A stretch of 64,000 nucleotides of DNA from Halobaculum saliterrae (lineage in GTDB: Archaea; Halobacteriota; Halobacteria; Halobacteriales; Haloferacaceae): positions 496,301 through 560,300 of the forward strand of contig NZ_WUUS01000001.1 in the NCBI RefSeq assembly GCF_009831625.1. The letters are read 5' to 3'. This document shows positions 1 through 64,000 of this stretch, in pieces. The position numbers were made by a program, and so were the translations under genes. The notes under the pieces were generated by a model. It was given only the letters and a program-made list of their open reading frames with translations, searched no databases and was not told the origin of the DNA. The stretch's first letter is position 1; every line of letters begins with the position of its first letter.

Positions 1-1184
<1,184 letters not shown>

Positions 1185-1356
1185 AGTAGGCCCCCAGCCA
1201 ACACCACACCCCACGACGCCGACACGCACCGCCTCCCGACCGAGACTCGATTCTTTCGACGCCGCGACCCGGAAGCCGCGGCTGTCCGTGTCGCGATCGC
1301 GCCGAGAACAGTTCCGGACTCGGACCGTCTCACCCTCGGCCCCGGGTCCGTTCCGC

Positions 1357-1743
1357 CTACAGCCCCGGCACCACGCCGCCGAGCACCAGCACGAGCGCGA
1401 CGGTGAGCACGAACAGCCCGAGCGAGAACACCCGCAGGCGCGCCCGACGGCTCCGGGCCACGTCAGGGACGTCGCCGTCCGCACTGCCGCCGCCACCGTT
1501 GCCGCCGAGACCGAGAATACCGCGCTGTTGCTCGCGTCCCCGGTCGGCCTCGGGGGGACGCATCCCGCCCGTCTCCGAGAGGGTGACGCCCGCCAACGTC
1601 GCCGCGGCGACCATCGACAGCGCGAGGACGACGAGCCCCGCGTCCCACCCGACCAGCCACGCGAGCCCCACGGCGGCCGCGACGCTGCCGACGGGGTAGG
1701 CGACCCCGACCCGCGCGTACGCCAGCGCACGCCGCCGGTCCAT
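1357..1743 (-). CDS. small haloarchaeal membrane protein
   Basis: 128-residue protein of unknown function. The start is taken at MDRRRALAYA, because the longer open frame upstream runs antisense to the FAD oxidase gene and does not look like coding sequence. Two hydrophobic segments follow at about residues 13-30 and 34-54. After them comes a polar glycine-rich loop (GLGGNGGGGSADG) and a C-terminal membrane segment at about 105-127. The gene lies convergent with the thermosome gene and divergent from the oxidase at 1861. No catalytic motif is visible. Confidence 0.65.
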   Translation of the reverse strand: MDRRRALAYARVGVAYPVGSVAAAVGLAWLVGWDAGLVVLALSMVAAATLAGVTLSETGGMRPPEADRGREQQRGILGLGGNGGGGSADGDVPDVARSRRARLRVFSLGLFVLTVALVLVLGGVVPGL

Positions 1744-1860
1744 GTGCCTCGGTCCGGCCGGCGGACCGATAGCCGTTGCGCTGTCGACCGCGGCAGCGCG
1801 GGGTGTGCCGGAACCGGGCGCCCGCGATGGCTTTTCCTTCCCGTGTCGACACCGGGTGGT

Positions 1861-3498
1861 ATGAACAGAGAATCGGACGACATCGCGGGCGGGCACGACG
1901 GCCGGGCGGTGGGCCGAGGGTCGGCGTTCGGTCGCGACGACGCCCGCGCGGTCGCCGACGCCCACGCCGACGCGCTCGCGTCGCTGGCGGCCGACCTGAT
2001 CGGCGACGGCCGTCCCGTGACCCGAGACGCCGTCGGCGACTGGCGAACGCTGTTCCCGGGCGCGGTCGTGACGCCGACGGACGACCGCTACGACGAGGCC
2101 CGACGCGTCTGGAACGGGTTCGTCTCGGCGTTCCCGGCCGCCGTCGCGTACCCCACGACCCCGAAGGGCGTCGCCCGCGTCGTCACCGCCGCGCGCGAGG
2201 CCGGACTCGGGATCGCGACGCGTTCGGGCGGGCACTCCTCGGTCGGGACCTCGACCGGCGACGGCGTCCTCGTGTGCGACGTGGGCGCGATGCGGGAGGT
2301 GACGGTCGACCCGGACGCGGGGGTCGCCGTCGTCGAGCCGGGCACCACCATCGGCGAACTCGACGCGGCGACGACCGAGCACGGCCTCGCGACGCCGCAG
2401 GGCGTCGCCCCCGGGGTCGGCGTGACCGGCCTGACGCTCGGCGGCGGCACGGGCTACCTCTCGCGAGCGCACGGGCTCGCGTGCGACCGGCTCGTCAGCG
2501 TCGACCTCGTCACCGCCGATGGCGAGCGAGTCACCGCGAGCCCGGACGCGAACTCCGACCTGTTTCGGGCGGTCCGGGGCGCCGGCGGCGACTTCGGCGT
2601 CGCCGTCGAGCTGGCGTTCGACCTCGTGTCGGTCCCCGACGAGGTGGCGATGTGCGACACGTGGTTCCCGGTCGACGACGCCGACGGGATCGCGGCGTTG
2701 CTACGGGCGTACCGACGGCTGCACCGGGACGCGCCCCGGGAGACGAACGCCTCGCCGTACGTCGCGCGGGTGCCCGACGAGCCGGGGTTCCCCGACGACC
2801 GCGCGGGCGACCTCGCGCTGTGCGTCCTCGGCGCGCACGCCGGGGATCCCGACCCCGGGGAACGGGCGCTCGCGCCGTTTCGCGACCTCGCGCGCGAGAC
2901 CGGGCGCGAACCGGGGGACGAGACCGAGCGTGAGGCCGAGTCCGGGACCGGGGCAAATCGCGAGGGTGAGGCGGCGGCGCCGCTGTTCGACCACGCCGAA
3001 CGAGTGCCGTACCGGGAGCTCCAGCGGTACCTCGGGGGCGAGTCCGGCGCCGGCGACCGCTACTACTGGAAGTCGGTCGCCGTCGAGACGTTCACCGACG
3101 ACCTCGTCGACCTCGTCGCCGAGCGGATGGCCGCACTGCCGGGCGAGGCGGACACGGAGCCGGACAGCACCGTCGTCGTCTGGCCGATGGGCGGCGCGAT
3201 CGCCGACCTCGACCCGACGGAAACGGCAGTGCCCGAGCGGGACGCCGAGGTGGTGCTCAACTTCGAGGCGCAGTGGGCCGACCCGGCCGACGACGACGAG
3301 CACGTCTCGTGGGCGCGCGGGTCCGCCGAGTCGGTTCGCGAGGTCGGAACGGTGACGGGGGAACTGCCGAACTTCTCGGGGACCGAGCGCGGCGAGGCCG
3401 CCGCCCGCGACGTGTACGGCGACAACTACCGGTGGCTTCGGGGGGTGAAGCGACGACGGGACCCCGACGGAGTGTTCTCCCCGAGCGGCCGCCTGTGA
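1861..3498 (+). CDS. FAD-linked oxidoreductase, PCMH/BBE family
   Basis: 545-residue flavoprotein of the berberine-bridge-enzyme-like family. These enzymes oxidise sugars or other alcohols and pass electrons to O2 or an acceptor. The start is the first in-frame ATG downstream of the divergent neighbour. The PCMH FAD-binding domain spans about residues 85-260, with RSGGHSS (the His is the usual covalent FAD site) and GVTGLTLGGGTG. The C-terminal BBE segment DNYRWLRGVKRRRDPDGVF is intact. The second covalent FAD ligand, a Cys normally just before VGxxG, is replaced by GVAPGVGVTG, so a single covalent FAD bond is likely. The insert at about residues 340-385 is acidic and low in complexity. The substrate is unknown. 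Confidence 0.85.
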   Translation: MNRESDDIAGGHDGRAVGRGSAFGRDDARAVADAHADALASLAADLIGDGRPVTRDAVGDWRTLFPGAVVTPTDDRYDEARRVWNGFVSAFPAAVAYPTTPKGVARVVTAAREAGLGIATRSGGHSSVGTSTGDGVLVCDVGAMREVTVDPDAGVAVVEPGTTIGELDAATTEHGLATPQGVAPGVGVTGLTLGGGTGYLSRAHGLACDRLVSVDLVTADGERVTASPDANSDLFRAVRGAGGDFGVAVELAFDLVSVPDEVAMCDTWFPVDDADGIAALLRAYRRLHRDAPRETNASPYVARVPDEPGFPDDRAGDLALCVLGAHAGDPDPGERALAPFRDLARETGREPGDETEREAESGTGANREGEAAAPLFDHAERVPYRELQRYLGGESGAGDRYYWKSVAVETFTDDLVDLVAERMAALPGEADTEPDSTVVVWPMGGAIADLDPTETAVPERDAEVVLNFEAQWADPADDDEHVSWARGSAESVREVGTVTGELPNFSGTERGEAAARDVYGDNYRWLRGVKRRRDPDGVFSPSGRL

Positions 3499-3574
3499 CG
3501 TGATCACGAAGCGTTCGATTCAACACTGATAGCCGGAGAGACGCCGTTATCCGTCCCGAGCACGTAGTTCCGAC

Positions 3575-3769
3575 ATGGACACTCCCTCCACGCGAACCAG
3601 CCGACCGCCGCCGAAGAGCACGCTGTTTTGCCCCGAGTGCGACCACGCCGCCCCCGTCGGGGAGGACTGGATCGTCGAGGAACACCGCGACGGCGTCGAG
3701 GCGCTGACGTGCCCCGACTGCGGCGCGACCCTGACGGTCCGCCGGACGGCCGACCCGATCGCCGCGTGA
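3575..3769 (+). CDS. small zinc-ribbon protein
   Basis: 64-residue protein with two CPxC knuckles, C19-C22 (FCPECDH) and C46-C49 (TCPDCG), forming one probable zinc ribbon. Pro/Ser/Thr-rich residues 1-14 are probably disordered. Proteins this small with a single zinc ribbon are common in haloarchaea and mostly uncharacterised. The gene lies alone between the oxidase and a convergent membrane protein gene whose stop is 3 nt away. Confidence 0.75.
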   Translation: MDTPSTRTSRPPPKSTLFCPECDHAAPVGEDWIVEEHRDGVEALTCPDCGATLTVRRTADPIAA

Positions 3770-3771
3770 CG

Positions 3772-4053
3772 TCACTGAACGGTGACGTACACGAGGAACG
3801 CGATCGCAGCCGTCTCCAGCGCCTGTAACGCCAGCATCGCCTCGACGGCCGCGGGGGGCAGCGCCAACCCGGAGAAGTAGTAGTACAGCGCGAGCACGTT
3901 CTCAGCGAGCAGCAGCAGGGCGAACACGAGCGATCCGAGCGTCTCCCGCGAGCGGATCTCGCCGTACGTCCGTGCCCAGACGGCGACGAGCGTCGCCAGC
4001 AGGACGACGTTCAGCCCGGCCGACGCGCGGGCCAGATCGAGCGTCAGGCTCAT
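3772..4053 (-). CDS. three-helix membrane protein paired with an HTH regulator
   Basis: 93-residue very hydrophobic protein with membrane helices at about residues 8-27, 38-60 and 68-92, and no enzymatic motif. It follows the winged-helix gene at 4103-4381 on the same strand with a gap of about 50 nt. In haloarchaea, small ArsR-like regulators are often followed by a gene for a small membrane protein like this one, so a shared transcript and a sensing or membrane-response role are plausible. That role is inference. Confidence 0.7.
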   Translation of the reverse strand: MSLTLDLARASAGLNVVLLATLVAVWARTYGEIRSRETLGSLVFALLLLAENVLALYYYFSGLALPPAAVEAMLALQALETAAIAFLVYVTVQ

Positions 4054-4102
4054 CGGTACCTCCGGGGTGGGCGCGATGCGCCGGTAGTGAGTGTGTGATC
4101 AG

Positions 4103-4381
4103 TCATGCGTCGAGTTGGTCGGTGATCTCCTCGACGGTGTCCCAGTGATCCCGGGCGCGGTCCGTCGGCAGGTAGACGGCGCCGTAGTCCGAGCCGCTGT
4201 TTCGAACGACGTCGTTGCGCGAGAGCACGTCGAGGTGGTGTCTGACAGTCTTGTACGCGAGATCCAGCTCCGTCGCGAGTTGGTTCGCGTTTCGCGGGCG
4301 CTCGTCGAGCGCCTTCAGAATGCGCGCTCTGTTCGGTCCCCCCCGGGTCCCGGCCAACACCTGCCACAGGACCGCCTCCAT
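4103..4381 (-). CDS. winged helix-turn-helix transcriptional regulator
   Basis: 92-residue ArsR/MarR-like DNA-binding protein. The fold is visible as GGPNRARILKALDERPRN (helix 1 and turn), ANQLATELDLAYKTVRHHL (helix-turn-helix with recognition helix) and LSRNDVVRNSGSDYGAVYLP (wing). The start at MEAVLWQVLAG is supported by a TATA-like box 25-35 nt upstream, which gives a near-leaderless transcript. It is probably co-transcribed with the membrane protein gene downstream. It lacks a ligand domain, and its targets are unknown. Confidence 0.85.
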   Translation of the reverse strand: MEAVLWQVLAGTRGGPNRARILKALDERPRNANQLATELDLAYKTVRHHLDVLSRNDVVRNSGSDYGAVYLPTDRARDHWDTVEEITDQLDA

Positions 4382-4405
4382 CGGACAACCACAGAGCCGC
4401 CCGTC

Positions 4406-4415
4406 ACCTAAATAC
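4406..4415 (-). promoter_or_regulatory. TATA-like box for the winged-helix gene
   Basis: The minus strand reads GTATTTAGGT, centred about 29 nt before the ATG at 4381. This is the spacing expected for a leaderless haloarchaeal transcript. It is a local AT-rich island in a GC-rich intergenic region. Confidence 0.55.
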
Positions 4416-4478
4416 ACCGGCGGGGCCGGCGGCCGCCGGGTCTCGGATCGACGGCCGCGGCGGCCGCCCGTCTCGCGA

Positions 4479-5348
4479 TCAGTCGTCGCTCTCCTCCCCG
4501 TCGTCTCGACCGCGCCCCCGTCCGGGGACGTCCTCCGGCGGCCCGCGCTCGACCTCGTCGGCACCGTCGTCCCCGCCGTCCGCCTCGTCGTCATCGTCGC
4601 CGCGGGGCGGCGCGCCGGCGTCGAGCGTCGGCAGGAGCCCGAACGGCTCGGCGGCGGGCTCGTCCTCGGCCGTCAGGTAGCCGAGCGCGAACACGGTGTA
4701 CGTCGACCGCCCCGCGAGTTCGACGTCCTCCGCCTCGAACACGACGTCGCCGTCGTCGTCCGCCGTGTCGGGCCGGATCTCCACGTCGTACTCCCCGGCG
4801 GGGACGACCGCGTACCCGCTCGAGTCCCCGAAGGCGACGCCGTCGAACAGCGTGAGCACGCCGTCGTTCACAGTCACGTCGACCGCTGGCGCGTCCGGCG
4901 AGGCGTGGACCGCACGGACCCGCGCCTCGTCGTCGTCGAGGTTCGCGCCGTTCGTGTCCGCCAGCACCGAGACCGTGAACTCGGTGTCGTCGTCGGACAC
5001 CTCGCCGAGCGCGACGGCGGTGTAGTCCTCGGCCGCCAGATCGACTTCCGCGGGGCCGAACACGGTCGTGTCGGTGCCGGAGACGTTCACGGCGACCTCG
5101 TACTCGCCGGCCGGCAGTTCGAGGTAGTCGGTGACCTGCCGGAACTCGAGGCCCTCGACGGCGACCGCGCCGTCGACGAGCACGTCGACCGCCGGCGCAT
5201 CCGGCGAGGCGTGGGCGATCCGGAGACCCGCCTCGTCGCCGCCCCGTTCGGTTCCCTCGTCCGCAGTCACGGCACCGGCGCCGCCGACGAGCAGCGCGGT
5301 GCCGGTCGCGATTCCCCCCAGTACGGTCCGTCGAGTCGTGTCGGTCAT
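4479..5348 (-). CDS. DUF4397 protein, Tat-exported, two repeats
   Basis: 289-residue predicted cell-surface protein. It has a twin-arginine signal (TRRTVLGG at residues 4-11, followed by a hydrophobic stretch to about residue 29). Two tandem DUF4397 modules follow, at about 41-140 and 145-240, each opening with the family signature HASPDAPAVDV and containing the PAGEYEV/PAGEYDV motif. The C-terminus (about 255-289) is an Asp/Glu/Gly/Arg-rich low-complexity tail. No cell-wall anchor or PGF sorting signal is visible. The start is the ATG of the Tat signal, because the ORF upstream of it is Arg-rich and not plausible. The function of DUF4397 is unknown; it is a secreted beta-rich domain. Confidence 0.9.
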   Translation of the reverse strand: MTDTTRRTVLGGIATGTALLVGGAGAVTADEGTERGGDEAGLRIAHASPDAPAVDVLVDGAVAVEGLEFRQVTDYLELPAGEYEVAVNVSGTDTTVFGPAEVDLAAEDYTAVALGEVSDDDTEFTVSVLADTNGANLDDDEARVRAVHASPDAPAVDVTVNDGVLTLFDGVAFGDSSGYAVVPAGEYDVEIRPDTADDDGDVVFEAEDVELAGRSTYTVFALGYLTAEDEPAAEPFGLLPTLDAGAPPRGDDDDEADGGDDGADEVERGPPEDVPGRGRGRDDGEESDD

Positions 5349-5529
5349 TGATGACCAGCCTATATTCCGGCTTCGTAGCCAATGAATTATTTTCCCGAAA
5401 GGGACCCAAATTCGACCAAAGAGGACGACGGTCGGTCGACGGGACCGGCCACGACGGGGACGCCGGAGGCGTGCCCGACGGATCGCCGACACGGTGGGGT
5501 TGAAACCGCGGGCGGTCGTGGGAACCCGT

Positions 5530-6573
5530 ATGCGCGCAGCAGTGTTTCACGGCCCCGGAGACATCCGGGTCGAGGAGGTCGACAAGCCCGAGATCGAGGA
5601 GCCGACCGACGCCATCGTCCGCGTGACGCACACCGCCATCTGCGGGTCGGACCTGTGGTTCTACCGCGGGGAGAGCGACCGCGACGCCGGCACCGGCGTC
5701 GGTCACGAGCCGATGGGCATCGCCGAGGAGGTCGGCGAGGACGTGCGCTCGGTCGAGCCGGGCGACCGCGTGCTCGCGCCCTTCGCCATCTCCTGTGGCT
5801 CGTGTGAGTTCTGTCGCAAGGGACTGCACACCTCCTGTGTGAACGGCGACTCCTGGGGCGGCGACAACGGCGGCGGACAGGGGGAGTTCGTCCGCTCGAC
5901 GCACGCCGACGGCACGCTCGTCCGGGTTCCGGACCGCTACGCCGACGACGAGGCGGTCCTCGAGTCCCTGCTCCCGCTCACCGACGTGATGGGGACGGGG
6001 CACCACGCCGCTCTCTCGGCGGGTGTCGAGGCGGGCGAGGACGCCGTCGTCGTCGGCGACGGCGCCGTCGGCCTGTGCGGCGTCGCGGCCGCCCGCCGGC
6101 TGGGGGCCGAGCGGGTCGTCGCCGTCGGACACCACGAGGACCGGCTCGACATCGCCGAGGAGTTCGGCGCGACGCACACGGTCGCCGAGCGCGGCGAGGC
6201 GGCCGTCGAGGAGGTGCTGGACATCACGAACGGCGGCGCGAACCACGTGCTCGAGTGCGTCGGCGCCGCCTCGGCGATGGAGACGGCCGTCGAGGTCGCC
6301 CGCCCCGGCGGCACCGTCGGCTACGTCGGGGTTCCGCACGGGATGGAGGGCGGCCTCGACCTGTTCCCGTTCTTCGGCGACAACATCGCGCTCCGCGGCG
6401 GCGTCGCGCCCGTCCGTGCGTACGCCGAGGAACTGATGGCCGACGTGCTTCAGGGCACGCTCGACCCGTCGCCGATCTTCACCGAGACCGTGGGCCTCGA
6501 CGGCGTCCCCGAGGGATACCGCATGATGGACGAGCGCGAGGCGGTGAAGGTGCTGGTCAAGCCCTGGGAGTGA
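5530..6573 (+). CDS. zinc-dependent alcohol dehydrogenase (MDR family)
   Basis: 347-residue medium-chain dehydrogenase/reductase that oxidises an alcohol with NAD(P). The GroES-like domain carries catalytic zinc ligands C38 (CGSDLWFYRG) and H59-E60 (GHEPMG), and the structural zinc set C89-C92-C95-C103 (CGSCEFCRKGLHTSC). The Rossmann domain has VVVGDGAVGLCG. The start is placed at MRAAVFHGPGD, the usual family N-terminus; the ATG 36 nt upstream adds an implausible leader. It stands alone, so the substrate is unknown. The fold most resembles glutathione-independent formaldehyde or threonine dehydrogenase-like MDRs. Confidence 0.9.
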   Translation: MRAAVFHGPGDIRVEEVDKPEIEEPTDAIVRVTHTAICGSDLWFYRGESDRDAGTGVGHEPMGIAEEVGEDVRSVEPGDRVLAPFAISCGSCEFCRKGLHTSCVNGDSWGGDNGGGQGEFVRSTHADGTLVRVPDRYADDEAVLESLLPLTDVMGTGHHAALSAGVEAGEDAVVVGDGAVGLCGVAAARRLGAERVVAVGHHEDRLDIAEEFGATHTVAERGEAAVEEVLDITNGGANHVLECVGAASAMETAVEVARPGGTVGYVGVPHGMEGGLDLFPFFGDNIALRGGVAPVRAYAEELMADVLQGTLDPSPIFTETVGLDGVPEGYRMMDEREAVKVLVKPWE

Positions 6574-6644
6574 GTCGAGACCGGGTTTCACGTCAAGTGC
6601 TACCGCGTGCCAAACGCTAAGCCCCGGGGCGCGAACGTGCCCGC

Positions 6645-7376
6645 ATGGAGGTCGCAGAGCGGCCCACGTTCGAGTCCGAGGTGAGCAAGCGGATCTACGA
6701 GTACGTCGAGCGCCACGGCACCGCGAACCGCCACGTCGTCCAGCGGACCGTCTCGGCGCCGGCCGAGGAGTTCGAGCGCGAACTCGACCGGTTGGAGTCA
6801 CGCGGGTACCTCGACGACGACGGCGGGACGCTCCGCGTCGCGCTCGACGTGGGCGCGGTCGAGGAGTACGAGACCGCCGACACGTCGTTCACGATCCGCC
6901 CCGCCCGTCAGAACGACTTCGAGGGACTGGTCGCGGCGATCCGCGCGGTCACCGACGAGGAGACGTACGTCGTCGCCGAGAGCATCGCGGAGCAGTTGCT
7001 GTACGAGGAGACGGTGACGCGACACAACTCGGTTGAGTCGCGAGTGTTCTTCGTCGCCACGGTCGGTGAGGACCTCGTCGGCTGGACCCACCTCGACCTG
7101 CCGCAGGTATCGCGAGTTCGCGAGACCGCGAAACAGACCGTCGGTGTCGCTCCCGAGCACAGGCGGGTGGGCATCGGTGGGAAACTGCTGCAGCGCGGGC
7201 TCGATTGGGCCGAGGCTAACGGCTTCCGGAAGGTGTACAACAGCGTTCCGGTGACGAACGCCGCCGCTCTGGAGTTCCTCGGCGACCACGGCTGGGAGAC
7301 CGAAGCGATCCGCCGCGACCACTACACCATCGACGGGGAGTACGTCGACGAGGCGATGATGGCGTACACCTTTTGA
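6645..7376 (+). CDS. GNAT acetyltransferase with N-terminal winged helix
   Basis: 243-residue protein in two parts. Residues 1-68 form a small winged-helix-like domain (SKRIYEYVERHGTANRHVVQ, then LDRLESRGYLDDDGGTLRV). Residues 80-243 form a GNAT N-acetyltransferase domain, opening with FTIRPARQNDFEGL. The acetyl-CoA loop is HRRVGIGGKLLQRGL and the late strand is KVYNSVPVTNAAALEFLGDHGW. The combination suggests an acetyltransferase acting on a protein or small molecule, with the N-terminal domain giving substrate or DNA contact. The substrate is unknown. It is flanked by unrelated genes. Confidence 0.88.
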   Translation: MEVAERPTFESEVSKRIYEYVERHGTANRHVVQRTVSAPAEEFERELDRLESRGYLDDDGGTLRVALDVGAVEEYETADTSFTIRPARQNDFEGLVAAIRAVTDEETYVVAESIAEQLLYEETVTRHNSVESRVFFVATVGEDLVGWTHLDLPQVSRVRETAKQTVGVAPEHRRVGIGGKLLQRGLDWAEANGFRKVYNSVPVTNAAALEFLGDHGWETEAIRRDHYTIDGEYVDEAMMAYTF

Positions 7377-7603
7377 GACCGGACGGACGGAACGATCACC
7401 CGCCTGGAGCCTCTCGTTCTGCCGCGGCCCGACACAGTCGTCAGTCACGGTCGCGCGATCGTGTCATACCGATCCACCCCGGCGGACGAAGCCGCCAATA
7501 AATTGTAGACGCGGCCAGCACACCCGTTGTTGATGTGCCCGACAGGAACGAGTGGTCTGCCGCGACTCGACGGAGGACCGTATCTATCACGCGGTGATCA
7601 CTG

Positions 7604-9139
7604 ATGTCGGTTCGAGTCAACTGGCGCCAGAGCGTCGCGTTCACCGGGACCGTGATCAAGTATCTCGCGGTCGCCATGCTCGTTCCCCTGGCGATCGGCC
7701 TCCTCTACGGCGAGGACACGGTCGTGTTCCTCCTCTCCATCGGGATCGCCGTCGGCGTCGGCCTCCTGCTGGAGCGGCTCGAGGACGACCCCCAACTCGG
7801 TGCCCGCGAGGCGCTTCTGTTCGTGGCGATCGCCTGGGGTGCCGTCGCGGTCGTCGGCGCGATCCCGTACGTCCTCGCGGGGTACGGGACCGACTCCGCG
7901 CTCCGGCTCCCGGTCAACGCGCTGTTCGAGTCGATGTCCGGCTTCACCACGACCGGCGCCACCGTCACCGCCGAGATCTCCTTCGAGCAGCACTCCCACG
8001 CGCTGTTGATGTGGCGGCAACTCACCCAGTGGCTCGGCGGCATGGGGATCATCGTGCTGATGGTGGCGATCCTCCCGGAGGCCGCGGTCAACGGCGCGCA
8101 ACTGATCGACTCGGAGGCTCCCGGGCCGGAACTCCAGAAGCTGACCCCGAAGATCGCCGAGACCGCGCGGCTGCTCTGGTTGTTCTATCTAGGCTTCACC
8201 GTCCTCTACGTGTGCATCCTCGTTGCCCTCCACTACGCGGGGATGGCGCCGAACATGGACGTCTACAACGCGGTCGCCCACGGCTTCACGACGCTCCCGA
8301 CGGGCGGGTTTTCGCCGCAGGCGGACAGCATCGCGGCGTTCTCGCCGGCCGTCCAGTGGGTTGTCATCCCGTTCATGCTCGTCGCGGGGATGAACTTCGC
8401 GCTGTTCTACCTGCTGCTGCAGGACGAGTACGCGGCGTTCCTCCGGGACCGTGAGCTCCGGGCGTATCTGGGAGCCAACGCCGGCGTGGCCGTGATCCTG
8501 TGGGGGCTCCTGTTCACGGGGTCGGCGCCGCCGCTGGAGCTCGGCGGCGTCACGCAGGGCGCGCTGGAGAACTCGCTCCGACAGGCCACCTTCCAGGTCG
8601 CCTCGCTGTTGAACTCGACGGGGTACGCGACCAGCGACTTCGCACAGTGGGGGACGACCGCACAGGGAGTCCTGTTGTTCGCGATGTTCATCGGCGGGTC
8701 CGCCGGGTCGACCGGGGGCGGCGTGAAGATCGTCCGCTGGATCGTGGTGATCAAGAGCATCCGGCGGCAGCTGTTCACGACATCGCACCCGGACGCGGTC
8801 AAGCCGGTCCGCCTCGGGGGACACGTCATCGACGAGGGAGTGATCCAGGCGATCTACGGCTTCACGCTGTTGTACCTGCTCACGTTCGGCGTTGCGACGG
8901 TGTTGATCCTGCTGGACGCTGGACGTGTGGGCCTCGAGATGACGGTCTTGGAGGCGGTCAGCGCGAGCCTGGCGACGCTCGGAAACATCGGGCCGGGGTT
9001 CGGCTTCCTCGGGCCGTTCGGCAGCTATCTCGACTTCCCGGCGACGAGCAAGCTGCTGATGATCTTCCTGATGTGGATCGGGCGGCTGGAGATCATCCCG
9101 GTGTTCGTGATGTTCACCGGCGCCTTCTGGAACAGATAA
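7604..9139 (+). CDS. trkH: TrkH-type potassium uptake protein
   Basis: 511-residue membrane channel for K+ (possibly K+/Na+) uptake, important for the high-potassium cytosol of haloarchaea. Four pore loops of the TrkH/KtrB fold are visible: SGFTTTGAT (about residue 110), HGFTTLPTGGFSPQ (about 227), STGYATSDF (about 341) and GNIGPGFGF (about 462). Each has the selectivity-filter glycine. There are about ten hydrophobic helices. No TrkA/RCK regulatory gene is adjacent, so the NAD/ATP-binding partner must lie elsewhere. The start is the ATG of MSVRVNWRQSV. Confidence 0.93.
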   Translation: MSVRVNWRQSVAFTGTVIKYLAVAMLVPLAIGLLYGEDTVVFLLSIGIAVGVGLLLERLEDDPQLGAREALLFVAIAWGAVAVVGAIPYVLAGYGTDSALRLPVNALFESMSGFTTTGATVTAEISFEQHSHALLMWRQLTQWLGGMGIIVLMVAILPEAAVNGAQLIDSEAPGPELQKLTPKIAETARLLWLFYLGFTVLYVCILVALHYAGMAPNMDVYNAVAHGFTTLPTGGFSPQADSIAAFSPAVQWVVIPFMLVAGMNFALFYLLLQDEYAAFLRDRELRAYLGANAGVAVILWGLLFTGSAPPLELGGVTQGALENSLRQATFQVASLLNSTGYATSDFAQWGTTAQGVLLFAMFIGGSAGSTGGGVKIVRWIVVIKSIRRQLFTTSHPDAVKPVRLGGHVIDEGVIQAIYGFTLLYLLTFGVATVLILLDAGRVGLEMTVLEAVSASLATLGNIGPGFGFLGPFGSYLDFPATSKLLMIFLMWIGRLEIIPVFVMFTGAFWNR

Positions 9140-9272
9140 CCGGGTCCCGTCGAGGTTTCTCGTTTCGGACCGCTCGGCGGCCGGGGGCGGCTACCGATCC
9201 GGTATCTGCATAATACGACCGTTTCAGACGCTCAAGACGCTTCTTGACAGTAGCGCCGAAACGAATGGTACG

Positions 9273-9298
9273 GAAGCGGGCGACGAGGGATTTGAACC
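9273..9298 (-). repeat. partial copy of the tRNA-Arg 3' end (att-like direct repeat)
   Basis: These 26 bases are identical to 9410-9435, which cover the discriminator, the 3' acceptor strand and part of the T arm of the tRNA-Arg gene. The two copies are in the same orientation, 137 bp apart. A duplicated tRNA 3' end is what integration of a tRNA-targeting element leaves behind. The 111 bp between the copies encode no integrase. Confidence 0.8.
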
Positions 9299-9413
9299 AC
9301 GTGAACACCTCGCTTCGCTCGGTGTTCTCTGTTTCAAATCTCTCGAGACACTGTTCGCACTCACGGGCGCTCGCACACGCTCCGCGGTGCTCGCAGTGTG
9401 GTTCGCGCAGAAG

Positions 9414-9486
9414 CGGGCGACGAGGGATTTGAACCCCCGACCTCTTGGTCCGGAACCAAGCGTTCTGTCCGCTGAACTAGCCGCCC
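9414..9486 (-). tRNA. tRNA-Arg (anticodon CCG)
   Basis: A 73-nt cloverleaf can be folded on the minus strand. The acceptor is GGGCGGC paired with GTCGCCC (one G-U pair) and the discriminator is G. The anticodon arm is CTTGG-TTCCGGA-CCAAG with anticodon CCG, and the T arm is GGGGGTTCAAATCCC. No CCA is encoded, as is usual in haloarchaea, and no intron is seen. Confidence 0.96.
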
Positions 9487-9617
9487 TCACACTCCCGTAC
9501 CCCGGCCCGGCGAATAAGCCTTCGGAACCGTCACGAGCGCACGACGGGCGAGCCACGGGCTGGCGAGGACGGAGGCGACGGGTGAAAACGGGTCGGCGGT
9601 GGAGCGGGCGCGGTACG

Positions 9618-10199
9618 CTACGGCGCCTCGCCGGTCTCGATCGTGAAGTCGTCGCGGGGGTACGCGACGCAGGTGAGGGTGTACCCCTCGTCGAGCTCGG
9701 CGTCGTCGAGCATCTGCTGGTTGTCGTGTTCGACGTAGTCCTCGGCGTTGCCGCCGGAGGTGATCTGGCCGGCACACGAGACGCACTGGCCCTGTCGGCA
9801 GGCGTACGGCATGTCCCAGCCCTCGTCCTCGCCGGCCTCCAGAACGGTCTCGTTGTTGGCGACCTCGATCGTGTCGCCCTCCTTCGTGAACTCGACCTCG
9901 AAGTGCTCGATCTCGTCCTCGGGAACGTCGCCGGGGCCGGACGATTCCTCGGCCGCCGCGCCCTCCTCCAGTTCGCCCTCCTCGCCGGCCGCGACCGCGC
10001 CGGCGGGGGCGCTCCCGCCCCCGATGGCGCGGCTCCCCGGCTCGGGGAACTCCGTCTCCTCGACGGTGGAGGCCCGCCGCTCGATGACCTCCTCGGAGAT
10101 GTCCGCGGTGGCCTCCCAGCCGGTGCCGCGGGCGGCGTGCAGGGCGACGAAGACCAACACGAGGCCCGCGCCGAACCCGATAGCCACGGGGTCTACCAT
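9618..10199 (-). CDS. membrane-anchored 2Fe-2S ferredoxin
   Basis: 193-residue electron carrier. The C-terminal domain is a plant-type ferredoxin with cluster ligands C134, C139, C142 (YACRQGQCVSCAG) and C177 (LTCVAYP). Unlike soluble ferredoxins it starts with a hydrophobic segment (residues 5-22), joined by a roughly 70-residue Glu/Gly/Ala-rich linker. It is therefore probably tethered to the cytoplasmic face of the membrane. The start MVDPVAIGFG is the only ATG placing this helix at the N-terminus. The partner oxidoreductase is not nearby. Confidence 0.92.
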   Translation of the reverse strand: MVDPVAIGFGAGLVLVFVALHAARGTGWEATADISEEVIERRASTVEETEFPEPGSRAIGGGSAPAGAVAAGEEGELEEGAAAEESSGPGDVPEDEIEHFEVEFTKEGDTIEVANNETVLEAGEDEGWDMPYACRQGQCVSCAGQITSGGNAEDYVEHDNQQMLDDAELDEGYTLTCVAYPRDDFTIETGEAP

Positions 10200-10304
10200 G
10201 GATCCGGCTTGGAAGCGGGGGGTAACAAGGGTTGTGATCGCCCAGCGCGCGAGCGAGCCGTCGAACCCGGAGACGGCGAACGTGTTCGCGGAGCGACCGC
10301 CCGT

Positions 10305-11234
10305 CTACTCGTCCCGCCGCGGGACCTCGTGTCGACCGAACCCGTACCGAAGGCGGCTGGCGAGACGGCGGCCGAAGCGCTCCTCGCGCGAGTCGAAGCG
10401 CTCGGCGAGCGCCTGATAGATGAGCGGCACGGGAACCTCCTGTTCGAGCGCCTCCTGCACCGTCCACGTGCCGGTCGACCCGCCCTCGATACGGTCGGCC
10501 ACGTCGCCCAGATCGTTGCCCTCCTCGCGGAACGCCTCCTCACACAGTTCGAGCAGCCACGAGCGGATGACCGCGCCGTTGTTCCACGTGCGCGCGACGG
10601 CCTCCAGATCGAGGTCGTAGCGGCCGCGATGGAGCAGTTCGAACCCTTCCCCGTACGCCTGCATCAGCGCGTACTCGACGCCGTTGTGGACCATCTTCAC
10701 GTAGTGGCCCGAGCCGGCGGGCCCCATCCGGTCGTGGCCCGCGGAGCCGGTGGCGACGGCGTCGAACACGGGCGTCAGTTCCTCGTAGGCCCACTCGGGG
10801 CCGCCGACCATCAGGGAGAAGCCCAACTCGGCGCCGGCGGGGCCGCCGGACGTGCCGCAGTCGAGGTACGCCGCGTCGGTCGACTCCGCGCGGCGGGTGG
10901 AGTCCTCGAAGTACGAGTTGCCGCCGTCGACGACCACGTCGTCGCCCGTGAGGTGCGGTTCGAGTTCGTCGAGCGTGGCGTCGACCGCGTCGCCGGCGGG
11001 CACCATCAGCCAGATCCGGGCGCCGGCGTCGTCCCCGTCATTGTCCTCGCTCCCGCCGCCGTCGAGTCGGTCGTACAGATCCGCGACGGAGTCGGCCGGC
11101 TCCGCGCCGGCCTCCGCGGCCGCGGCGGTCGCCTCCGCGTCGAGGTCGAACGCGACCACGTCGTGGCCGGCGTCGAGGACGCGGTCGACGACGATCTGCC
11201 CCATCCGACCCAGCCCGATCACGCCGAGTTGCAT
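10305..11234 (-). CDS. gnd: 6-phosphogluconate dehydrogenase (decarboxylating), short type
   Basis: 309-residue enzyme converting 6-phosphogluconate to ribulose 5-phosphate, CO2 and reduced cofactor. It belongs to the short archaeal/bacterial GndA type, about 300 residues against about 470 for the long type. The N-terminal Rossmann motif is GVIGLGRMGQ and Asp-rich AFDLDAE follows strand 2. The substrate region includes GGNSYFEDSTRRA, CGTSGGPAGAELG and KMVHNGVEYALMQAYGEG. The C-terminal helical domain has IEGGSTGTWTVQEAL. An alternative start two codons upstream (MSMQLGV) is possible. It stands alone, divergent from the aminopeptidase gene. Confidence 0.93.
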   Translation of the reverse strand: MQLGVIGLGRMGQIVVDRVLDAGHDVVAFDLDAEATAAAAEAGAEPADSVADLYDRLDGGGSEDNDGDDAGARIWLMVPAGDAVDATLDELEPHLTGDDVVVDGGNSYFEDSTRRAESTDAAYLDCGTSGGPAGAELGFSLMVGGPEWAYEELTPVFDAVATGSAGHDRMGPAGSGHYVKMVHNGVEYALMQAYGEGFELLHRGRYDLDLEAVARTWNNGAVIRSWLLELCEEAFREEGNDLGDVADRIEGGSTGTWTVQEALEQEVPVPLIYQALAERFDSREERFGRRLASRLRYGFGRHEVPRRDE

Positions 11235-11376
11235 GCTCATACCGGCGCGTCGGCGAGGTCGGGCGTAGGCGTTGCGGTGTGTCGAGCGGCGTTCCGAGGC
11301 GTGGTCGCTCGCCGAGACCGTGCCCCGACCGCCCGAAAGCGCCGCACTTACGCGCTCGCCGTCCGCAGTCGGCGAC

Positions 11377-12480
11377 ATGGACGACCGAGTGCGCGAGCAC
11401 GCCGAGGTACTCGTCGACTGGAGCGCCCGCGTCGAGGCGGGCGATCAGGTCGTGATGGACGTCGCCGAGGGCGCCCACGACCTCGCGGTCGCGGTGGCCG
11501 CGGAGCTGGGGAAGCGCGACGCGACGCTGCTGACGACGTACGGGTCCAGCGAGGTGGGCCGCGCGTTCCTCCGCGCCGGCGACGACGACCGCGAGTTCGC
11601 ACACAGCGAGCCGAAGCTGGCGATGCTGGAGGCCGCTGACGTCTACCTCCGCATCGGCGGCGGCCGCAACACCACGGCGATGGCGGACGTGGACGGCGAC
11701 CGTCGGCAGAAGGCCCGGAAGGCGACCACGGCGACCCGCGAGGCCCGGATGGACACCGACTGGGTCTCCACGGTCCACCCGACGCGCTCGCTCGCCCAGC
11801 AGGCCGGAATGGCCTACGAGGAGTATCAGGACTTCGTGTACGACGCCGTCCTCCGCGACTGGGAGTCGCTGGCCGACGAGATGGCGAACATGAAGGAGGT
11901 CCTCGACGAGGGATCGGAGGTCCGCATCGAGACGGAGCACACGGACCTCACGATGTCCATCGAGGGGCGCACGGCGGTCAACTCCGCCGCGTCGGTCGCC
12001 TACGACTCCCATAACCTCCCCTCGGGCGAGGTGTTCACCGCCCCGCACGCCACGGAGGGGGAGGTGTTCTTCGACGTGCCGATGACCATCGACGCGACGC
12101 GCGTGAAGAACGTCTCGCTCACGTTCGAGGACGGCGAGGTGGTCGACTTCGCGGCCGAGCAGGGCGAGGACGCCATCGCGGACGTGCTCGACACCGACGA
12201 GGGTGCCCGCCGGCTGGGCGAACTGGGGATCGGGATGAACCGCGGCATCGACCGCTTCACCGACTCGATCCTGTTCGACGAGAAGATGGGCGACACGGTC
12301 CACCTCGCGCTGGGGCGTGCCTACGACGCCTGTCTCCCCGAGGGTGAGTCGGGCAACGACTCCGCGGTCCACGTCGACATGATCACCGACGTGTCCGAGG
12401 ACTCGCGCATGCTCGTCGACGGCGAGGTCGTCCAGCGAAACGGCACGTTTCGGTGGGAGGAGGGGTTCGAGTCAGCATAG
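11377..12480 (+). CDS. M29-family metallo-aminopeptidase
   Basis: 367-residue peptidase of the thermophilic aminopeptidase (AmpS/PepS) family, which removes N-terminal residues using two metal ions. The conserved metal-binding block is visible as LPSGEVFTAPH (about residues 214-224), ELGIGMN (about 286-292), the FDEKMGDTVHLALGRAY segment with its catalytic His and Tyr, and HVDMI near the C-terminus. N-terminal features include VDWSARVEAGDQV and YLRIGGGRNT. The start ATG is the first after the divergent gnd promoter region. Confidence 0.9.
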   Translation: MDDRVREHAEVLVDWSARVEAGDQVVMDVAEGAHDLAVAVAAELGKRDATLLTTYGSSEVGRAFLRAGDDDREFAHSEPKLAMLEAADVYLRIGGGRNTTAMADVDGDRRQKARKATTATREARMDTDWVSTVHPTRSLAQQAGMAYEEYQDFVYDAVLRDWESLADEMANMKEVLDEGSEVRIETEHTDLTMSIEGRTAVNSAASVAYDSHNLPSGEVFTAPHATEGEVFFDVPMTIDATRVKNVSLTFEDGEVVDFAAEQGEDAIADVLDTDEGARRLGELGIGMNRGIDRFTDSILFDEKMGDTVHLALGRAYDACLPEGESGNDSAVHVDMITDVSEDSRMLVDGEVVQRNGTFRWEEGFESA

Positions 12481-12585
12481 GTCGATCCGCGCCGCCACGG
12501 ATCAGAACTGCGGCGGTGGCACCGCGAACCGAGACGCGCCGGACCGTCGCGCTTAACCTCCAGCCGCCACCACGACCAGCCGACC

Positions 12586-13686
12586 ATGGAGCCGCGCCAC
12601 GCCCGGTACCCCTTCTTCGCGTCGGCCCGCGAGGCCGTCCGCGAGTCGGGCGTCGATCTGGCCGCGCTCGTCGCCGACGGCGACCCCGCCGTCGACCGCG
12701 GCCGCGAGCGGGTCGAGCGCGCGCTCACCGAGGGCACCGTCGAGGCGACGGAGCCGCGCGAGTGGGACACCCGCGACGAACTGCTCTCGTACCCGATCGC
12801 GCGGATCCTCGTCTCGCTGCTCGACTCCCGCGCGGCCGTCGAGAAGTACGCCGAGGCCGAGGCGGCCACCGCCCACCGCCGATTCACCGAGGACCTCCAC
12901 CAGGCCCGCGACGACGGCGCGCGACCGGATCCCGCTCGCGTCGACCAGCCGGCCCTGCTGCGGGAGTTCGATCTCGACGGCGCCGTCCGCGTCGAGGACC
13001 CGAAGCCCGGACAGGTCGAGGGGAAGTGGCTCTGGCTCGGCGTCGGCGCGTACCTCTCGTACGTCGACCCCGGCTGGGGCGACGACTGGCGGCTCGTCAA
13101 CCGCGAGCTCGTCGACGGCGAGGTGCGAACCGAACGCGAGGAGCTGTACCGCCTGCTCCGGGAGGCCGTCGAGGACCGCGTCGGCGACGGGCTCCCGTTC
13201 GAGGGCGTCGGCGACGAGCTCGCCGACGAGTTGGAGGCCGAGATCGGCGACCTTCGCGACCTGCTTGCCGACCGGAGCGTCGCCGCCGACCTCGACGTGG
13301 TGGCGCCGGAGCACTTCCCGCCGTGCGTCGGGAAACTGCTCGGTCGGGCACAGGGCGGCGACGACCTCGACCCGTACGAGCGGTTCTCGCTGCTCGCGTT
13401 TCTCGCCGGACTCAACCTCGACGCCGATGAGGTCGTCGCGCTGACGGGGCTGGACCCCGGCCTCGTCGCCGACCGCTTCGCGTACCTCCGCGACGACTCC
13501 GGCGCGCAGTACCCGCCTCCCTCGTGCCGGACGCTCGGCGAGTACGGGGTCTGCGAGAACGAACACAACCACCGGAGCGTCGCGCCGCACCCGCTGGAGT
13601 ACTACAGCCGGAAGCTTCGCGAGGCCGACGAGGTGGTCGACTGGCGCGACAGGGAACACACGGACGTCGGCGACGCCCCTGCCTGA
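12586..13686 (+). CDS. priL: DNA primase large subunit PriL
   Basis: 366-residue regulatory subunit of the archaeal/eukaryotic-type replicative primase. It works with PriS, which is not in this window. The N-terminal helical domain begins RHARYPFFASAREAV, and the C-terminal Fe-S domain covers about residues 230-345. Candidate 4Fe-4S ligands are C247 (PPCVGKLLG), C314 and C323 (SCRTLGEYGVC). The usual fourth Cys, before the conserved HPLEYY, is absent: that stretch reads ENEHNHRSVAPHPLEYY. The protein has no other Cys. The sequence is otherwise full-length and in frame, so this is either a real ligand change or loss of the cluster. Confidence 0.92.
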   Translation: MEPRHARYPFFASAREAVRESGVDLAALVADGDPAVDRGRERVERALTEGTVEATEPREWDTRDELLSYPIARILVSLLDSRAAVEKYAEAEAATAHRRFTEDLHQARDDGARPDPARVDQPALLREFDLDGAVRVEDPKPGQVEGKWLWLGVGAYLSYVDPGWGDDWRLVNRELVDGEVRTEREELYRLLREAVEDRVGDGLPFEGVGDELADELEAEIGDLRDLLADRSVAADLDVVAPEHFPPCVGKLLGRAQGGDDLDPYERFSLLAFLAGLNLDADEVVALTGLDPGLVADRFAYLRDDSGAQYPPPSCRTLGEYGVCENEHNHRSVAPHPLEYYSRKLREADEVVDWRDREHTDVGDAPA

Positions 13687-13748
13687 ACGAGGGTCGCTCG
13701 ACCGACCGTCGCCGGAACGGCGGCTCCGAATCGGCGGTCGATCGGTCG

Positions 13749-13955
13749 CTACTCCCCGCGATCGAGAAGAACGCCGGCGACGGCCATCAACGCGATGAAC
13801 AGCCCGATCGCGGCGACGAAGTAGTACGCGCCGACGCTCGAGAGGTTGTGGCCGTCGGTGTACTGGATCCCGATGGCGACCAGAAGGGCGATGAAGACGA
13901 CGACTGCGCCGACGGAGACGGCGATCATGCGGCGCATCTCGGCGTCGATTTCCAT
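13749..13955 (-). CDS. two-helix small membrane protein
   Basis: 68-residue protein with membrane helices at about residues 10-30 and 41-62 and a short charged N-terminus (MEIDAEMRRM). An upstream ATG would add nine residues rich in Arg/Pro, and the shorter start fits better. It is convergent with priL. No function can be assigned; small proteins of this shape are conserved among haloarchaea. Confidence 0.7.
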   Translation of the reverse strand: MEIDAEMRRMIAVSVGAVVVFIALLVAIGIQYTDGHNLSSVGAYYFVAAIGLFIALMAVAGVLLDRGE

Positions 13956-14081
13956 GCACCGGCGTATCCGTGGACCCGGCAAAAGGGCTTCGAAGCGTTC
14001 GTCAGGCGCCGGATCCCGCGAACCCCCGGCGGCGGACCGACCGAGCCCTTAGGGTCGCTCGACCCGTAGATCCGTCGACAG

Positions 14082-14885
14082 ATGACTCCCCCACTCACCG
14101 CCCACGAGCGACCGGAGCGAGGCCACGACCGGGAACGCGACGACGACCGCGGGAGCCACGGGACGCGCGGACGAGGGACGCTTCCCGAGGACGTGCCGGA
14201 CAGCCCCGATGGGCCCGACGGACCGGGTAGTCTGTACGCCGTCGACGCCGCCCACCCACGTGACTCCGGGCGGGCCGCGCGCGCCAGGACGGAGCCGATG
14301 GCCGTGTACGCCCTCCGCGACGAAGAGCGGTACCTCGTCGACACCGAGGGCGGCACCTACGTCGTCGATCTCGGGAGCGACGCCTGCACCTGCCCGGACC
14401 ACGCGATCCGCGGGAGTCGCTGCAAGCACCTCCGACGCGTCGACATGGAGGTCGGCATCGGCCGCATTCCGGCGCCCGGCGAGCGCGTCGCCGCCTGCGC
14501 CGTCTGCGGCGACGGGGTGTTCGTTCCCGCCCGCGAGACGGGCGCGTTCCTCTGTGGCGACCACCGCCCCGCCGTCGGCTCGTTCGTCCGCGACCGCGAG
14601 ACCGACAAGCTGCTCGTCGTCACGGGTGTCACGACCGATCGCGCCGACGAGCGCGAGACCGGCGACGGGAGACGGATCAGCGACTACGAGACCAACACCG
14701 ACTACGGCGACCACGAGCCCGTGATCGAGGCGGTGTACGCCGGCAACGCCCCCGCCAGCCCCGGCCCGCTGGACGTGTCCGGGCGCAAGCGCTACGGCTT
14801 CCCCGCCTCGCGGCTCCGGCGGCTCGATCCTTCGGAACGGCCGGAGACGCCCGTCATCGGCATCCGAACTGATCGAGACGACTGA
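14082..14885 (+). CDS. SWIM zinc-finger protein
   Basis: 267-residue protein with a SWIM zinc finger at about residues 100-118 (C102-x-C104, C114-x-H116; ACTCPDHAIRGSRCKHLRR). A second Cys cluster, CAVCGDGVF with FLCGDH further on, suggests another zinc site. SWIM domains bind DNA or protein. The first 70 residues are Arg/Asp/Gly/Pro-rich and weakly coding-like, and an internal ATG at 14298 (MAVYALRDEERYLVD) is a credible alternative start. The gene lies beside the Holliday junction resolvase gene (convergent), which fits a DNA-related role, but that is only inference. Confidence 0.8.
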   Translation: MTPPLTAHERPERGHDRERDDDRGSHGTRGRGTLPEDVPDSPDGPDGPGSLYAVDAAHPRDSGRAARARTEPMAVYALRDEERYLVDTEGGTYVVDLGSDACTCPDHAIRGSRCKHLRRVDMEVGIGRIPAPGERVAACAVCGDGVFVPARETGAFLCGDHRPAVGSFVRDRETDKLLVVTGVTTDRADERETGDGRRISDYETNTDYGDHEPVIEAVYAGNAPASPGPLDVSGRKRYGFPASRLRRLDPSERPETPVIGIRTDRDD

Positions 14886-14897
14886 CCAAGCCGGCGG

Positions 14898-15386
14898 CTA
14901 CAACATCTCCTCGGCCTCCTCAACCGAGAGGACGCCCTGCTCGACGGCGTTGAGCACCTCCCCCACGCTGGTGTCGGACTCGGTGTCCTCGCTGGCGGTC
15001 AGCAGGTCGTCGATCGTCTCGCCGTCCGCGAGCGCCGTCTCCTTCTTCACCCGGTAGTTCCCGCCGTCGGTGACGTAGAGGTCGCCCGGATGGAAGAAGT
15101 ACCAGTCCTCGCGGTCGAACCGCACCCCGATCTTCGGCGAGGCGCCGAAGTTGCGCGAGAAGTAGATGAGCGCCTCCACCTCCTCGCCGCGGAGGTAGAT
15201 GGGGTCGCCCGAGGAGGACTTCGCCTCGACCGCGTAGAACACCCGGCCGTCGCCCGCGAGCACGTCCGGCAGTTCGCGGTCCGTGGAGGAGCCGCTCGCG
15301 GGCGCGCGCATCACCGCGAAGCCGGCGTCGTGAAGCCTGTTGACGAGTTCGCGTTCCCGGCGGTCTCCCTTCGGGTTGCCCGGCAT
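14898..15386 (-). CDS. hjc: Holliday junction resolvase Hjc
   Basis: 162-residue archaeal resolvase that cuts four-way DNA junctions during recombination. The nuclease core is visible as [21 protein letters not shown] (first catalytic Glu in RERELV), [10 protein letters not shown] (Asp) and [12 protein letters not shown] (the E-x-K motif). The C-terminal 45 residues are an acidic tail absent from minimal Hjc proteins (about 120-140 residues). The start at [10 protein letters not shown] matches the family N-terminus. Confidence 0.93.
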
Positions 15387-15497
15387 GGGAGACGGTGGAC
15401 CGCTGGCGGGCATAACCCACACGGTCGCGCGGGACCCCGGAGTGAAAGTGAACGTCGGGGGCGGGACGCGACGGGACGCGGCGGCGACGGCGGGTCG

Positions 15498-16187
15498 TCA
15501 GTCCCGTCGAGCGATCACGGACTCGCCCGCACGAACCGCCTCTCCCCGGCTCACACGGACGTTCTCGGCGGTGTAGCCGGACGGGAGCACCACGTCGGCC
15601 CGCGAGCCGAACGCGATGTAGCCGATCCGTGCGCCCCGTGTGACCGGGTCTCCAGGCGAAACGTAGGGGGTTATCCGGCGGGCGAACCAGCCCGCGATGA
15701 GCGCGCCGTCGACGTGCCCGGCGTCGCCGTCCGGCTCGGCGTCAGCTCCGTCTTCCGTGGCGTCGCCCGCCCCGCCGGCGTCTTCCCGCAGCGTGTACTC
15801 GAAGCGCTCGTTGCGCTCGGACTCCTTGACGAACGCCGGCCGGTGGGCGGCGCCGCGGTGGTCCAGCCGCGTCACTTCCCCGTCGGCGGGCGCGCGACAG
15901 ACGTGCACGTCGAAGGGGCTCATGAACACGCCGACGCGGACGCGGTCGCCGTCCTCCCGGATCACCGAGACGTGTCCGTCGGCGGGGGCGAGGACCCCCT
16001 CGCCGGCGGGTTCGCGGTCGGGGTCGCGGTAGAAGTACGCCGAGAACGCCCCGACACCCAGCAGGAGCAGCCCCAGCGGCGGCACGAGGAACAGGAACGG
16101 GACCGCGAGCGCGAACGGGACGAACACGCGTCGCTCGCTTCCGGGGGCGAGATCCGGGATCGGGACGGCAGTCGGGATCGATATCAC
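15498..16187 (-). CDS. asd: archaetidylserine decarboxylase (PSD family)
   Basis: 229-residue membrane-associated pyruvoyl enzyme that decarboxylates archaetidylserine to archaetidylethanolamine. Motifs include FYRDPDREP, APADGHVSVI, FMSPFDVHVCRAPADG and the self-cleavage site IAFGSRADVVLP, where the Gly-Ser pair yields the pyruvoyl group. A hydrophobic N-terminal helix pair lies at about residues 24-48. A polar insert (about residues 127-155, rich in Asp/Gly/Ala) interrupts the usual spacing. The GTG start overlaps the stop of rfcC in a GTGA junction, so it is translationally coupled to that gene. The homologous enzyme is tied to archaeosortase-dependent lipid anchoring in haloarchaea. Confidence 0.9.
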   Translation of the reverse strand: MISIPTAVPIPDLAPGSERRVFVPFALAVPFLFLVPPLGLLLLGVGAFSAYFYRDPDREPAGEGVLAPADGHVSVIREDGDRVRVGVFMSPFDVHVCRAPADGEVTRLDHRGAAHRPAFVKESERNERFEYTLREDAGGAGDATEDGADAEPDGDAGHVDGALIAGWFARRITPYVSPGDPVTRGARIGYIAFGSRADVVLPSGYTAENVRVSRGEAVRAGESVIARRD

Positions 16188-17233
16188 GCGTCCGCGGGGT
16201 CTCGCACGCCGGTCTCGGTCGTCGTCCGACCCGCACCCCACGCCGCGAGCAGGTGGGTGAGGTGGATGCGGTCGTCGCTCCCCTCCACGAGGTCGAGGTC
16301 GATCTCCCCGGCGAGGGCGTGAAGCCGCGCGACCGCCTCGGGGGAGGCCTCGGACTTCGAGCGCGCGACGCGGAGGATCTCCCGCAGGAGGTCGCCGCCC
16401 TCGTACCCCTCGTCGTGCAGGAGGTCGTCGAGCGTCGACCGAGCCTCCTTCAGGTCGCCCGTCCGTGCGGCCGACAGCGCCGAGCGGACCTCCTCGTCGG
16501 TCCCGACCTCGCCGAGCGTCTCGTAGGCGGCGCTCATCGTCACCTCGTCGTGTTCGACGGCGGTCGTCTGCGCCGAGAGGACCGCCTTTCGGAGGTCGCC
16601 GGCGGCCGCGCTGGCGACGAACTCCAGCCCGTCGTCGTCGTGAGCGACGCCCTCCGCCTCGCAGATCCCGCGGAGGACCTCGATCGTCTCGTCGGTCGCC
16701 GGCGCGCGCACGGGCACCGGGAAACACCGCGAGCGGATCGGCGGAATGAGCTTCGCGGGCTGGCGGGTCGCGATGACGAACTGCGTGGTCCGATGGTACT
16801 GCTCCATCACGCGGCGCAGCGCCTGCTGGAAGTCCTCGCGGATCGCCTCGGCGTTGTCCAGCAGGACCGTCTTGTACGTGCCCGACATCGGCGCGTTCGC
16901 CGCCGACTCCTTGAGTACGCGGTTGATCATGTCGCGTTTGGCCATCCGCGAGCGCCCCTCCAGGAACGAGGCGAAGCGGGGGTCCTCGCGGATCTCCTTC
17001 TTCGTTCGGCCGAAGAAGTCCGCGACGTTGATCTCGATGAGGTCGTTGTCGGGGTCGTCGTGGGCCGCCGCCGCGAGCGCGCGCACGGCGGCGGTCTTGC
17101 CCGATCCCGGCGGACCCTGCAGCACGAGGTTCATCGGCTCGTCCACCGCCCGAGAGAGCCGCTCGCGTACGTCCTCCTGCGGGAGGTCCGCGAGCTCGGG
17201 AGCGTGTGTGTCCGTCCACAGCGGGCCGTCCAT
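16184..17233 (-). CDS. rfcC: replication factor C small subunit, divergent (RfcC type)
   Basis: 349-residue AAA+ clamp-loader subunit that helps load PCNA. Walker A is GPPGSGKTAAV (residues 40-47) and sensor 1 is FVIATRQP. The RFC SRC motif is intact (IRSRCFPV), and the C-terminal collar domain follows. The Walker B is VLLDNAEAI, lacking the usual DEAD residues, so ATP hydrolysis may be altered. Haloarchaea carry several RFC small subunits, and this one resembles the copy placed next to asd. The asd start overlaps its stop. The start is the first ATG, MDGPLWTDTHAPE. Confidence 0.9.
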   Translation of the reverse strand: MDGPLWTDTHAPELADLPQEDVRERLSRAVDEPMNLVLQGPPGSGKTAAVRALAAAAHDDPDNDLIEINVADFFGRTKKEIREDPRFASFLEGRSRMAKRDMINRVLKESAANAPMSGTYKTVLLDNAEAIREDFQQALRRVMEQYHRTTQFVIATRQPAKLIPPIRSRCFPVPVRAPATDETIEVLRGICEAEGVAHDDDGLEFVASAAAGDLRKAVLSAQTTAVEHDEVTMSAAYETLGEVGTDEEVRSALSAARTGDLKEARSTLDDLLHDEGYEGGDLLREILRVARSKSEASPEAVARLHALAGEIDLDLVEGSDDRIHLTHLLAAWGAGRTTTETGVRDPADA

Positions 17234-17432
17234 TACCAGCCGATAGCGGTCCGGGCGGCTTGAACCCTACCGTTCGCGGGGGCGACGCTCCTCGGCGGGG
17301 TCAGACCGGGGAACGGCGCCGTCGCTGCGTGTCGAGCGTGTCACGAAAAGCGGCGGTCGGAAACCGGATCGACCCGCGCGGTCGACACGGCGGTGCTCGC
17401 GTCGCCCGCGGTCGGTTCGCGGGCGGTCGTCG

Positions 17433-17472
17433 TTCAGTCAGCGGTCACTTCCTTCAGTCAGCGGTCACTTCC
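17433..17472. repeat. 20-bp tandem duplication over a stop codon
   Basis: Two perfect adjacent copies of TTCAGTCAGCGGTCACTTCC. The second copy contains the stop codon and last codons of the membrane-protein gene at 17454-17747, so the 3' end of that gene has been duplicated just downstream. Confidence 0.95.
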
Positions 17473-17747
17473 CTCGGCGTCCGGTCGGCCGGAGCGTCGA
17501 CCGTGATCGCCCGGTAGACGCCCCACAGCAGCAGGACGACCAGACCGAGGATCACCAGTCCGGTTCGGACCACGGGGTCAATGGCGGGAGTCGCGATCAC
17601 CTCGCCCGCCTCGTTCGTCAGCGGAGCGGCCCCGTACGGCTGGCCCGCGAGAACCTCGATGAGGCCGAGGACCACGACGCCCAGCAGCATCAGGGCCGCG
17701 CCGACGGCCAGCGCGACCTTGTCGACGATGTCGAATTGTTGAGTCAT
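17454..17747 (-). CDS. two-helix membrane protein, partner of DoxX
   Basis: 97-residue protein with membrane helices at about residues 9-32 and 61-82, separated by an extracellular-type loop (GQPYGAAPLTNEAGEV). The start is fixed by a clear Shine-Dalgarno sequence (GGAGGTGA, 5 nt before ATG), which also excludes the in-frame GTG upstream. It lies 13 nt downstream of the DoxX gene, so the two form an operon. It may be a subunit of the same membrane complex. Function is unknown. Confidence 0.82.
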   Translation of the reverse strand: MTQQFDIVDKVALAVGAALMLLGVVVLGLIEVLAGQPYGAAPLTNEAGEVIATPAIDPVVRTGLVILGLVVLLLWGVYRAITVDAPADRTPREVTAD

Positions 17748-17760
17748 GTGTGTCACCTCC

Positions 17761-18285
17761 TTAGCCGAGCAGGTACCGCAGTTTCGGGTTCGCCTTCACC
17801 AGTCCCGTCTTCTCGAGGATCCCGTCGAGGCCGTAGTACCGCCCGGCCCCGAGGACGATCATCGTGACGAACAGGAGCAGGCCCATGAAGTCGCTGTTGA
17901 CGACCCCGTGGCCGAAGCCCGCGTTCCCGATCCAGAACAGGGTCATGAAGAACGCCCCGCCGAGCGCGGCGAGTCGGACGAACGCCCCGGCGATCAGCGC
18001 GAGCCCGATGAGCGTCTCGAACAGCGGGACGCCGGGCGCGATGAGCCACGCGAGGTTGTTCCCCATCCAGACCGGGATCGGTCCGAGGGCGGTCCCCGTC
18101 ATCTCCTGCATGTACATCGGCCCGTACGTGAAGTTCAGGCCGTCCTCGATGAGCTTCGTCACGCCGGCGTGGAAGAACCACCAGCCGGTGATGACGCGCA
18201 GGAGCGCGATCCAGTACGCCGCGATCGGCCCGCCGACATCGAAGCCGAAGTTCTCGGCCAGCGGGTTGGTTTCCGAGTATGCCAT
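17761..18285 (-). CDS. DoxX/DoxD family membrane protein (copy 1)
   Basis: 174-residue four-helix membrane protein. The signature IALLRVITGWWFFHAGVTKLIE is that of DoxD/DoxX proteins, which include the large subunit of thiosulfate:quinone oxidoreductase. Further helices lie at about residues 85-105, 108-126 and 130-150 (FFMTLFWIGNAGFGHG). A Shine-Dalgarno sequence (GAGGTGAG) precedes the ATG. It heads an operon with the 97-residue membrane protein. A paralogue of identical length lies at 47207-47731. Thiosulfate oxidation is possible but unproven. Confidence 0.87.
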   Translation of the reverse strand: MAYSETNPLAENFGFDVGGPIAAYWIALLRVITGWWFFHAGVTKLIEDGLNFTYGPMYMQEMTGTALGPIPVWMGNNLAWLIAPGVPLFETLIGLALIAGAFVRLAALGGAFFMTLFWIGNAGFGHGVVNSDFMGLLLFVTMIVLGAGRYYGLDGILEKTGLVKANPKLRYLLG

Positions 18286-18324
18286 GGGTCTCACCTCACA
18301 GATGTGAATTGGACGGCCGTTACG

Positions 18325-18332
18325 GTATAAAC
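18325..18332 (-). promoter_or_regulatory. TATA-like box for the DoxX operon
   Basis: The minus strand reads TTTATACC about 43 nt before the ATG. This leaves a leader of roughly 15-20 nt that holds the Shine-Dalgarno sequence GAGGTGAG. Confidence 0.6.
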
Positions 18333-18417
18333 GAGAGGTGGTTCCCAATCGGTGAAAGCCGCCGAAAGTCGGCGCGAGCGTTGCCGTACTGCCTGATCGT
18401 TGATCGGCTATCGGCGC

Positions 18418-20373
18418 TCAGACCGCGGAAGCGCGTAGCGCCGCAGCGTCGGACTCGTCATCGGTCCCGTCAGCGTCGTCCCCGCCGGTCGTCTCGAACT
18501 CCCGCTCCAACTCGGCCTCGTCGTCGCCGGCGGTCACCTCGACCGTCAGCTCGGTCGCGTTGGCGTCGACCGCGAACGTGACCGTCCCGTTCACGTCAGT
18601 GCTGTACGTCTCGGTGGTCTCGTCGCCGTCGACCTCCTGCGTGACCTCGACCGTGGCGTTCTCGACGGTCGAACCGTTGCGCGTCACCTCGACGGTCGCG
18701 TTCTCGCCCGCGGTGACGTTCCCCGCGAACGAGGCGCTCAGATCGGCCGACTCGGACACCTCCTCGCTCTCCTCGGAGTCATCCTCCTCGGTCTCGAACT
18801 CGCGTTCGAGTTCCGCCTCGCCGTCGCCCGCGGTCGCCTCGACGCTCAGTTCGCTTGCGTTGGCGTCGACCGCGAACGTGACCGTTCCGTTCGCGTCGGT
18901 GGTGAGCGTCTCGGTGGTCTCCTCGCCGTCGACCTCCTGCGTGACCTCGACCGTGGCGTCCTCGACGGCCGAGCCGTTTCGCGTCACCTCGACGGTCGCG
19001 TTCTCGCCGGCCGTGACGTTCCCCACGAACGAGGCGTTCAGCTCGGCGGACGCCTCGTCGGAATCGTCGTCCGAGTCCGTCTCGTCGACGTCCTCGATGG
19101 GCACCTCGTCACTCGTACCGGACTCGCTCACGACCGGCTTGAGGATGTACTTCCCCGAGTTGCCGGCCTTGAACACCGACATGTCGTAGACGAAGTCGAC
19201 CTCCTCGCCGTTGCCGACGGTGAACTCCTTGTTGAGCTGGAGCTTGCTCGACGGCAGCTTCACGTTCGCGGAGTCGCCGTTCTCAAGCGTCGCGTCGACC
19301 TCGTCGACGTAGACGAACACCTTCGTGTACGTGCCGTTGTCGACGCCGAAGGTGCCGAGCCTCGTGGCGTTCGTGCCCGGCAGCGTCGTCAGGTCGATCG
19401 TCCGGTCGTCGACGTCCTTCTCGACCCACCCGCCCGACTCGCCGCCGCGCTGGAGCCCGACCTTCGTCACGGTGACGTTGAGGTGGGCGAAGTCGCCCAT
19501 GGCGTTCTCCTCGTCGCTGAGGTAGAAGTCCATCGAGGACTGCCCCGACGAGTCGTCGCCGGTGTCCTCGCCGCGGTCGGACTCGTCGTCGGACTCGGCC
19601 TCCTCCGTCTCGGTGGCGTCGTCCGACTCGTCCGCGTCGTCAGCGTCCTCGGCCTCCTCGCGCTCGTCGTCCTCGTCGACGTCGCGGATCTCGACCTCGT
19701 CGCTCGTGCCGGACTCGCCGGCGACCGGCTTGAGGATGTAGCCGTTTGGACCGCGCTCGAACACGGTCACGTCGAAGACGAAGTCGACCTCCTCGCCGTT
19801 GCCGACGGTGAACTCCTTGTTCAGTCGGAGCTTGTTCGACGGCAGCTTCACGTCCGCGGAGGAGCCGTCAGTGAGGGTACCCTCGACCGAACTGATCTCG
19901 ACGGACACCTTCGTGTACGTGCCGTTGGGCACCGGAACCGACCCCAGCTTGGAGGCGTTCGCGCCCTGCAGCTCGGTCAGGTCGAGGGTGACGTTGTCGA
20001 CCTCGTAGGTCACCTGCTCGCCCCCGTCATCCGCGTCGTCGGACTCGGGCGTCTCGGTCGGTTCGGTCGTCTCCGTCTCGTTCTCGTCGTCCGCGTCGCT
20101 GTCGTCGGACTCGGCGTCCTCGGTGTCGTCGGCGTCATCCGTGTCGGCCCGAACGAGCGTGACCTCGGTGATCGTGACGTTCAGGTGTTCGAACTGGTCG
20201 ATCGCGTTCTGCTGGTCGCTGATGTAGAAGTTGACGGTCCCCCCGTCGTCCCCGCCGTCGGCGGTGCCGGCGTCGCCCCCGGAGGGCCCGGAGGGAACGC
20301 CGCCGGCGCAGCCGGCGAGGATCAACATCAGGGCCGCGGCGACGGCGGCCCAACCGGTCGTGTGTCGGGTCAT
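18418..20373 (-). CDS. DUF4382 lipoprotein with two DUF4382 and two Ig-like modules
   Basis: 651-residue predicted surface lipoprotein. The signal peptide ends in the lipobox LILAGC (Cys about 22). Two DUF4382 domains (from NFYISDQQNAIDQFEHLNVT and DFYLSDEENAMGDFAHLNVT) each end near SGTSDEV and are joined by Asp/Glu/Ser-rich linkers. Two near-identical modules of about 85 residues follow (FAGNVTAGENATVEVTRNGS / FVGNVTAGENATVEVTRNGS), of the kind seen in carboxypeptidase-regulatory or Ig-like folds. Many N-x-S/T sequons suggest glycosylation. The last about 20 residues are acidic. The start MTRHTTG gives a proper signal peptide; the longer ORF does not. Function is unknown; a structural or adhesive surface role is inferred. 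Confidence 0.88.
   Translation of the reverse strand: MTRHTTGWAAVAAALMLILAGCAGGVPSGPSGGDAGTADGGDDGGTVNFYISDQQNAIDQFEHLNVTITEVTLVRADTDDADDTEDAESDDSDADDENETETTEPTETPESDDADDGGEQVTYEVDNVTLDLTELQGANASKLGSVPVPNGTYTKVSVEISSVEGTLTDGSSADVKLPSNKLRLNKEFTVGNGEEVDFVFDVTVFERGPNGYILKPVAGESGTSDEVEIRDVDEDDEREEAEDADDADESDDATETEEAESDDESDRGEDTGDDSSGQSSMDFYLSDEENAMGDFAHLNVTVTKVGLQRGGESGGWVEKDVDDRTIDLTTLPGTNATRLGTFGVDNGTYTKVFVYVDEVDATLENGDSANVKLPSSKLQLNKEFTVGNGEEVDFVYDMSVFKAGNSGKYILKPVVSESGTSDEVPIEDVDETDSDDDSDEASAELNASFVGNVTAGENATVEVTRNGSAVEDATVEVTQEVDGEETTETLTTDANGTVTFAVDANASELSVEATAGDGEAELEREFETEEDDSEESEEVSESADLSASFAGNVTAGENATVEVTRNGSTVENATVEVTQEVDGDETTETYSTDVNGTVTFAVDANATELTVEVTAGDDEAELEREFETTGGDDADGTDDESDAAALRASAV
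18491..19042 (-). repeat. 300-bp-spaced intragenic duplication
   Basis: Segments 18491-18742 and 18791-19042 are highly similar in the same register. They encode the two C-terminal modules of the DUF4382 lipoprotein. The close DNA identity, including synonymous positions, suggests a recent duplication or ongoing gene conversion. Confidence 0.85.
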
Positions 20374-20400
20374 TGCGATCGGTCGTTGCGCCCCCGGCGG

Positions 20401-20408
20401 CATATACC
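20401..20408 (-). promoter_or_regulatory. TATA-like box for the DUF4382 lipoprotein gene
   Basis: The minus strand reads GGTATATG, 28-35 nt before the ATG at 20373, which fits a leaderless transcript. Confidence 0.55.
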
Positions 20409-20571
20409 GGGACGGTCACAAACCCGAATTCTCCTGGATTCATCCGAATTAATCGCGGGACAGCGCAGGATTCAGTCACGCCCTGTCGGACCGACGGACG
20501 ACGGGTGAACGGTCCCGCCGGGCGCACGCCGCTTCGACAGCGTTTCACCGTCGGCACTACCACTCCCGGGT

Positions 20572-21507
20572 ATGATACGGGTCACCTTCCTCGGGACGAG
20601 CGGCGCGGTACCCACGGTGGCGCGTGCGCCGAGCGCGCTGTACCTGAACCGCGAGGGCGACGAGTTCCTCTTCGACTGCGGGGAGGGAACCCAGCGGCAG
20701 ATGATGCGCTTCGGTACCGGCTTCGGCTTCTCGCACCTGTTCGTCACCCATCTCCACGGCGATCACGTGCTCGGGATCCCGGGGCTGATCCAGAGCCTCA
20801 GTTTCAACGATCGCGAGGCGCCGCTGGCGATCCACGGCCCGCCCGGGTCGAAGCGCCACCTCACGGAGCTGGTCCACGCCGCCGGCCACGACCCGAGCTT
20901 CCCGGTCACCGTCCACGAGGTCCGCCCGGGCGCCGTCGCCCTCGACCGCGAGGAGTACGAGATCCGGACGTTCGAGACGGACCACCGCACCTCCTCGGTC
21001 GGCTACGCGCTCGTCGAGGCCGACCGGAAGGGTCGGTTCGACCGCGAGAAGGCCGAGCGGGAACTGGACATCCCGCCCGGCCCCGCGTACGGCAAACTCC
21101 ACGACGGCCAGCCGGTCGAGTTGGACGACGGTCGCGTCATCGAGCCCGAACAGGTGGTCGGCCCGCCGCGTCCCGGTCGGCGGATCGTCTACACCGGCGA
21201 CACTCGCCCGGTCGACGCGACCGTCGAGGTCGCCGAGGGGGCGGACCTCCTCGTTCACGACGCGACGTTCCTCGACGAGGACGCAGAACGCGCCCGACAG
21301 ACCGCCCACTCGACGGCCGTCGAGGCGGCCCGGATCGCCGACCGTGCGGGCGCGAAGCGACTCGCGCTCACTCACGTTTCCTCGCGATACGCGGGGCGAG
21401 CACGGAACCTGGAGCGAGAGGCGCGAGAGGCCTTCGACGGGGAGGCGTTCCTCCCCGATGACGGCGACGAGATCGAGGTTCCGTACCCCGAGACGGACGA
21501 GGAGTGA
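20572..21507 (+). CDS. rnz: ribonuclease Z (tRNA 3' endonuclease)
   Basis: 311-residue metallo-beta-lactamase nuclease that trims the 3' trailer of tRNA precursors, which is needed because haloarchaeal tRNA genes lack CCA. Motifs in order are FLGTSGAVPT, FDCGEGTQRQM, the zinc motif HLHGDHVLGIPG, YTGDTRP (metal Asp), HDATF and LTHVSSRY with its His ligand. The length is typical of the short RNase Z. The start is the ATG of MIRVTFLGT. It is followed after 43 nt by the DUF460 gene with its own promoter. Confidence 0.97.
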   Translation: MIRVTFLGTSGAVPTVARAPSALYLNREGDEFLFDCGEGTQRQMMRFGTGFGFSHLFVTHLHGDHVLGIPGLIQSLSFNDREAPLAIHGPPGSKRHLTELVHAAGHDPSFPVTVHEVRPGAVALDREEYEIRTFETDHRTSSVGYALVEADRKGRFDREKAERELDIPPGPAYGKLHDGQPVELDDGRVIEPEQVVGPPRPGRRIVYTGDTRPVDATVEVAEGADLLVHDATFLDEDAERARQTAHSTAVEAARIADRAGAKRLALTHVSSRYAGRARNLEREAREAFDGEAFLPDDGDEIEVPYPETDEE

Positions 21508-21520
21508 CCCCGGCGCGGAG

Positions 21521-21528
21521 TTTTTACG
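21521..21528 (+). promoter_or_regulatory. TATA-like box for the DUF460 gene
   Basis: TTTTTACG lies about 26 nt before the GTG at 21551. It supports a leaderless transcript and the choice of GTG as the start. Confidence 0.55.
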
Positions 21529-21550
21529 CGCCAGCCGCCAACACGCGGCC

Positions 21551-23524
21551 GTGAACGCCCGGACGAGCGCGCTCGACTCCCTCGTGTTCGGGGTCGACAT
21601 CCAGAGCGGCGACATCCGGGGCGACGCACCCTCCTACGCGCTCGTCGTCTTCGACGGCGAGTCGATCGAGCGGGACGTCGTCTCCCACCGAAAGCTCCGA
21701 CGACGGATCGAGGCGGACGAGCCCGCCGTCATCGCCACCGACAACGCCTACGAGCTCGCCGCCGACAAGGACGACCTCGTCCGGTTCCTGCGTGCGCTCC
21801 CGCACGGGACCTCGCTCGTGCAGGTCACCGGCGCCGAGCGGCCGGAACCGCTCTCGCGGGTCGCCTCCCGCCACGGCGTCCCCTACGGCAAGAAGCCGAT
21901 GCAGGAGGCGGAGGCGAGCGCCCGCCTCGCGGCCGCGAACGTCGGCTACGAGGTGACCGCCTTCACCGACACGACGACGGTGAAGGTGGCCCGCGGCCGC
22001 TCGACCGGAAAGGGCGGCTGGAGCCAGGACCGATACACGCGCCGTATCCACGGGAACGTGAAGCGGCAGGCCCGCGAGGTGGAGTCCGAGTTGGAGGACG
22101 CCGGCCTCGAGTACGAGGTCGACATCACCGAGAAGTACGGCGGCTACTCGAACGCCGTCTTCTCGGTGGCGGCGCGGCCGCAGGACATCCCCGTGAGCGC
22201 CCATCGATCGGGCGACACCCGCGTCGAGATCGAACGCGAGCGGCGCGACGGCATCGAGTTCGAGCCGCTGGTGAAGCGTCGCGACCGCGTGATCGTCGGC
22301 ATCGACCCGGGGACGACGACCGCCGCCGCCGTCATCGGCCTCGACGGCACGGTGTTCGACGTGCACTCGACGCGGACCGCCGACACCGCCGAGGTGATCG
22401 AGTGGCTCGTCGAGCGCGGCCGCCCCGTCATCGTCGCCGCCGACGTGACGCCGATGCCCGAGACCGTCGAGACGTTCCGTCGGAGCTTCAACGCCGCCGG
22501 GTGGACCCCGGACAGCGACCTCCCGGTCGACGAGAAGCTCCACCGCACCCGCGACGAGTCGTACGACAACGACCACGAGCGCGACGCCCTCGCGGCGGCG
22601 CTGTTCGCGTTCGACAGCCACGAGGACCAGTTCGAGCGCGTCGGCCGGAAGGCGCCCGCCGGGATCGACCGCGCGGAGGTGATCGCCCGCGTCGTCGCCG
22701 ACGAGCAGTCCGTGGAGGGCGCGCTTTCGGACCTGCGCGACGACGACGGCGAGGAGACCGAGGAGTCCGGACCGGAGCCGCGCGAACTCACCGACGAGGA
22801 GAAGCGCATCCGGGATCTGGAGTCGCAGGTCGACCGGCTCCAGTCGCACGTCGACGACCTCAAGGACGAACTCGACGGGAAGGAGGAAGAGATCGAGGAG
22901 TTGGAGGAGGAGCTGTCGGACGCCCGCCGGGAGGAGCGGCTGGAGGCCCGGCGCGACCGCGAGGTCACGCGGATCCGGCGCGAGAACAGTCGGCTGGAGC
23001 GCGAGCGCGACGAGGCCGAGGAGACGGTCGAGGAGCTGGAGGACAAGCTCGCGCGCATGAAGACGCTGTGGAAGCTGGATCACGACGACTTCGCGGACGT
23101 CTCGAAGGGGCGCGATCTGGTCCCCGTGAAGGCGGTCGAGCAGTTCACGAAGCGCGCGATCGAGCGCGCCGACGAACAGTACGGGCTCGCCGCCGGCGAC
23201 GTGGTGTACCTCCGCGACGCCTCCGGCGCCGGGCGCACCACGGCCGAGCGGCTCGCGGAGACGGAGCCGCGGGTGATCCTGCGGAACGGGGGGCTCTCCG
23301 ACGCCGCCGAGCGGGTGCTGTTCGACCACGAGATCCCCGTCGGTCCCGCCGACGACGTGACGATACAGGAGGTCGACGAGCTGGCGGTCGCCCGCGAGAG
23401 CGACGTGGAGGCGGTGATCGACGACTGGGAGGACCGCGCCGCGGCGCGGGAGCGCGAGCAGACCGAGGCGATGGTGGACGAGATCATCTCCGAACATCGG
23501 GCGGGCGAGGGCGAGCGAACGTAG
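21551..23524 (+). CDS. DUF460 protein: RNase H-like (RuvC-like) domains plus coiled coil
   Basis: 657-residue uncharacterised archaeal protein. Residues 10-60 (VFGVDIQSGD ... ALVVFDGESIER ... AVIATDN) and 256-345 (VIVGIDPGTTTAAAVIGLDG ... VIVAADVTP) both look like RNase H-fold segments with acidic residues at the expected strand ends. DNDHERDALAAALFAF supplies a C-terminal Asp of a RuvC-type site. A long coiled coil follows (about 400-515, heavy in Glu/Arg/Leu), then a compact C-terminal domain beginning LWKLDHDDF. The GTG start is supported by the promoter. The 3' end, encoding RAGEGERT, runs into an 80-bp tandem repeat. Nuclease activity is inferred from the fold only. Confidence 0.85.
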   Translation: MNARTSALDSLVFGVDIQSGDIRGDAPSYALVVFDGESIERDVVSHRKLRRRIEADEPAVIATDNAYELAADKDDLVRFLRALPHGTSLVQVTGAERPEPLSRVASRHGVPYGKKPMQEAEASARLAAANVGYEVTAFTDTTTVKVARGRSTGKGGWSQDRYTRRIHGNVKRQAREVESELEDAGLEYEVDITEKYGGYSNAVFSVAARPQDIPVSAHRSGDTRVEIERERRDGIEFEPLVKRRDRVIVGIDPGTTTAAAVIGLDGTVFDVHSTRTADTAEVIEWLVERGRPVIVAADVTPMPETVETFRRSFNAAGWTPDSDLPVDEKLHRTRDESYDNDHERDALAAALFAFDSHEDQFERVGRKAPAGIDRAEVIARVVADEQSVEGALSDLRDDDGEETEESGPEPRELTDEEKRIRDLESQVDRLQSHVDDLKDELDGKEEEIEELEEELSDARREERLEARRDREVTRIRRENSRLERERDEAEETVEELEDKLARMKTLWKLDHDDFADVSKGRDLVPVKAVEQFTKRAIERADEQYGLAAGDVVYLRDASGAGRTTAERLAETEPRVILRNGGLSDAAERVLFDHEIPVGPADDVTIQEVDELAVARESDVEAVIDDWEDRAAAREREQTEAMVDEIISEHRAGEGERT

Positions 23525-23708
23525 TGAGCGAGCCCTCGAAGCGAACGGAGAGCGGAGCGACCCGTGAGCGGGCGAGGCCGAGTGAGTGAGCGGAGCGAAC
23601 GTAGTGAGCGAGCCCTCGAAGCGAACGGGGAGCGGAGCGACCCGTGAGCGGGCGAGGCAGAGTGAGTGAGCGGAGCGAACGTAGTGAGCGAGCCCTCGAA
23701 GCGAGGAG
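23515..23708 (+). repeat. 80-bp tandem repeat, about 2.4 copies
   Basis: Units begin at 23515, 23595 and 23675 (GCGAACGTAGTGAGCGAGCC ...), nearly identical with a period of exactly 80 bp. The first unit contains the stop codon of the DUF460 gene. The sequence is rich in GAGCG/GTGAGCG words. It matches, with changes, the segment inserted into the threonine deaminase gene at 25021-25086. From 23709 to 24007 only the ORB-like motif at 23921 stands out, and no convincing gene was found. Confidence 0.92.
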
Positions 23709-23920
23709 ATCCGTGGGCGGAGTGAGCGAATCGACTACCGATCACCCGCTCTCGAAACGGTCCGTCGCCGGCGACGCGACCGTACCCGACATGTCGACAC
23801 CACTGAACGAGTCCGTCGAGCGTGAGCCGTCCGTAGGTCCGGCGTCAGTCGAGCGTCAGACAACCGAAAACGTCACTCGCGTTCACGGAGTTCATCGAAT
23901 CGACAGACATCGCGGCGATT

Positions 23921-23942
23921 ACCCCTTCGTTTCGACTGGAAC
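23921..23942 (-). promoter_or_regulatory. isolated ORB-like (Orc1-binding) motif
   Basis: The minus strand reads GTTCCAGTCGAAACGAAGGG followed by GT. This fits the archaeal origin recognition box pattern (TTCCA, then GAAAC, then a G-run) very well, and matches the motifs around orc1 at 52.3-56.4 kb. It lies in gene-free DNA between the 80-bp repeats and the 3' end of the threonine deaminase gene. No orc1 gene is near. Confidence 0.6.
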
Positions 23943-24007
23943 GATAGTCAGTACCACGGGACGAGTAAACGTTCGCTCCGGTCGCGTCGCCGGCGAGGGC
24001 CGGTGGC

Positions 24008-25288
24008 TCAGTTGATCCGATCGACCTCGTAGTCGCGGTCGCGGATCGCATCGAGGAGCTGCCCGGCGTGCTCGCGGCCCGACGCCGCGACCTCGAAGAC
24101 GAGATACGCCTCGCCGACGCGCAGGTCCTCGACGGCGCGGTCGTGGCGAACGTGGCGGACGTTGGCGCCGCGATCCGCCAGCACCGTCGAGAGCGTCGAG
24201 AGCTCGCCGGGTTCGTCCTCGATGCGGACGCGCAGACGGAGGAGCTGGTCGCGGTCGGTCATCGCGTGTTCGAGCACGGTGTCGAGCATCGACATGTCGA
24301 TGTTGCCGCCACACAGCAGCGGGACGACCGTCTCGTCGGCCACGTCGATGCGGCCGGACAACAGCCCGGCGACGCTCGCGGCGCCGGCGCCCTCGACCAG
24401 TTGCTTGGCCCGTTGGAGGAGCGTGAGGATGGCGTGGGCGATCTCGTCGTCGCTGACGGTGACGACCTCGTCGACGTGGCGCTCGATCAGGTCGTAGGTG
24501 AGGTCGGCGACGCCGCCGGTGGCGATGCCGTCGGCGATGGTGCGGGTGTGCTCGCGGTCGACGGGCTCGCCCTTGTCGAGGCTGTCGGGCACGGTCGCGG
24601 CGTCCTCGGCCTGTACGCCGACGACGCGGACCTCGGGGGCGACCGACGCGAGCGCGGTGGCGACCCCCCCGATGAGCCCGCCGCCGCCGATGGGGACGAT
24701 CACGGTGTCCAGATCGGGCACCTGTTCCGCGACTTCGAGGCCGAGCGTGCCCTGCCCGGCGACGATGGCGGGGTCGTCGTAGGCGTGGACGAAGACGGAG
24801 CCGGGCTCCTCGGCGAGGTCGCGGGCGTGCGCGACCGCAGCCTGGAACTCCCGGCCGTGGAGGACGACCTCCGCGCCGTAGCCGCGGGTCGCGTCGACCT
24901 TCGCCTGGGGGGCGTCCTCGGGCATCACGACGACGGCGGGGATGCCGGCGTTCGAGGCCGCGAGCGCGACGCCCTGGGCGTGGTTGCCGGCGCTGGCGGC
25001 GACGACGCGCTCCGCGTCGCCGTGCTCACGGCTCGCGTCGCTCGCCGTTCGCTCCGAGGGCTCACTCCGTTCACCCTCGCCCGCCTCAACGATCTCGTGG
25101 AGCTTGTTCGAGGCGCCGCGGGTCTTGAACGAGCCCGTGCGCTGCAGGTGCTCCATCTTGAGGCGCACGTCCGCGCCGCTCATCTCCGAGAGCGAGCGGG
25201 ACCGCTCGACGGGCGTCTCGCGGACGATGTCGGGGTCGAACCGCTCGCGCGCCCGCCTGACGTCGGTGATCGTGACGGAGGAAGTCAT
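24008..25288 (-). CDS. ilvA: threonine ammonia-lyase (threonine deaminase) with ACT domain
   Basis: 426-residue PLP enzyme converting threonine to 2-oxobutyrate and ammonia, the entry to isoleucine synthesis. The PLP lysine is in GSFKTRGASNK, the cofactor loop is ASAGNHAQGVA, and the phosphate-binding glycine loop is PIGGGGLIGG. A C-terminal ACT domain (LRLRVRIEDEPGELSTLST onward) suggests amino-acid feedback control. Between KLHEIVEA and ERVVAASAGN there is an extra segment of about 22 residues (GEGERSEPSERTASDASREH) encoded by a repeat-derived insertion that keeps the frame. The short form (about 400 residues) is otherwise normal. Confidence 0.92.
   Translation of the reverse strand: MTSSVTITDVRRARERFDPDIVRETPVERSRSLSEMSGADVRLKMEHLQRTGSFKTRGASNKLHEIVEAGEGERSEPSERTASDASREHGDAERVVAASAGNHAQGVALAASNAGIPAVVVMPEDAPQAKVDATRGYGAEVVLHGREFQAAVAHARDLAEEPGSVFVHAYDDPAIVAGQGTLGLEVAEQVPDLDTVIVPIGGGGLIGGVATALASVAPEVRVVGVQAEDAATVPDSLDKGEPVDREHTRTIADGIATGGVADLTYDLIERHVDEVVTVSDDEIAHAILTLLQRAKQLVEGAGAASVAGLLSGRIDVADETVVPLLCGGNIDMSMLDTVLEHAMTDRDQLLRLRVRIEDEPGELSTLSTVLADRGANVRHVRHDRAVEDLRVGEAYLVFEVAASGREHAGQLLDAIRDRDYEVDRIN
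25021..25086 (-). repeat. repeat-derived in-frame insertion inside ilvA
   Basis: On the minus strand this segment (GCGAGGGTGAACGGAGTGAG ..., ending GAGCACG) aligns with the 80-bp unit at 23515. Shared blocks are GCGGGCGAGGG, AGTGAG, GCCCTCG-AGCGAACGG, GAGCG and CCGTGAGC. It encodes residues missing from typical threonine deaminases and leaves the frame intact. Confidence 0.7.
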
Positions 25289-25359
25289 TCGTTGCTGGCG
25301 GTGTCGCCGGCGCGGTGCAAAAGTTGCGCGGATCGGAAGCCGATGTGGGGAGAACCGAG

Positions 25360-27015
25360 CTACTCCAGCAGCAGCAGGCTCGGGTTCTCCAGCCGCTCCA
25401 TCACGAAGTTCGTGAACTGCCCCGCCTCGGCGCCGTCGATGACGCGGTGGTCGATCGACAGCGACAGCGGGAGCGTGTGGGCCGCGCGGACCTCGCCGTC
25501 CTCGGCGACCGGTCGCTCGTCGATGGCGCCCAGCCCCATGATCGCCGTCTCCGGGTAGTTGATGATCGGCGTGGCGTACTCGCCGCCGATGGCGCCGAAG
25601 TTGGTGATCGTGAAGGTGCCGCCCTGCATCTCCTCGCGGGAGACCTTGCGCTCGCGAGCGCGCGAGGCGAGGTCGTTCACCTCCGCGGCGAGTTCGACGA
25701 TCGACTTCTCGTCGACGTCCTTCACGACGGGGACCATCAGGCCCGCGTCGGTCGCGACGGCGATGCCGAGGTTGTACTCCTTCTTCAGGAGGATCTCCTC
25801 GTCGTCCTCGCGGAGTTCGGAGTTGAGGTACGGGAACTCCTTCAGCCCGGCCACGAGCGCCTTCATGACGAACGGCATGTAGCTGAGCTTCACGTCACGC
25901 TCGGCGGCGCGCTCCTTCAGGTCCGCGCGCACGTCGACTAGCTCGTCGACGACCGCCGTGTCGTGGTGGGTGACGTGTGGTGCCGTGTACTTCGAGTTCT
26001 CCATCTGCTGGCCGATGGTCCGGCGAACGCCGCGGTACGGCACCGACTCCGGCTCGCGTGAGGCGGACGCGCCGTTGCCCGCCGCGGCGGACCGGGCGGG
26101 CGCGTCCGCTCCGTCGCCGCCGGCCGCGGCTTCCTCGGCCTCGGCGGCCTTCGCTTCCTTCACCGCCTGCGCGTACCCCTCGACCTGCTCGGTCGTCACG
26201 AACGCCTCGCCGTCGCGCGTCTCGTCGGTCGGCACGTCGTCGAGGTCCACGCCGGCGTCCTCGGCGGCCTTGCGGGTCGCGGGAACCGCGAGCGTGCGGT
26301 CGCGCCCTGCGGCTTCGACGGACGAGGGCGCGGAACCGGCGGCGACCTCGGCGGTCGCTCCGTCGGCGTCGTCCCCGCCCTTCCGGGAGACGGCGGACTT
26401 CTTGCCGCCGATGTCGACCTGCTTCGGACCGGACGAGTCGCCGCCGGCGGCACCGGCGTCCTCGGACTCGCCCGTCTCCACGTGTGCGCGCACGTCGCCC
26501 TCGGTGACGCGGCCGCCGGGACCGCTCCCCTCGACGGCGGCGATGTCGACGCCGAGTTCCCGAGCGAGCCGGCGCGCGGACGGCGGCGCGAACACCCGGC
26601 CCGAGGACGGTTCGGGCGCCTCGTCCGTCGCTCCCGCGTCCGAGTCGGTCGTCGCCGGCTCGTCGGCTGTTGGCCCGTCGCTCGCCGCGTCGGCGTCGGT
26701 GTCGGCGGACGCCTCCGGGTCAGTCGCCGCCGGCTCCTCTCCGGCCGGCTCGCCGGATGCGTCGTCGCCCTCCTCGGGCACGTCGTACGTGACGATCACG
26801 TCGCCGACGGGGACCATCTGGCCCTCCTCCGCGTGCAGTTGCTTCACTGTCCCGTTGTACGGGGACGGCACCTCCACGAGCGCCTTGTCCGTCTCGACCT
26901 CGGCGACCGGCTGGTCCTCGGTGACCGTGTCGCCGGGGGCGACGAGCCAGTTGACGAGTTCCCCTTCGGCGACGCCCTCGCCGACGTCGGGGAGTTTGAA
27001 CTCCTTCTCGGCCAT
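25360..27015 (-). CDS. pdhC: 2-oxoacid dehydrogenase E2 (dihydrolipoamide acyltransferase)
   Basis: 551-residue core subunit that accepts the acyl group from E1 and moves it to CoA. The N-terminal lipoyl domain (residues 1-78) has the lipoyl Lys in ETDKALVEV. An Asp/Ala/Thr-rich linker follows, then a peripheral-subunit-binding domain (APPSARRLARELGVDIAAV, GPGGRVTEGDV). A second binding-domain-like unit is present at about 220-270 (AVPATRKAAEDAGVDLDDV ... FVTTEQV). The C-terminal catalytic domain ends with SIDHRVIDGAEAGQF, the HxxxD active site. It is the last gene of the E1 alpha-E1 beta-E2 operon, 3 nt after E1 beta. E3 is not in the window. Substrate could be pyruvate or a branched-chain 2-oxoacid. 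Confidence 0.93.
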   Translation of the reverse strand: MAEKEFKLPDVGEGVAEGELVNWLVAPGDTVTEDQPVAEVETDKALVEVPSPYNGTVKQLHAEEGQMVPVGDVIVTYDVPEEGDDASGEPAGEEPAATDPEASADTDADAASDGPTADEPATTDSDAGATDEAPEPSSGRVFAPPSARRLARELGVDIAAVEGSGPGGRVTEGDVRAHVETGESEDAGAAGGDSSGPKQVDIGGKKSAVSRKGGDDADGATAEVAAGSAPSSVEAAGRDRTLAVPATRKAAEDAGVDLDDVPTDETRDGEAFVTTEQVEGYAQAVKEAKAAEAEEAAAGGDGADAPARSAAAGNGASASREPESVPYRGVRRTIGQQMENSKYTAPHVTHHDTAVVDELVDVRADLKERAAERDVKLSYMPFVMKALVAGLKEFPYLNSELREDDEEILLKKEYNLGIAVATDAGLMVPVVKDVDEKSIVELAAEVNDLASRARERKVSREEMQGGTFTITNFGAIGGEYATPIINYPETAIMGLGAIDERPVAEDGEVRAAHTLPLSLSIDHRVIDGAEAGQFTNFVMERLENPSLLLLE

Positions 27016-27018
27016 GGG

Positions 27019-28020
27019 TCAGAACTCCGCGGCCTCCTTGATACCGTCGGCGACTCGCGCCGCGTTCGGCAGGTAGTAGTCCTCCAGCGCGTACAGCGGG
27101 TACGGCACGTCGTAGCCGGTGACGCGCTTGACCGGCGCCTCCTGATACAACAGCGCCTCCTCCTGGAGGGTCGCGGTGATCTCGCCCGCGAGCCCGCCGG
27201 TCTTGGGCGCCTCGTGGACGACGCACGCGCGGCCGGTCTTCTTGAACGACTCGACGATCGACTCCCGGTCCATCGGGGAGACGGTTCGCAGGTCGACGAC
27301 CTCGGCGTCGATACCCTCCTCGGCCAGTTCCTCGGCGGCCTCCATGGTCGGCCGAGTCATGGCGCCGTAAGTGAACACGGACACGTCCGAGCCCTCCCGT
27401 CGGGTGACGGCCTCGCCGATCGGCACCTCGTAGTCGCCCTCGGGCACGTCGCCGCGGAAGGCGCGGTAGATGAGCTTCGGCTCCATGAAGACTACGGGGT
27501 CGGGGTCGCGGATCGCCGAGATGAGCAGCCCCTTCGTGTCGTACGGGGTCGAGGGGATGACCACCTTCAGCCCGGCCTCGTGGGTGTAGAACGCCTCCTT
27601 CGACTCCGAGTGGTGCTCGGGCGCGCGGATGCCGCCGCCGTAGGGCATGCGCAGCGTCATCGGGAGCGTGTAGCGGCTCCGCGAGCGCGTGCGCAGCCGG
27701 GCCATGTGACTCACGATCTGGTCGAACCCGGGGTAGGCGAACCCGGAGAACTGGATCTCGGGGACGGGTTTCAGCCCCATCGCGGCCATGCCGACGGCGG
27801 TGCCGATGATGCCCGACTCCGCCAGCGGCGTGTCGATGACGCGGTTCTCGCCGAACTCGTCGTACAAGCCTTCGGTCGCCCGGAAGACGCCGCCGTTCTT
27901 GCCGACGTCCTCGCCCATGACGAGGACGTCGTCGTCCAGTTCCATCTCGGTCGCGAGCGCGTCGCGGACCGACTGTACCAGCGTCAGGTTCTGCGTGGCC
28001 TCTTGCTCTTGCGTGCTCAT
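27019..28020 (-). CDS. pdhB: 2-oxoacid dehydrogenase E1 beta subunit
   Basis: 333-residue beta half of the thiamine-diphosphate E1 enzyme. Recognisable segments are VMGEDVGKNGGVFRATEGL, DTPLAESGIIGTAVGMAAMG, RMPYGGGIRAPEHHSES, and a transketolase C-terminal domain from SDVSVFTYGAM through DLRTVSPMDRESIVES. The length is normal. It lies 4 nt downstream of E1 alpha and 3 nt upstream of E2, so the genes are surely co-transcribed. Haloarchaea mainly oxidise pyruvate with ferredoxin oxidoreductase, so the true substrate of this complex may be another 2-oxoacid, for example the 2-oxobutyrate/isoleucine route. That link is inference. Confidence 0.95.
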   Translation of the reverse strand: MSTQEQEATQNLTLVQSVRDALATEMELDDDVLVMGEDVGKNGGVFRATEGLYDEFGENRVIDTPLAESGIIGTAVGMAAMGLKPVPEIQFSGFAYPGFDQIVSHMARLRTRSRSRYTLPMTLRMPYGGGIRAPEHHSESKEAFYTHEAGLKVVIPSTPYDTKGLLISAIRDPDPVVFMEPKLIYRAFRGDVPEGDYEVPIGEAVTRREGSDVSVFTYGAMTRPTMEAAEELAEEGIDAEVVDLRTVSPMDRESIVESFKKTGRACVVHEAPKTGGLAGEITATLQEEALLYQEAPVKRVTGYDVPYPLYALEDYYLPNAARVADGIKEAAEF

Positions 28021-28024
28021 GATA

Positions 28025-29140
28025 TCACTCCTCCACGAACGCCTCGTCGCCGTACTCCTCGCGCAGTCTCGCGAACTCCTCGGCCTGTCGCCGCAGCTCC
28101 GGCGGCTGCTCGGCGAACACGTGCTCGAACATCGACTCCGGGTCGGGCCGCACGGTCGACTCGGCGGCGTCGATCGCGTCGGCGACCTCCTCGCGGACCG
28201 ACTCCTCGACGGCGGCGACGCGCTCGTCGTCGAGGACGTCCTGATCCCGGAGGAACCGCTCCAGTCGAGGGATCGGGTCCTTCTTCTTCCACTCCTCGAC
28301 CTCGGCGTCCTCGCGGTAGACGCTCGGGTCGTCGGCGGTCGTGTGGGCGCCGAAGCGGTACTGGACCGCCTCGATCAGCGTCGGGCGACGCTCCCCCTCG
28401 CCGGGGTTCTTGGCCTTCTCCAGCGCCTCCGTCGTCGCCTTGTACACCGCGAGCGGGTCCATCCCGTCGATCTGGACGCCCTCGAAGCCGTAGGCGACCG
28501 CCTTCTGTGCCAGCGTCTCGCTCGCGGTCTGCCGCTCTCGCGGGACCGAGATGGCCCACTGGTTGTTGTTGCAGAAGAACACGTTCGGCGTGTCGAACAC
28601 GCCGGCGAAGTTCAGCCCCTCGTGGAAGTCGCCCTCGGAGGTGGCGCCGTCGCCGAAGTAGCAGAGGAACCCCGTGTCCGTCTCGCCGTCGCCCTTGAGT
28701 TTGTCCGCCCAGGCCATCCCCGTCGCGTGCGGGATCTGGCTCGCGATCGGGACGGCCGGCGTGAAGACGTTCGCGTCATCGGGAATGAGGCTTCCGCGCT
28801 CGTCGCCCATCCAGTACAGCAGCGTCTCCTTGAGCGACAGTCCGTGGACCATCGCGGCGCCGTGTTCGCGGTAGGACGGGACGAGCCAGTCGTCCTCGGC
28901 CAGCGCCATCGCTGAGCCGATCTGCGCACCCTCCTGACCGGACAGCGGCGGGTACGTTCCCATCCGCCCCTGTCGCTGGAGCGACACCGCCCGCTCGTCG
29001 AAGTGGCGGGCGAGTTTCATGTGGCGGTACATCGCGACGAACTCCTCCTCGGGGAGGTCCGGGACGTCGCCGACGACGCCGCCCTCGTCGTCGAGGACCT
29101 GAACCATTCCGTCGTCGGGGTCGCGCTCGAGCGTGCTCAC
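28025..29140 (-). CDS. pdhA: 2-oxoacid dehydrogenase E1 alpha subunit
   Basis: 371-residue alpha half of E1. It binds thiamine diphosphate through YFGDGATSEGDFHEGLNFA ... FFCNNNQWAIS (the GDG-x-NN motif) and decarboxylates the 2-oxoacid. The regulatory-loop region RFGAHTTADDPSVYR is conserved. The start is taken as GTG (VSTLERDPDDGMVQVL). The longer ORF upstream contains an implausible Cys/Phe-rich leader, and a TATA-like run (AAACTATTTACGAAAA) lies about 55-65 nt before the GTG. First gene of the three-gene operon. Lipoyl synthase, needed to activate E2, lies just upstream on the same strand. Confidence 0.92.
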   Translation of the reverse strand: MSTLERDPDDGMVQVLDDEGGVVGDVPDLPEEEFVAMYRHMKLARHFDERAVSLQRQGRMGTYPPLSGQEGAQIGSAMALAEDDWLVPSYREHGAAMVHGLSLKETLLYWMGDERGSLIPDDANVFTPAVPIASQIPHATGMAWADKLKGDGETDTGFLCYFGDGATSEGDFHEGLNFAGVFDTPNVFFCNNNQWAISVPRERQTASETLAQKAVAYGFEGVQIDGMDPLAVYKATTEALEKAKNPGEGERRPTLIEAVQYRFGAHTTADDPSVYREDAEVEEWKKKDPIPRLERFLRDQDVLDDERVAAVEESVREEVADAIDAAESTVRPDPESMFEHVFAEQPPELRRQAEEFARLREEYGDEAFVEE

Positions 29141-29393
29141 GGTACCCACCTTCGCATACCAGAACGCTGTCCGCCCCGCCTGATAGTGTTTTCGTAAATA
29201 GTTTACTGTGAACAGAAATACTGCCAAGAATTGGCAGGGCGTCGACTGTCCCCCCGTCTTTCCGAACGCCCGTTCGTATCGATTCGCTGATTCCCGATAC
29301 TGGTTTGCGAACGGCCGAAAAGGGGTCGTGATTCTTGACAATCGTTAATGGGGGCTCGAACGGTCGGGCGGGGATCCGTCGCGGCGGTCCGTG

Positions 29394-30338
29394 TCAGTCG
29401 GCGGCGTGTGCGGCCTCGCGCGCCTCCTCGACGCTGGCGCCGTCGCGGACGAGCGCCTCGACGAAGAACTCGCCCGCCTTGTACGACGACCGGACCATCG
29501 GCCCGGAGGCGCAGTAGAGGAAGCCGAGCTCCTCCTCGGCGACGCGGGCCCAGGTGTCGAACGCGTCCGGGTGAACGTACTCGAACACGTCGAGGTGCGA
29601 GCGCGAGGGCTGGAGGTACTGCCCGAGCGTGACGATGTCGACGCCGACCCCCCGCAGGTCCCGCAGCGTGCGGTACACCTCGTGGTCGTACTCGCCGAGC
29701 CCGAGCATGACGCTCGTCTTCGTGCGGATGTCCGAGGTTCGGTCGACGCGCTCCAGCACGTCGAGGGTCTGCTGATAGTTGGCGCGACGGTCGCGCACGG
29801 GCCACTGGAGGCGCTCGACCGTCTCGACGTTGTGGGCGATCACGTCCGGTTCGGCGTCGATGATCCGGTCGACCGCCTCGGGGTCGCCCCCGAAGTCGGG
29901 GATGAGCACCTCGACGAGGATCGAGGCGTCGCGACGCTTGATCTCGCGGATCGTCTCCGCGAAGTGGCGGGAGCCGCCGTCGGCGAGGTCGTCGCGGTCG
30001 ACGGAGGTGAGCACGACGTAGTCGAGCCCGATCTCCGCGACCGCGTCGGCGACGTTCGCCGGTTCGTCGGGGTCCAGCGGCTCCATTCCCCCGGTCTTCA
30101 CGTCGCAGAAGTTGCAACCGCGCGAGCAGCGGTCGCCCATCAGCATGAACGTCGCCGTCCCGGGACCGTCGCCGGGGCCGCTTCCTCCCGACCAACACTC
30201 CCCGAGGTTCGGACAGTTCGCCTCCTCACACACCGTGTGGAGGTCGCGGTCGCGGAGGACGGACTTGATCTCGGTGAAGCGCCGACCGGACGGCGGGCGC
30301 ATCTTCAGCCAGTCCGGCTTCCGCCGCCGACTACTCAT
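29394..30338 (-). CDS. lipA: lipoyl synthase LipA
   Basis: 314-residue radical-SAM enzyme that inserts two sulfurs into octanoyl groups on E2-type proteins. Both 4Fe-4S clusters are visible: the auxiliary cluster CEEANCPNLGEC and the radical-SAM cluster CSRGCNFC. Further conserved parts are DVKTGGMEPLDPDEP, SVDRDDLADGGS and the C-terminal GPMVRSSYKAGEFF with the conserved RSSY. It lies about 250 nt upstream of the E1 alpha start on the same strand, a clear functional link to the complex whose E2 it modifies. The gap 29141-29393 holds AT-rich promoter-like sequence but no gene. Confidence 0.97.
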   Translation of the reverse strand: MSSRRRKPDWLKMRPPSGRRFTEIKSVLRDRDLHTVCEEANCPNLGECWSGGSGPGDGPGTATFMLMGDRCSRGCNFCDVKTGGMEPLDPDEPANVADAVAEIGLDYVVLTSVDRDDLADGGSRHFAETIREIKRRDASILVEVLIPDFGGDPEAVDRIIDAEPDVIAHNVETVERLQWPVRDRRANYQQTLDVLERVDRTSDIRTKTSVMLGLGEYDHEVYRTLRDLRGVGVDIVTLGQYLQPSRSHLDVFEYVHPDAFDTWARVAEEELGFLYCASGPMVRSSYKAGEFFVEALVRDGASVEEAREAAHAAD

Positions 30339-30500
30339 ACCTCACCGTTCGTCGCGGGGGGCAAAAACGTGCGGTATACCCCCCGATCGGGGCGTGGTCG
30401 GGAGACCGCCGGGACCGGCGCCGCGTCCGAACCAGCGGGTGAACGGGGTTGCGTGTCTTTTCCACGCATCGGATGTGATAACAGATTGAACCGATAGGGA

Positions 30501-30510
30501 TTTATTATAT
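30501..30510 (+). promoter_or_regulatory. TATA-like box for the MATE gene
   Basis: TTTATTATAT lies 28-37 nt before the ATG at 30538. It is one of the most AT-rich decamers in the area and fits a very short or absent leader. Confidence 0.6.
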
Positions 30511-30537
30511 CGCCAAGAGTGTGGAACAGACCCACGA

Positions 30538-31956
30538 ATGTTCGACGTCTCCCCCGAGGAGATCACCGACGGACGATTGGGGAGAGCGCTCACGTTCCTC
30601 TCGATCCCGATCGTCGCTCAGCAGCTCGCGGTCACCGCACAGAGCATCGTCGACGTGCTCTGGCTGGGCCGCCTCAGCGGCGAGGCCGTCGCCGCCGTCG
30701 GCCTCGTGGCGCCGTTGATCGGGCTGATGACGGCGGCGGTCAACGGCGTGTTCACCGGCGAACACGTGCTCGTCTCCCAGCGCATCGGCGACGACGATGA
30801 ACGGGGCGCCAGCCGAGCGGTGTTCCACGGGCTCGTCGCGGGCGTCGCGGTGATGCTGGGGATGGTGCTGATCACGAACGCGTTCGGCCGCCAGCTCACG
30901 GCGCTGTTCGATCCGGGAACCGAGGTCGCGCGGCTCGGCGCGATCTACCTCGGGACGATGGCCGTGGCGTACACCGTTTCGACCGTCAGCGACGTGTTCG
31001 AGTACGGGTTCATCGGCGCCGGCGACTCCCGCACCCCGCTGCTGGTGAACCTCCTGTCGATCGGGATCAGCATCGGGCTCGACCCGGTCCTCATCTTCGG
31101 CTACGGCCCGATCCCGGGGTACGGGATCGCGGGCGCCGCCTACGCGACGGCGATCGGCTTCGGCGTCGGCGCGCTCGTCATGATCGCCGCCGCACGCTCG
31201 GGACATCGGGGCTTCACGTTCCATCTCAACGCCGTCTCGCTCGACCTCGGGGAGTTCCGCGAACTCCTCACCGTCGGCGTCCCGAAGATCGGTCAGGGCG
31301 TCGCTCGACAGGTCGCCCGGCTCGTGGTCGTCGCGATCGTCTCCATCACCGGCGGCGCGGCCGCGCTCACCGCCTACACGATCGGCGCACGGGTCGCGAC
31401 CGTCGTGTTCGTTCCAGCCGCCGCGATCGGCTCGGCCGGCACGACGCTCGTCGGACAGAACCTCGGCGCAGACAAGCCGGCCCGCGCGACGCGGGCGACG
31501 TGGCTCGCCGTCGGCATCGGTGCGATCGGCCTCGGCGCGATCGGCGTCGTCCAGTACCTCCTGCCGGAGGCCGTCGCCACGCTGTTCGTGCCCGGGATCG
31601 CGGGCGAGGCGCTGACGCTGACGGTCGCGTACCTCCAGATCCTCGCGCTCGGCTACTGGGCGCTCGGGACGATCTGGACGGTCGAGGCCGGGTTCAACGG
31701 CGCCGGCCGCACGGACGTGAGCATGTACGCGACGATGCTGCAGTACTGGGGCGTTCGGGTGCCGATCGCCGCGATCGGCGCGTTCGTCCTCGGGTGGGGG
31801 GCGCTCGGCCCGTTCTGGGCGGTGACGATCTCGAACGTCGTCGCCGCCGTCGGGCTCGTCGGCTACTTCCGCCACTCGACGGGGGAGGGACTCCACGAGC
31901 GGGCGGCCGACAGCGCCGGCGGCGACGGCGAGACCGGGGTCGCGGCCGGCGACTGA
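30538..31956 (+). CDS. MATE-family efflux transporter (copy 1)
   Basis: 472-residue transporter with about twelve membrane helices in two six-helix halves. Halves begin at LTFLSIPIVAQQLAVTAQSIVDVLWLG and VGVPKIGQGVARQVARLVVV. Characteristic elements are GLVAPLIGLMTA, VFEYGFIGAGDSRTP, PAAAIGSAGTTLVGQNLGA and VEAGFNGAGRTDV. MATE proteins export drugs or metabolites in exchange for Na+ or H+. The substrate is not predictable. The C-terminal 25 residues are acidic and cytosolic. It is convergent with uvrB. A second, distinct MATE gene is at 58895. Confidence 0.93.
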   Translation: MFDVSPEEITDGRLGRALTFLSIPIVAQQLAVTAQSIVDVLWLGRLSGEAVAAVGLVAPLIGLMTAAVNGVFTGEHVLVSQRIGDDDERGASRAVFHGLVAGVAVMLGMVLITNAFGRQLTALFDPGTEVARLGAIYLGTMAVAYTVSTVSDVFEYGFIGAGDSRTPLLVNLLSIGISIGLDPVLIFGYGPIPGYGIAGAAYATAIGFGVGALVMIAAARSGHRGFTFHLNAVSLDLGEFRELLTVGVPKIGQGVARQVARLVVVAIVSITGGAAALTAYTIGARVATVVFVPAAAIGSAGTTLVGQNLGADKPARATRATWLAVGIGAIGLGAIGVVQYLLPEAVATLFVPGIAGEALTLTVAYLQILALGYWALGTIWTVEAGFNGAGRTDVSMYATMLQYWGVRVPIAAIGAFVLGWGALGPFWAVTISNVVAAVGLVGYFRHSTGEGLHERAADSAGGDGETGVAAGD

Positions 31957-32035
31957 ACCGTCCGAGCGCGTCCGGGTGCGTCCAGGTGCGCCCGAACGCG
32001 TCCGGGCCGAACAGGTGGCCGGACCGGCCCGAGGA

Positions 32036-34120
32036 TCAGAAGCCGTCGTCGCCGGGGGCGATCCCCTCGTCGTCCTCCGCGGGCGGCTCGATCCCGACCT
32101 CCTCCGGGTCCACGTCGAACTCCCGGCGGAGGTCCTGCATGCGGTCGCGGATGTCCGCCGCCAGCTCGAACTCCAGGTTGCTCGCGGCCTCCTCCATGCG
32201 CTCCTCCAGCGCCCGAATGCGCGCCTGCGCCTCCTCCTCGTCGGCCACGTCGTCGCCCGAGACGCCCGAGGTGTCGGTCTTCGACCCGGGGAGGTTCGTC
32301 TCGCCGATCTCCTTGTCGATCGTCCGAGGCTCGTAGCCGTGCTCCTCGTTGAACGTCCGCTGGATCTCGCGGCGGCGGTTCGTCTCCCCGATGGCCGCCT
32401 CCATCGCGCTCGTCGTCTCGTCGGCGTAGAGGATCACCTCGCCCTCGACGTTGCGGGCGGCACGGCCCATCGTCTGCACGAGCGTCGTCTCCGACCGGAG
32501 GAACCCCTCCTGGTCGGCGTCGAGGATGGCGACGAGCGAGACCTCGGGGATGTCGAGCCCCTCCCGCAGGAGGTTGATGCCGACGAGCACGTCGATCTCG
32601 CCGAGCCGCAGGGAGCGGATGATCTCGTGGCGTTCGAGGGTGTCCGTCTCGTCGTGCATGTACGCCACCTCGACGCCGGCCTCCTCGAGGTACTCCGTGA
32701 GGTCCTCGGCCATCCGCTTCGTCAGGGTGGTGACGAGGGTGCGCTCGCCGCGCTCGATCCGGTCGTCGATCCGGTCCATCAGGTCGTCCACCTGCCCCTG
32801 GGCGGGCTCGATCGTCACCTCGGGGTCGACGAGGTGGGTCGGCCGGACGATCTGTTCGACGATCTGATCGGACCGCTCGCGCTCGTAGTCGCCCGGCGTC
32901 GCCGAGACGTACAGCTTGCGGTCGGTCTTCTCCTCGAACTCCTCGAAGGTGAGCGGACGGTTGTCGTAGGCGGTGGGGAGCCGGAACCCGTTGCCGACCA
33001 GCGAGTCCTTGCGTGACTTGTCGCCCTCGTACTGCCCCTTGATCTGCGGGAGCGTCTGGTGGGACTCGTCGACGACGGTGAGGAAGTCGTCGGGGAAGTA
33101 GTCGAGCAGCGTGTGCGGCGCGTCGCCGGACTCCCGGTCCGAGAGGTGGACGGAGTAGTTCTCGATGCCCGAGCAGTAGCCCGTCTCCTGGAGCATCTCG
33201 ATGTCGAAGGTGGTCCGCTCCTCGATGCGCTGGGCGGCGACGAGGTCTCCCTGTCGCTCGAAGTGCGAGACGCGTCGCTCCATCAGCTCCCGGATCTCGG
33301 AGACCGCCTGGTCGATCTGCTCCTCGGGGATCGAGTAGTGCTCGGCGGGGTGGATCATCACCGCGGGCTCCTCGCTGACGACCTCGCCGTCGACGACCGC
33401 GACCTTGCGCAGGCGGTCGATCTCGTCGCCCCACAGTTCGATGCGGACGGCGTGGCGACCGTACATCGGGAACACCTCGACGGTGTCGCCGCGCACCCGG
33501 AAGGTGCCCTGCTGGAAGTCCACGTCGTTGCGCTCGTAGTTGAGGTCCACGAGCGTCGCGAGCAGCTCGTCGCGACCGATCTCCTGGCCGACTTCGAGTT
33601 CCAGCGCCATCCGCCGGTAGTTCGCGGGGTCGCCGAGGCCGTAGATGGCCGAGACGGAGGCGACGACGATCACGTCGTCACGCGTCAGCAACGACCGCGT
33701 CGCGGAGTGCCTGAGGCGGTCGATCTCGTCGTTGATGGACATCTCCTTGTCGATGTAGGTGTCCGTCTGCTCGACGTACGCCTCCGGCTGGTAGTAGTTG
33801 TAGTAGGAGACGAAGTACTCGACGGCGTTGTCGGGGAACAGGTTCCGGAACTCCTCGTACAGTTGGGCCGCGAGCGTCTTGTTGTGGGCGATGACGAGCG
33901 TCGGGGTGTTCAGCTCCTCGACGACCCACGAGACGGTGTTGGTCTTCCCGGAGCCGGTGACTCCCAGGAGGGTCTGCTCGCTCATCCCGGACTCGAACCC
34001 GTCGACGAGCTGGCGGATCGCGTCGGGCTGGTCGCCCGCGGGGTCGAACGGGGCGTCGACGCGGAACGGCTTCTCGGCCTCGGGACGGTCCGGCGAGAGG
34101 GGTCCCTCGGATTCGCTCAT
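32036..34120 (-). CDS. uvrB: excinuclease ABC subunit B
   Basis: 694-residue helicase-like damage-verification subunit of bacterial-type nucleotide excision repair, which haloarchaea acquired and use alongside their own repair systems. Walker A is [14 protein letters not shown], the beta-hairpin is [20 protein letters not shown], motif II is [11 protein letters not shown], and motif VI includes [12 protein letters not shown]. The UVR domain that binds UvrC is at the C-terminus ([20 protein letters not shown]). The start at [10 protein letters not shown] is chosen because upstream DNA is repetitive. uvrA and uvrC are not in the window. Confidence 0.97.
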
Positions 34121-34185
34121 TGGCGGTTTGTGGGGGTGGAGACACTTGACGAGCGCGGTCGAGTGAGTGAGGGAGCGGAGCGACC

Positions 34186-34304
34186 GACCGAACGAGACCG
34201 CGGCCAACGACGACGAGGTGTACGCGGCCGAGTGTAACGAGGCCGCGTAGCCCGAGTCGTCCACAAAGAGAGCCCAGTCGACTGACCGAACGAGACCGCG
34301 GCCA
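34186..34304 (+). repeat. 21-bp direct repeats upstream of uvrB
   Basis: GACCGAACGAGACCGCGGCCA occurs perfectly at 34186-34206 and 34284-34304, offset by 98 bp. Nearby lie GAGTGAGTGAG and GCGGAGCGA words like those in the 80-bp repeats at 23.5 kb. The element sits in the gap between uvrB and the small gene at 34394, where no gene was found. Confidence 0.85.
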
Positions 34305-34393
34305 TGGGGGAGCGTGATCGGGGCCCGTCACGGACGCCGGCGACGTTCGCGAGCGCCGAAACGCATACCACCCGAAACCGAGAACCCGCAGAC

Positions 34394-34666
34394 ATGACGC
34401 GACAACTCCTCGTGGACGCGGCAGAGCACGCCGAGCGCGCGGCCGAAGCCGTCGACGACGGGACCGCCGAGCGACTCGCCGGCGTCGCCGACGACCTCCG
34501 GGCGGTCGCCGACGAGAGTCGGTCCGGCCCGGATCACGGCTGGATGGCGAAGCGGATTAACACGCTCCGAGAGGCCACGAGCAACGCGGACGAGGGGGTA
34601 CGCGAACACGCCGACGCGGCGATCGAGTCGATCAGCGAGTACCGCGAGGGCGTCCCCGGCGTCTGA
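34394..34666 (+). CDS. small helical haloarchaeal protein
   Basis: 90-residue acidic, probably all-helical protein (RQLLVDAAEHAERAAEAVDD, LAGVADDLRAVADES, HGWMAKRINTLREATSNADE). No known motif. The start at MTRQLLVDAAEH is preferred over the ATG at 34304, whose extra 30 residues derive from repeat-containing DNA. It precedes cetZ by 65 nt in the same direction; whether they share a transcript is unclear because cetZ has its own TATA-like sequence (GATTTATC). Confidence 0.7.
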   Translation: MTRQLLVDAAEHAERAAEAVDDGTAERLAGVADDLRAVADESRSGPDHGWMAKRINTLREATSNADEGVREHADAAIESISEYREGVPGV

Positions 34667-34731
34667 GTCGAGGCGGGACGCGAACGCGGATCGGGACCGC
34701 GATTTATCACCGACGACGACAACGTCCGGCC

Positions 34732-35880
34732 ATGAAGGTCGGACTCATCGCCGTCGGACAGGCGGGCGGCAAGATCGCCGACGCGCTGCTGCGGTACGAG
34801 CGAAACGCCGGCGTCGACATCGTCGCCGACGCGGTCGCGGTCAACACCGCCCGCGCGGACCTCCTCGGGTTGCGCGAGATCGATCCCGAGCGGCGCGTGC
34901 TCATCGGCGGCGACCGAGTGAAGGGTCACGGCGCCGGGGCGGACAACGAACTCGGCGCCGAACTCGCCCGCGACGACATCGACGAGGTCCGCGACGCCGT
35001 CGACGCGATCCCGACGAGCGACGTGGACGCGTTCCTCGTGGTCGCCGCGCTCGGCGGGGGAACCGGATCCGGCGGCGCGCCGGTGATCTGCCGGGAGCTT
35101 CGGCGGATCTACGAGGAGCCCGTCTACGCCCTCGGCGTGCTCCCCGCCCGCGACGAGGGCGGCATCTACACGCTCAACGCGGCCCGGTCGCTCAAGACCG
35201 TCGTCGAGCACGCCGACGGAACGCTGCTGTTCGACAACGACGCCCACCGCGAGTCCGGCGAGAGCCTCGCCGGCGGCTACGGTCGCGTGAACGACGAGAT
35301 CGCTCGGCGACTCGGCGTCCTTCTCTCGGCCGGGGAGGCGCGGGATCCGACCCCCGAGAAGGTGGTCGACGCGAGCGAGATCATCAACACGCTCGGACGC
35401 TCGGGCGGGGTGGCGTCGCTCGGCTACGCCTCGGCGCCGCTGGAGCGCAAGCGCGGGCTGTTCGGCGGCCGAAAGCAGATCGCGGAGGACGCGCTCGCGT
35501 CCACGACGCGCGTGACCGCGACCGTCCGGCGGGCGGCGCTGGGCGGGCTGACGCTTCCATGCGAACTCTCGAACGTCGAGCGGGCACTCGTCGTCGTCAG
35601 CGGACCGCCGGAGACGATCTCGCGCGAGGGAGTCGAGGACGCGCGCCGGTGGCTGGAGGAGGCGACCGGCACGCCGGAGGTGCGCGGCGGCGACTACCCG
35701 CTTCGCGACACCGACCACCTCGCGGCCGCGGTCCTCCTCGGCGGCGTCACCGAGGCGCCGCGGCTGGCGGAGGTGCGCACGGCGGCTATCGAGGCCCAGC
35801 GCAACGTCGCCGACATCGCGGAGCGATCCGGGCTGTCAGCGGGCATCTGGGACGCCGAAGGGCTCGATCCGCTGTTTTGA
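34732..35880 (+). CDS. cetZ: CetZ tubulin-superfamily protein
   Basis: 382-residue GTPase of the archaeal CetZ family. CetZ proteins assemble beneath the membrane and control cell shape and motility. The tubulin signature is AALGGGTGSGGAPV (about residues 103-116). The N-terminal nucleotide loop is VGQAGGKIADALL, and the base-contacting segment FDNDAHR ... YGRVNDEIARRL is present. The C-terminal half covers the second tubulin domain without the long PHF tail of FtsZ1/2. Haloarchaea usually carry several CetZ paralogues; which one this is cannot be told here. Confidence 0.93.
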   Translation: MKVGLIAVGQAGGKIADALLRYERNAGVDIVADAVAVNTARADLLGLREIDPERRVLIGGDRVKGHGAGADNELGAELARDDIDEVRDAVDAIPTSDVDAFLVVAALGGGTGSGGAPVICRELRRIYEEPVYALGVLPARDEGGIYTLNAARSLKTVVEHADGTLLFDNDAHRESGESLAGGYGRVNDEIARRLGVLLSAGEARDPTPEKVVDASEIINTLGRSGGVASLGYASAPLERKRGLFGGRKQIAEDALASTTRVTATVRRAALGGLTLPCELSNVERALVVVSGPPETISREGVEDARRWLEEATGTPEVRGGDYPLRDTDHLAAAVLLGGVTEAPRLAEVRTAAIEAQRNVADIAERSGLSAGIWDAEGLDPLF

Positions 35881-35937
35881 GTCTCCGTCGAGTCGACGGA
35901 CGGTCTCGAGCAACCGGCGACCGATCCACGGCCGACC

Positions 35938-36567
35938 TCAGCAGACGTTCTTCGGCTTGACGCCCATACCCTCCAGCGTCGCGACGTAGTCGTCGTAGGC
36001 GGCCTCGACGACGGCGTCGGCGGCGTCACGGGCGACGGCCCGGTCCTCGTCTCCGTCGCACACCGCCGAAAGCACGTCGAGTGCGTCCTCGAGGTTCTCC
36101 GCCAGGTCGTCGCGGATCCCGCGGAAGTCGTTCGAGGACGCCGGGTCCGCGTCCCCCACGAAGAAGCCGACCGTCTGTTCGGCGCGGGTGTGGGCGACGA
36201 CCAGTCGCCCGTACAGCCCGCCGACGCGTTCGACGGTGTCAGTCAGGTCGGCGAGCGCGTCGTACTCCGGATACTCGTGGGGGTCGTCCGCCTCGGCGTC
36301 GAAGTCGGCGTCGGCCACGTCCCGGTGCCCGCGGGCGTCCTCGGCGACGTCGCCGAACAGCGCCGCGGCGTCGCCGTTGGCCTCGTCGGCGCTCCACGAC
36401 TCGAAGGTCCGCCCGGCGAGCGCGAACTCGGCGGCGACGGCGGTGCGGACGGCGTCGGCGTCCATCTCGCCGCCGGCGAGCGCGTACAGCGACTTCGAGG
36501 ATCCGAGCCGCGAGAGGGGCGTTTCGTTGTCGTCGCGGAACTCCTCGGAGAAGGCGTCTGCGTCCAT
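35938..36567 (-). CDS. uncharacterised acidic helical protein (rubrerythrin-like annotation group)
   Basis: 209-residue acidic, alpha-helical protein. It starts MDADAFSEEFRDDNETPLSRLGSSKSLYALAGGEMD, a pattern shared by a haloarchaeal family variously annotated as rubrerythrin-like or transcription antitermination. No complete ExxH diiron motif is evident, so ferritin-like chemistry is doubtful. The C-terminus (LEGMGVKPKNVC) is well defined and the gene sits between two unrelated genes. Function is unknown. Confidence 0.7.
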   Translation of the reverse strand: MDADAFSEEFRDDNETPLSRLGSSKSLYALAGGEMDADAVRTAVAAEFALAGRTFESWSADEANGDAAALFGDVAEDARGHRDVADADFDAEADDPHEYPEYDALADLTDTVERVGGLYGRLVVAHTRAEQTVGFFVGDADPASSNDFRGIRDDLAENLEDALDVLSAVCDGDEDRAVARDAADAVVEAAYDDYVATLEGMGVKPKNVC

Positions 36568-36644
36568 GCACGAGCGTACGCCCGTGTGGCGCTTGAATCC
36601 CCCGCCAGCGACACGCTTACCAATCGCGCCGGAGAGTCGGAAAT

Positions 36645-38222
36645 ATGTCACGTCCCTCCGACGAGTCGCGATCCGTCTCGACCGCCCTCAGCGCGGCCGG
36701 ACGGCTCCTCCGCGATCGTCCCGCCGCGGTCCTCCCCGCGTACCTCCTCTCGATCGGCCTCACCGCCGCCGCCCGCGTCCCACTGACGGTCGGGATCGGC
36801 GTCGCCGCGGCGTCGCTCGCGGCGACCGATCGGCTCGAACCGCTGGCGCGTGCCGCCGTCGAGTTCCAAGAGGCCGCCCGCGAGTCCGCCTCCGGGACCG
36901 GGTCCGACCCCGCCTCGATGGGGGGTGTCCCCCCGGAAACGGCCGCGGAAATGGCCGACGCCGCGGCCAACGTCGTGACGCCGACGGTCGTCGCTGCGAT
37001 CGGGGCCGGGGTCGTCGGCGCCGTGATCGTCGGCCTGCTCGCGGGCGCGCTCGGGTCCGCGGTGACGTACGGGACCGTCCGGGCCGGGCTCGACGGGCGC
37101 GCGCCGCTCGTCGCCGGCGTCCGGTCGGCCGGCCGGTGGCGGACGTTCCTCGGGCTCACCCTGGTGCGCGCGGCCGTCGCGCTCGTCGCGGTGGGGCTCC
37201 CGCTGTTCGTGGGGCTGTCCCTCGCGGTCTCGCCGACGGCGATCGCGGGCGACGCCGCGAGCGTGGCCGCGGTCCTGGTGACGGTCGCGCTCGTGGGCCT
37301 CGGCGGCCTGCTCGTCCTCCTCGCGTACTTCCTGCTCGCGTTCGCGGAGCCGGCCGCGATCGTCGACGACGTCGGAACCGTCGACTCGATCCGCGCGAGC
37401 CTCGGGTTCGTTCGCGCCCACCCGGCGCACGCGCTCGCGTTCGCACTCGTCGCCGTGGGCGGCTACGTCGCGGTCGCCGTCGCGGTCACCGTCGCGAACG
37501 CCGCGGGGGCGGGGAGTCTCGGCGGGATCGTGTTGCCGCTGCTGGTCGCGCCGCTGCTCGAGGCCGGGTCGACGGCGCTGTACGCGGGCGGCGACGGCCC
37601 GGACCGGGTCGACCGACCGGGGGTCGGCGTCCGGATACGGCGGGTGCTCCGACGGGGGTGGAGCGAGCTCGCTCGCTTCGTCCGCGGCCGTCCGCTCCCG
37701 GTGCTCGCCGCGCTCGCGACGCTCGCGGGCGGGATCGCCGCCGGGTACGTCACGACCGCGAAGTACGGGGTGACCGCGTCCGGTCCGAGCGACGTGGCCG
37801 GCGTGTTCGGCGCGGTCCCGATCGGGCCGTTCGTCACCATCGCGGCCAACAACTGGCTCGTGAGCGCGGGGCTGGCGTACGGCGGCGTGGCGTTCGGCGT
37901 CCCCGCGGTGTCGGGGCTGCTGTTCAACGGGGTCCTCGTGGGCGCGCTCGCGGGCGTGTTCGACCGGACCGCGTTCCTCGCGCTCGTGGCGCCACACGGC
38001 GTCCTCGAACTCCCGGTTATCGCCGTCGCAGGGGGGCTCGGCCTCCACCTCGGCGGCGTCGGCTGGCGCGCGGTTCGGGGCCGAGCGGCCGCCGAGGCCG
38101 TCGCCGACGAACTGGAGCGGGCGGCGTACGTACTCGTCGGGATCGGGGTCCTGTTGGTCGTCGCCGCCGCCATCGAGGCGTTCATCACGCCGCGGATCGC
38201 GGCGGCGATCCTCGGCGGGTAG
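36645..38222 (+). CDS. membrane protein: multi-helix N-domain fused to SpoIIM domain
   Basis: 525-residue protein with about twelve membrane helices. Residues 1-320 form a six-helix domain with the GASLGFVRAHP-like loop (SIRASLGFVRAHPAHALAF) seen in haloarchaeal DUF7847-type proteins. Residues 335-525 form a stage-II-sporulation-M (SpoIIM/DUF95) domain, identified by VTIAANNW, LLFNGVLVGALAG and the family hallmark PHGVLELPVI. SpoIIM domains otherwise occur as single proteins. In bacteria SpoIIM works with a cell-wall hydrolase; in archaea its job is unknown and may concern membrane remodelling. The start is the first ATG, preceded by a short GGAAAT-type leader. Confidence 0.82.
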   Translation: MSRPSDESRSVSTALSAAGRLLRDRPAAVLPAYLLSIGLTAAARVPLTVGIGVAAASLAATDRLEPLARAAVEFQEAARESASGTGSDPASMGGVPPETAAEMADAAANVVTPTVVAAIGAGVVGAVIVGLLAGALGSAVTYGTVRAGLDGRAPLVAGVRSAGRWRTFLGLTLVRAAVALVAVGLPLFVGLSLAVSPTAIAGDAASVAAVLVTVALVGLGGLLVLLAYFLLAFAEPAAIVDDVGTVDSIRASLGFVRAHPAHALAFALVAVGGYVAVAVAVTVANAAGAGSLGGIVLPLLVAPLLEAGSTALYAGGDGPDRVDRPGVGVRIRRVLRRGWSELARFVRGRPLPVLAALATLAGGIAAGYVTTAKYGVTASGPSDVAGVFGAVPIGPFVTIAANNWLVSAGLAYGGVAFGVPAVSGLLFNGVLVGALAGVFDRTAFLALVAPHGVLELPVIAVAGGLGLHLGGVGWRAVRGRAAAEAVADELERAAYVLVGIGVLLVVAAAIEAFITPRIAAAILGG

Positions 38223-38284
38223 CGGCGTCGTCGACGGGGGGAGCCGCCGGTGACCCGTATCAGCGGTGAGATATCCGCGCACAC

Positions 38285-38292
38285 CTTTTTAT
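38285..38292 (+). promoter_or_regulatory. TATA-like box for the histidine kinase gene
   Basis: TTTTTATC lies about 28 nt before the ATG at 38316. It indicates a leaderless transcript and rules out the longer ORF start at 38250. Confidence 0.6.
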
Positions 38293-38315
38293 CGTCGCGT
38301 CTCACGAACGCGTCC

Positions 38316-39758
38316 ATGGGCGATCCGTCCCTCGGTGAGTTGCTCCTCGACCACGCGCAGGACACGGTCGCCGTGGTGACCGAGGACGGGACCGTCACGT
38401 ACGTCAACGCCGCGGTCGAGGCGACCCTCGGCTACGAGCCCGAGGAGCTCGTCGGCGAGAACGCCTTCGAGTACGTCCATCCTGACGACTCGCCGATGGT
38501 GCGCCGGGAGTTCTACGCGATGTGCCGGGCGGACGACTACGACGAGACGACCATCACGTACAGGTATCGAACCCGCGACGGCGACTGGGTGTGGCTCGAG
38601 AGCCGGATGTCGAACCTGACCGACGAGCGTGTCGACGGCTACGTCGTGAGTTCTCGTGACATCACCGACCGGATCGCGGCCGAGGAGACACGCGAGGAGG
38701 CCGCCGCGCGGTTGAACACGATCGCGTCGGTGTCGAGCGACGTGCTCTGGCTGTTCTCGGGAGACTGGTCGGAGGCGCTGTTCGTGAACGGCGCCGTCAG
38801 GGACATCTACGGGATCGGTCCCGAGCGGCTGTACGACGACCCGGTGGCGTTCCTCGACGCGATCCACCCGGACGACGTGACGCGGGTGATCGACGCGATG
38901 GAACGTCTCAGCGACGGAGAGTCGGTCGACATCGAGTACCGTGTCAACGCCCGCGAGGACTTCAGCCGGTGGGTGTGGGTCCAGGCGGTGCCGATCGTCG
39001 AGGACGGGGTCGTCACCCGGATCGCGGGGTTCAGTCGGGACGTCACCGAACGCCACCGGCGGGAACAACACCTGGTCGTGATGGACAACCTCCTCCGACA
39101 CAACCTCCGAAACGACCTCAACGTCATCCTGGGGGCGGCCGAACAGATCGCCGCCGATCACCCCCAGACCACGCCGCTGACCGAGCAGATCCGGACGACT
39201 GGCAACCGGCTGCTCCGGACCGCGACCAAGGAACGGCGGATCATCGAGTTGCTCGTCGACCGGCGGTTCCGCGAGCGGGTCGACCTCGGCGAGGCGATCG
39301 AAACCGCCATCGAACGCGCTCGGCATCGCTACCCGAACGCCGTCGTCGACTACTCGCTGGAGTTCGACGACGACGAGCTGCCGGTCGTTCCCTCGCTGAC
39401 CAGAACCGCTGTGGCAGAGCTGATCGAGAACGGGATCGTTCACTGCGACGACGAGCGGCCGCGCGTCGACATCGCCGTCAGCGGCGAGGACGGGACCGTG
39501 GAGGTCGAGATCACGGACGACGCCGCCGCGCTCCCCGACGTCGAGGTGAACGTACTGACCGGCGCCCACGAGTTCGGCAGGGACCCGATCAACCACAGCG
39601 GAGGGCTCGGCATCTGGCTCGTCTACTGGTGCATCGAGCTCTCGAACGGGGACATCACGGTCGAACACGCCGACGAGAACGGGAACCGTATCCGTCTCTC
39701 CGTTCCGGCGCGCACGGGCGAGACGCGGGAACGAACCGCGGAACCGTCCTCGACGTAG
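38316..39758 (+). CDS. PAS-domain sensor histidine kinase
   Basis: 480-residue cytosolic sensor kinase without membrane helices. PAS domain 1 is at about residues 10-125 (VTYVNAAVEATLGYEPEELVG ... RDGDWVWLESRMSNLTD) and PAS domain 2 at about 130-245 (NGAVRDIYGIGPERLYDDP). The phospho-acceptor helix is MDNLLRHNLRNDLNVI, in the haloarchaeal HisKA-type form (RHNLRN). The ATPase domain has the N box ELIENGIVHC and the G box GGLGIWLVYW. No response regulator lies nearby, so it is an orphan kinase. The stimulus, possibly redox or light through PAS, is unknown. Confidence 0.92.
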   Translation: MGDPSLGELLLDHAQDTVAVVTEDGTVTYVNAAVEATLGYEPEELVGENAFEYVHPDDSPMVRREFYAMCRADDYDETTITYRYRTRDGDWVWLESRMSNLTDERVDGYVVSSRDITDRIAAEETREEAAARLNTIASVSSDVLWLFSGDWSEALFVNGAVRDIYGIGPERLYDDPVAFLDAIHPDDVTRVIDAMERLSDGESVDIEYRVNAREDFSRWVWVQAVPIVEDGVVTRIAGFSRDVTERHRREQHLVVMDNLLRHNLRNDLNVILGAAEQIAADHPQTTPLTEQIRTTGNRLLRTATKERRIIELLVDRRFRERVDLGEAIETAIERARHRYPNAVVDYSLEFDDDELPVVPSLTRTAVAELIENGIVHCDDERPRVDIAVSGEDGTVEVEITDDAAALPDVEVNVLTGAHEFGRDPINHSGGLGIWLVYWCIELSNGDITVEHADENGNRIRLSVPARTGETRERTAEPSST

Positions 39759-39862
39759 TGACGGTGATGGCGGGGAATAGCTGCGACACCGCTCTACGGT
39801 GACTTGAACGGCCCGAGGACCGCCCCGGCGTCTTCCGAGGCCTCCCTACGGTCGGCCTCGCT

Positions 39863-40732
39863 TCACTCGCCGCCGGGCTCGCTGCCCTTCACGATCGGCG
39901 CGCGGACGAGGTTCCCCCACTCGGTCCAGGAGCCGTCGTAGTTGACGGTCTGGTCTGCGCCCACGAGCTCGTGGAGCGCGAACCACGCGACCGACGAACG
40001 CTCGCCGATGCGGCAGTACGCGACGATCTCGTCGTCGCCGTCCGCGAGCACGTCGTCGTACAGCTCCTCCAGTTCCTCCTTGGTCTTGAACGTCCCGTCG
40101 TCGTTGGTGACGGAGGCCCACGAGATGTTGCGAGCGCCGGGGATGTGGCCGCCGCGCTGGGCGGTCTCCTGCAGGCCCGGCGGGGCGAGGATCTCGCCGC
40201 TGTACTCCTCGGGCGAGCGAACGTCGACGAGGGGAACGCCCGCGCCGATGGCGTCGTCCACGTCGTCGCGGTACGCGCGGATGGACTCGTCGGGCTCGTC
40301 GGCGGTGTAGGTCGTCTCGGGGAACGACGGCACCTCGTCGGTGGTCGGATAGTCGTTCTCCAGCCAGTACTCGCGGCCGCCGTCGAGCAGCTTCACGTCG
40401 TCGTGGCCGTAGTACTTGTACTGCCAGTAGGTGTAGGCGGCGAACCAGTTCGAGTTGTCGCCGTAGAGGACGACCGTCGAGTCCTCGCTGATGCCGTGTT
40501 CGGCGTTCAGCGCCTCGAAGTCCTCCTTCGTGAGCACGTCGCGCTGGGTCTGGTCCTGGAGGTCCGTCTCCCAGTTGAAGCCGATGGCGCCGGGCGCGTG
40601 TTCGGCGTCGTAGGCCTCGGTGTCGACGTCCACCTCCACCAGTCGGTGCGCCGCGTCGTCGGACTGGAACTCGTCGAGGCGTTCCTCCACCCAATCGGCG
40701 TCGACGAGTACGTCCTTCGCGTAATCTGACAT
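39863..40732 (-). CDS. tssA: thiosulfate sulfurtransferase (rhodanese), TssA type
   Basis: 289-residue two-domain rhodanese that transfers sulfane sulfur from thiosulfate to an acceptor. The N-terminal inactive domain (residues 8-125) includes HAPGAIGFNWETDL and LLDGGREYWL. The C-terminal domain has the active loop AYCRIGERSSVAWF with catalytic Cys, and GHIPGARNISWA. It is divergent from a second rhodanese gene, with a shared 250-bp promoter region. Possible roles are sulfur transfer for tRNA thiolation or cofactor synthesis, or cyanide detoxification. Confidence 0.9.
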   Translation of the reverse strand: MSDYAKDVLVDADWVEERLDEFQSDDAAHRLVEVDVDTEAYDAEHAPGAIGFNWETDLQDQTQRDVLTKEDFEALNAEHGISEDSTVVLYGDNSNWFAAYTYWQYKYYGHDDVKLLDGGREYWLENDYPTTDEVPSFPETTYTADEPDESIRAYRDDVDDAIGAGVPLVDVRSPEEYSGEILAPPGLQETAQRGGHIPGARNISWASVTNDDGTFKTKEELEELYDDVLADGDDEIVAYCRIGERSSVAWFALHELVGADQTVNYDGSWTEWGNLVRAPIVKGSEPGGE

Positions 40733-40983
40733 TGCAAACGTGGGTACGCCTCCCTCCCGTATAATACCCGCAGCCCCGGCAGAGGCGGCCAATCGTCTCC
40801 TGAACCGGAACATGTTGCCACGTTATTTGTCGACCACAGCGGGACACCTGTCACCGGGGACGGACCGCGACTGCCGGCAGGGCGAGGGCGATCCGGAAGC
40901 GGCAACAATCTCTCTTTTCTCTGACGCGCTGCGGGCGTCGCCGGGTCGGCCGGCCTTTTGTTCGCGCCTCTCGAACGGCGGGT

Positions 40984-41766
40984 ATGAGCGACACCTTCGT
41001 CCCCGCCGCGTGGCTCGCGGACGAACTGGACGATCCCGACGTCCGCGTCGTCGACGTGCGCGATGCGTGGGAGTACGACGGCATCGGCCACGTCCCGGGC
41101 GCCGTCTCGATCCCGTTCGACGAGTTCCGGTCGGAAGCCGGCGACGAGGGGATGCTCCCCGGCGCCGACCGCTGGGCGGACCTCCTCTCGGCGGCCGGGA
41201 TCGAGGAGGGCGACGAGATCGTCGCCTACGACGACGAACACGGCGTGTTCGCGGCGCGGTTTCTCGTGACCGCGGAGCTGTACGGCCACGATCCCGGGCG
41301 GCTACACGTCCTCGACGGCGACTACAGCGCCTGGAGCCGCGAGCGCGAGACGACCCGCGAGGCTCCGGATCCCGAGCCGACGGACTACGAACCCGGCGAC
41401 CCCGTCCGGTCGCCGCTCGTGGGGTTCGAGGCGGTCGAGAATCGGCTCGACGGCGACGCGGTGATCGTCGACACCCGCGATCCCGACGAGTACGCCGCGG
41501 GCCACCTCCCGGGCGCGGTGAACCTCGACTGGCTCGAACTGGTCGACCCCGACACCCGGGGACTGAGATCTCGCGGGGACCTGGAGTCGATCCTCGCCGA
41601 CCGCGGGATCACTCCGGACCGGGAGGTTCTCCTGTACTGCAACACCGCTCGGCGGATCAGTCACACGTACCTCGTGCTCCGCCATCTCGGGTACGAGGAC
41701 GTGCTGTTCTACGAAGGGAGCCTCACCGAGTGGGAGGAGCGCAGCGGGGAGATCGTGACCGAGTAG
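40984..41766 (+). CDS. tssB: thiosulfate sulfurtransferase (rhodanese), TssB type
   Basis: 260-residue two-domain rhodanese. The N-terminal domain begins FVPAAWLADELDDPDVRVVDVRD and has no Cys in its loop (AYDDEHGVFAAR). The C-terminal domain has the active loop YCNTARRISHTY with catalytic Cys and GHLPGAVNLDW. It pairs head to head with tssA at 39863-40732, and the two proteins differ in their active-site loops (CRIGERS against CNTARRI). That suggests different acceptors. Downstream, an AI-2E-type gene ends 10 nt away on the opposite strand. Confidence 0.9.
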   Translation: MSDTFVPAAWLADELDDPDVRVVDVRDAWEYDGIGHVPGAVSIPFDEFRSEAGDEGMLPGADRWADLLSAAGIEEGDEIVAYDDEHGVFAARFLVTAELYGHDPGRLHVLDGDYSAWSRERETTREAPDPEPTDYEPGDPVRSPLVGFEAVENRLDGDAVIVDTRDPDEYAAGHLPGAVNLDWLELVDPDTRGLRSRGDLESILADRGITPDREVLLYCNTARRISHTYLVLRHLGYEDVLFYEGSLTEWEERSGEIVTE

Positions 41767-41775
41767 CCGCGCACG

Positions 41776-42852
41776 TCAGGGTGCCGGCTCGTCGTCGGTC
41801 TCCGGCGGCGTTCCGTCGGCCGACGGCTCCGGGTTCGGATCCGCACTCCTCCCGGGGAGCTGTTGTTGGGTGCTCACCCCGTTGTCCGAGAGCAGGCGCA
41901 CCGTCTCCGCCAGCAGCGCGACGACGAGCGGCCCGACCACGAACCCGACCGGTCCCAGCGTGAGCAGGCCGCCGACGAAGCCGACGAAGTACACCGAGAC
42001 GGGGAGGTCGGTGGCGCCGCCGGCGAGCCGCGGGCGGATCACCGCGTCGGGAACGAAGCCGACGAGGACGATCCCGACGACGAGGACGATCGTCGCGCGG
42101 AAGGCGTTGCCCGCGACGAGGTCGACGACAGCCAGCGCGGCGATGACGATGCTCGGCCCGAGCACCGGGACGAACTGAAGCACGCCCGCGACGACCGCCA
42201 GCGCGAACGCCGAGTCGTACCCCAGCGCCACGAAGGTGACCAGCCCGAGGGCGAACGTCGCCACGGCGGTCGCCCCCTGGAGGACGTAGATGGCCCGCAG
42301 CGTCGACGCCGTGCGGCGGTGGAGCGCGAAGAGCACGTCGTGGTACTCCCCCGGGCACAGCCGCAGCGCGGCCACGCGCGGCGCGTTCGGCTTCAGCAGG
42401 AGCCCGTACACGAGGATGACGAACACGACCAGCTTCAGCGCGATGACCGGGGCCGCCGCCGCCAGCGAGATCGCCAGCCCCCGGAGGGTCGACTGCGCGG
42501 TCTGGAACACCGGTGCCGTCTCCAGCACGTACGTGAACGCCCCGAGGTCGATGACGATCCGGTCGGGGATCGTCCCGAGGAACGCGAGCAGGTCCATCCG
42601 CCGTCGATACAGCACGTACGCCAGCGGCATGGCGAGCGCCACGACCCCGAGGAAGCCCGCGGCCGTGGCGGCGCCGGCGGCGATCCGCCGGGAGTAGCCG
42701 TACCCGCTCACCAGCTCCCGGAAGGGGTACAACACGTACGCGACGGTGATCGCGAACACCACCGTCGAGAGGACGCTCCGGAGAACGAAGGCCGCGAGGA
42801 CGAGGAGACCGGCCAACAGCGCCGCGATCGCGGTGCGTCGACTGGGCTGCAT
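41776..42852 (-). CDS. AI-2E family (UPF0118) membrane protein
   Basis: 358-residue membrane protein with about eight helices, from the AI-2E/PerM family. Visible parts are TAIAALLAGLLVLAAFVLRS at the N-terminus, LQFVPVLGPSIVIAALAVVDLVAG with the family PxLG motif, and GFVGGLLTLGPVGFVVGPLVVALL at the C-terminus. Members export AI-2 in some bacteria, or act as Na+/H+ antiporters. The archaeal role is undefined. The start MQPSRRTAIAALL gives a proper N-terminal helix; the longer ORF is antisense to thiB. The last 45 residues are polar and acidic. Confidence 0.88.
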   Translation of the reverse strand: MQPSRRTAIAALLAGLLVLAAFVLRSVLSTVVFAITVAYVLYPFRELVSGYGYSRRIAAGAATAAGFLGVVALAMPLAYVLYRRRMDLLAFLGTIPDRIVIDLGAFTYVLETAPVFQTAQSTLRGLAISLAAAAPVIALKLVVFVILVYGLLLKPNAPRVAALRLCPGEYHDVLFALHRRTASTLRAIYVLQGATAVATFALGLVTFVALGYDSAFALAVVAGVLQFVPVLGPSIVIAALAVVDLVAGNAFRATIVLVVGIVLVGFVPDAVIRPRLAGGATDLPVSVYFVGFVGGLLTLGPVGFVVGPLVVALLAETVRLLSDNGVSTQQQLPGRSADPNPEPSADGTPPETDDEPAP

Positions 42853-42940
42853 ACGCCTACGCCACACTGCCGGTACAAAGTCGTTGTCCGTCCGCACCCG
42901 TTCGATTCCCGCCATCGGGCTCGACCGCGAACCGCGGAGG

Positions 42941-42949
42941 TTAATTATC
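42941..42949 (+). promoter_or_regulatory. TATA-like box for the thiamine ABC operon
   Basis: TTAATTATC lies about 26 nt before the ATG at 42971, fitting a leaderless operon transcript. No TPP-riboswitch-like sequence is present in the 118-nt intergenic gap. Confidence 0.6.
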
Positions 42950-42970
42950 TCCGAGTGTGACCACCCGGTA

Positions 42971-44152
42971 ATGACAGACGCGAACGGACGAAGCAGACGG
43001 CGGTTCCTCAGGGCGGTCGGCGCCGCCGGCGTCGCCGGGCTTGCCGGGTGTTCGGCAGAACCCACCGGCGACGAGGCGACCAGCGAGCCGCCGGCCGGGA
43101 CCGACGACGACCAGACGACGACCGCGGCCACGACGACCGGCGAGCCGACCGAGTCGATGGCGGACACGCTGGTCGTCGCGACGTACCCGCCGTTCGTGAA
43201 CGCGCCGTCGACCAGCCCGGGGGCGTGGCTGAAGCGGGAGTTCGAGTCCGAGTTCGACGCGACGCTCGTCTACCAGACGCCCGACTCCGAGCTCAACTAC
43301 TACATCGAGCGCGCGGTACAGGGCGTCGACTTCGAGGCCGACGTGTACGTCGGACTCGACACCGGACAGCTCATCGACGTGGACGGACAGCGCGGCGAGG
43401 GGCAGTTCACGGACCCGCTGTTCGCCGAGGCGGGGGAGATCGATGGGATCGACACGATCCGTGACGGCCTGCAGTTCGACCCGCAGGGGCGGGCCGTCCC
43501 GTTCGACACCGGCTACATCTCGATGGTGTGGAACGCGACGATGGACGACGGCGAGTTCGTCGCCCCCGAGACGTTCGAGGAGCTGACCGAGCCCGAGTTC
43601 GAGGGCGACCTCATCGCGCAGAACCCGACCACCTCGACGACCGGCGAGGCGTTCATGCTCCACACCATCGACGCCTTCGGCGCTGACGGCTACCTCGACT
43701 ACTGGGAGCGCCTCCAGGACAACGGCGTCACCGTCCTCGGGAGTTGGTCGGACTCCTATTCCGCGTATCTGAGCGAGGAGGCGCCGATGATCGTCTCCTA
43801 CTCCACCGACCAGGTGTTCGCCTCGGCGGAGGGGCAGGACCTCGACAAACACCAGATCCGGTTCCTGAACGACCAGGGCTACGCCAACCCGGAGGGGATG
43901 GCCCGGTTCGCCGACAGCGACGCCCCCCGCCTCGCCGAGGCGTTCATGGAGTTCATGCTCCGGCCGGAGATCCAGGCCGGGATCGCCCAGCGTAACGTCG
44001 CGTTCCCGGCGATCGCGGACGCGCCGCTGCCCGACGACTACGCGCAGTACGCCAAGGAGCCGCCCGAGTCGGTCACCTTCACGTACGACGAACTCGAAGC
44101 GAACCTCGGCACATGGACCGACGAGTGGGCGCGGCGCTTCGCCGGCGGGTGA
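42971..44152 (+). CDS. thiB: thiamine-type ABC transporter substrate-binding lipoprotein
   Basis: 393-residue extracytoplasmic binding protein. A twin-arginine signal with lipobox (GRSRRRFLRAVGAAG ... LAGC, Cys about 27) anchors it by lipid outside the membrane. After a Thr/Glu-rich linker the mature domain begins LVVATYPPFVNAPSTSPGAW and includes VYVGLDTGQLIDV, IAQNPTTSTTGEAFMLHT and IVSYSTDQVF, matching the TbpA/ThiB group that binds thiamine or its phosphates. The permease gene starts in its stop codon. Iron or another small cation cannot be fully excluded without ligand-pocket comparison. Confidence 0.88.
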   Translation: MTDANGRSRRRFLRAVGAAGVAGLAGCSAEPTGDEATSEPPAGTDDDQTTTAATTTGEPTESMADTLVVATYPPFVNAPSTSPGAWLKREFESEFDATLVYQTPDSELNYYIERAVQGVDFEADVYVGLDTGQLIDVDGQRGEGQFTDPLFAEAGEIDGIDTIRDGLQFDPQGRAVPFDTGYISMVWNATMDDGEFVAPETFEELTEPEFEGDLIAQNPTTSTTGEAFMLHTIDAFGADGYLDYWERLQDNGVTVLGSWSDSYSAYLSEEAPMIVSYSTDQVFASAEGQDLDKHQIRFLNDQGYANPEGMARFADSDAPRLAEAFMEFMLRPEIQAGIAQRNVAFPAIADAPLPDDYAQYAKEPPESVTFTYDELEANLGTWTDEWARRFAGG

Positions 44153-45885
44153 GCGACGCCCGGCCCGGTCGACTCCTCCGTCGCGCCCGGGCCGCCGGCC
44201 CCGCGGCGCTCGCGGAGCGCTCCGCGTTACCCCTGCTGGCTGCCGTCACGGCCCTCCTCCTCGCGGTGTTGTTCTACTACCCGGTGGCGACGGTGTTCGT
44301 CGACGCCGTCGTCGAGGACGGCCGAGTCACCTTCGGCCCGCTCGTCGAGGTGCTCACCGACGAGTTCTACCTCGTGCGCGTGCTGGGGTTCACCGCGTAT
44401 CAGGCGCTGCTGTCCACCCTGCTGAGCGTCCTCCTCGGGCTGCCGGGGGCGTGGGTGCTCGCCCGCTTCGAGTTCCGCGGCCGCGACACGCTCCGGTCGG
44501 TGACGATGGTTCCGTTCGTCGTCCCGTCGGTGCTCGTCGCCGCCGCCTTCTACGCCACGTTCGGCGCGAAGGGAACGCTCAACGCCGCGCTGTCCGCGGT
44601 CGGGCTTCCGGAGCTCGATCTGCTCCCGTCGCTGGGGGCGATCCTCGTCGCGCACGCGTTCTACAACGCTCCGCTCGTGACGCGGGTCGTCGCCGCCGCG
44701 TGGGAGTCCGTCGACGCCGGCGCCGTCGAGACGGCCCGCTCGCTGGGCGCCTCACGGCGGCGCGCGTTCCGCGACGTGGTGGTTCCGCAGCTGCTCCCCG
44801 CACTCCTGACGGGCGCGACGCTGACGTTCGTGTTCACGTTCGCGACGTTCGCCATCCCGCTGGCGCTGGGCGGCTCGCAGTACGCCACCATCGAGGTGTT
44901 CATCTACTCGGCCCGGCGGCAGCTGGAGTACGGCCGCGCCGCGTCGCTTGCGGCGCTGGAGACCGGCGTCTCGCTGTCGCTGATGGCGCTGTACCTCCGG
45001 TACGAGCGCGCGCAGGCGGCCGAGCGCCGCGGGGTCCGGACGCTCGCACGCCGGCCGCTGTGGCCCGACTCCTGGAGCCGCGAGCGCGCCGCGCGTCGGC
45101 TCGCGATCGCCGGCTACGCCGTCGTCGTCGCGTTCGTGTTCGTCGCACCGCTCGCGAGCATGCTCTACGCCAGCGTCAGCGTCGACGGGCGGTTCACGCT
45201 CGACGCCTACCGGTTCCTCCTGGAGCGGCAGGCGACCGGCGCGACGTTCCAGGTGAAACCGTTCCCCGCGATCGTCAACTCGCTGGTGTTCGGGGCGGCG
45301 GCGCTCGCGGTCGCGCTCCCGCTCGGCGTCGCGATGGGCGTGCTCACGACCCGGCGGTTCCGCGGGCGCTGGCTCGTCGACGCGCTGTCGATGGCGCCGC
45401 TCGCGGTGTCGGGGATCGTCGTCGGCCTCGGGCTGCTCCGCGGGCTCGTGTTCGGGTTCGAGGCGTTCGGCTACCGGTTCACCGTCACCGGCGCCGTCGC
45501 CATCGTCGCCGCCCACGCGGTCGGCGCCTACCCGTTCGTCGTGCGGACGGTCGCCCCGCCGCTGGACCGCCTCGACCGGGCGCTCGTCGAGTCGGCGCGG
45601 GCGCTCGGCGCCTCTCGCGCACGAACCGTCCTCGACGTCGAGCTGCCGCTCGTGTGGCCGGGCGTCGTCGCCGGCGCCGCGTTCGCGTTCGCCATCTCCA
45701 TCGGCGAGTTCGACGCGACCGTCATCCTCGCCGAGGGCGGCGGGACCTACACCATGCCCGTCGCCGTCGAGCGGTTCATCGGCCGGCGGCTCGGTCCCGC
45801 GACGGCCATGGGGACGGTGTTGCTGGCGGTGACGGCCGCCTCGTTCGTCGTCATCGAGCGCGTCGGGGGTGAGTTCCGTGGGTGA
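44149..45885 (+). CDS. thiP: ABC transporter permease, fused two-domain ThiP type
   Basis: 578-residue inner-membrane permease with two BPD-transport domains in one chain, as in ThiP and FbpB. The ATPase-contacting EAA loops are ETARSLGASRRRAFRDVVVP (about residue 190) and ESARALGASRARTVLDVELP (about residue 480). About twelve membrane helices. The start is GTG at 44149, which overlaps the thiB stop as GTGA and implies translational coupling. The ATG 36 nt further upstream is less likely. Its 3' end overlaps the ATPase gene by about 17 nt. Confidence 0.9.
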   Translation: MSDARPGRLLRRARAAGPAALAERSALPLLAAVTALLLAVLFYYPVATVFVDAVVEDGRVTFGPLVEVLTDEFYLVRVLGFTAYQALLSTLLSVLLGLPGAWVLARFEFRGRDTLRSVTMVPFVVPSVLVAAAFYATFGAKGTLNAALSAVGLPELDLLPSLGAILVAHAFYNAPLVTRVVAAAWESVDAGAVETARSLGASRRRAFRDVVVPQLLPALLTGATLTFVFTFATFAIPLALGGSQYATIEVFIYSARRQLEYGRAASLAALETGVSLSLMALYLRYERAQAAERRGVRTLARRPLWPDSWSRERAARRLAIAGYAVVVAFVFVAPLASMLYASVSVDGRFTLDAYRFLLERQATGATFQVKPFPAIVNSLVFGAAALAVALPLGVAMGVLTTRRFRGRWLVDALSMAPLAVSGIVVGLGLLRGLVFGFEAFGYRFTVTGAVAIVAAHAVGAYPFVVRTVAPPLDRLDRALVESARALGASRARTVLDVELPLVWPGVVAGAAFAFAISIGEFDATVILAEGGGTYTMPVAVERFIGRRLGPATAMGTVLLAVTAASFVVIERVGGEFRG

Positions 45886-47098
45886 GGCGTCCGGGCCGGC
45901 CGAGCGGTCCGATCCGGCGGTTCGGGTGGAGGACCTCCGCGTCGAGTACGGGTCGACGACCGCGCTCGACGGCGTCGACGTGACCGTCGAGGAGGGCGAG
46001 TTCTTCACCCTCGTCGGCCCGTCGGGGTGCGGAAAGACGACCACGCTCCGGTGTCTCGCCGGCTTCGAGGAGCCGACCGCGGGCTCGATACACATCGCCG
46101 GCGAGTCGATGGCGGGCGTTCCACCCGAATCGAGGGGGATCGGCGTCGTGTTCCAGAGCTACGCGCTGTTCCCGCACATGAGCGTCGGCGAGAACGTCGC
46201 CTACGGCCTCCGCTTCTCGGGGCCGCCGGAGGGGACCACGAAACACGAGCGCGTCGAGGAGCTGCTCGAACTCGTGGACCTCCCGGGGTTCGCCGACCGC
46301 GACCCGGACACGCTCTCGGGCGGCCAACAGCAGCGAGTGGCGCTCGCGCGGGCGCTCGCGCCCGAGCCGCGGCTCCTCCTGCTCGACGAGCCGATGTCGG
46401 CGCTGGACGCACGCCTGCGCGAGCGCCTCCGGGTGCAGGTGCGGGAGATCCAGCGAGAACTGGGCATCACGACGGTGTACGTCACCCACGATCAGGAGGA
46501 GGCGCTCTCGGTCTCCGACCGCGTCGCCGTCGTGGACGGCGGCCGGATCGAGCAGGTCGGCCGGCCCCGCGAGCTGTACGACGCGCCGGCGACCCGGTTC
46601 GTCGCGGAGTTCCTCGGCGACAACAACGTGTTCGCTGGGTCGGTCGTCGCCGGGGGCGACCGCGTCCGCGACGCGGCGGCCGCCCGGGACGACGGCGGCG
46701 ACCCCCTGCGCCTCCGCGTCGACGGAGGCGGGACGCTCCCCCTCCCGAGCGACGTGGCGGAGGATGCCCGTGACGGCGACCGCCTCGTCGTCTGCGTGCG
46801 CCCCGAACGGATCCGGGTCCACGCTTCCGGCGACGGCGACCGCGAGGGCGAGAGAGCCGGTGATCGCGTCGGCGGCAACGGTGGGACGGGGAGGGGGACG
46901 GGGGCGGACCCGGATGGGGCGTTGCTGGCGACGACCGTCGAGAGCACCGAGTTCCTCGGCGACGCGACGCGACTCCACTGCGACTGGAACGGCGTCGCCG
47001 TGACCGTCCGAACCGACGGGAGCCGGTCCTTCGACGTCGGCGAACCCGTGACCCTCGGTGTCGACCGCGCGGACGTTCGGGTCGTCGAGCGCTCGTGA
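45869..47098 (+). CDS. thiQ: ABC transporter ATP-binding protein of the thiamine-type importer
   Basis: 409-residue ATPase. Walker A is VGPSGCGKTTTL, the Q loop is VVFQSYALFPHM, the signature is LSGGQQQRVALARAL, Walker B is LLLLDEPMSALD, and the H loop is VTHDQEEAL. Unlike classical ThiQ (about 230 residues) it has a long C-terminal TOBE-like regulatory part (from about 235), interrupted by a Gly/Asp/Arg low-complexity insert at about residues 320-345. This makes it closer to PotA/FbpC. GTG starts at 45869 or 45878 are both possible, and both overlap the thiP stop. Confidence 0.92.
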   Translation: MSSVGEASGPAERSDPAVRVEDLRVEYGSTTALDGVDVTVEEGEFFTLVGPSGCGKTTTLRCLAGFEEPTAGSIHIAGESMAGVPPESRGIGVVFQSYALFPHMSVGENVAYGLRFSGPPEGTTKHERVEELLELVDLPGFADRDPDTLSGGQQQRVALARALAPEPRLLLLDEPMSALDARLRERLRVQVREIQRELGITTVYVTHDQEEALSVSDRVAVVDGGRIEQVGRPRELYDAPATRFVAEFLGDNNVFAGSVVAGGDRVRDAAAARDDGGDPLRLRVDGGGTLPLPSDVAEDARDGDRLVVCVRPERIRVHASGDGDREGERAGDRVGGNGGTGRGTGADPDGALLATTVESTEFLGDATRLHCDWNGVAVTVRTDGSRSFDVGEPVTLGVDRADVRVVERS

Positions 47099-47112
47099 GC
47101 GGTGGCGAGCTG

Positions 47113-47121
47113 GTATATAAC
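47113..47121 (+). promoter_or_regulatory. TATA-like box and structured leader of DoxX copy 2
   Basis: GTATATAAC lies about 90 nt before the ATG, so this transcript has a real leader of about 60 nt. The leader can form a hairpin (GAGGGAACC paired with GGTTCCTC, 47149-47176) and ends with a Shine-Dalgarno sequence, AGGAGGA. Confidence 0.6.
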
Positions 47122-47206
47122 TGAGCCGGTGGGTCCCCGGCTGAGGGAACCACCCTCCGGGTTCCTCCGGTTGAAGGTCGTTGTCTCAGGTGTAGGAGGA
47201 ACGAAC

Positions 47207-47731
47207 ATGTCGACAACCACCGCAACCGAGACGAGATTCGACTTCGGGACCCACCGCGTCGGGAACGTGGGCGCGTACTGGCTGGTCGCCCTGCGCCTGA
47301 TCACCGGCTGGTGGTTCCTGCAGGCGGGCGTGACGAAGCTGATCGCTCCCGAGCCGTTCGCCGCGGGCGGGTGGCTGGCGAACGCGACCGGAGCGAGCCC
47401 CGTCCACGGTCTGTTCGTGTGGGTGGCGAACACCCCGTGGCTGCTCGCGTTCACCGACGTGGCCGTTCCCGTGGGCGAGGCGCTCATCGGCCTCGGCCTG
47501 GTCCTCGGCGCGCTCACCCGGCTGGCCGCGTTCTTCGGCGGCGTCCTGATGGTGCTGTTCTACCTCGGGAACGCCGACTGGGCCCACGGCTACGTCAACG
47601 GCGACCTGCTCGGCCTGGTCGCGTTCGTGACCGTCGGCGTGTTCGCCGCCGGCCGCGTGCTCGGGGTCGACGGTCTGCTGGCCGAGCGGTTCGACCTCCG
47701 GAAGGACGGGCTGCTTCGCTGGCTCCTGTGA
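47207..47731 (+). CDS. DoxX/DoxD family membrane protein (copy 2)
   Basis: 174-residue four-helix membrane protein, the same length as the copy at 17761-18285 and alike in sequence: VALRLITGWWFLQAGVTKLI against IALLRVITGWWFFHAGVTKLI, and FYLGNADWAHGYVNGDLLGL against FWIGNAGFGHGVVNSDFMGL. A Shine-Dalgarno AGGAGGA precedes the ATG by 6 nt. It has no small membrane partner gene. Possible role in thiosulfate or quinone redox, unproven. Confidence 0.87.
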   Translation: MSTTTATETRFDFGTHRVGNVGAYWLVALRLITGWWFLQAGVTKLIAPEPFAAGGWLANATGASPVHGLFVWVANTPWLLAFTDVAVPVGEALIGLGLVLGALTRLAAFFGGVLMVLFYLGNADWAHGYVNGDLLGLVAFVTVGVFAAGRVLGVDGLLAERFDLRKDGLLRWLL

Positions 47732-47773
47732 GCCGTCCGGCGGTCGCCGCTCTTCTCTTTGAGGCAGTCGTCG

Positions 47774-48466
47774 TCAGGGGACGACGCCGACGGTGAGCAG
47801 CGTCCCGAACTCCCGGTAGCGCTCGACCATGGCCTCGCGGGAGTCCCAGTTCTCCGTCGGGAACTCCCCGGCCGGCGGGATGTCGATCTCCGTGTCGGCG
47901 ACGTTGTCCTGTTCGGCGACGTGGAGTCCGGCCTCGCGGAAGGCGTCGCGGTACTCGGACGCGTCCCAGCGGGTCATGTCGACCGAGATGTGTTCCTGCC
48001 AGTCGTGGCTGTGGACGTTCTCCTCGTAGTAGTTGACCGCACAGTGGAACGTGCCGCCCGGTCTCAGGACGCGAGCGACCTCCCGGAGCGTCTCGATCGG
48101 GTCTGCGCTGTAGTAGAACGCCTCCATCGTGAACGCGTGGTCGAGGGAGTCGTCGTCGAACGGGAGGTGCCCGAAGTCGCCGACGACGAATCCGAGATCG
48201 GCGGCCGGCGAGGCGTCGAGGGCGTACTCGCGGGCGTTGTGTGTCATCTCGGGGGCACCGTCGAGGCCGTACCCGCGGGCCATTCCGGTCGAGTCCGCGA
48301 GCGCACGAAGCGCGTACCCGCTCCCGGTACCCAGATCGAGCACGCGGTCGCCGTCCTCGACGGGCATCCGCGCGAGCACGTGCTTCGCGGTGTGCCAGTG
48401 TCGCTCCTCCATCCCCTTGTCCCGGCCGTCGGCGGCCCAGGCGTCGAACTCCTCTCGAACGCTCAT
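47774..48466 (-). CDS. SAM-dependent methyltransferase (class I)
   Basis: 230-residue Rossmann-fold methyltransferase. Motif I is VLDLGTGSGYALRAL, the acidic residue after strand 2 is in YGLDGAPEM, motif II-like is FGHLPFDDDSLDHAF, and motif III is REVARVLRPGGTFHC. This is the UbiE/arsenite-methyltransferase-like pattern. The C-terminal part (EHISVDMTRWDASEYRDAFR) probably holds the substrate pocket. Substrate unknown. Convergent with DoxX copy 2. Confidence 0.9.
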   Translation of the reverse strand: MSVREEFDAWAADGRDKGMEERHWHTAKHVLARMPVEDGDRVLDLGTGSGYALRALADSTGMARGYGLDGAPEMTHNAREYALDASPAADLGFVVGDFGHLPFDDDSLDHAFTMEAFYYSADPIETLREVARVLRPGGTFHCAVNYYEENVHSHDWQEHISVDMTRWDASEYRDAFREAGLHVAEQDNVADTEIDIPPAGEFPTENWDSREAMVERYREFGTLLTVGVVP

Positions 48467-48633
48467 GGCCGCGCGTTCGCGCCCGGCGTGTAATACCCCG
48501 GCGGTGTCGGCCGAGGTGAGTGTCACTGTGGCGTGTAAGGGGTGGCCACGGCGACTGAGTGAAACTGCGGCGATGCAGTGAAGCTGCGGTGGCGGGGTGA
48601 GGCTTTAGGGTGGACGCGGGCCAAGCGGGGGGT

Positions 48634-49062
48634 ATGCACGTCCGGGACGCGGTGGAGGCCGACGCCGAGGCGCTGGGGGCCATCGCCGACGCGCCGTCGG
48701 ACGCGATGCGGGGGCTGGTCCACGACCGGACGGTCCGCGTCGCCGTCGACGAGGAGGCGGCGACCGACCCGAACGAGGACGTCGACGCGGATCCCGACGA
48801 CCTCCTCGGGTTCGTCAGCTTCGACGTCCGCGGCGACGCCGTACACGTCACGCAGTTCGGCGGCACCCGCGAGGCCGCCGAACGGCTGCTCGCCGAGCCG
48901 CTTCGCTTCGCGGCGAACGAGGGACTGGCCGTCGAACTGCTCGCGATCGAGGGCGAGGACGATCTCAGGGACGCCGCCGAGAGCGCCGGGTTCGAGGCGA
49001 CGGGGCCGGGACCGCGGTTCGAGGGGAAGGCGACGACGCGTTACCGAGTCGAGCGGCCGTAG
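48634..49062 (+). CDS. GNAT-like acetyltransferase, small
   Basis: 142-residue protein starting MHVRDAVEADAEALGAIAD, the usual first strand and helix of GNAT enzymes. LLGFVSFDVRGDAVHVTQFGGTREAAERLL suggests strands 3-4, but the R/Q-x-x-G-x-G/A acetyl-CoA loop is poorly conserved. It may be an inactive or very divergent acetyltransferase. The start fits a TATA-like CTTTAGG about 29 nt upstream. Confidence 0.7.
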   Translation: MHVRDAVEADAEALGAIADAPSDAMRGLVHDRTVRVAVDEEAATDPNEDVDADPDDLLGFVSFDVRGDAVHVTQFGGTREAAERLLAEPLRFAANEGLAVELLAIEGEDDLRDAAESAGFEATGPGPRFEGKATTRYRVERP

Positions 49063-49110
49063 TACGGGAACGCCGACGGGAGGCGAGCGGAGGCGAGAGC
49101 CGACCCCCTC

Positions 49111-49133
49111 GTCGATCAGTCGTCGATCAGTCG
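49111..49133. repeat. 11-bp tandem duplication over a stop codon
   Basis: GTCGATCAGTC occurs twice in a row. The second copy holds the stop codon of the flavin oxidoreductase gene (minus strand, stop at 49127-49129), so the repeat duplicates that gene's 3' end. Confidence 0.85.
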
Positions 49134-50233
49134 TCGCTCGGGACCTCGGGATCGCTGAGGGAGGCGTCCGGCTGGAACACGACGCCGGGGTCGAGTTCCT
49201 CGAGCGACTCGCCCGTCCGGACGCGGTCGGGCCAGTCGTGGTTCGCCAGCGCGCCCGTCCCCAGCGTGATCAGGTCGGCGCCGTCCGCCAGCGCCGCCCG
49301 CGCGTTCTCGGGGTCGCCGAGGCCTCCGTTGGCGATCACGGCGACACCGTCGTCGACGTGTTCGACGGCCAACTCCGCGAGTGTCCGGTCGGTGTCGGGA
49401 ACCTCCGGCGCGGTCGCGTCGCCGCCGGTCACGTGGACGTAGTCGGCGCCGGCGGCCGACAGCGCGGCGAACAGCGCCTCGGCGGTCTCCTCGCCGTCGG
49501 GCCAGACCCGCTCCTCGTCGGTGACTGCGGCCTGTGAGGCGCGGACGCCGACGACGAACTCGTCAGGCGTGGCCTCGTCGATGGCCGCGGTGACCTCGGC
49601 GGGGAAGCGCGCGCGGCTCTCCGGCGAGCCGCCGTACTCGTCGTCGCGGTCGTTGACGAGGGGGTCGACGAACTCGTGGAGGAGGTAGCCGTTGGCGGCG
49701 TGGACCTCGATGCCGTCGAAGCCGGCGTCGACCGCCCGTTCGGCGGCCGCGACGAACCCCTCCCGGACCTCGTCGAGCCCCTCGGCGTCGAGCGCGTCGG
49801 CCTGGGGGAACTCGCCGGAGCCGCCGTACAGCTCGGCCATCTCGCCCGGCGGGCGGTAGTCCGACGGGGCGACGGAGTCGTAGCCGTAGCGGTTGCCTTG
49901 CGCCTGTGCGCCGGCGTGCATGAGCTGTGCGAGGATCGGACTGCCCTCCTCGTGGACGGCGTCGACGACCGGCTTCCAGGACTCCGCCTGCTCGTCGGTC
50001 GCGAGCCCGGGCTGGTTGTCGTAGCCCTGACTGTGGGTCGCGTCCGGGTGGACGCCCTCGGTGAGGAGGAACGAGAAGCCGCCGCGGGCGAAGGAGGCGT
50101 AGTAGCGGGCCATGCGCTCGGTCGCGTGGCCCTCGTCGGTCGCGCTCGTGCGGGTCATCGGCGCGAGGCCGACGCGGTTGTCGAGGGTGTGGCCGTTCAG
50201 TTCGAACTGGTCGAACAGAGCGTCGTCATTCAT
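49127..50233 (-). CDS. NADH:flavin oxidoreductase (old yellow enzyme family)
   Basis: 368-residue FMN-binding TIM-barrel enzyme that reduces activated C=C bonds. Motifs are NRVGLAPMTRTSATDEGHAT, LAQLMHAGAQA, the substrate-binding GIEVHAANGYLLHEFVDP with the conserved His and Asn, then NDRDDEYGGSPESRARF and VIANGGLGDPENA. The length is typical for OYE. The start MNDDALFDQFELNG matches the family N-terminus. Physiological substrate unknown. Confidence 0.93.
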   Translation of the reverse strand: MNDDALFDQFELNGHTLDNRVGLAPMTRTSATDEGHATERMARYYASFARGGFSFLLTEGVHPDATHSQGYDNQPGLATDEQAESWKPVVDAVHEEGSPILAQLMHAGAQAQGNRYGYDSVAPSDYRPPGEMAELYGGSGEFPQADALDAEGLDEVREGFVAAAERAVDAGFDGIEVHAANGYLLHEFVDPLVNDRDDEYGGSPESRARFPAEVTAAIDEATPDEFVVGVRASQAAVTDEERVWPDGEETAEALFAALSAAGADYVHVTGGDATAPEVPDTDRTLAELAVEHVDDGVAVIANGGLGDPENARAALADGADLITLGTGALANHDWPDRVRTGESLEELDPGVVFQPDASLSDPEVPSDD

Positions 50234-50360
50234 CACCCTCACGTACCGCGGTCCGGGTGAAAAGGGGCCGGCGGACGTGCGCGGATCGCCACACGACAGG
50301 TGGGGTAGCGCGTGACACGATCACGGAACGGATGCGACGAAGGACCCGGCTCGCCGCCAC

Positions 50361-50957
50361 TCACCCCGCGAACGAGTCGGGGTCGGACCCCTGTCGCACC
50401 GCCGTCGTCTCGTCGGTTTCCACGTTCACGATCATCGCCTGACCGCCGTAGCCGTGCGTTCGGTCGTGGCCGCGGACGACCACCTCGCGCACCCCGTCCG
50501 GGATCGGGACCGTCGCCGACCGGGTGAACTCCCGCGTCCCGTGGGCGTGGAGGAGGTCGCGTCGGCCGAGGCGCTCGCCGTCGCAGGTCTCGACCTGCCA
50601 CCAGTTCGCGTAGCCGTCCTCGCCGTCGTCATCGTGGTACAGCGTCACGTCGAAGCGACACTCCCCACCGTCACAGTCGACCGAGACCGCCGTGACGTTG
50701 GCCTCGCGGAGGTCGAGGTCGCCGTCGGCGGTCGCGGGTCCGTCGGAGTGCTCCGTGGTCGTCGCGACGGCGGTTCCGTCGGTGTCGGCCGTCGTCGCGG
50801 GGGCGGAGTCTGTCGTCGTCTCGGGAGTGGTGTCCCCGGCGTCGGTGTCCGCCGTCGACGAGTTGTCGCCGGCGCCGTCGAGACAGCCGGCGAGCGCGAG
50901 GGCCGACGCGCTCGCCGCGGCGACGACCAGTTCCCGGCGGGATGGGAACGGAGGCAT
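50361..50957 (-). CDS. secreted lipoprotein of unknown function
   Basis: 198-residue predicted lipoprotein. The signal has a twin-arginine-like start (PSRRELVVAAAS) and the lipobox LALAGC (Cys about 25). A Thr/Ser/Asp-rich spacer of about 60 residues follows. The mature domain (about 90-198) contains CDGGECRFDVTLYHDDDGEDGY and VREVVVRGHDRTHGYGGQA, and looks beta-rich. No enzymatic motif. Likely surface-bound. Confidence 0.82.
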   Translation of the reverse strand: MPPFPSRRELVVAAASASALALAGCLDGAGDNSSTADTDAGDTTPETTTDSAPATTADTDGTAVATTTEHSDGPATADGDLDLREANVTAVSVDCDGGECRFDVTLYHDDDGEDGYANWWQVETCDGERLGRRDLLHAHGTREFTRSATVPIPDGVREVVVRGHDRTHGYGGQAMIVNVETDETTAVRQGSDPDSFAG

Positions 50958-51078
50958 ACCGGCGCGTACGTCGTCCACACGAAAGAACCCTCTCGCAGTT
51001 CGGGATGGCGCGAACGCGGTGCGGTCGCGGGTCGCCAGTTCACTCGCCGCGAGCGAGGAGGACCCCGTGAAGAGCGGT

Positions 51079-52671
51079 TCAGGCGAACTTCCGGACCGTC
51101 ATGTCGAGCGTGTCGAGATCGAGGATGGGGGCGTGAGCGACGTCGGGGTCGATGTTGACGGACTTCTGGAAGTCGGTCTGGGCCTGCCAGCACCCGGAGT
51201 TGACCGCGAGGACGTTGTGGTACTTCCCCCAGCCGAGCTTGTGGACGTGGCCGGTGTGGAACACGTCCGGCACCTCGTCGATGACGAGGTAGTCGCGCTC
51301 CTCGGGGGCGACGCGGGTCTTCCCGCCGAACTGCGGGGCGACGTGGCGCTTCTTGAGGAGCTGGTACATCGCCTTGTGGGGTTCGTCGTAGCTGGCCTTC
51401 TCCTCCGGCAGCTCGGCGATCACCTCGTCGAGGGAGACCCCGTGGTACATGAGGACGTTCACGCCCTCCACGTCGACCATCGCGGGGTTGCTCACGATCT
51501 GGGGGTCGTGCGCGCTCATGATCCCCCGGAGCTCCTCGTCGAACCCCGGCTGGGGCTCGGCGAGCCGGACGGCGTCGTGGTTCCCGGGGATCATGACGAT
51601 CTCCATGTCGCCCGGCACCTGCTTGAGGTGCTCGGAGAACGTCTCGTACTGCTCGTAGATGTCGATGATGTCGAGCTCCTCGTCCTGATTCGGGTAGACG
51701 CCGACGCCCTCGACCATGTCGCCCGCGATGAGCAGGTACTCGACGTGTTCGGCCTCCTCCGTGTGAAGCCAGTCGGCGAACCGACCCCAGGCGTCCGCGA
51801 GGAACTCCTGAGAGCCGACGTGCACGTCCGAGACGAGCGCCGCCTGCACGTGGCGGTCGGCGGTGTTCGGGCGGTGGGTGCGGGGTACGTCGGGGAAGTG
51901 GATCGCGTCGACGAAGACGATGCCCGCGTCGTCCGCGAGCGTTCCGGTGACGGCGATACACTCGTCCATGAGGAGTTCGTCCACCAGGTCCGCGATGTCG
52001 CGGTCCTTCATCACGAGACACGGGAACGTTCCGGTGGTGTCCTCCAGTTCGACCAGCCAGTGGCCCGACGCGGTCGACCGAATGTCGTTGACGAGGCCGA
52101 TGAGCTCCACGTCGGCGCCGCCCCCCATCGCCTCGATGGAGTCGGCAGGGCGGTGGTTGACGCGCCCCCGAAGCTGTCCGGAGAGGCGCTCGTATCGGTC
52201 GCGGAACACCCCGACGAACTCGTCGTATGCTCCCGTTCCGGTCGACGCGCCGGTCATGTCGTTCGCGACGACGGGCGCCTGTGGGGATCGGTCGACGACC
52301 GTGTTCCCCTCCGTTTCGTCCGGAACGGCTCCGGTTCCGTGTGGCGATCCACCCCCGGACACTCCAGTCGAAACGGAGGGGTCCGAATTGACGGCGTCGT
52401 TCGTCGGTTCCGACGACGCGGCGGCGGCCGACTCGGTCGAGCGGGCCGCGCCGTCGACCTGTTCGGGGTCCGGAACGGGCTCGGCGTCGAGCGCCTCCCG
52501 GACGTGGTCGACGGTGAGAACGAGTGCGTCCTCGGGCGCGGTCTCGATGGCCGCCTCGAGGGCGAGTTCCGGCGTCGACGACTCGGCGATGAGCGTGACG
52601 GCCTCCCGCTCGGCGTTGTACCCGCGGCGAGTGAGCGCCTGCACGACTCGGGAGGACGTCTCCAGCGGCAC
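51079..52671 (-). CDS. polD1: DNA polymerase D small subunit (DP1), exonuclease
   Basis: 530-residue small subunit of the archaeal replicative polymerase PolD, carrying the Mre11-like 3'-5' proofreading nuclease. The N-terminal domain begins VPLETSSRVVQALTRRGYN. A low-complexity Ser/Asp/Ala linker follows (about 85-150), then an OB fold (IRSTASGHWLVELEDTTGTF). The phosphoesterase domain has ALVSDVHVGSQEF, IAGDMVEGVG, IPGNHDAVR, MYHGVSL and FHTGHVHKLGW. The GTG start is chosen by family alignment and a TATA-like ATCCTTTT about 28 nt upstream. Two ORB-like motifs are encoded within the linker. The large subunit DP2 is not in the window. Confidence 0.95.
   Translation of the reverse strand: MPLETSSRVVQALTRRGYNAEREAVTLIAESSTPELALEAAIETAPEDALVLTVDHVREALDAEPVPDPEQVDGAARSTESAAAASSEPTNDAVNSDPSVSTGVSGGGSPHGTGAVPDETEGNTVVDRSPQAPVVANDMTGASTGTGAYDEFVGVFRDRYERLSGQLRGRVNHRPADSIEAMGGGADVELIGLVNDIRSTASGHWLVELEDTTGTFPCLVMKDRDIADLVDELLMDECIAVTGTLADDAGIVFVDAIHFPDVPRTHRPNTADRHVQAALVSDVHVGSQEFLADAWGRFADWLHTEEAEHVEYLLIAGDMVEGVGVYPNQDEELDIIDIYEQYETFSEHLKQVPGDMEIVMIPGNHDAVRLAEPQPGFDEELRGIMSAHDPQIVSNPAMVDVEGVNVLMYHGVSLDEVIAELPEEKASYDEPHKAMYQLLKKRHVAPQFGGKTRVAPEERDYLVIDEVPDVFHTGHVHKLGWGKYHNVLAVNSGCWQAQTDFQKSVNIDPDVAHAPILDLDTLDMTVRKFA
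52304..52384. promoter_or_regulatory. pair of inverted ORB-like motifs inside polD1
   Basis: At 52305-52326 the minus strand reads GTTCCGGACGAAACGGAGGG then G. At 52362-52384 the plus strand reads CTCCAGTCGAAACGGAGGGG then TCC. Both fit the archaeal origin recognition box pattern, and their G-runs point toward each other. They fall in the disordered linker of polD1 (coded as VPDETEGN and DPSVSTGV), about 4 kb from the AT-rich origin core. Confidence 0.6.
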
Positions 52672-52879
52672 GACACGAGGTCGGCCGGGCGCGGGCAAAA
52701 GGATAGCGGATGGACGCACGGCGACGACGTCGGCAGTTCGGCCCGCGATCGCGCCAGTGGGGAACGGATCCCGTATCAGGCGGCAGCCGTCGCCGTCCGG
52801 TCGTCAGGGCGTCGGTCGGCCACGCTTCGAGGGCGCGGTAACAGAAAGTTCAACACCGAGCGCCGGGTTCGAGTGAATA

Positions 52880-53632
52880 ATGAGTGACGACGGGCGGTCG
52901 CCCGACGACCCGCTGTCACGGTTCCTTCACGCCGAGACGGGTGCGTCGGTGTTCATCCGTGAGGTCCTCACGTCGGTACTCGCGGTCGCGCTGATCGGAC
53001 TCCTCCTGTTCGCCGCGTCGGGCGTCTGGCCACCGATGGTCGCCGTCGAGTCGGGCAGCATGGAGCCGCACATGGAGCGCGGCGACCTCGTGTTCATCAC
53101 GGAACCCGATCGGTTCTCCCCCGACTTCGCGCACGGCGACACCGGGGTCGTCACCCACGAGACCGGCGCCACGGAGGGGTACGCCACCTTCGGCGAACCC
53201 GGGTCCGTGATCGTGTATCGCCCGCCCGGGTCGGGCGGCTCGCCGATCATTCACCGTGCCCGGCTACACGTCGAGGAGGGCGAGAACTGGGTCGACCGCG
53301 CGAACCCCGAGTATCTCCCCGCGACCTCGTGTGAGCGGGTTCCCTCCTGTCCGGCCCCGTACGACGGGTTCATCACGAAGGGCGACGCGAACGCCGAGTA
53401 CGACCAGGTGAGCGGTATCGCTCCCGTCGTGAAGTCCGAGTGGATCCGCGGCGTCGCACGCGTTCGCGTCCCCTACCTCGGATACGTTCGGCTGGTCTTC
53501 TCGGAAGTCGTGCTCGTACAGACGGACGGCCCCGGGCTGGCGACCGCCGCCGCATCGGGTGTCGAGTACACCCCGAACCAGCGCTCGAGTACGAGTTCCA
53601 ACACCACCGTTTCGCGTGGAACCGTTATTTGA
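52880..53632 (+). CDS. sec11: signal peptidase I, archaeal Sec11 type
   Basis: 250-residue membrane protease that cleaves Sec signal peptides. One N-terminal membrane helix (about residues 30-55) precedes the catalytic Ser in VAVESGSMEPHMERGD (S60). The His is in SPIIHRARLHV, as in archaeal Sec11 (where bacterial enzymes use Lys), and the Asp is in FITKGDANAEYD. The C-terminal 60 residues lack a clear second helix and end in a Ser/Thr-rich tail. It is divergent from polD1 and convergent with orc1. Confidence 0.93.
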   Translation: MSDDGRSPDDPLSRFLHAETGASVFIREVLTSVLAVALIGLLLFAASGVWPPMVAVESGSMEPHMERGDLVFITEPDRFSPDFAHGDTGVVTHETGATEGYATFGEPGSVIVYRPPGSGGSPIIHRARLHVEEGENWVDRANPEYLPATSCERVPSCPAPYDGFITKGDANAEYDQVSGIAPVVKSEWIRGVARVRVPYLGYVRLVFSEVVLVQTDGPGLATAAASGVEYTPNQRSSTSSNTTVSRGTVI

Positions 53633-53852
53633 TCAATATCGACGTACTGGAATGGGTCTCGGAGTCGAAATAGAGGGGGTGGGAACTGTTCCCGATGCCC
53701 CGTGAGTCGCGCGGTCGGTCAAACATGCGGACGTACCGGGTGGCATGTGTCACCTACGCGTGTGGCACCGATTGAGATATGGCACCGAGACGTGTGTCGA
53801 CTGTTCGAGTCCGGTCGACGAGAGTCCCGACGAGTGAGCGTTCTCCGAGAGC

Positions 53853-55682
53853 TCAGTTGTCGAAGCGGGCCTGAACGAACGGCTGGACGTCCTCGATGTC
53901 GCCGAGTCGGGAGTCCGAGAGCAGGACGGCCTCGGTTTCGTCGATCGGGACGGACAGGGAGATCTCCTTCGTCCGTCCGTAGCGACCCTTCGAGACGACG
54001 ACCGCGTTGACGATGCCGAGCATGTCGAGTTCGGAGATGAGGTCGGTGACGCGACGCTGCGTGAGCACGTCGGCGTCGATCTCCTCACAGAGCCGCTTGT
54101 AGATGTTGAACACCTCGCCGGTGTTGACGTTGTGAACGCCGTTCTGTTCGAGGAGAATGATGGAGAACAGGACGATCTTGCTCTGGGTCGGGAGCGTGCG
54201 AACCACCTCGACGACGCGATCCAGCTCGATCTTGTCCTGGGCCTGTCTGACGTGCGCCTCCTCCACGAGGTCGGCCTGCGAGCGTTCGGCGAGCTCGCCC
54301 GCGGTGCGCAGCAGGTCGAGCGCGCGGCGAGCATCCCCGTGCTCCTGGGCAGCGAAGGCGGCACACAGCGGGATCACGTCCTCGGTGAGGGCATCGGGCT
54401 TGAACGCGATGTCCGACCGGTGCTGGAGAATGTCCCGCAGCTGGTTCGCGTCGTACGGCGGGAAGACGATCTCCTCCTCGCCGAGGCTCGACTTGACGCG
54501 TGGGTCGAGGAAGTCGGTGAACTTCAGGTCGTTGGAGATCCCCATGATCGAGATCCGGGAGTTCTCCAGTTCGGAGTTCATCCGCGAGAGGTTGTACAGG
54601 GTGTCGTCGCCGCTCTTCTCGACGAGCTTGTCGATCTCGTCGAGCATGATGACGACGACGCGCTCGTGGTAGTCGACGGCGTCGAAGAACGTGGAGTAGA
54701 CCCGGTCGGTCGGCCAGCCGGTCATCGGTACCTCCTCCATCTCCTCGCGGTCCGATTCGAGGTCCGCGATACGATCGTCGACATCGGCGACGGAGCCGAA
54801 CTCGGTTCCCTCGAGCGCTCCCTCGTCGTCGGTGGCAGCCGAGCGGAGGTCGCGGAGGTCGTCGAGGCGGTCGCCGATCACCCGGTCGTTCTTCTCGATG
54901 AACTTGTTCGCGAGCTGTGCGAGCACGCGATACTGGGTGTCGGTCACCTCGCAGTTGATGTACTCGACCTCGCAGGGGACGTCGTACTTCTGGCTGGTCG
55001 ACTCGAGTTCCTGTGAGACGAACTTCGCCGAGGCGGTCTTTCCCGTCCCCGTCTTCCCGTAAATCAGGATGTTCGACGGCGTCTCCCCGCGCAGCGCGGA
55101 CACGAGGATCGTCGCCATCTTGTTGATCTGGTCCTTTCGGTGGGGGAGCTCGTGGGGGGTGTACGAGGGACGAAGCACCTCCTTGTTCTCGAAGATGGGC
55201 TCGCCGGAGAGGAGGTCGTCGAACAACCCGGTGCTGGCTTCGTCGTCCTCGTCGGCGAGCACCTCGTCGACGTCGAGGTCGACGTCCGTTCGCGATCGGG
55301 ATCCGGACCCGAAGTTGAACGACGTTCCACCCGCGCCGGCGTCAGTGTCGCCGCCGGGGTCTCGGTCAGCGTCGCCGCCGGGGCCTCGGTCAGCGTCGCC
55401 GCCGACGCGCCCGTCGGTATCGTCGTCACGGTCACCGCGTCCTCCCTCGTCGGTGTCAGCGGCGGTGGTTCCGGTGGAAACGGGGTCGGGTGCTGTTTCG
55501 GATCCGGGTCCGACTCCGAGATCGGGTGCCGAGTCAGAGCCGGTGCCGTCGCTCTCCGGATCGGACGACCGCCCCTCGCTTCGGGTGGAGTCGTCGTTCT
55601 CGTCGGAGTGCGCCGCGACATCCGACGGGTCGTCGGTTCCGTCGTCGTTCGAACTGTGTTCCGGCTCGTCGTCCCGTGTCAT
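53853..55682 (-). CDS. orc1: Orc1/Cdc6 replication initiator with long acidic N-terminal extension
   Basis: 609-residue origin-binding AAA+ ATPase, expected to bind ORB elements and load MCM at the adjacent origin. Conserved sequence begins at GLFDDLLSGEPIFENKEVLR (about residue 152). Walker A is IYGKTGTGKTAS (209-217), Walker B is VVIMLDEIDKL, and the C-terminal winged helix includes LTQRRVTDLISELDMLGIV. Residues 1-150 are Asp/Gly/Ser-rich with a GGDADR-type repeat, which most Orc1 proteins lack. The first ATG, MTRDDEPEHS, is chosen because codon use stays acidic and haloarchaeal. A GTG at 55262 (VLADEDDEAS) is an alternative start that would give 469 residues. Confidence 0.95.
   Translation of the reverse strand: MTRDDEPEHSSNDDGTDDPSDVAAHSDENDDSTRSEGRSSDPESDGTGSDSAPDLGVGPGSETAPDPVSTGTTAADTDEGGRGDRDDDTDGRVGGDADRGPGGDADRDPGGDTDAGAGGTSFNFGSGSRSRTDVDLDVDEVLADEDDEASTGLFDDLLSGEPIFENKEVLRPSYTPHELPHRKDQINKMATILVSALRGETPSNILIYGKTGTGKTASAKFVSQELESTSQKYDVPCEVEYINCEVTDTQYRVLAQLANKFIEKNDRVIGDRLDDLRDLRSAATDDEGALEGTEFGSVADVDDRIADLESDREEMEEVPMTGWPTDRVYSTFFDAVDYHERVVVIMLDEIDKLVEKSGDDTLYNLSRMNSELENSRISIMGISNDLKFTDFLDPRVKSSLGEEEIVFPPYDANQLRDILQHRSDIAFKPDALTEDVIPLCAAFAAQEHGDARRALDLLRTAGELAERSQADLVEEAHVRQAQDKIELDRVVEVVRTLPTQSKIVLFSIILLEQNGVHNVNTGEVFNIYKRLCEEIDADVLTQRRVTDLISELDMLGIVNAVVVSKGRYGRTKEISLSVPIDETEAVLLSDSRLGDIEDVQPFVQARFDN
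55468..55491 (+). promoter_or_regulatory. ORB-like motif within the 5' part of orc1
   Basis: The plus strand reads GGTTCCGGTGGAAACGGGGT followed by CGGG. It has the inverted TTCC/GGAA core and the G-run of an origin recognition box. It codes for DPVSTGT in the acidic N-terminal extension of Orc1. A weaker match lies at 55571-55590 on the minus strand. Confidence 0.5.
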
Positions 55683-55692
55683 TCGTTCGTTG

Positions 55693-55715
55693 TACCCCCT
55701 TGTTTCGACTGGAAC
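55693..55715 (-). promoter_or_regulatory. ORB-like motif just upstream of orc1
   Basis: The minus strand reads GTTCCAGTCGAAACAAGGGG then GTA, ending 11 nt before the orc1 ATG. Binding of Orc1 here would cover the orc1 promoter or leader, so autoregulation is plausible. That is inference. Confidence 0.65.
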
Positions 55716-56227
55716 ACGCACCGGGCACCCGCCGTATCACCGGTTCTCTCGGCGGATATCGGCTGTGTTGAGCCCGGATCGCCGATCGGGCGTGTCCAGA
55801 TGATGCAACCGAAATGGATGGACAGCCCGTTAAAAAACGTTACTGTTCGGTCGAGTCGACGTCGGACGTTCGGTGTCGAACGGCGTCGTTCGAGGGGTGA
55901 GATCGGTGTCCGGCGGGCGGGTATCGAGTACACGATCGATCTCGGGTCCGGATCCCGATCGCGAACGGACTCGAGCTGCCGGACGATCGGCCTGATCGAG
56001 AATGGCCAAGTAAGACCGATCCTACCGGAAGCGATCCAACACGGTGACGGCTCTACTCACTTTGGCGTTCACCTACTCAGCGCTCGACCGGAAACGCTCC
56101 GCGATCGGGGACGCGGATCTCGACGGTCCGAACGAGTCCGCGTTCGTAACCGGATTCGACTAGAAACGGTCCCGACGAACACAGGGAGGTATTCGGTTCC
56201 GTATCCCTGGTGAGGGCGGGTTCCGCG

Positions 56228-56444
56228 ACCCCCCCACCCCTTCGTTTCCGGTGGAGACGACAACGAGGAGAGGGTGGCCAAGGGCATCTCGATCACGGTG
56301 TCTTTATTACGAATAAACTCGAACAGTATCCGCACGACTAGCAAATATATTTTGTTTAGGGTGTGGTGGTATCTAGAAAACGCGCGTCGGACGTCCCCCT
56401 CTCCCCGATCCCGGAAGTTCCACCTGAAATGGAGGGGTGGGGGT
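56228..56444. other. predicted chromosomal replication origin core (oriC1 type)
   Basis: Two extended ORB motifs flank an AT-rich segment. At 56228-56258 the minus strand reads GTCTCCACCGGAAACGAAGG followed by GGTGGGGGGGT. At 56417-56444 the plus strand reads GTTCCACCTGAAATGGAGGG followed by GTGGGGGT. They are in opposite orientation, G-tails outward. Between them, 56301-56320 and 56340-56360 (TTTATTACGAATAAA and CAAATATATTTTGTTTA) are the most AT-rich DNA nearby, fitting a duplex-unwinding element. orc1 is on one side and oapABC on the other. From 55716 to 56227 I see no gene or strong motif. Confidence 0.85.
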
Positions 56445-56872
56445 GATCTCTCCCGACGTGTATCCGACTGTCCCTCCCATCGACGCCCGTGAGAAAGTGT
56501 AGGAAGAGTGCCAACAACAGCGCGTTAAATCGCACCGTCCACGGGAGACACGTCGGTGAGTCCACCCCTCGAACACAGGACTGGTGTCCCCCTGCTAGCG
56601 ATCTCCCCTAGCGTGCACTCCGTCGCCGTCGATTCCGGTCGGCGGACATCTGGACTACGGGCGAGCTTCGGTCCGGGAGCCCACTGGCCGAGGGGGACCA
56701 TCCCTCACTGCGGTTGCCACCCACCACCCGGGTGCCTTCCCGTTACCTGTCTGGAGAGGTCGGTTGTCGACAAGAAACCTTGGCGTACCCCGTCTGACGT
56801 AGTGCTTAAGTGGCGCGGATGGTTTGAGGTGATAACGCCCTCCACACGATACGGAGGGAAACGGAGGCCAGG
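56445..56872 (+). promoter_or_regulatory. gene-free region between oriC and oapA, with oapA promoter and leader hairpin
   Basis: No protein gene is convincing here. At 56804-56811 CTTAAGTG is a TATA-like box for oapA. A hairpin (CCCTCC paired with GGAGGG, 56838-56858) and a Shine-Dalgarno GGAGG (56863-56867) precede the ATG. 56560-56760 is GC-rich with several possible stems, but it has no recognisable SRP or RNase P RNA core motif. Confidence 0.5.
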
Positions 56873-57514
56873 ATGGGTCTGCTCACCAATCTCAGGGACA
56901 GTATTACACGGGTCACCGATCGGCTCTTCGCCGACGACGAGCCCAAACGGATCGGGATATACGGCCCGCCGAACGCGGGCAAGACGACGCTGGCGAACCG
57001 GATCGCCCGCGACTGGACCGGCGACGCCGTCGGTCCCGAGAGTCACATCCCGCACGAGACGCGTCGCGCGCGAAGGAAGGAGAACGTCGAGATCGAACGG
57101 AACGGCAAGACCGTCACCATCGACATCGTGGACACGCCGGGCGTGACCACGAAGGTGGACTACAAGGAGTTCCTCGATCACGACATGGAGAAGGACGACG
57201 CCGTCAAGCGGTCGCGCGAGGCGACCGAGGGCGTCGCGGAGGCGATGCACTGGCTCCGCGAGGACGTCGACGGCGTCATCTACGTCCTCGACTCCACCAC
57301 GGATCCGTTCACGCAGGTCAACACGATGCTCATCGGGATCATCGAGAGTCAGGACCTCCCGGTGCTCATCTTCGCGAACAAGGTCGACCTCGACGACGCC
57401 GACGTGAAGCGCATCGCCGACGCGTTCCCGCAACACGAGACGGTGCCGCTGTCGGCGCTGGAGGGGGATAACATGGACGAAGTGTACGAGAAGATCGCGG
57501 AGTACTTCGGATAA
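56873..57514 (+). CDS. oapA: origin-associated Era-like GTPase OapA
   Basis: 213-residue GTP-binding protein. G1 is GIYGPPNAGKTTLANR (about residues 28-42), G3 is DIVDTPGVTTKVDY, G4 is IFANKVDLDDA, and G5 is VPLSALEGDN. A short amphipathic N-terminal region precedes the G domain. It heads a three-gene operon next to the origin and overlaps oapB by one base (TAATG). The name reflects the conserved position of these genes beside haloarchaeal oriC1. The molecular role is unknown, and a checkpoint or regulatory role in replication is speculation. Confidence 0.92.
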   Translation: MGLLTNLRDSITRVTDRLFADDEPKRIGIYGPPNAGKTTLANRIARDWTGDAVGPESHIPHETRRARRKENVEIERNGKTVTIDIVDTPGVTTKVDYKEFLDHDMEKDDAVKRSREATEGVAEAMHWLREDVDGVIYVLDSTTDPFTQVNTMLIGIIESQDLPVLIFANKVDLDDADVKRIADAFPQHETVPLSALEGDNMDEVYEKIAEYFG

Positions 57515-57906
57515 TGCCCGAAGCAACCGCTCCCGACGACGGCGACGGCGTCCGTATCGACCTCATCAGCGGCGCCCGGATGGAGGGACTCACCTCGATG
57601 GAGAAGATCCGGCTCATCCTCGACTCCGTCCGCGACGGCGACATCGTCGTCCTCGAGGCGGGTCTCTCGCCCGAGGAGGAGTCGAAGCTCATCGAGGTCA
57701 CGATGACCGAGATCAGCCCCGACGACTTCTCCGGCATCGAGATCGAGACGTACCCGTCGACGCAGCAGCCGAACCAGGGGCTCATGGGTCGGCTCCTCGG
57801 CAAGGAGGAGGCCGCCAAGAAGCTGACCGTGATCGGCCCGGCCAACCAGATCGAGACGCTGCACAAGGACGAGGACCTCATCAGCGCGCTCGTCTCCCGC
57901 AAGTAG
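57514..57906 (+). CDS. oapB: origin-associated DUF2073 protein OapB
   Basis: 130-residue DUF2073 protein, recognised by RIDLISGARMEGLTSMEKIRLIL and VRDGDIVVLEAGLSPEEESKLIE. The rest (MTEISPDDFSGIEIETYPS ... LLGKEEAAKKLTVIGPANQIETL) is well conserved in archaea that also carry the OapA GTPase. The start ATG overlaps the oapA stop by one base. Probably a partner or effector of OapA. No catalytic residues are obvious. Confidence 0.9.
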   Translation: MPEATAPDDGDGVRIDLISGARMEGLTSMEKIRLILDSVRDGDIVVLEAGLSPEEESKLIEVTMTEISPDDFSGIEIETYPSTQQPNQGLMGRLLGKEEAAKKLTVIGPANQIETLHKDEDLISALVSRK

Positions 57907-57908
57907 CG

Positions 57909-58505
57909 ATGCCGCACCAGTGTACCAACTGCGGACGGACGTTCGCCGACGGGTCGAAGGAGATGCTCTCGGGGTGCCCCGACTGCGGCGGCAACAAGTT
58001 CCAGTTCGATCCGACCGGCGAGGCCGAGACAGCTCCACCCGAAACGGAGGACACCGCGACCCGAAGCGCCTCGACAGCCTCGCCCGAGGGAACGAGCGCG
58101 GACGACCCGGGGGTCACGGATGACGTGGCTGAACCGAACACGTCGCCCCCGACGGCACCCGATACGGAGGACGGCGCGCAGGCGAGCGCTCGCTCCGATG
58201 TCGTCTCGCCGGACGAGCTCGCCGCGGCCGCCGAGTCGACCGAACCGGCAGCCGATCGAGCCGAACAGGGGGAGACAGCCCCGTCACCTGCCGACACCGA
58301 TCCGTCCGACACGGACGCGTCGGACTCGAACCTCGACGCCCTCCGGCAGAAACTCAACGACCAGTTCGAGTCCATCCGTATCGTCAGTCCGGGCCAGTAC
58401 GAGCTGAACCTCATGGAGCTGTACGACCGGGAGGAGTACATCATCTCGCTTCGCGAGGACGGCCGATACGTCATCGAGATGCCCGAAGGCTGGGACGACC
58501 GCTGA
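57909..58505 (+). CDS. oapC: origin-associated zinc-ribbon protein OapC
   Basis: 198-residue protein in three parts. The N-terminal zinc ribbon has C5-C8 (CTNCGRTF) and C23-C26 (GCPDCGG). A disordered Asp/Thr/Pro/Ala-rich linker covers about 38-135. The conserved C-terminal domain is LRQKLNDQFESIRIVSPGQY ... REDGRYVIEMPEGW. It lies 2 nt after oapB, so it is the third gene of the operon. The linker codons for TAPPETED contain an ORB-like motif. Function unknown; nucleic-acid binding through the ribbon is plausible. Confidence 0.9.
   Translation: MPHQCTNCGRTFADGSKEMLSGCPDCGGNKFQFDPTGEAETAPPETEDTATRSASTASPEGTSADDPGVTDDVAEPNTSPPTAPDTEDGAQASARSDVVSPDELAAAAESTEPAADRAEQGETAPSPADTDPSDTDASDSNLDALRQKLNDQFESIRIVSPGQYELNLMELYDREEYIISLREDGRYVIEMPEGWDDR
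58032..58052 (+). promoter_or_regulatory. ORB-like motif inside oapC
   Basis: The plus strand reads GCTCCACCCGAAACGGAGGA then C. It has the ORB core with a shorter G-run, and lies in the linker-coding part of oapC. Confidence 0.4.
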
Positions 58506-58721
58506 ACACGGGCCCGACCGTCCCGTTCTACCCGAAACCGTTCCCGTTCGGTCCGGACGACTCGCCCGGTCCGACTCGGCCCCCGTCGATCTACTCGAAC
58601 CGACTCCTGTACTCGACTGGAACCCCTGTATTCGAACCGGACCCCTTCAGCCGAATCGAACCCCCACTCGAACCGCATCCTCCACTCGAACTGTTCCCTT
58701 ACACTTGAACCGCACCCTCCA

Positions 58722-58841
58722 CTCGAACTGCCTCCCTCCACTCGAACTGCCTCCCTCCACTCGAACTGCCTCCCTCCACTCGAACTGCCTCCCTCCACTC
58801 GAACTGCCTCCCTCCACTCGAACTGCCTCCCTCCACTCGAA
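58722..58841 (+). repeat. 19-bp tandem repeat array
   Basis: CTCGAACTGCCTCCCTCCA is repeated six times perfectly (58722-58835), with partial copies on both sides. From 58610 to 58721 the array degrades into variants around CTCGAACCG and ACTCGACTGGAACCCC. The gap 58506-58894 holds no gene. There are no spacers, so it is not CRISPR. Confidence 0.95.
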
Positions 58842-58894
58842 TCAGCTTCGCCTTTCGATACTCCCTTGCTGACGGGGTTGCCTATCCGTGATAG

Positions 58895-60400
58895 ATGCTG
58901 TCCGCGCTTCGTGAGCGCCTCCGATCGGCGCTGTTCGCGTTCCCCTCCGTGTTGGCGGCCTTCGGGCTGATCGATCGGAAGAAAGGCCAGGAGGCGTTCG
59001 ATCTGGCGGTCCCGGTGATGGTGACCGGCGGGCTGCGGACACTCCTCCGCGTCGCCGACTTCCTGATGGTCGGGATGTACGCCGGCGGCGCGGCGATCGC
59101 CGCGCTGGAGTTCGGCTTTCAGTACTACTTCGTTCCGTTCGGCCTCGCGCTCGCGCTCACGTCCGGGACGATCAGCGTCGTCTCTCGGTTCCAGGGCGCC
59201 GACGAGCCCGCGGAGGCGAACTTCGCGATCAAGCAGTCGCTGTGGCTGGCGATCGCGCTCGCGGTACCGATCACCGTCTTCACGCATCTCTACGCCGAGG
59301 AACTGATCGGCGTCCTCAGCAACGACCCACGGACGATCGCCCTCGGCGGGGACTACCTCCGCGTCGTGATGTACTCCGTGGGGTTCCGCTTCTGGTCGAT
59401 GATCGCCGCCCGAGCGCTCGCCGGATCGGGCGACACCCGAACGCCGATGTACGTCCGCCTCCTCACGCTCCCGACGAACGTCGGCCTCAACGCCGCGCTC
59501 ATCTTCGGCCTCGGCCCGTTCCCGGAACTCGGCGTCGTCGGCGCGGCATGGGGGACCGTCGCCGCGACGACGCTCGCGGGCGTCGTGTTCGCGTGGGCGC
59601 TCCTCTCGGGCCGGTACTCCGTTCGGCTTCCGATCCGCGGCAAGCAGTGGGACACCGGGATCGCACGCGAACTCGTCCGGGTGAGCCTCCCCCTCGCGGG
59701 GACGAGACTCTCGCGCACGTTCGGTCGGTTCCCGTTCCTGTTCCTGTTGGGTGTGCTCGGGACGGACGTCGTCGCGGCGTACGCGATCGGCCGGCGGGTG
59801 ATGCTCCTCGCGTTGATGCCCGCGTGGGGCTACTCCACGGCGGCATCGACGCTCGTCGGCCAGGCGATCGGCGCCGGCGACCCCGAGGAGGCCGACGAGT
59901 ACGGATGGCAGACCCTGCGGCTCGCACTCGTCACCCAACTCCTCATCGGCGCGGTCATCGCGGTGGCCGCCCGTCCGATCGCGGCCGCCTTCGGCTCGGA
60001 GAACCTCGCGCTCACGGTGACGTTCGTCCGCGTGTTCGGCCTCGGCGTCGCCGGCTTCGCGGTCTCGCGGACGATGCGCGGCGGACTCCGAGGCGCCGGC
60101 GACACGCGCTGGCCGTTCTACGGCGGACTCATCAGCACGTACGTCGTCAGGCTCCCGATCGCGGCGCTCGCGCTCCCCGCGGGATACGCCGCCACGTTGT
60201 TCACCGGGCCGCTCGCGGCGACGCTCGGGATCGCCCCGCTGGTCGTCCCGCTTCCGGGAATGGGTCTCGGGCTGGTCGCGGTGTTCGCGGCCATCCTCGG
60301 CGACATGTACGCGCGGGCCGCCGTCAACCTCGTTCGCTACTACAGCGACGCGTGGAAGACTGTCGCTCGCGAGTCCGAGGTCGGGGCGTCGGCGGACTGA
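58895..60400 (+). CDS. MATE-family efflux transporter (copy 2)
   Basis: 501-residue transporter with about twelve membrane helices. Half 1 includes VPVMVTGGLRTLLRVADFLMVG and FWSMIAARALAGSGDTRTPMYV; half 2 includes RVSLPLAGTRLSRTFGRFPF and AWGYSTAASTLVGQAIGAGDPEEAD. It belongs to the MATE family but is clearly different from the copy at 30538. A soluble N-terminus of about 35 residues precedes the first helix. Substrate unknown. Preceded by the 19-bp repeat array, which may contain or displace its promoter. Confidence 0.93.
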   Translation: MLSALRERLRSALFAFPSVLAAFGLIDRKKGQEAFDLAVPVMVTGGLRTLLRVADFLMVGMYAGGAAIAALEFGFQYYFVPFGLALALTSGTISVVSRFQGADEPAEANFAIKQSLWLAIALAVPITVFTHLYAEELIGVLSNDPRTIALGGDYLRVVMYSVGFRFWSMIAARALAGSGDTRTPMYVRLLTLPTNVGLNAALIFGLGPFPELGVVGAAWGTVAATTLAGVVFAWALLSGRYSVRLPIRGKQWDTGIARELVRVSLPLAGTRLSRTFGRFPFLFLLGVLGTDVVAAYAIGRRVMLLALMPAWGYSTAASTLVGQAIGAGDPEEADEYGWQTLRLALVTQLLIGAVIAVAARPIAAAFGSENLALTVTFVRVFGLGVAGFAVSRTMRGGLRGAGDTRWPFYGGLISTYVVRLPIAALALPAGYAATLFTGPLAATLGIAPLVVPLPGMGLGLVAVFAAILGDMYARAAVNLVRYYSDAWKTVARESEVGASAD

Positions 60401-60512
60401 TCGCGGATCGCGACCCCGATCGTCGGCGCAGGCGCTTCGAACCTGTACTCGTGACCGAGACTTCGCGTCGGTCCGCGTGTCTCGCCGTCCGCTGACGGCG
60501 ACGGAATGAAGC

Positions 60513-60520
60513 CTTTATGC
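60513..60520 (+). promoter_or_regulatory. TATA-like box for the small membrane peptide operon
   Basis: CTTTATGC lies about 27 nt before the ATG at 60544, fitting a leaderless two-gene transcript. Confidence 0.55.
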
Positions 60521-60543
60521 ACCACGCCTTGCCACGTCGAGAC

Positions 60544-60633
60544 ATGAGCAAGGCGACGAAGATCGTGCTCGGTACCGTCGGCGTGTCGGCCGTCCTCGCG
60601 GTCGGCATCGTCCTCGTTCTCGCGTTCGGGTAG
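60544..60633 (+). CDS. 29-residue single-helix membrane peptide
   Basis: A complete tiny reading frame: the positive N-terminus MSKATK is followed by one hydrophobic helix (IVLGTVGVSAVLAVGIVLVL) and ends AFG. It has its own TATA-like box, and its stop (TAG) is directly followed by the ATG of the next gene with no gap. That makes a co-transcribed, translationally linked pair very likely. No family is recognised. Its size, composition and position argue that it is real rather than chance. Confidence 0.7.
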   Translation: MSKATKIVLGTVGVSAVLAVGIVLVLAFG

Positions 60634-61521
60634 ATGGCCGGGTTCGAGCGACGAACGCTCGCGCCGTCCGTCGCGGCCGTCCGCGAGTCGTACGCCCCGG
60701 ACAGCGTCGTCCTCGACGCGGGCGCTGACTTCGAGACGCTCCCGCCGGAGGCCGCCGAGGAGCTCGGCCTGCTGGTCGACGCGCTCGACCCCACGGCGTA
60801 TCCCGCCGAGTGGCTTCCGGACGACGCGCCGCCGCAGCTGCGACGGTACGCCGGATCGGACTTCACCATCGGAATGCCCGACGACGGCACGGTCGTGTGG
60901 ACGCGGCAGACGACCCCGCCGACGGTCATCGCGAAGAAACGCGCGGAGGGCACCCCCGAGGACTTCCTCGCGTTCCTGTTGGCGGAGGCGTTCGTCGAAC
61001 TGTCGCTGGACGTCCCCGAGCACTTCCTCCCCTTCTTCGGCGAGTCGTATCGCGATCTCGCGGCGGCGACACCGCTCGGACCCAACGAGACGTATCAACT
61101 CGCGGCGGCACTGTTCGACGCCTGGGTCGGCATCCAGACGCGCGAGGTGTTCCGGTCGTGGGCGGACGACACCGACATCGACGCCGGTACCGAAGCCGAC
61201 GCGGGCACCGAAGCCGACGCCGGCACCGGCACTGACACCGACGCAGGGACCCACACGGATACTCCGTCACACCCGGAGATCCACTCCGCGTGGGTCGACG
61301 CCGGGGACCGCCTCGTCGACCGTCTGGAGGACCTTCCGGCGGCGGTCGCCCGCGGCGACCGGTCGTTCACCGCGGCGACGGAGTACGCCTGTGCCGCGGT
61401 GAAGCACGACCTCGACCTCCCCGCGCCGTTCTCGGCGCTGGACACCGCGGCGTACCGCGACCACGGCGCAGAGTACGCGGTTCGGTGGGCGGAGAAGACG
61501 TTCGAGAAGCTCGACGAGTGA
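60634..61521 (+). CDS. uncharacterised haloarchaeal protein downstream of the micro-peptide
   Basis: 295-residue soluble, mainly helical protein (FERRTLAPSVAAVRESYAPD, DEEGTP-like loop, AFLLAEAFVELSLDVPEHFLP). At about residues 184-208 a low-complexity insert of repeated DAGTEA and DAGTGTDT units interrupts it, probably a recent slippage expansion. No motif or cofactor site is visible. Its ATG abuts the stop of the 29-residue membrane peptide, so translation of the two is linked. It may be recruited to the membrane by that peptide; this is inference. Confidence 0.8.
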   Translation: MAGFERRTLAPSVAAVRESYAPDSVVLDAGADFETLPPEAAEELGLLVDALDPTAYPAEWLPDDAPPQLRRYAGSDFTIGMPDDGTVVWTRQTTPPTVIAKKRAEGTPEDFLAFLLAEAFVELSLDVPEHFLPFFGESYRDLAAATPLGPNETYQLAAALFDAWVGIQTREVFRSWADDTDIDAGTEADAGTEADAGTGTDTDAGTHTDTPSHPEIHSAWVDAGDRLVDRLEDLPAAVARGDRSFTAATEYACAAVKHDLDLPAPFSALDTAAYRDHGAEYAVRWAEKTFEKLDE

Positions 61522-61540
61522 CCTCCCGAGGGAAGAGGGA

Positions 61541-62128
61541 CTACTCCTCGGGAAGCTCGACCGTCACGGTGCCGTCGTCGGTGAGATCGATCACGACGTC
61601 GAACAGCTCGCGGAACCGTCGGATCTCGTCGTCGTCGTGGACCTCCCGCGAGAGGTGGAACAGCCCGACCGCGTCGTACTCCCCGAGCAGGTCGAGCATT
61701 CGACCCGTGGCGTCGTGGACGCCGTCGACGTCGGCGTAGTAGGCGAGTTCGGTGAGCGAGTCGACGCTGATCCGCCGTTTCCCGGCGTGGGCGGCGAGGA
61801 AGCTCTCCACCTGCGCGACGACGCCGTCGAGGTCGTCGGGCGCGGCGACGTAGTGGAAGTGATCGGAGCTGCGCCTCGAGTAGCCCCGCTCGACGGAGAT
61901 CGTATCGAGGATCTCGGCGCGCGACTCGTCCACGTCGTAGTGTTCGAGCTTCTGTTCGACCTCCCGGGCGGTGGTTCGCGTGGAGACGACGAGGAAGTTG
62001 TCGGTGTCGGCCTTCAGGAAGTCCGTGTCGATGCGATCGGTCTCGCCGATGCTCGGATGCAGAAGCAGCACCCCGGTTCCGCCGGGGATCGTCGTGTCGA
62101 CGTCGCCGACGGCGAGCGTGTAGTCCAT
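61541..62128 (-). CDS. RecA/KaiC-like protein lacking an obvious P loop
   Basis: 195-residue protein with a RecA-like strand order: VLLLHPSIGETDRIDTDFLK at the usual P-loop place, FLVVSTRTTAREVEQKLEHYDV, then RRISVDSLTELAYYADVDGVHDATGRMLDLL in the Walker-B region. The GxxxxGK[ST] loop is absent (PGGTGVLLLHPSIGE instead), so ATP binding is doubtful. Haloarchaea have many such degenerate KaiC-like proteins, some linked to signalling. Convergent with the gene at 60634. Confidence 0.75.
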   Translation of the reverse strand: MDYTLAVGDVDTTIPGGTGVLLLHPSIGETDRIDTDFLKADTDNFLVVSTRTTAREVEQKLEHYDVDESRAEILDTISVERGYSRRSSDHFHYVAAPDDLDGVVAQVESFLAAHAGKRRISVDSLTELAYYADVDGVHDATGRMLDLLGEYDAVGLFHLSREVHDDDEIRRFRELFDVVIDLTDDGTVTVELPEE

Positions 62129-62220
62129 GTCCCAGACAGCGACCGCTCGAACTTAAATTCCGCTGCGCCCCCGACTCCGCCGGCCGTTCAGTCCTTGACC
62201 AGTCGAACCGTCCCGACGCT

Positions 62221-62290
62221 CAGAACTCGGATCGACACTCAGAACTCGGATCGACACTCAGAACTCGGATCGACACTCAGAACTCGGCTT
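62221..62290. repeat. 19-bp tandem repeat over the lysC stop codon
   Basis: CAGAACTCGGATCGACACT is repeated three times (62221-62277), with a partial fourth copy at 62278-62290. The last copy contains the final codons and stop of aspartate kinase (GAG TTC TGA on the minus strand), so the gene's 3' end has been copied downstream. Confidence 0.93.
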
Positions 62291-63458
62291 GGACGATCTC
62301 GAGCACCTCTTCCCGGTCGTCCCAGGAGACGAAGATGGCGACGGAGGTGGCGGAGGTGATGATGTCGTGGACGTTGATCCCGGCCTCCGCGATCGGGCCG
62401 ACGATGTCCGAGACGACGCCGGAGCGGTTCGGGAGCTCCCCGCCCATGACGCGGATGACGGCGTATTCGCCCTCCGTACTGACCGAGGACAGCGAGCCGT
62501 CGCCGACGACGACCTCGTCGTGGAGCGCCGCCTCCGCGCGGTCCGAGGCTCCCGTGTCGACGTAGAACGTCACCGAGTCCATCCCGGAGGCGACGGCGTC
62601 GATGTTGATCTCCTGTTGACGGAGCGCCTCCGAGAGGTCCGCCAGGATCCCGGGCCGGTTGCGGATCGCGCGTCCGGCGACGGTGATGCACGACAGCGGA
62701 TCCTCGCGCATGTCTATGAGGTTCTCGAAGGTCCCCTCGATCCGGGTGCCGCCGCCGAGGAGGTCGCCGTGCTGGTAGTGGACGACGCGCACGTCGAGGT
62801 CCTCGTCCTTGTACACGAGCGCGGACGGCGCGATCACCTCGGCGCCGCGGAACGAGAGGTTCCGCAGCTCGTCGACGGTGATGCTCGCGACGTTGCGCGC
62901 GCCCTCGACGACGTGCGGGTCCCCGGTCATGACGCCCTCCACGTCGGTGACGATGACGACCTCGTCGGCGTCCATGTACTTCCCGAGCATCACCGCGGTC
63001 GTGTCCGATCCGCCGCGGCCGAGCGTGGTCACCCCCCCGTCGATGGTCTGGGCGAGAAAGCCCGTGATGACCGGAACGACGCCGTCCATCTTCGCGGCCA
63101 ACGCGGCGGCGCGCTCGCTCGTGGCCTCGACGTCGACCTCGCCGACCTCGTCGGTGATGACGGGCCACTCGTCGCGCCCCGGTTCGAGGAACATCGCGTT
63201 CACGCCGCGGGCGGCCAGCGCCGCCTTCAGCATGCGAACGGAGGTTCGCTCCCCCATCGAGACGATCTCGGCGCGGTCCTTGTCGCCGACCTCGAAGGTG
63301 ATCTCGTCGAGGAGGTCGTCGGTGGTCGACCCCATCGCGCTCGCGACGACGGCGATCTCGTGGCCCTGTTCGACGGCCGCGGCGATGGAGTCGGCCGCCC
63401 GCTCCACGCGGTCGCCCGAGCCGAGCGAGGTGCCGCCAAACTTGGCGACGACGCGCAT
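62277..63458 (-). CDS. lysC: aspartate kinase
   Basis: 393-residue enzyme phosphorylating aspartate, first step toward threonine, methionine, lysine and (through IlvA in this window) isoleucine. The N-terminal kinase domain has VVAKFGGTSLGSG, SMGERTSVRML, TTLGRGGSDTTAVMLG and DEVVIVTDVEGVMTGDP. Two C-terminal ACT domains (from SCITVAGRAIRNRPGILADL and YAVIRVMGGELPNRSGVV) indicate feedback control by an amino acid. The start is MRVVAKFGG. A TATA-like AGCGTTAAACG lies about 80 nt upstream. The stop sits in a 19-bp repeat. The gap 63459-63763 has two CGTCGACGACAC repeats and no credible gene. Confidence 0.96.
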   Translation of the reverse strand: MRVVAKFGGTSLGSGDRVERAADSIAAAVEQGHEIAVVASAMGSTTDDLLDEITFEVGDKDRAEIVSMGERTSVRMLKAALAARGVNAMFLEPGRDEWPVITDEVGEVDVEATSERAAALAAKMDGVVPVITGFLAQTIDGGVTTLGRGGSDTTAVMLGKYMDADEVVIVTDVEGVMTGDPHVVEGARNVASITVDELRNLSFRGAEVIAPSALVYKDEDLDVRVVHYQHGDLLGGGTRIEGTFENLIDMREDPLSCITVAGRAIRNRPGILADLSEALRQQEINIDAVASGMDSVTFYVDTGASDRAEAALHDEVVVGDGSLSSVSTEGEYAVIRVMGGELPNRSGVVSDIVGPIAEAGINVHDIITSATSVAIFVSWDDREEVLEIVQAEF

Positions 63459-63763
63459 CAGACGCGCACCCCTACGCGAGGCGATCGGTGAACATCGGCG
63501 TGTCGGTGGTTCATGGCGCCCGGTAGCACGGGTTCGCGTTTAACGCTGTCCTCTCTCGCAATGGTCGCCGCGGGAACGTCGACGATAACGACCACACTCC
63601 GTCGACGACACGGCTCCGCCTCGTCGACGACACAGCCCGGACCCGTCGGCGATCGGACGGGAGCGGTGTCGTGTGCCGTCCACCGAGGGATGTCGTCGCG
63701 GGGTGTCGTGGTCTCGCCCGCCGTCGTCGGGGGAGTTTTCACACCCGATGCCGACGGAGGGGT

Positions 63764-64000
63764 ATGGTCGGCCGGAACAGACGGTACGCGTTCGCGGACT
63801 CCGCCCAGCAGATCGTCGGCGGGTTCCTCCTCGCGGGGCCGTTCGTCGTCACCGAGGAGGTGTGGGTGCTCGCGGGGAGCATGGAGTGGTTCCAGGCTCT
63901 CGGCACCGTCGCCATCGTCCTGGGGATCGGCTACGGCGCGCTGTACAAGGCCGACGACGACCGGGATCCCGACCGGGAGGCGGAGGTCGCCGGGGTCCCC
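63764..64000 (+). CDS. DUF2391-like integral membrane protein, 3' truncated
   Basis: Start of a membrane protein that runs off the window; 79 residues are visible. After MVGRNRRYAFADSAQQIVGG come two hydrophobic helices (FLLAGPFVVTEEVWVLAG, and TVAIVLGIGYGALY) followed by an acidic stretch (DDDRDPDREAE). The pattern SAQQIVGGFLLAGPFVVTEEV is that of the DUF2391/TIGR02587 family. A TATA-like GTTTTCAC about 30 nt upstream supports this ATG. Confidence 0.72.
   Translation, partial: MVGRNRRYAFADSAQQIVGGFLLAGPFVVTEEVWVLAGSMEWFQALGTVAIVLGIGYGALYKADDDRDPDREAEVAGVP

Follow-up and report, generated by a model that had tools for sequence, protein, structure and literature searches.

The stretch of DNA analysed here, referred to as the window, covers 64,000 nucleotides of Halobaculum saliterrae (contig NZ_WUUS01000001.1, positions 496,301 to 560,300) and carries the genes around the replication origin oriC1 in the order dp1, signal-peptidase-like gene, orc1, oriC1, GTPase gene (here oapA), oapB and oapC (Table 1). 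The gene between dp1 and orc1 has no Pfam hit and presumably encodes a signal-peptidase-like protein, judging from synteny. A figure legend elsewhere gives the gene order gbp, cdc6, sec and polA (PMC4010727). The closest solved structures to the Orc1 protein of the window are 2qby and 2v1u, and solved DP1 chains align from residue 163 on, past a linker that is hypervariable in this protein. The true start of orc1 may lie downstream of position 55721, and an ORB (origin recognition box) lies at the 5' end of the gene; 51 of the 56 named loci that could be tested have a similar same-strand ORB close to this end of orc1, usually without an extended G-string, and the one in the window is a possible autoregulatory site. 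The same region contains a 38-nt inverted repeat (55284-55321 and 55933-55970; 89% complementary, 611 nt apart), with one arm in the N-terminal coding region of orc1 and the other in the oriC region. Two different tandem arrays with a period of 19 bp are found further on, one at 58592-58841 between oapC and a MATE-like gene (CCACTCGAACTGCCTCCCT), the other at 62214-62287 (consensus CGACACTCAGAACTCGGAT).

Table 1. Features at the dp1-orc1-oriC1 locus, in positions of the window.
Feature	Position	Strand	Basis or remark
dp1/polD1, small subunit of DNA polymerase D	51079..52719	minus	Pfam DNA_pol_E_B and Metallophos
Hypervariable DP1 linker containing the ORB pair	52270..52476 (limits approximate)	minus	Protein alignment
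ORB in dp1, sense strand of the gene	52306..52325	minus	TTCCGGACGAAACGGAGGGG; encodes PDETEG; matrix score 20.3
Spacer between the dp1 ORBs	52326..52361		36 bp, GC-rich; length near-constant and sequence weakly conserved in relatives
ORB in dp1, antisense to the gene	52362..52381	plus	CTCCAGTCGAAACGGAGGGG; opposite strand encodes DPSVSTG; matrix score 31.3
orc1/cdc6 initiator gene beside oriC1	53853..55721	minus	Cdc6_C, Cdc6_lid
ORB without extended G-string, 5' end of orc1	55695..55714	minus	Matrix score 34.2
oriC1 core ORB with extended G-string	56237..56256	minus	Matrix
AT-rich stretch between core ORBs, likely unwinding element	56300..56370 (by eye)		Sequence
oriC1 core ORB with extended G-string	56418..56437	plus	Matrix

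The preliminary description of this DNA had placed two inverted ORBs in the polD1 linker, 4 kb from the origin core, and both the sites and their position hold: the pair lies about 340-410 bp into the dp1 gene, and the closest oriC1 core ORB is about 3.9 kb away. For scoring, 78 ORBs from 26 loci, all in the orc1-oapA region and none in dp1, were made into a matrix with a maximum score of 39.3. In 100 dinucleotide-shuffled versions of the 64-kb window no site scored above 14.2, a value that both dp1 sites exceed; they also agree with the oriC1-class consensus TTCCA-GAAAC-GGGG, as captured by the oriC1-region matrix. The claim that both are near-perfect suits the plus-strand site (31.3 of 39.3) and is less apt for the minus-strand site (20.3), and the separation, given earlier as 35 bp, is 36 bp between the 20-mers or 34 bp between hits of a 22-bp model. 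The two sites face each other with their TTCCA ends and have their G-strings on the outside, which is the polarity of the oriC1 core pair at 56237(-)/56418(+). With at most two mismatches, the ORB pattern has 13 sites in the 3.78-Mb genome, 10 of which fall around oriC1 (C1:511950-571112). A promoter scan, limited to sigma-70 types, gave no match at the dp1 pair. Two other ORB-like matches in the window are likely coding coincidences and were rejected, namely 46119-46138 in the ABC ATPase motif PPESRGIG and 15650-15669 in the string ITPYVSPGDP of a phosphatidylserine-decarboxylase-like gene; both recur in congeners and are, we assume, family motifs.

The pair was present in all 11 Halobaculum genomes examined, always with a start-to-start spacing of 56 bp. 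In 80 named haloarchaeal dp1 loci, counting a site at a score of 15 or more, 53 have both sites, 15 the sense site only, 10 the antisense site only and 2 neither. In a sample of 146 genomes drawn evenly across the order, three had no dp1 match and one C-terminal fragment was dropped; the 142 dp1 regions left contain 71 divergent pairs with both sites at a score of at least 15 and 16 weak pairs with scores of at least 8, besides 37 cases of sites without a pair and 18 regions without any site. Although any spacing from 44 to 80 bp was allowed, the start-to-start distance in all 87 pairs is 56 bp (66 pairs), 53 bp (20) or 68 bp (1), and control matrices (one reversed, five column-shuffled) found no pair in the same 142-genome dp1 DNA. 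Since 53 and 56 bp lie about a quarter of a helical turn apart, strict helical phasing is unnecessary, and since only about half of the genomes have the full pair and 18 of 142 have no site, the element is dispensable in some lineages.

The location in dp1 was also recovered by a genome-wide search of the 146 genomes for the pattern CCCC..GTTTC, a gap of 40-70, and GAAAC..GGGG, which found one place each in 56 genomes, 53 of them within dp1 (total length 76 bp in 37 and 73 bp in 16); the reversed pattern had no place in the 146 genomes. The three places outside dp1 are one in G143 that is not ORB-like beyond the fixed letters, one at the 5' end of orc1 in G141, both genomes also having a pair in dp1, and one on a different contig in G060, whose dp1 contains a single site. 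Genomes G020 and G025 both have the dp1 pair, and both sites are found in several Haloarcula species (L138, L141 and L144). In G011, whose dp1 has no pair, a pair with a spacing of 54 bp and scores of 21.0 and 19.9 directly follows oapC, and this might be a relocated pair. Divergent ORB pairs also occur about 1.3-1.6 kb downstream of the oapB start in three named loci (L122, 110 bp; L135, 48 bp; L139, 203 bp), and several Haloferax loci have single minus-strand ORBs in the same region. No dp1 site was found in eight genomes of families f2, f9 and f15 (assemblies of 0.9-2.3 Mb), and no dp1 pair in the loci of 23 of 53 genomes outside the order, searched with a haloarchaeal matrix that may miss other ORB types. 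Taken together, these two absences suggest that the element arose within the haloarchaea. A single match downstream of dp1 is present in six outgroup genomes, in a gene with a conserved WDSPVEI stretch that we take to encode a TYW1-like radical SAM protein.

Two islands, DPSVSTG and PxETxG, stand out in the otherwise hypervariable DP1 linker and coincide with the two ORB sites, so that the conservation could in principle be that of two peptides whose codons resemble ORBs by chance. The reading frame of the sites is identical in 53 of 53 pairs and the peptides are recognisable between families, and 8 of the 10 antisense-only loci still have a loose P.E[TAI] string; a shared frame is, however, what vertical descent leads one to expect, and the SVST string is likewise missing in 13 of the 15 loci without the antisense site. 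The codons themselves speak against this explanation. In 50 loci with 56-bp spacing, counting the commonest residue only, and with the bias that these loci had been pre-scored as two-site, third-base fixation is 100% at P, V, T and G in the antisense site (D, 97%) and at V, P, E and K in the sense site (G, 98%; T, 85%). By contrast, codons at variable motif positions have a top third base in 61% and 50% (S) and 66% (V) of cases. For the invariant catalytic motif GNHDAVRLAEPQP, encoded by these dp1 genes too, the top third base reaches 86-100% at G, N, H and D and 38-70% at A, V, R, L, A, E, P, Q and P; for their STGTG string it reaches 44-62%.

A recoding test points in the same direction. Random synonymous recodings, drawn from dp1's own codon usage, match the observed score at p<0.001 per site in 33 of 33 tested two-site linkers. 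Across the 59 of 80 named linkers that were covered, the other 21 having no exact anchor string, this level was reached at 53 sense sites, at 50 antisense sites and at both in 46; for the window's own sites, the minus site gave p 0.00095 and the plus site 0 of 20,000 recodings. In 53 loci, 26 and 17 different distances separate the pair from the protein motifs on its two sides, while the inter-site spacing is 56 bp in 50 of these 53. The recoding test and the third-base fixation both indicate synonymous constraint on the DNA of the two sites, which renders a mere coding artefact exceedingly improbable. Conservation in most families sampled, rigid spacing and fixed synonymous positions strongly support an initiator-type pair with a non-coding role, and judged from sequence comparison the pair is neither a chance occurrence nor a protein motif. 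It is very probably an independently selected DNA element within the coding sequence of the flexible DP1 linker, inherited in most haloarchaeal families sampled.

Inverted ORB pairs normally mark an origin, as the preliminary description had pointed out, yet this expectation does not fit the dp1 pair. The haloarchaeal oriC1 core pair shares with it the ORB sequence, the divergent polarity and the outward G-strings, but the core ORBs lie about 180 bp or more apart around an AT-rich element and carry an extended G-string (PMC3528665, PMC3936714), whereas the dp1 sites are 56 or 53 bp apart, GC-rich, intragenic and without this string. Defined as five or more G among the six bases that follow GGGGT, the extended G-string is found in 119 of 124 core oriC1 ORBs, in 5 of 100 other ORBs of the oriC region and in 1 of 106 dp1 ORBs. 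The dp1 spacers have a mean AT content of 32% and a maximum of 59% (53 pairs), while the AT-richest 34-nt stretch between the core ORBs has a mean of 74% and a minimum of 65% (62 origins), a comparison of a spacer mean with the richest window of an origin that favours the contrast. Thus at least two inverted ORBs are present at dp1, as in an origin, but the AT-rich element is lacking and the extended G-string all but lacking, and on these grounds it differs from a standard origin and lacks the look of one that works. In Haloarcula hispanica the G-string was reported to be essential for oriC1 plasmid replication (PMC3936714). A dormant or accessory origin within dp1, which the two inverted ORBs taken alone would suggest, is very improbable.

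The pair might instead act on oriC1 from a distance. The preliminary description had considered help in looping the origin. In such a loop, Orc1 bound at dp1 would touch Orc1 bound at oriC1, 4 kb away, in the manner of a handcuff; most of the genomes compared do have dp1 a few kb from oriC1, and the dp1 pair has the polarity of the core pair. In 13 of the 142 genomes, however, more than 10 kb separate dp1 from oriC1 (distances read by eye): 8 of these have a pair, 4 a single site and 1 a weak pair, and none lacks sites, compared with 63 pairs, 15 weak pairs, 33 cases of sites without a pair and 18 without any site in the remaining 129, a group that includes 6 genomes with orc1 on another contig or not found. 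Both sites are kept at 193 kb in G123, the largest distance, at 130 kb in Halorarius litoreus, 80 kb in Halosegnis rubeus and 36 kb in Halobellus rufus, and at 12-19 kb in three Haladaptatus, the distances with a retained pair starting at 11 kb. No dp1 site was found in G018, where about 220 kb separate dp1 from oriC1 on the assumption of a circular contig, or in Halolamina pelagica, which has a rearranged gene order. As the pair is often kept at 11-193 kb, a short-range loop over 4 kb is not required, which weakens this idea and leaves it improbable.

A second way of acting on oriC1 would be that of a control site resembling datA, DARS or oriC2D, whose binding of Orc1 would reduce, inactivate or reset the pool on which the origin can draw; an origin-proximal copy would be duplicated soon after initiation and damp re-initiation, and the location in dp1 would be historical. 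The distribution of ORBs is in keeping with this. When the core and the dp1 pair are excluded, 34 of 44 ORBs with at most one mismatch lie within 50 kb of oriC1, against 1.2 expected, in the 20 genomes with complete hit lists and an oriC1 contig of more than 1.2 Mb, and outside Halobaculum the figure is 15 of 21; the corresponding Poisson value is only indicative because related genomes share sites by descent, and the tally includes sites such as 15650-15669. Some of these ORBs are likely coding coincidences, while others are intergenic, for example 23922-23941. This minus-strand site is the best ORB of the window (38.5 of 39.3); it lies about 32 kb from oriC1, directly beyond the 3' end of a threonine-dehydratase-like gene, and several congeners have similar ORBs about 30 kb from oriC1. 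Such clustering is easier to reconcile with a function at the origin than with one in dp1. The proximity of dp1 to oriC1 in most genomes compared, the ORB-rich negative control of oriC2 reported for Haloarcula hispanica (PMC3936714) and a rigid spacing that fits an Orc1-Orc1 interaction argue in the same sense, and the dp1 pair does consist of initiator boxes outside the origin, as a titration locus would. On the other side, two sites provide little titration, fixed spacing is unneeded for simple titration, and the intragenic rather than oriC-intergenic placement is left unexplained. The bound protein could also be other than Orc1, for instance a paralogous Orc/Cdc6, as haloarchaea have many orc/cdc6 genes (PMC3528665, PMC2841640) and Orc1-2 of Sulfolobus is a regulator (PMC9738581); this is unlikely, given that dp1 sites score up to 38.5 of 39.3, in a comparison with the oriC1-region matrix only, and that ORB sequence follows the cognate Orc family (PMC3528665).

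We tentatively favour a role in dp1 transcription, for the element is intragenic, seems usually to move with dp1, and has a symmetric, rigid layout, and most loci have a same-strand ORB close to the 5' end of orc1. It moreover sits in a transcribed gene despite free intergenic space in the oriC region. One Orc monomer binds each ORB with a defined polarity (review, PMC7776575). On dp1, two monomers of Orc1, the initiator of oriC1, would accordingly be placed 34-36 bp apart with their G-string (AAA+) sides outward and form a compact complex that does not fire. When occupied, the pair would hinder RNA polymerase within dp1, and the supply of the polymerase subunit would thereby track the abundance or state of Orc1, jointly with the ORB at the orc1 start. 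The pair may be a dual-coding binding module for two Orc1 molecules that restrains dp1 transcription through Orc1 occupancy, although we hold this reading with less than even confidence. Viewed more generally, and with the same reserve, it could be a dual-coding Orc1 switch, present in most haloarchaea and of fixed, non-firing geometry, that senses the level or nucleotide state of Orc1 and coordinates initiation with polymerase supply. The datA/DARS alternative, a sink or reset site for Orc1, comes close in likelihood, in view of the ORBs clustered around oriC1. Control of polD1 expression and titration of Orc1 were the two roles that the preliminary description had offered besides the loop.

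In Escherichia coli, datA and DARS are conserved groups of initiator boxes outside the origin, arranged in a set geometry, which act through DnaA and have a shown effect. The dp1 pair likewise comprises non-origin initiator boxes in a set geometry, but its candidate ligand is Orc1 rather than DnaA, it lies inside a replication gene, unlike datA and DARS, and its effect is only predicted. Intragenic operators and dual-use codons, in which a protein-binding site within coding sequence imposes synonymous constraint, offer a further parallel, since the dp1 pair is a candidate site of this type under the same constraint; we know of no intragenic operator that involves an archaeal initiator and a polymerase gene. 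Among archaeal systems, oriC2D of Haloarcula hispanica resembles the dp1 pair in having origin-near ORBs outside the origin itself, for which initiator binding has been proposed, and datA is mentioned in the same paper (PMC3936714). It differs in that it lies downstream of cdc6E, concerns Cdc6E and oriC2 and contains many ORBs (PMC3936714), whereas the dp1 pair has two sites at rigid spacing beside oriC1, with a predicted effect. ORBs in dp1 or polD1 are unmentioned in the accessible portions of PMC3528665, PMC3936714, PMC4010727, PMC4595724, PMC2841640, PMC7776575 and PMC3119063, and literature searches, with supplementary files and subscription papers outside their scope, returned no report of the pair. 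Two of these papers are surveys that make their origin predictions in intergenic regions beside orc/cdc6 genes, so that a pair within dp1 would be missed (PMC3528665, PMC4595724).

Little is known of what limits initiation at oriC1 in archaea, and the haloarchaeal negative control described so far, as far as the accessible text goes, concerns oriC2 (PMC3936714). The conservation of the pair at a near-fixed distance in many families suggests an unrecognised control point of DNA replication, and what pass for two conserved "peptides" in a disordered linker of a protein can evidently be DNA sites in disguise. The pair is a defined target that can be destroyed by synonymous changes with the proteins unaltered, for example in Haloarcula, where genetics exists, and feedback between the initiator and the replication machinery in archaea thereby becomes directly testable. 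If the proposed Orc1 switch is correct, archaea would have an equivalent of datA/DARS or of DnaA autoregulation that is placed within a protein-coding linker.

Follow-up and report, generated by a model that had tools for sequence, protein, structure and literature searches.

The closest described counterpart of the locus analysed here is oriC1 of Haloarcula hispanica, which consists of two inverted ORBs, essential halophile G-strings and AT-rich DNA between the ORBs (PMC3936714). Both ORBs and both G-strings are needed there, and an inner G-rich inverted repeat acts as an enhancer (PMC3936714). In that species, deleting the oriC1-type initiator gene, cdc6A, proved much more difficult than deleting oriC1, which implies that the gene has a further role; oriC2D, a cluster of 11 ORBs downstream of cdc6E, restrains oriC2, likely by titrating Cdc6E (PMC3936714). 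How archaeal initiation is limited to the right number of rounds is not yet clear, according to a 2024 review (PMC7617429). In E. coli, DnaA boxes are enriched near oriC (PMC12371093), and modelling indicates that titration sites near an origin prevent re-initiation (PMC9640692).

The origin core and its neighbourhood

The window, defined as the whole 64,000-nucleotide stretch of Halobaculum saliterrae DNA that was analysed, resembles oriC1 of H. hispanica (and those of Haloferax volcanii and Halobacterium NRC-1) in its orthologous orc1, its inverted ORBs with a G-string, its AT-rich middle and its gene neighbourhood. The preliminary description had claimed two divergent ORBs with G-tails, and both were found where it had placed them, at 56228-56258 on the minus strand (CTCCACCGGAAACGAAGGGGTGGGGGGG) and at 56417-56444 on the plus strand (GTTCCACCTGAAATGGAGGGGTGGGGGT). 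The pair forms a 25-nt inverted repeat with arms that are 88% complementary and 163 nt apart. The two ORBs score 21/22 and 22/22 against the ORB consensus, and nothing in the rest of the window exceeds 17/22. They are also the only full ORBs genome-wide: the pattern TCCANNNGAAANNNNGGGGTGGGGG has exactly two matches in the 3,775,766-base genome, which are these ORBs, and its reversed control has none. The AT-rich DNA that had been reported between them at 56301-56360 (67% AT) is likewise present, since no 60-bp segment in the window is richer in AT than the one beginning at 56299 (68% AT); the stretch at 56299-56360 is the presumed unwinding element. A repeat search recovered an inner G-rich inverted repeat of 11 nt, with its right half (CCCTCTCCCCG) at 56397-56407 and its left half, 91% complementary to the right, at 56264-56274. 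The left half is degenerate, and in comparison with H. hispanica the inner repeat is only partly present; this element is not universal among haloarchaeal origins of the oriC1 type.

These elements lie in a 1.2-kb gene-free gap with orc1 on one side and oapABC on the other, flanking genes whose earlier assignment was confirmed by NCBIfam and Pfam. Searches for Rfam families and tRNAs in or near the orc1-oapABC gap found none, and RNA-family and tRNA explanations of the gap were dropped. A switch in GC skew had been expected near 56 kb. When the last 200 kb of the contig were analysed, cumulative GC skew peaked at 57272, which places the maximum roughly 1 kb from the ORBs; the contrast was of moderate strength (97th percentile for ±10 kb and 92nd for ±40 kb).

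The gap is almost certainly oriC1. All of the testable sequence features of the classic haloarchaeal layout invoked in the preliminary description are present and are syntenic class-wide. Because the core and the neighbourhood recur across the haloarchaeal class and the design matches that of H. hispanica, the gap is best regarded as an ordinary, well-built oriC1; the origin of this locus is of the textbook type and already known. The earlier reading of the core was therefore correct but incomplete, as it overlooked outlying, shorter ORBs (mini-ORBs, below), including one at 55694-55714.

The initiator gene, orc1, occupies 53853-55682 on the minus strand, most likely starting at the ATG at 55682-55680. 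Its product matches Cdc6_C, Cdc6_lid and the NCBIfam ORC1-type equivalog NF001625 (654 bits against a cut-off of 501), is 95% identical to Orc1 of Halobaculum litoreum, and shares homology with 2qby_A and 2v1u_A, archaeal initiators of known structure. A set of 24-bp repeats inside orc1 (55341-55404) codes for part of a long acidic N-terminal extension, which lies ahead of the AAA+ core and is probably disordered. Cdc6/Orc1 domain matches (L001-L008) were located on contigs C1, C2, C8, C12, C13 and C14 of this genome (G000); seven matches to the C-terminal domain occur besides orc1, six over the Pfam cut-off and one below it.

The conserved neighbourhood of orc1, DP1 and oapABC is complete at this locus. 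DP1, the DNA polymerase D small subunit gene, lies at 51079-52719 on the minus strand (NF003116, 959 bits). On the other side of the origin the oapABC operon, which is the arvABC operon (56873-58505), runs on the plus strand as the small GTPase gene oapA/arvA (56873-57514; PMC10927574), oapB (57514-57906; PF09846) and oapC (57909-58505; PF09845). In Haloferax volcanii the OapA/ArvA GTPase drives the formation of extracellular vesicles (PMC10927574), so the link between oapABC and the origin is positional as far as is known. The interval that separates oapC from a MATE transporter gene holds 9.5 tandem copies of a 19-bp unit (CCACTCGAACTGCCTCCCT) with a strong C skew (58664-58841), preceded by a decayed repeat array at 58592-58675; a second 19-bp array, of 3.9 copies, lies at 62214-62287.

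To place the core in a wider context, species-representative genomes were scanned, yielding 38 haloarchaeal loci with the same Orc1 (L009-L046). A divergent ORB pair with G-tails stands upstream of orc1 in 35 of these, with a spacing of 185-612 bp from start to start. As for the remaining three, one locus stops at a contig end (L019), in another the pair was not found (L036), and that of Halovivax asiaticus (L040) is rearranged. In Halovivax the block of orc1, signal peptidase and DP1 genes is inverted, and the ORBs lie beside oapABC, away from orc1. This natural inversion (5908-13580 of the locus), which separates oriC1 from orc1, is useful for asking whether an origin and its initiator gene must adjoin.

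Mini-ORBs and their clustering at the origin

When the ORB consensus was relaxed, a shorter motif without the G-tail surfaced, TCCANNYGAAACRNNGGGGT, which we call the mini-ORB. The H. saliterrae genome (3.78 Mb) contains three perfect 21-mers of the form TTCCANNYGAAACRNNGGGGT, at distances from -32 to +18.5 kb from the ORBs, and none that match the reversed control. The search for TCCANNYGAAACRNNGGGGT covered 6 genomes reached via the loci, 60 of the window's family and 44 of its class, overlapping sets that amount to 98 distinct genomes. All 98 haloarchaeal genomes carry the motif, with 2-9 matches each (a count that includes ORBs fitting the pattern), and the reversed control has no match in any of them. 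Outside the haloarchaea, relatives also carry ORBs close to orc1, and a looser mini-ORB pattern gives 0-5 matches per genome there; that looser-pattern search did not establish an operator-like placement of mini-ORBs in these relatives.

Mini-ORBs cluster around the origin. Site positions were tabulated for 63 genomes, 45 of which have a clear ORB pair. Of the 142 further sites in these 45 genomes, 115 are no more than 50 kb from the pair, as counted before correction for circular numbering. For 17 chromosomes of known length, where circular distances could be used, 45 of 55 extra sites fall within 50 kb, against an expectation of 1.8, and 53 of 55 fall within 100 kb of oriC1. A search allowing two mismatches in 4 complete genomes gave the same crowding at the origin, together with some weak sites elsewhere.

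The two classes of motif differ in sequence. Full ORBs follow TCCACccGAAACgAAGGGGTGGGGG, and the last three of their five Gs are nearly invariant (67-68 of 68), whereas distal mini-ORBs follow TCCAgtCGAAACGAAGGGGTt and the G-tail is absent. The core recognised by Orc1 and the GGGGT string are both retained in mini-ORBs, whose motif is asymmetric and non-palindromic. Mini-ORBs are very probably sites for Orc1. Orc1 should bind them, but they would not be expected to serve as origins, because the G-tail is essential for origin activity in H. hispanica. Sites within 1.5 kb mostly point outward (29:3). An orientation bias of the distal sites was considered and dropped, as 31 point outward and 28 inward.

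Sites before orc1, within DP1 and at gene 3' ends

The mini-ORB nearest to the initiator gene, TTCCAGTCGAAACAAGGGGGT (55694-55714, minus strand), is separated from the orc1 ATG by 11 nt. A similar arrangement, with a mini-ORB that points toward the gene and stops 2-14 nt short of the orc1 start, is found in 30 of the 38 other haloarchaeal loci. An initiator-motif site is thus found in the orc1 promoter region, as judged by sequence and position, and a position just before orc1 suits a site for a protein that blocks or tunes its own promoter. We propose it as an Orc1 operator, with a relation to TATA and the transcription start that is deduced from its placement, and Orc1 probably regulates its own gene through it.

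A divergent pair of mini-ORBs lies within the coding sequence of DP1, mostly 57 bp apart from start to start, in a poorly conserved linker. The first, at 52362-52382 on the plus strand, is formed by the codons of DPSVSTG; the second, at 52305-52325 on the minus strand, is formed by those of PDETEG and has two mismatches in this genome. To separate selection on DNA from selection on protein, DP1 sequences were picked by protein alignment alone and the codons were then counted. Codon choice at the sites departs strongly from that in the rest of the gene: Val is GTT in 22/22 (background 8%, P = 1e-24), Pro is CCA in 26/27 (background 9%), Gly is GGA in 24/26 (12%), Thr is ACT in 19/21 (7%), Gly is GGG in 27/27 (22%) and Glu is GAA in 29/29 (31%). 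The strongest of 360 control columns has P = 5e-13 and the strongest DP1 site columns range from 1e-18 to 1e-27, values that overstate independence because the species in the tests are related. Codon choice rules out a mere conserved protein motif; with a codon bias beyond the controls, the peptide motif is best read as the by-product of a conserved DNA element, and the pair is selected as DNA. If true, initiator sites in the codons of a polymerase are an unusual case of overlapping information. These sites also keep to their genes where the locus is rearranged: in the inverted Halovivax block the operator-position mini-ORB stays with orc1 and the divergent pair stays in DP1, and in a Haladaptatus locus (L122) in which DP1 is about 19 kb from orc1 the pair moves with DP1.

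The remaining sites are mostly located at the 3' ends of genes. Among 55 distal non-coding sites, 39 have the 3' end of a gene within 100 bp and only 2 have a start that close; divergent gaps hold 3 of the 55, compared with 31% of the intergenic length in C1. The idea that all mini-ORBs are promoter sites was rejected for the distal ones on account of the 3'-end placement and the 2/55 near starts. Locations at 3' ends are poor for transcription control and reasonable for passive binding sites.

Distal locations are only partly conserved. The commonest is the 3' end of a cgi121-like gene, downstream of a hel308-like helicase gene (both named by eye), often facing tRNA-Gln(CTG), and 17 of 18 tRNA-linked mini-ORBs lie on the 3' side of that tRNA. 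In the H. saliterrae genome the tRNA-Gln gene is at C1 570968-571042 and the mini-ORB at 571094, beyond the window. Mini-ORBs also recur in an ABC ATPase gene, near uvrB and, mostly in close relatives, in the gap that precedes the threonine ammonia-lyase gene. Within the window, a perfect distal mini-ORB on the minus strand at 23921-23941, 32 kb from the ORBs, occupies the convergent gap between a 657-aa gene (21551-23524, plus strand) and the threonine ammonia-lyase gene (24008-25288, minus strand), and a site is found at the same place in the close relatives L123, L125 and L141 and also in L166. A mini-ORB-like site at 53601-53621 (minus strand) marks the 3' end of the gene for signal peptidase, and a weak site with two mismatches at 46119-46139 (plus strand) lies in an ABC-transporter ATPase gene that has perfect sites in other genera.

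Initiator titration and alternative readings

From these placements we infer Orc1 binding, repression and titration at the mini-ORBs. In the proposed mechanism, Orc1, bound at the two divergent ORBs, would assist in opening the intervening AT-rich DNA and in loading MCM. Through the mini-ORB that closely precedes the orc1 start codon, Orc1 would repress its own gene, and the outlying sites, that is, the DP1 pair and the single sites at 3' ends, would bind Orc1 without firing. Because they are near oriC1, the origin-proximal mini-ORBs would double soon after initiation; free Orc1 would then fall and re-initiation would be held back. Extra initiator-motif sites are indeed concentrated near the origin, where titration would place them. 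We lean toward autorepression of orc1 combined with titration of Orc1 by non-firing sites close to oriC1. That titration is the main role of the outlying mini-ORBs has, in our estimate, not quite an even chance. More tentative still is the full proposal, in which dedicated, origin-proximal, firing-incompetent Orc1 sites, including the orc1 operator and the DP1 pair, would set the firing time of oriC1 by autoregulated titration. With a handful of outlying sites per chromosome copy, titration would require few Orc1 molecules per origin or a strong affinity, and the need for strict once-per-cycle control is weakened by the polyploidy of haloarchaea and by the ability of some to grow without origins (PMC7617429).

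Two kinds of described system bear on this proposal. In oriC2D of H. hispanica, as in the window, initiator motifs away from the origin are thought to restrain the cognate origin; however, oriC2D is one dense array beside cdc6E and concerns Cdc6E, whereas the mini-ORBs concern the universal oriC1/Orc1 pair and are single or paired sites spread over tens of kilobases at fixed genes, some of them coding. Bacterial DnaA control, with its dnaA promoter boxes, datA and origin-biased DnaA boxes, likewise combines a site at the initiator promoter with extra sites concentrated near the origin. There the differences are that the initiator of the window is an Orc1/Cdc6 protein with a winged helix, that its sites are few rather than hundreds, and that their role is proposed from sequence. 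The operator-position mini-ORB and the origin-proximal sites are unmentioned in the oriC1 literature examined, and in the searchable literature, outside which two older papers on Haloferax and Halobacterium origins fall, an orc1 operator, ORB sites in DP1 and origin-proximal mini-ORBs have apparently not been described for haloarchaea.

Both forms of control, restraint and an initiator role beyond the origin, would be explained at oriC1 by the outlying mini-ORBs. Titration together with autorepression could explain why the oriC1-type initiator gene is so much harder to delete than the origin. Should Orc1 repress its own gene and be sequestered close to oriC1, an ORC-type initiator would share its control logic with bacterial DnaA. 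The mini-ORBs are concrete, class-wide DNA elements, genetically tractable in Haloferax or Haloarcula, with which to test the control of initiation.

The main rival to titration holds that the outlying mini-ORBs are origin-proximal anchors for chromosome organisation or segregation, similar to parS and bound by Orc1 or by a partition protein. Bacterial parS sites are similarly placed to the mini-ORBs, which are few, strongly origin-proximal, often at gene 3' ends and sometimes in coding sequence. The motif, however, is an ORB core with the GGGGT string rather than the palindrome of parS in ParABS systems, and one mini-ORB is promoter-proximal to the initiator gene; anchoring is in our view an unlikely explanation. 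We give a smaller chance to the idea that Orc1 is a general transcription regulator and that mini-ORBs regulate nearby replication and repair genes (orc1, the polD small subunit gene, hel308-cgi121 and uvrB). Such genes are among the neighbours of mini-ORBs, the orc1 site is at an operator position, and the initiator-like Orc1-2 is a transcription regulator (PMC9738581), but the distal sites favour 3' ends over divergent promoter gaps and the DP1 pair is well inside coding sequence. Binding by another protein with an ORB-like motif is also improbable: the mini-ORB sub-consensus, TCCAGTCGAAACG mostly followed by T, does depart from the TCCACCCGAAACG plus GGGGG of full ORBs, but the core and GGGGT string are the recognition motif of Orc1, and one site marks orc1 itself. 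A plain oriC1 surrounded by chance matches or functionless relics, for which some weak two-mismatch sites elsewhere in the chromosomes might be cited, is already strongly disfavoured by the zero control matches, clustering far above chance, fixed positions and codon-level conservation, and we consider it very improbable.

Two groups of mini-ORBs lie farther from oriC1. The Natribaculum breve chromosome (G006, C1, 2174808-2175130) has three same-strand mini-ORBs within 330 bp, 82 kb from oriC1, and in Halosimplex pelagicum (G004) three weaker sites are grouped at a distance of 417 kb; these trios are possibly further origins or binding arrays.
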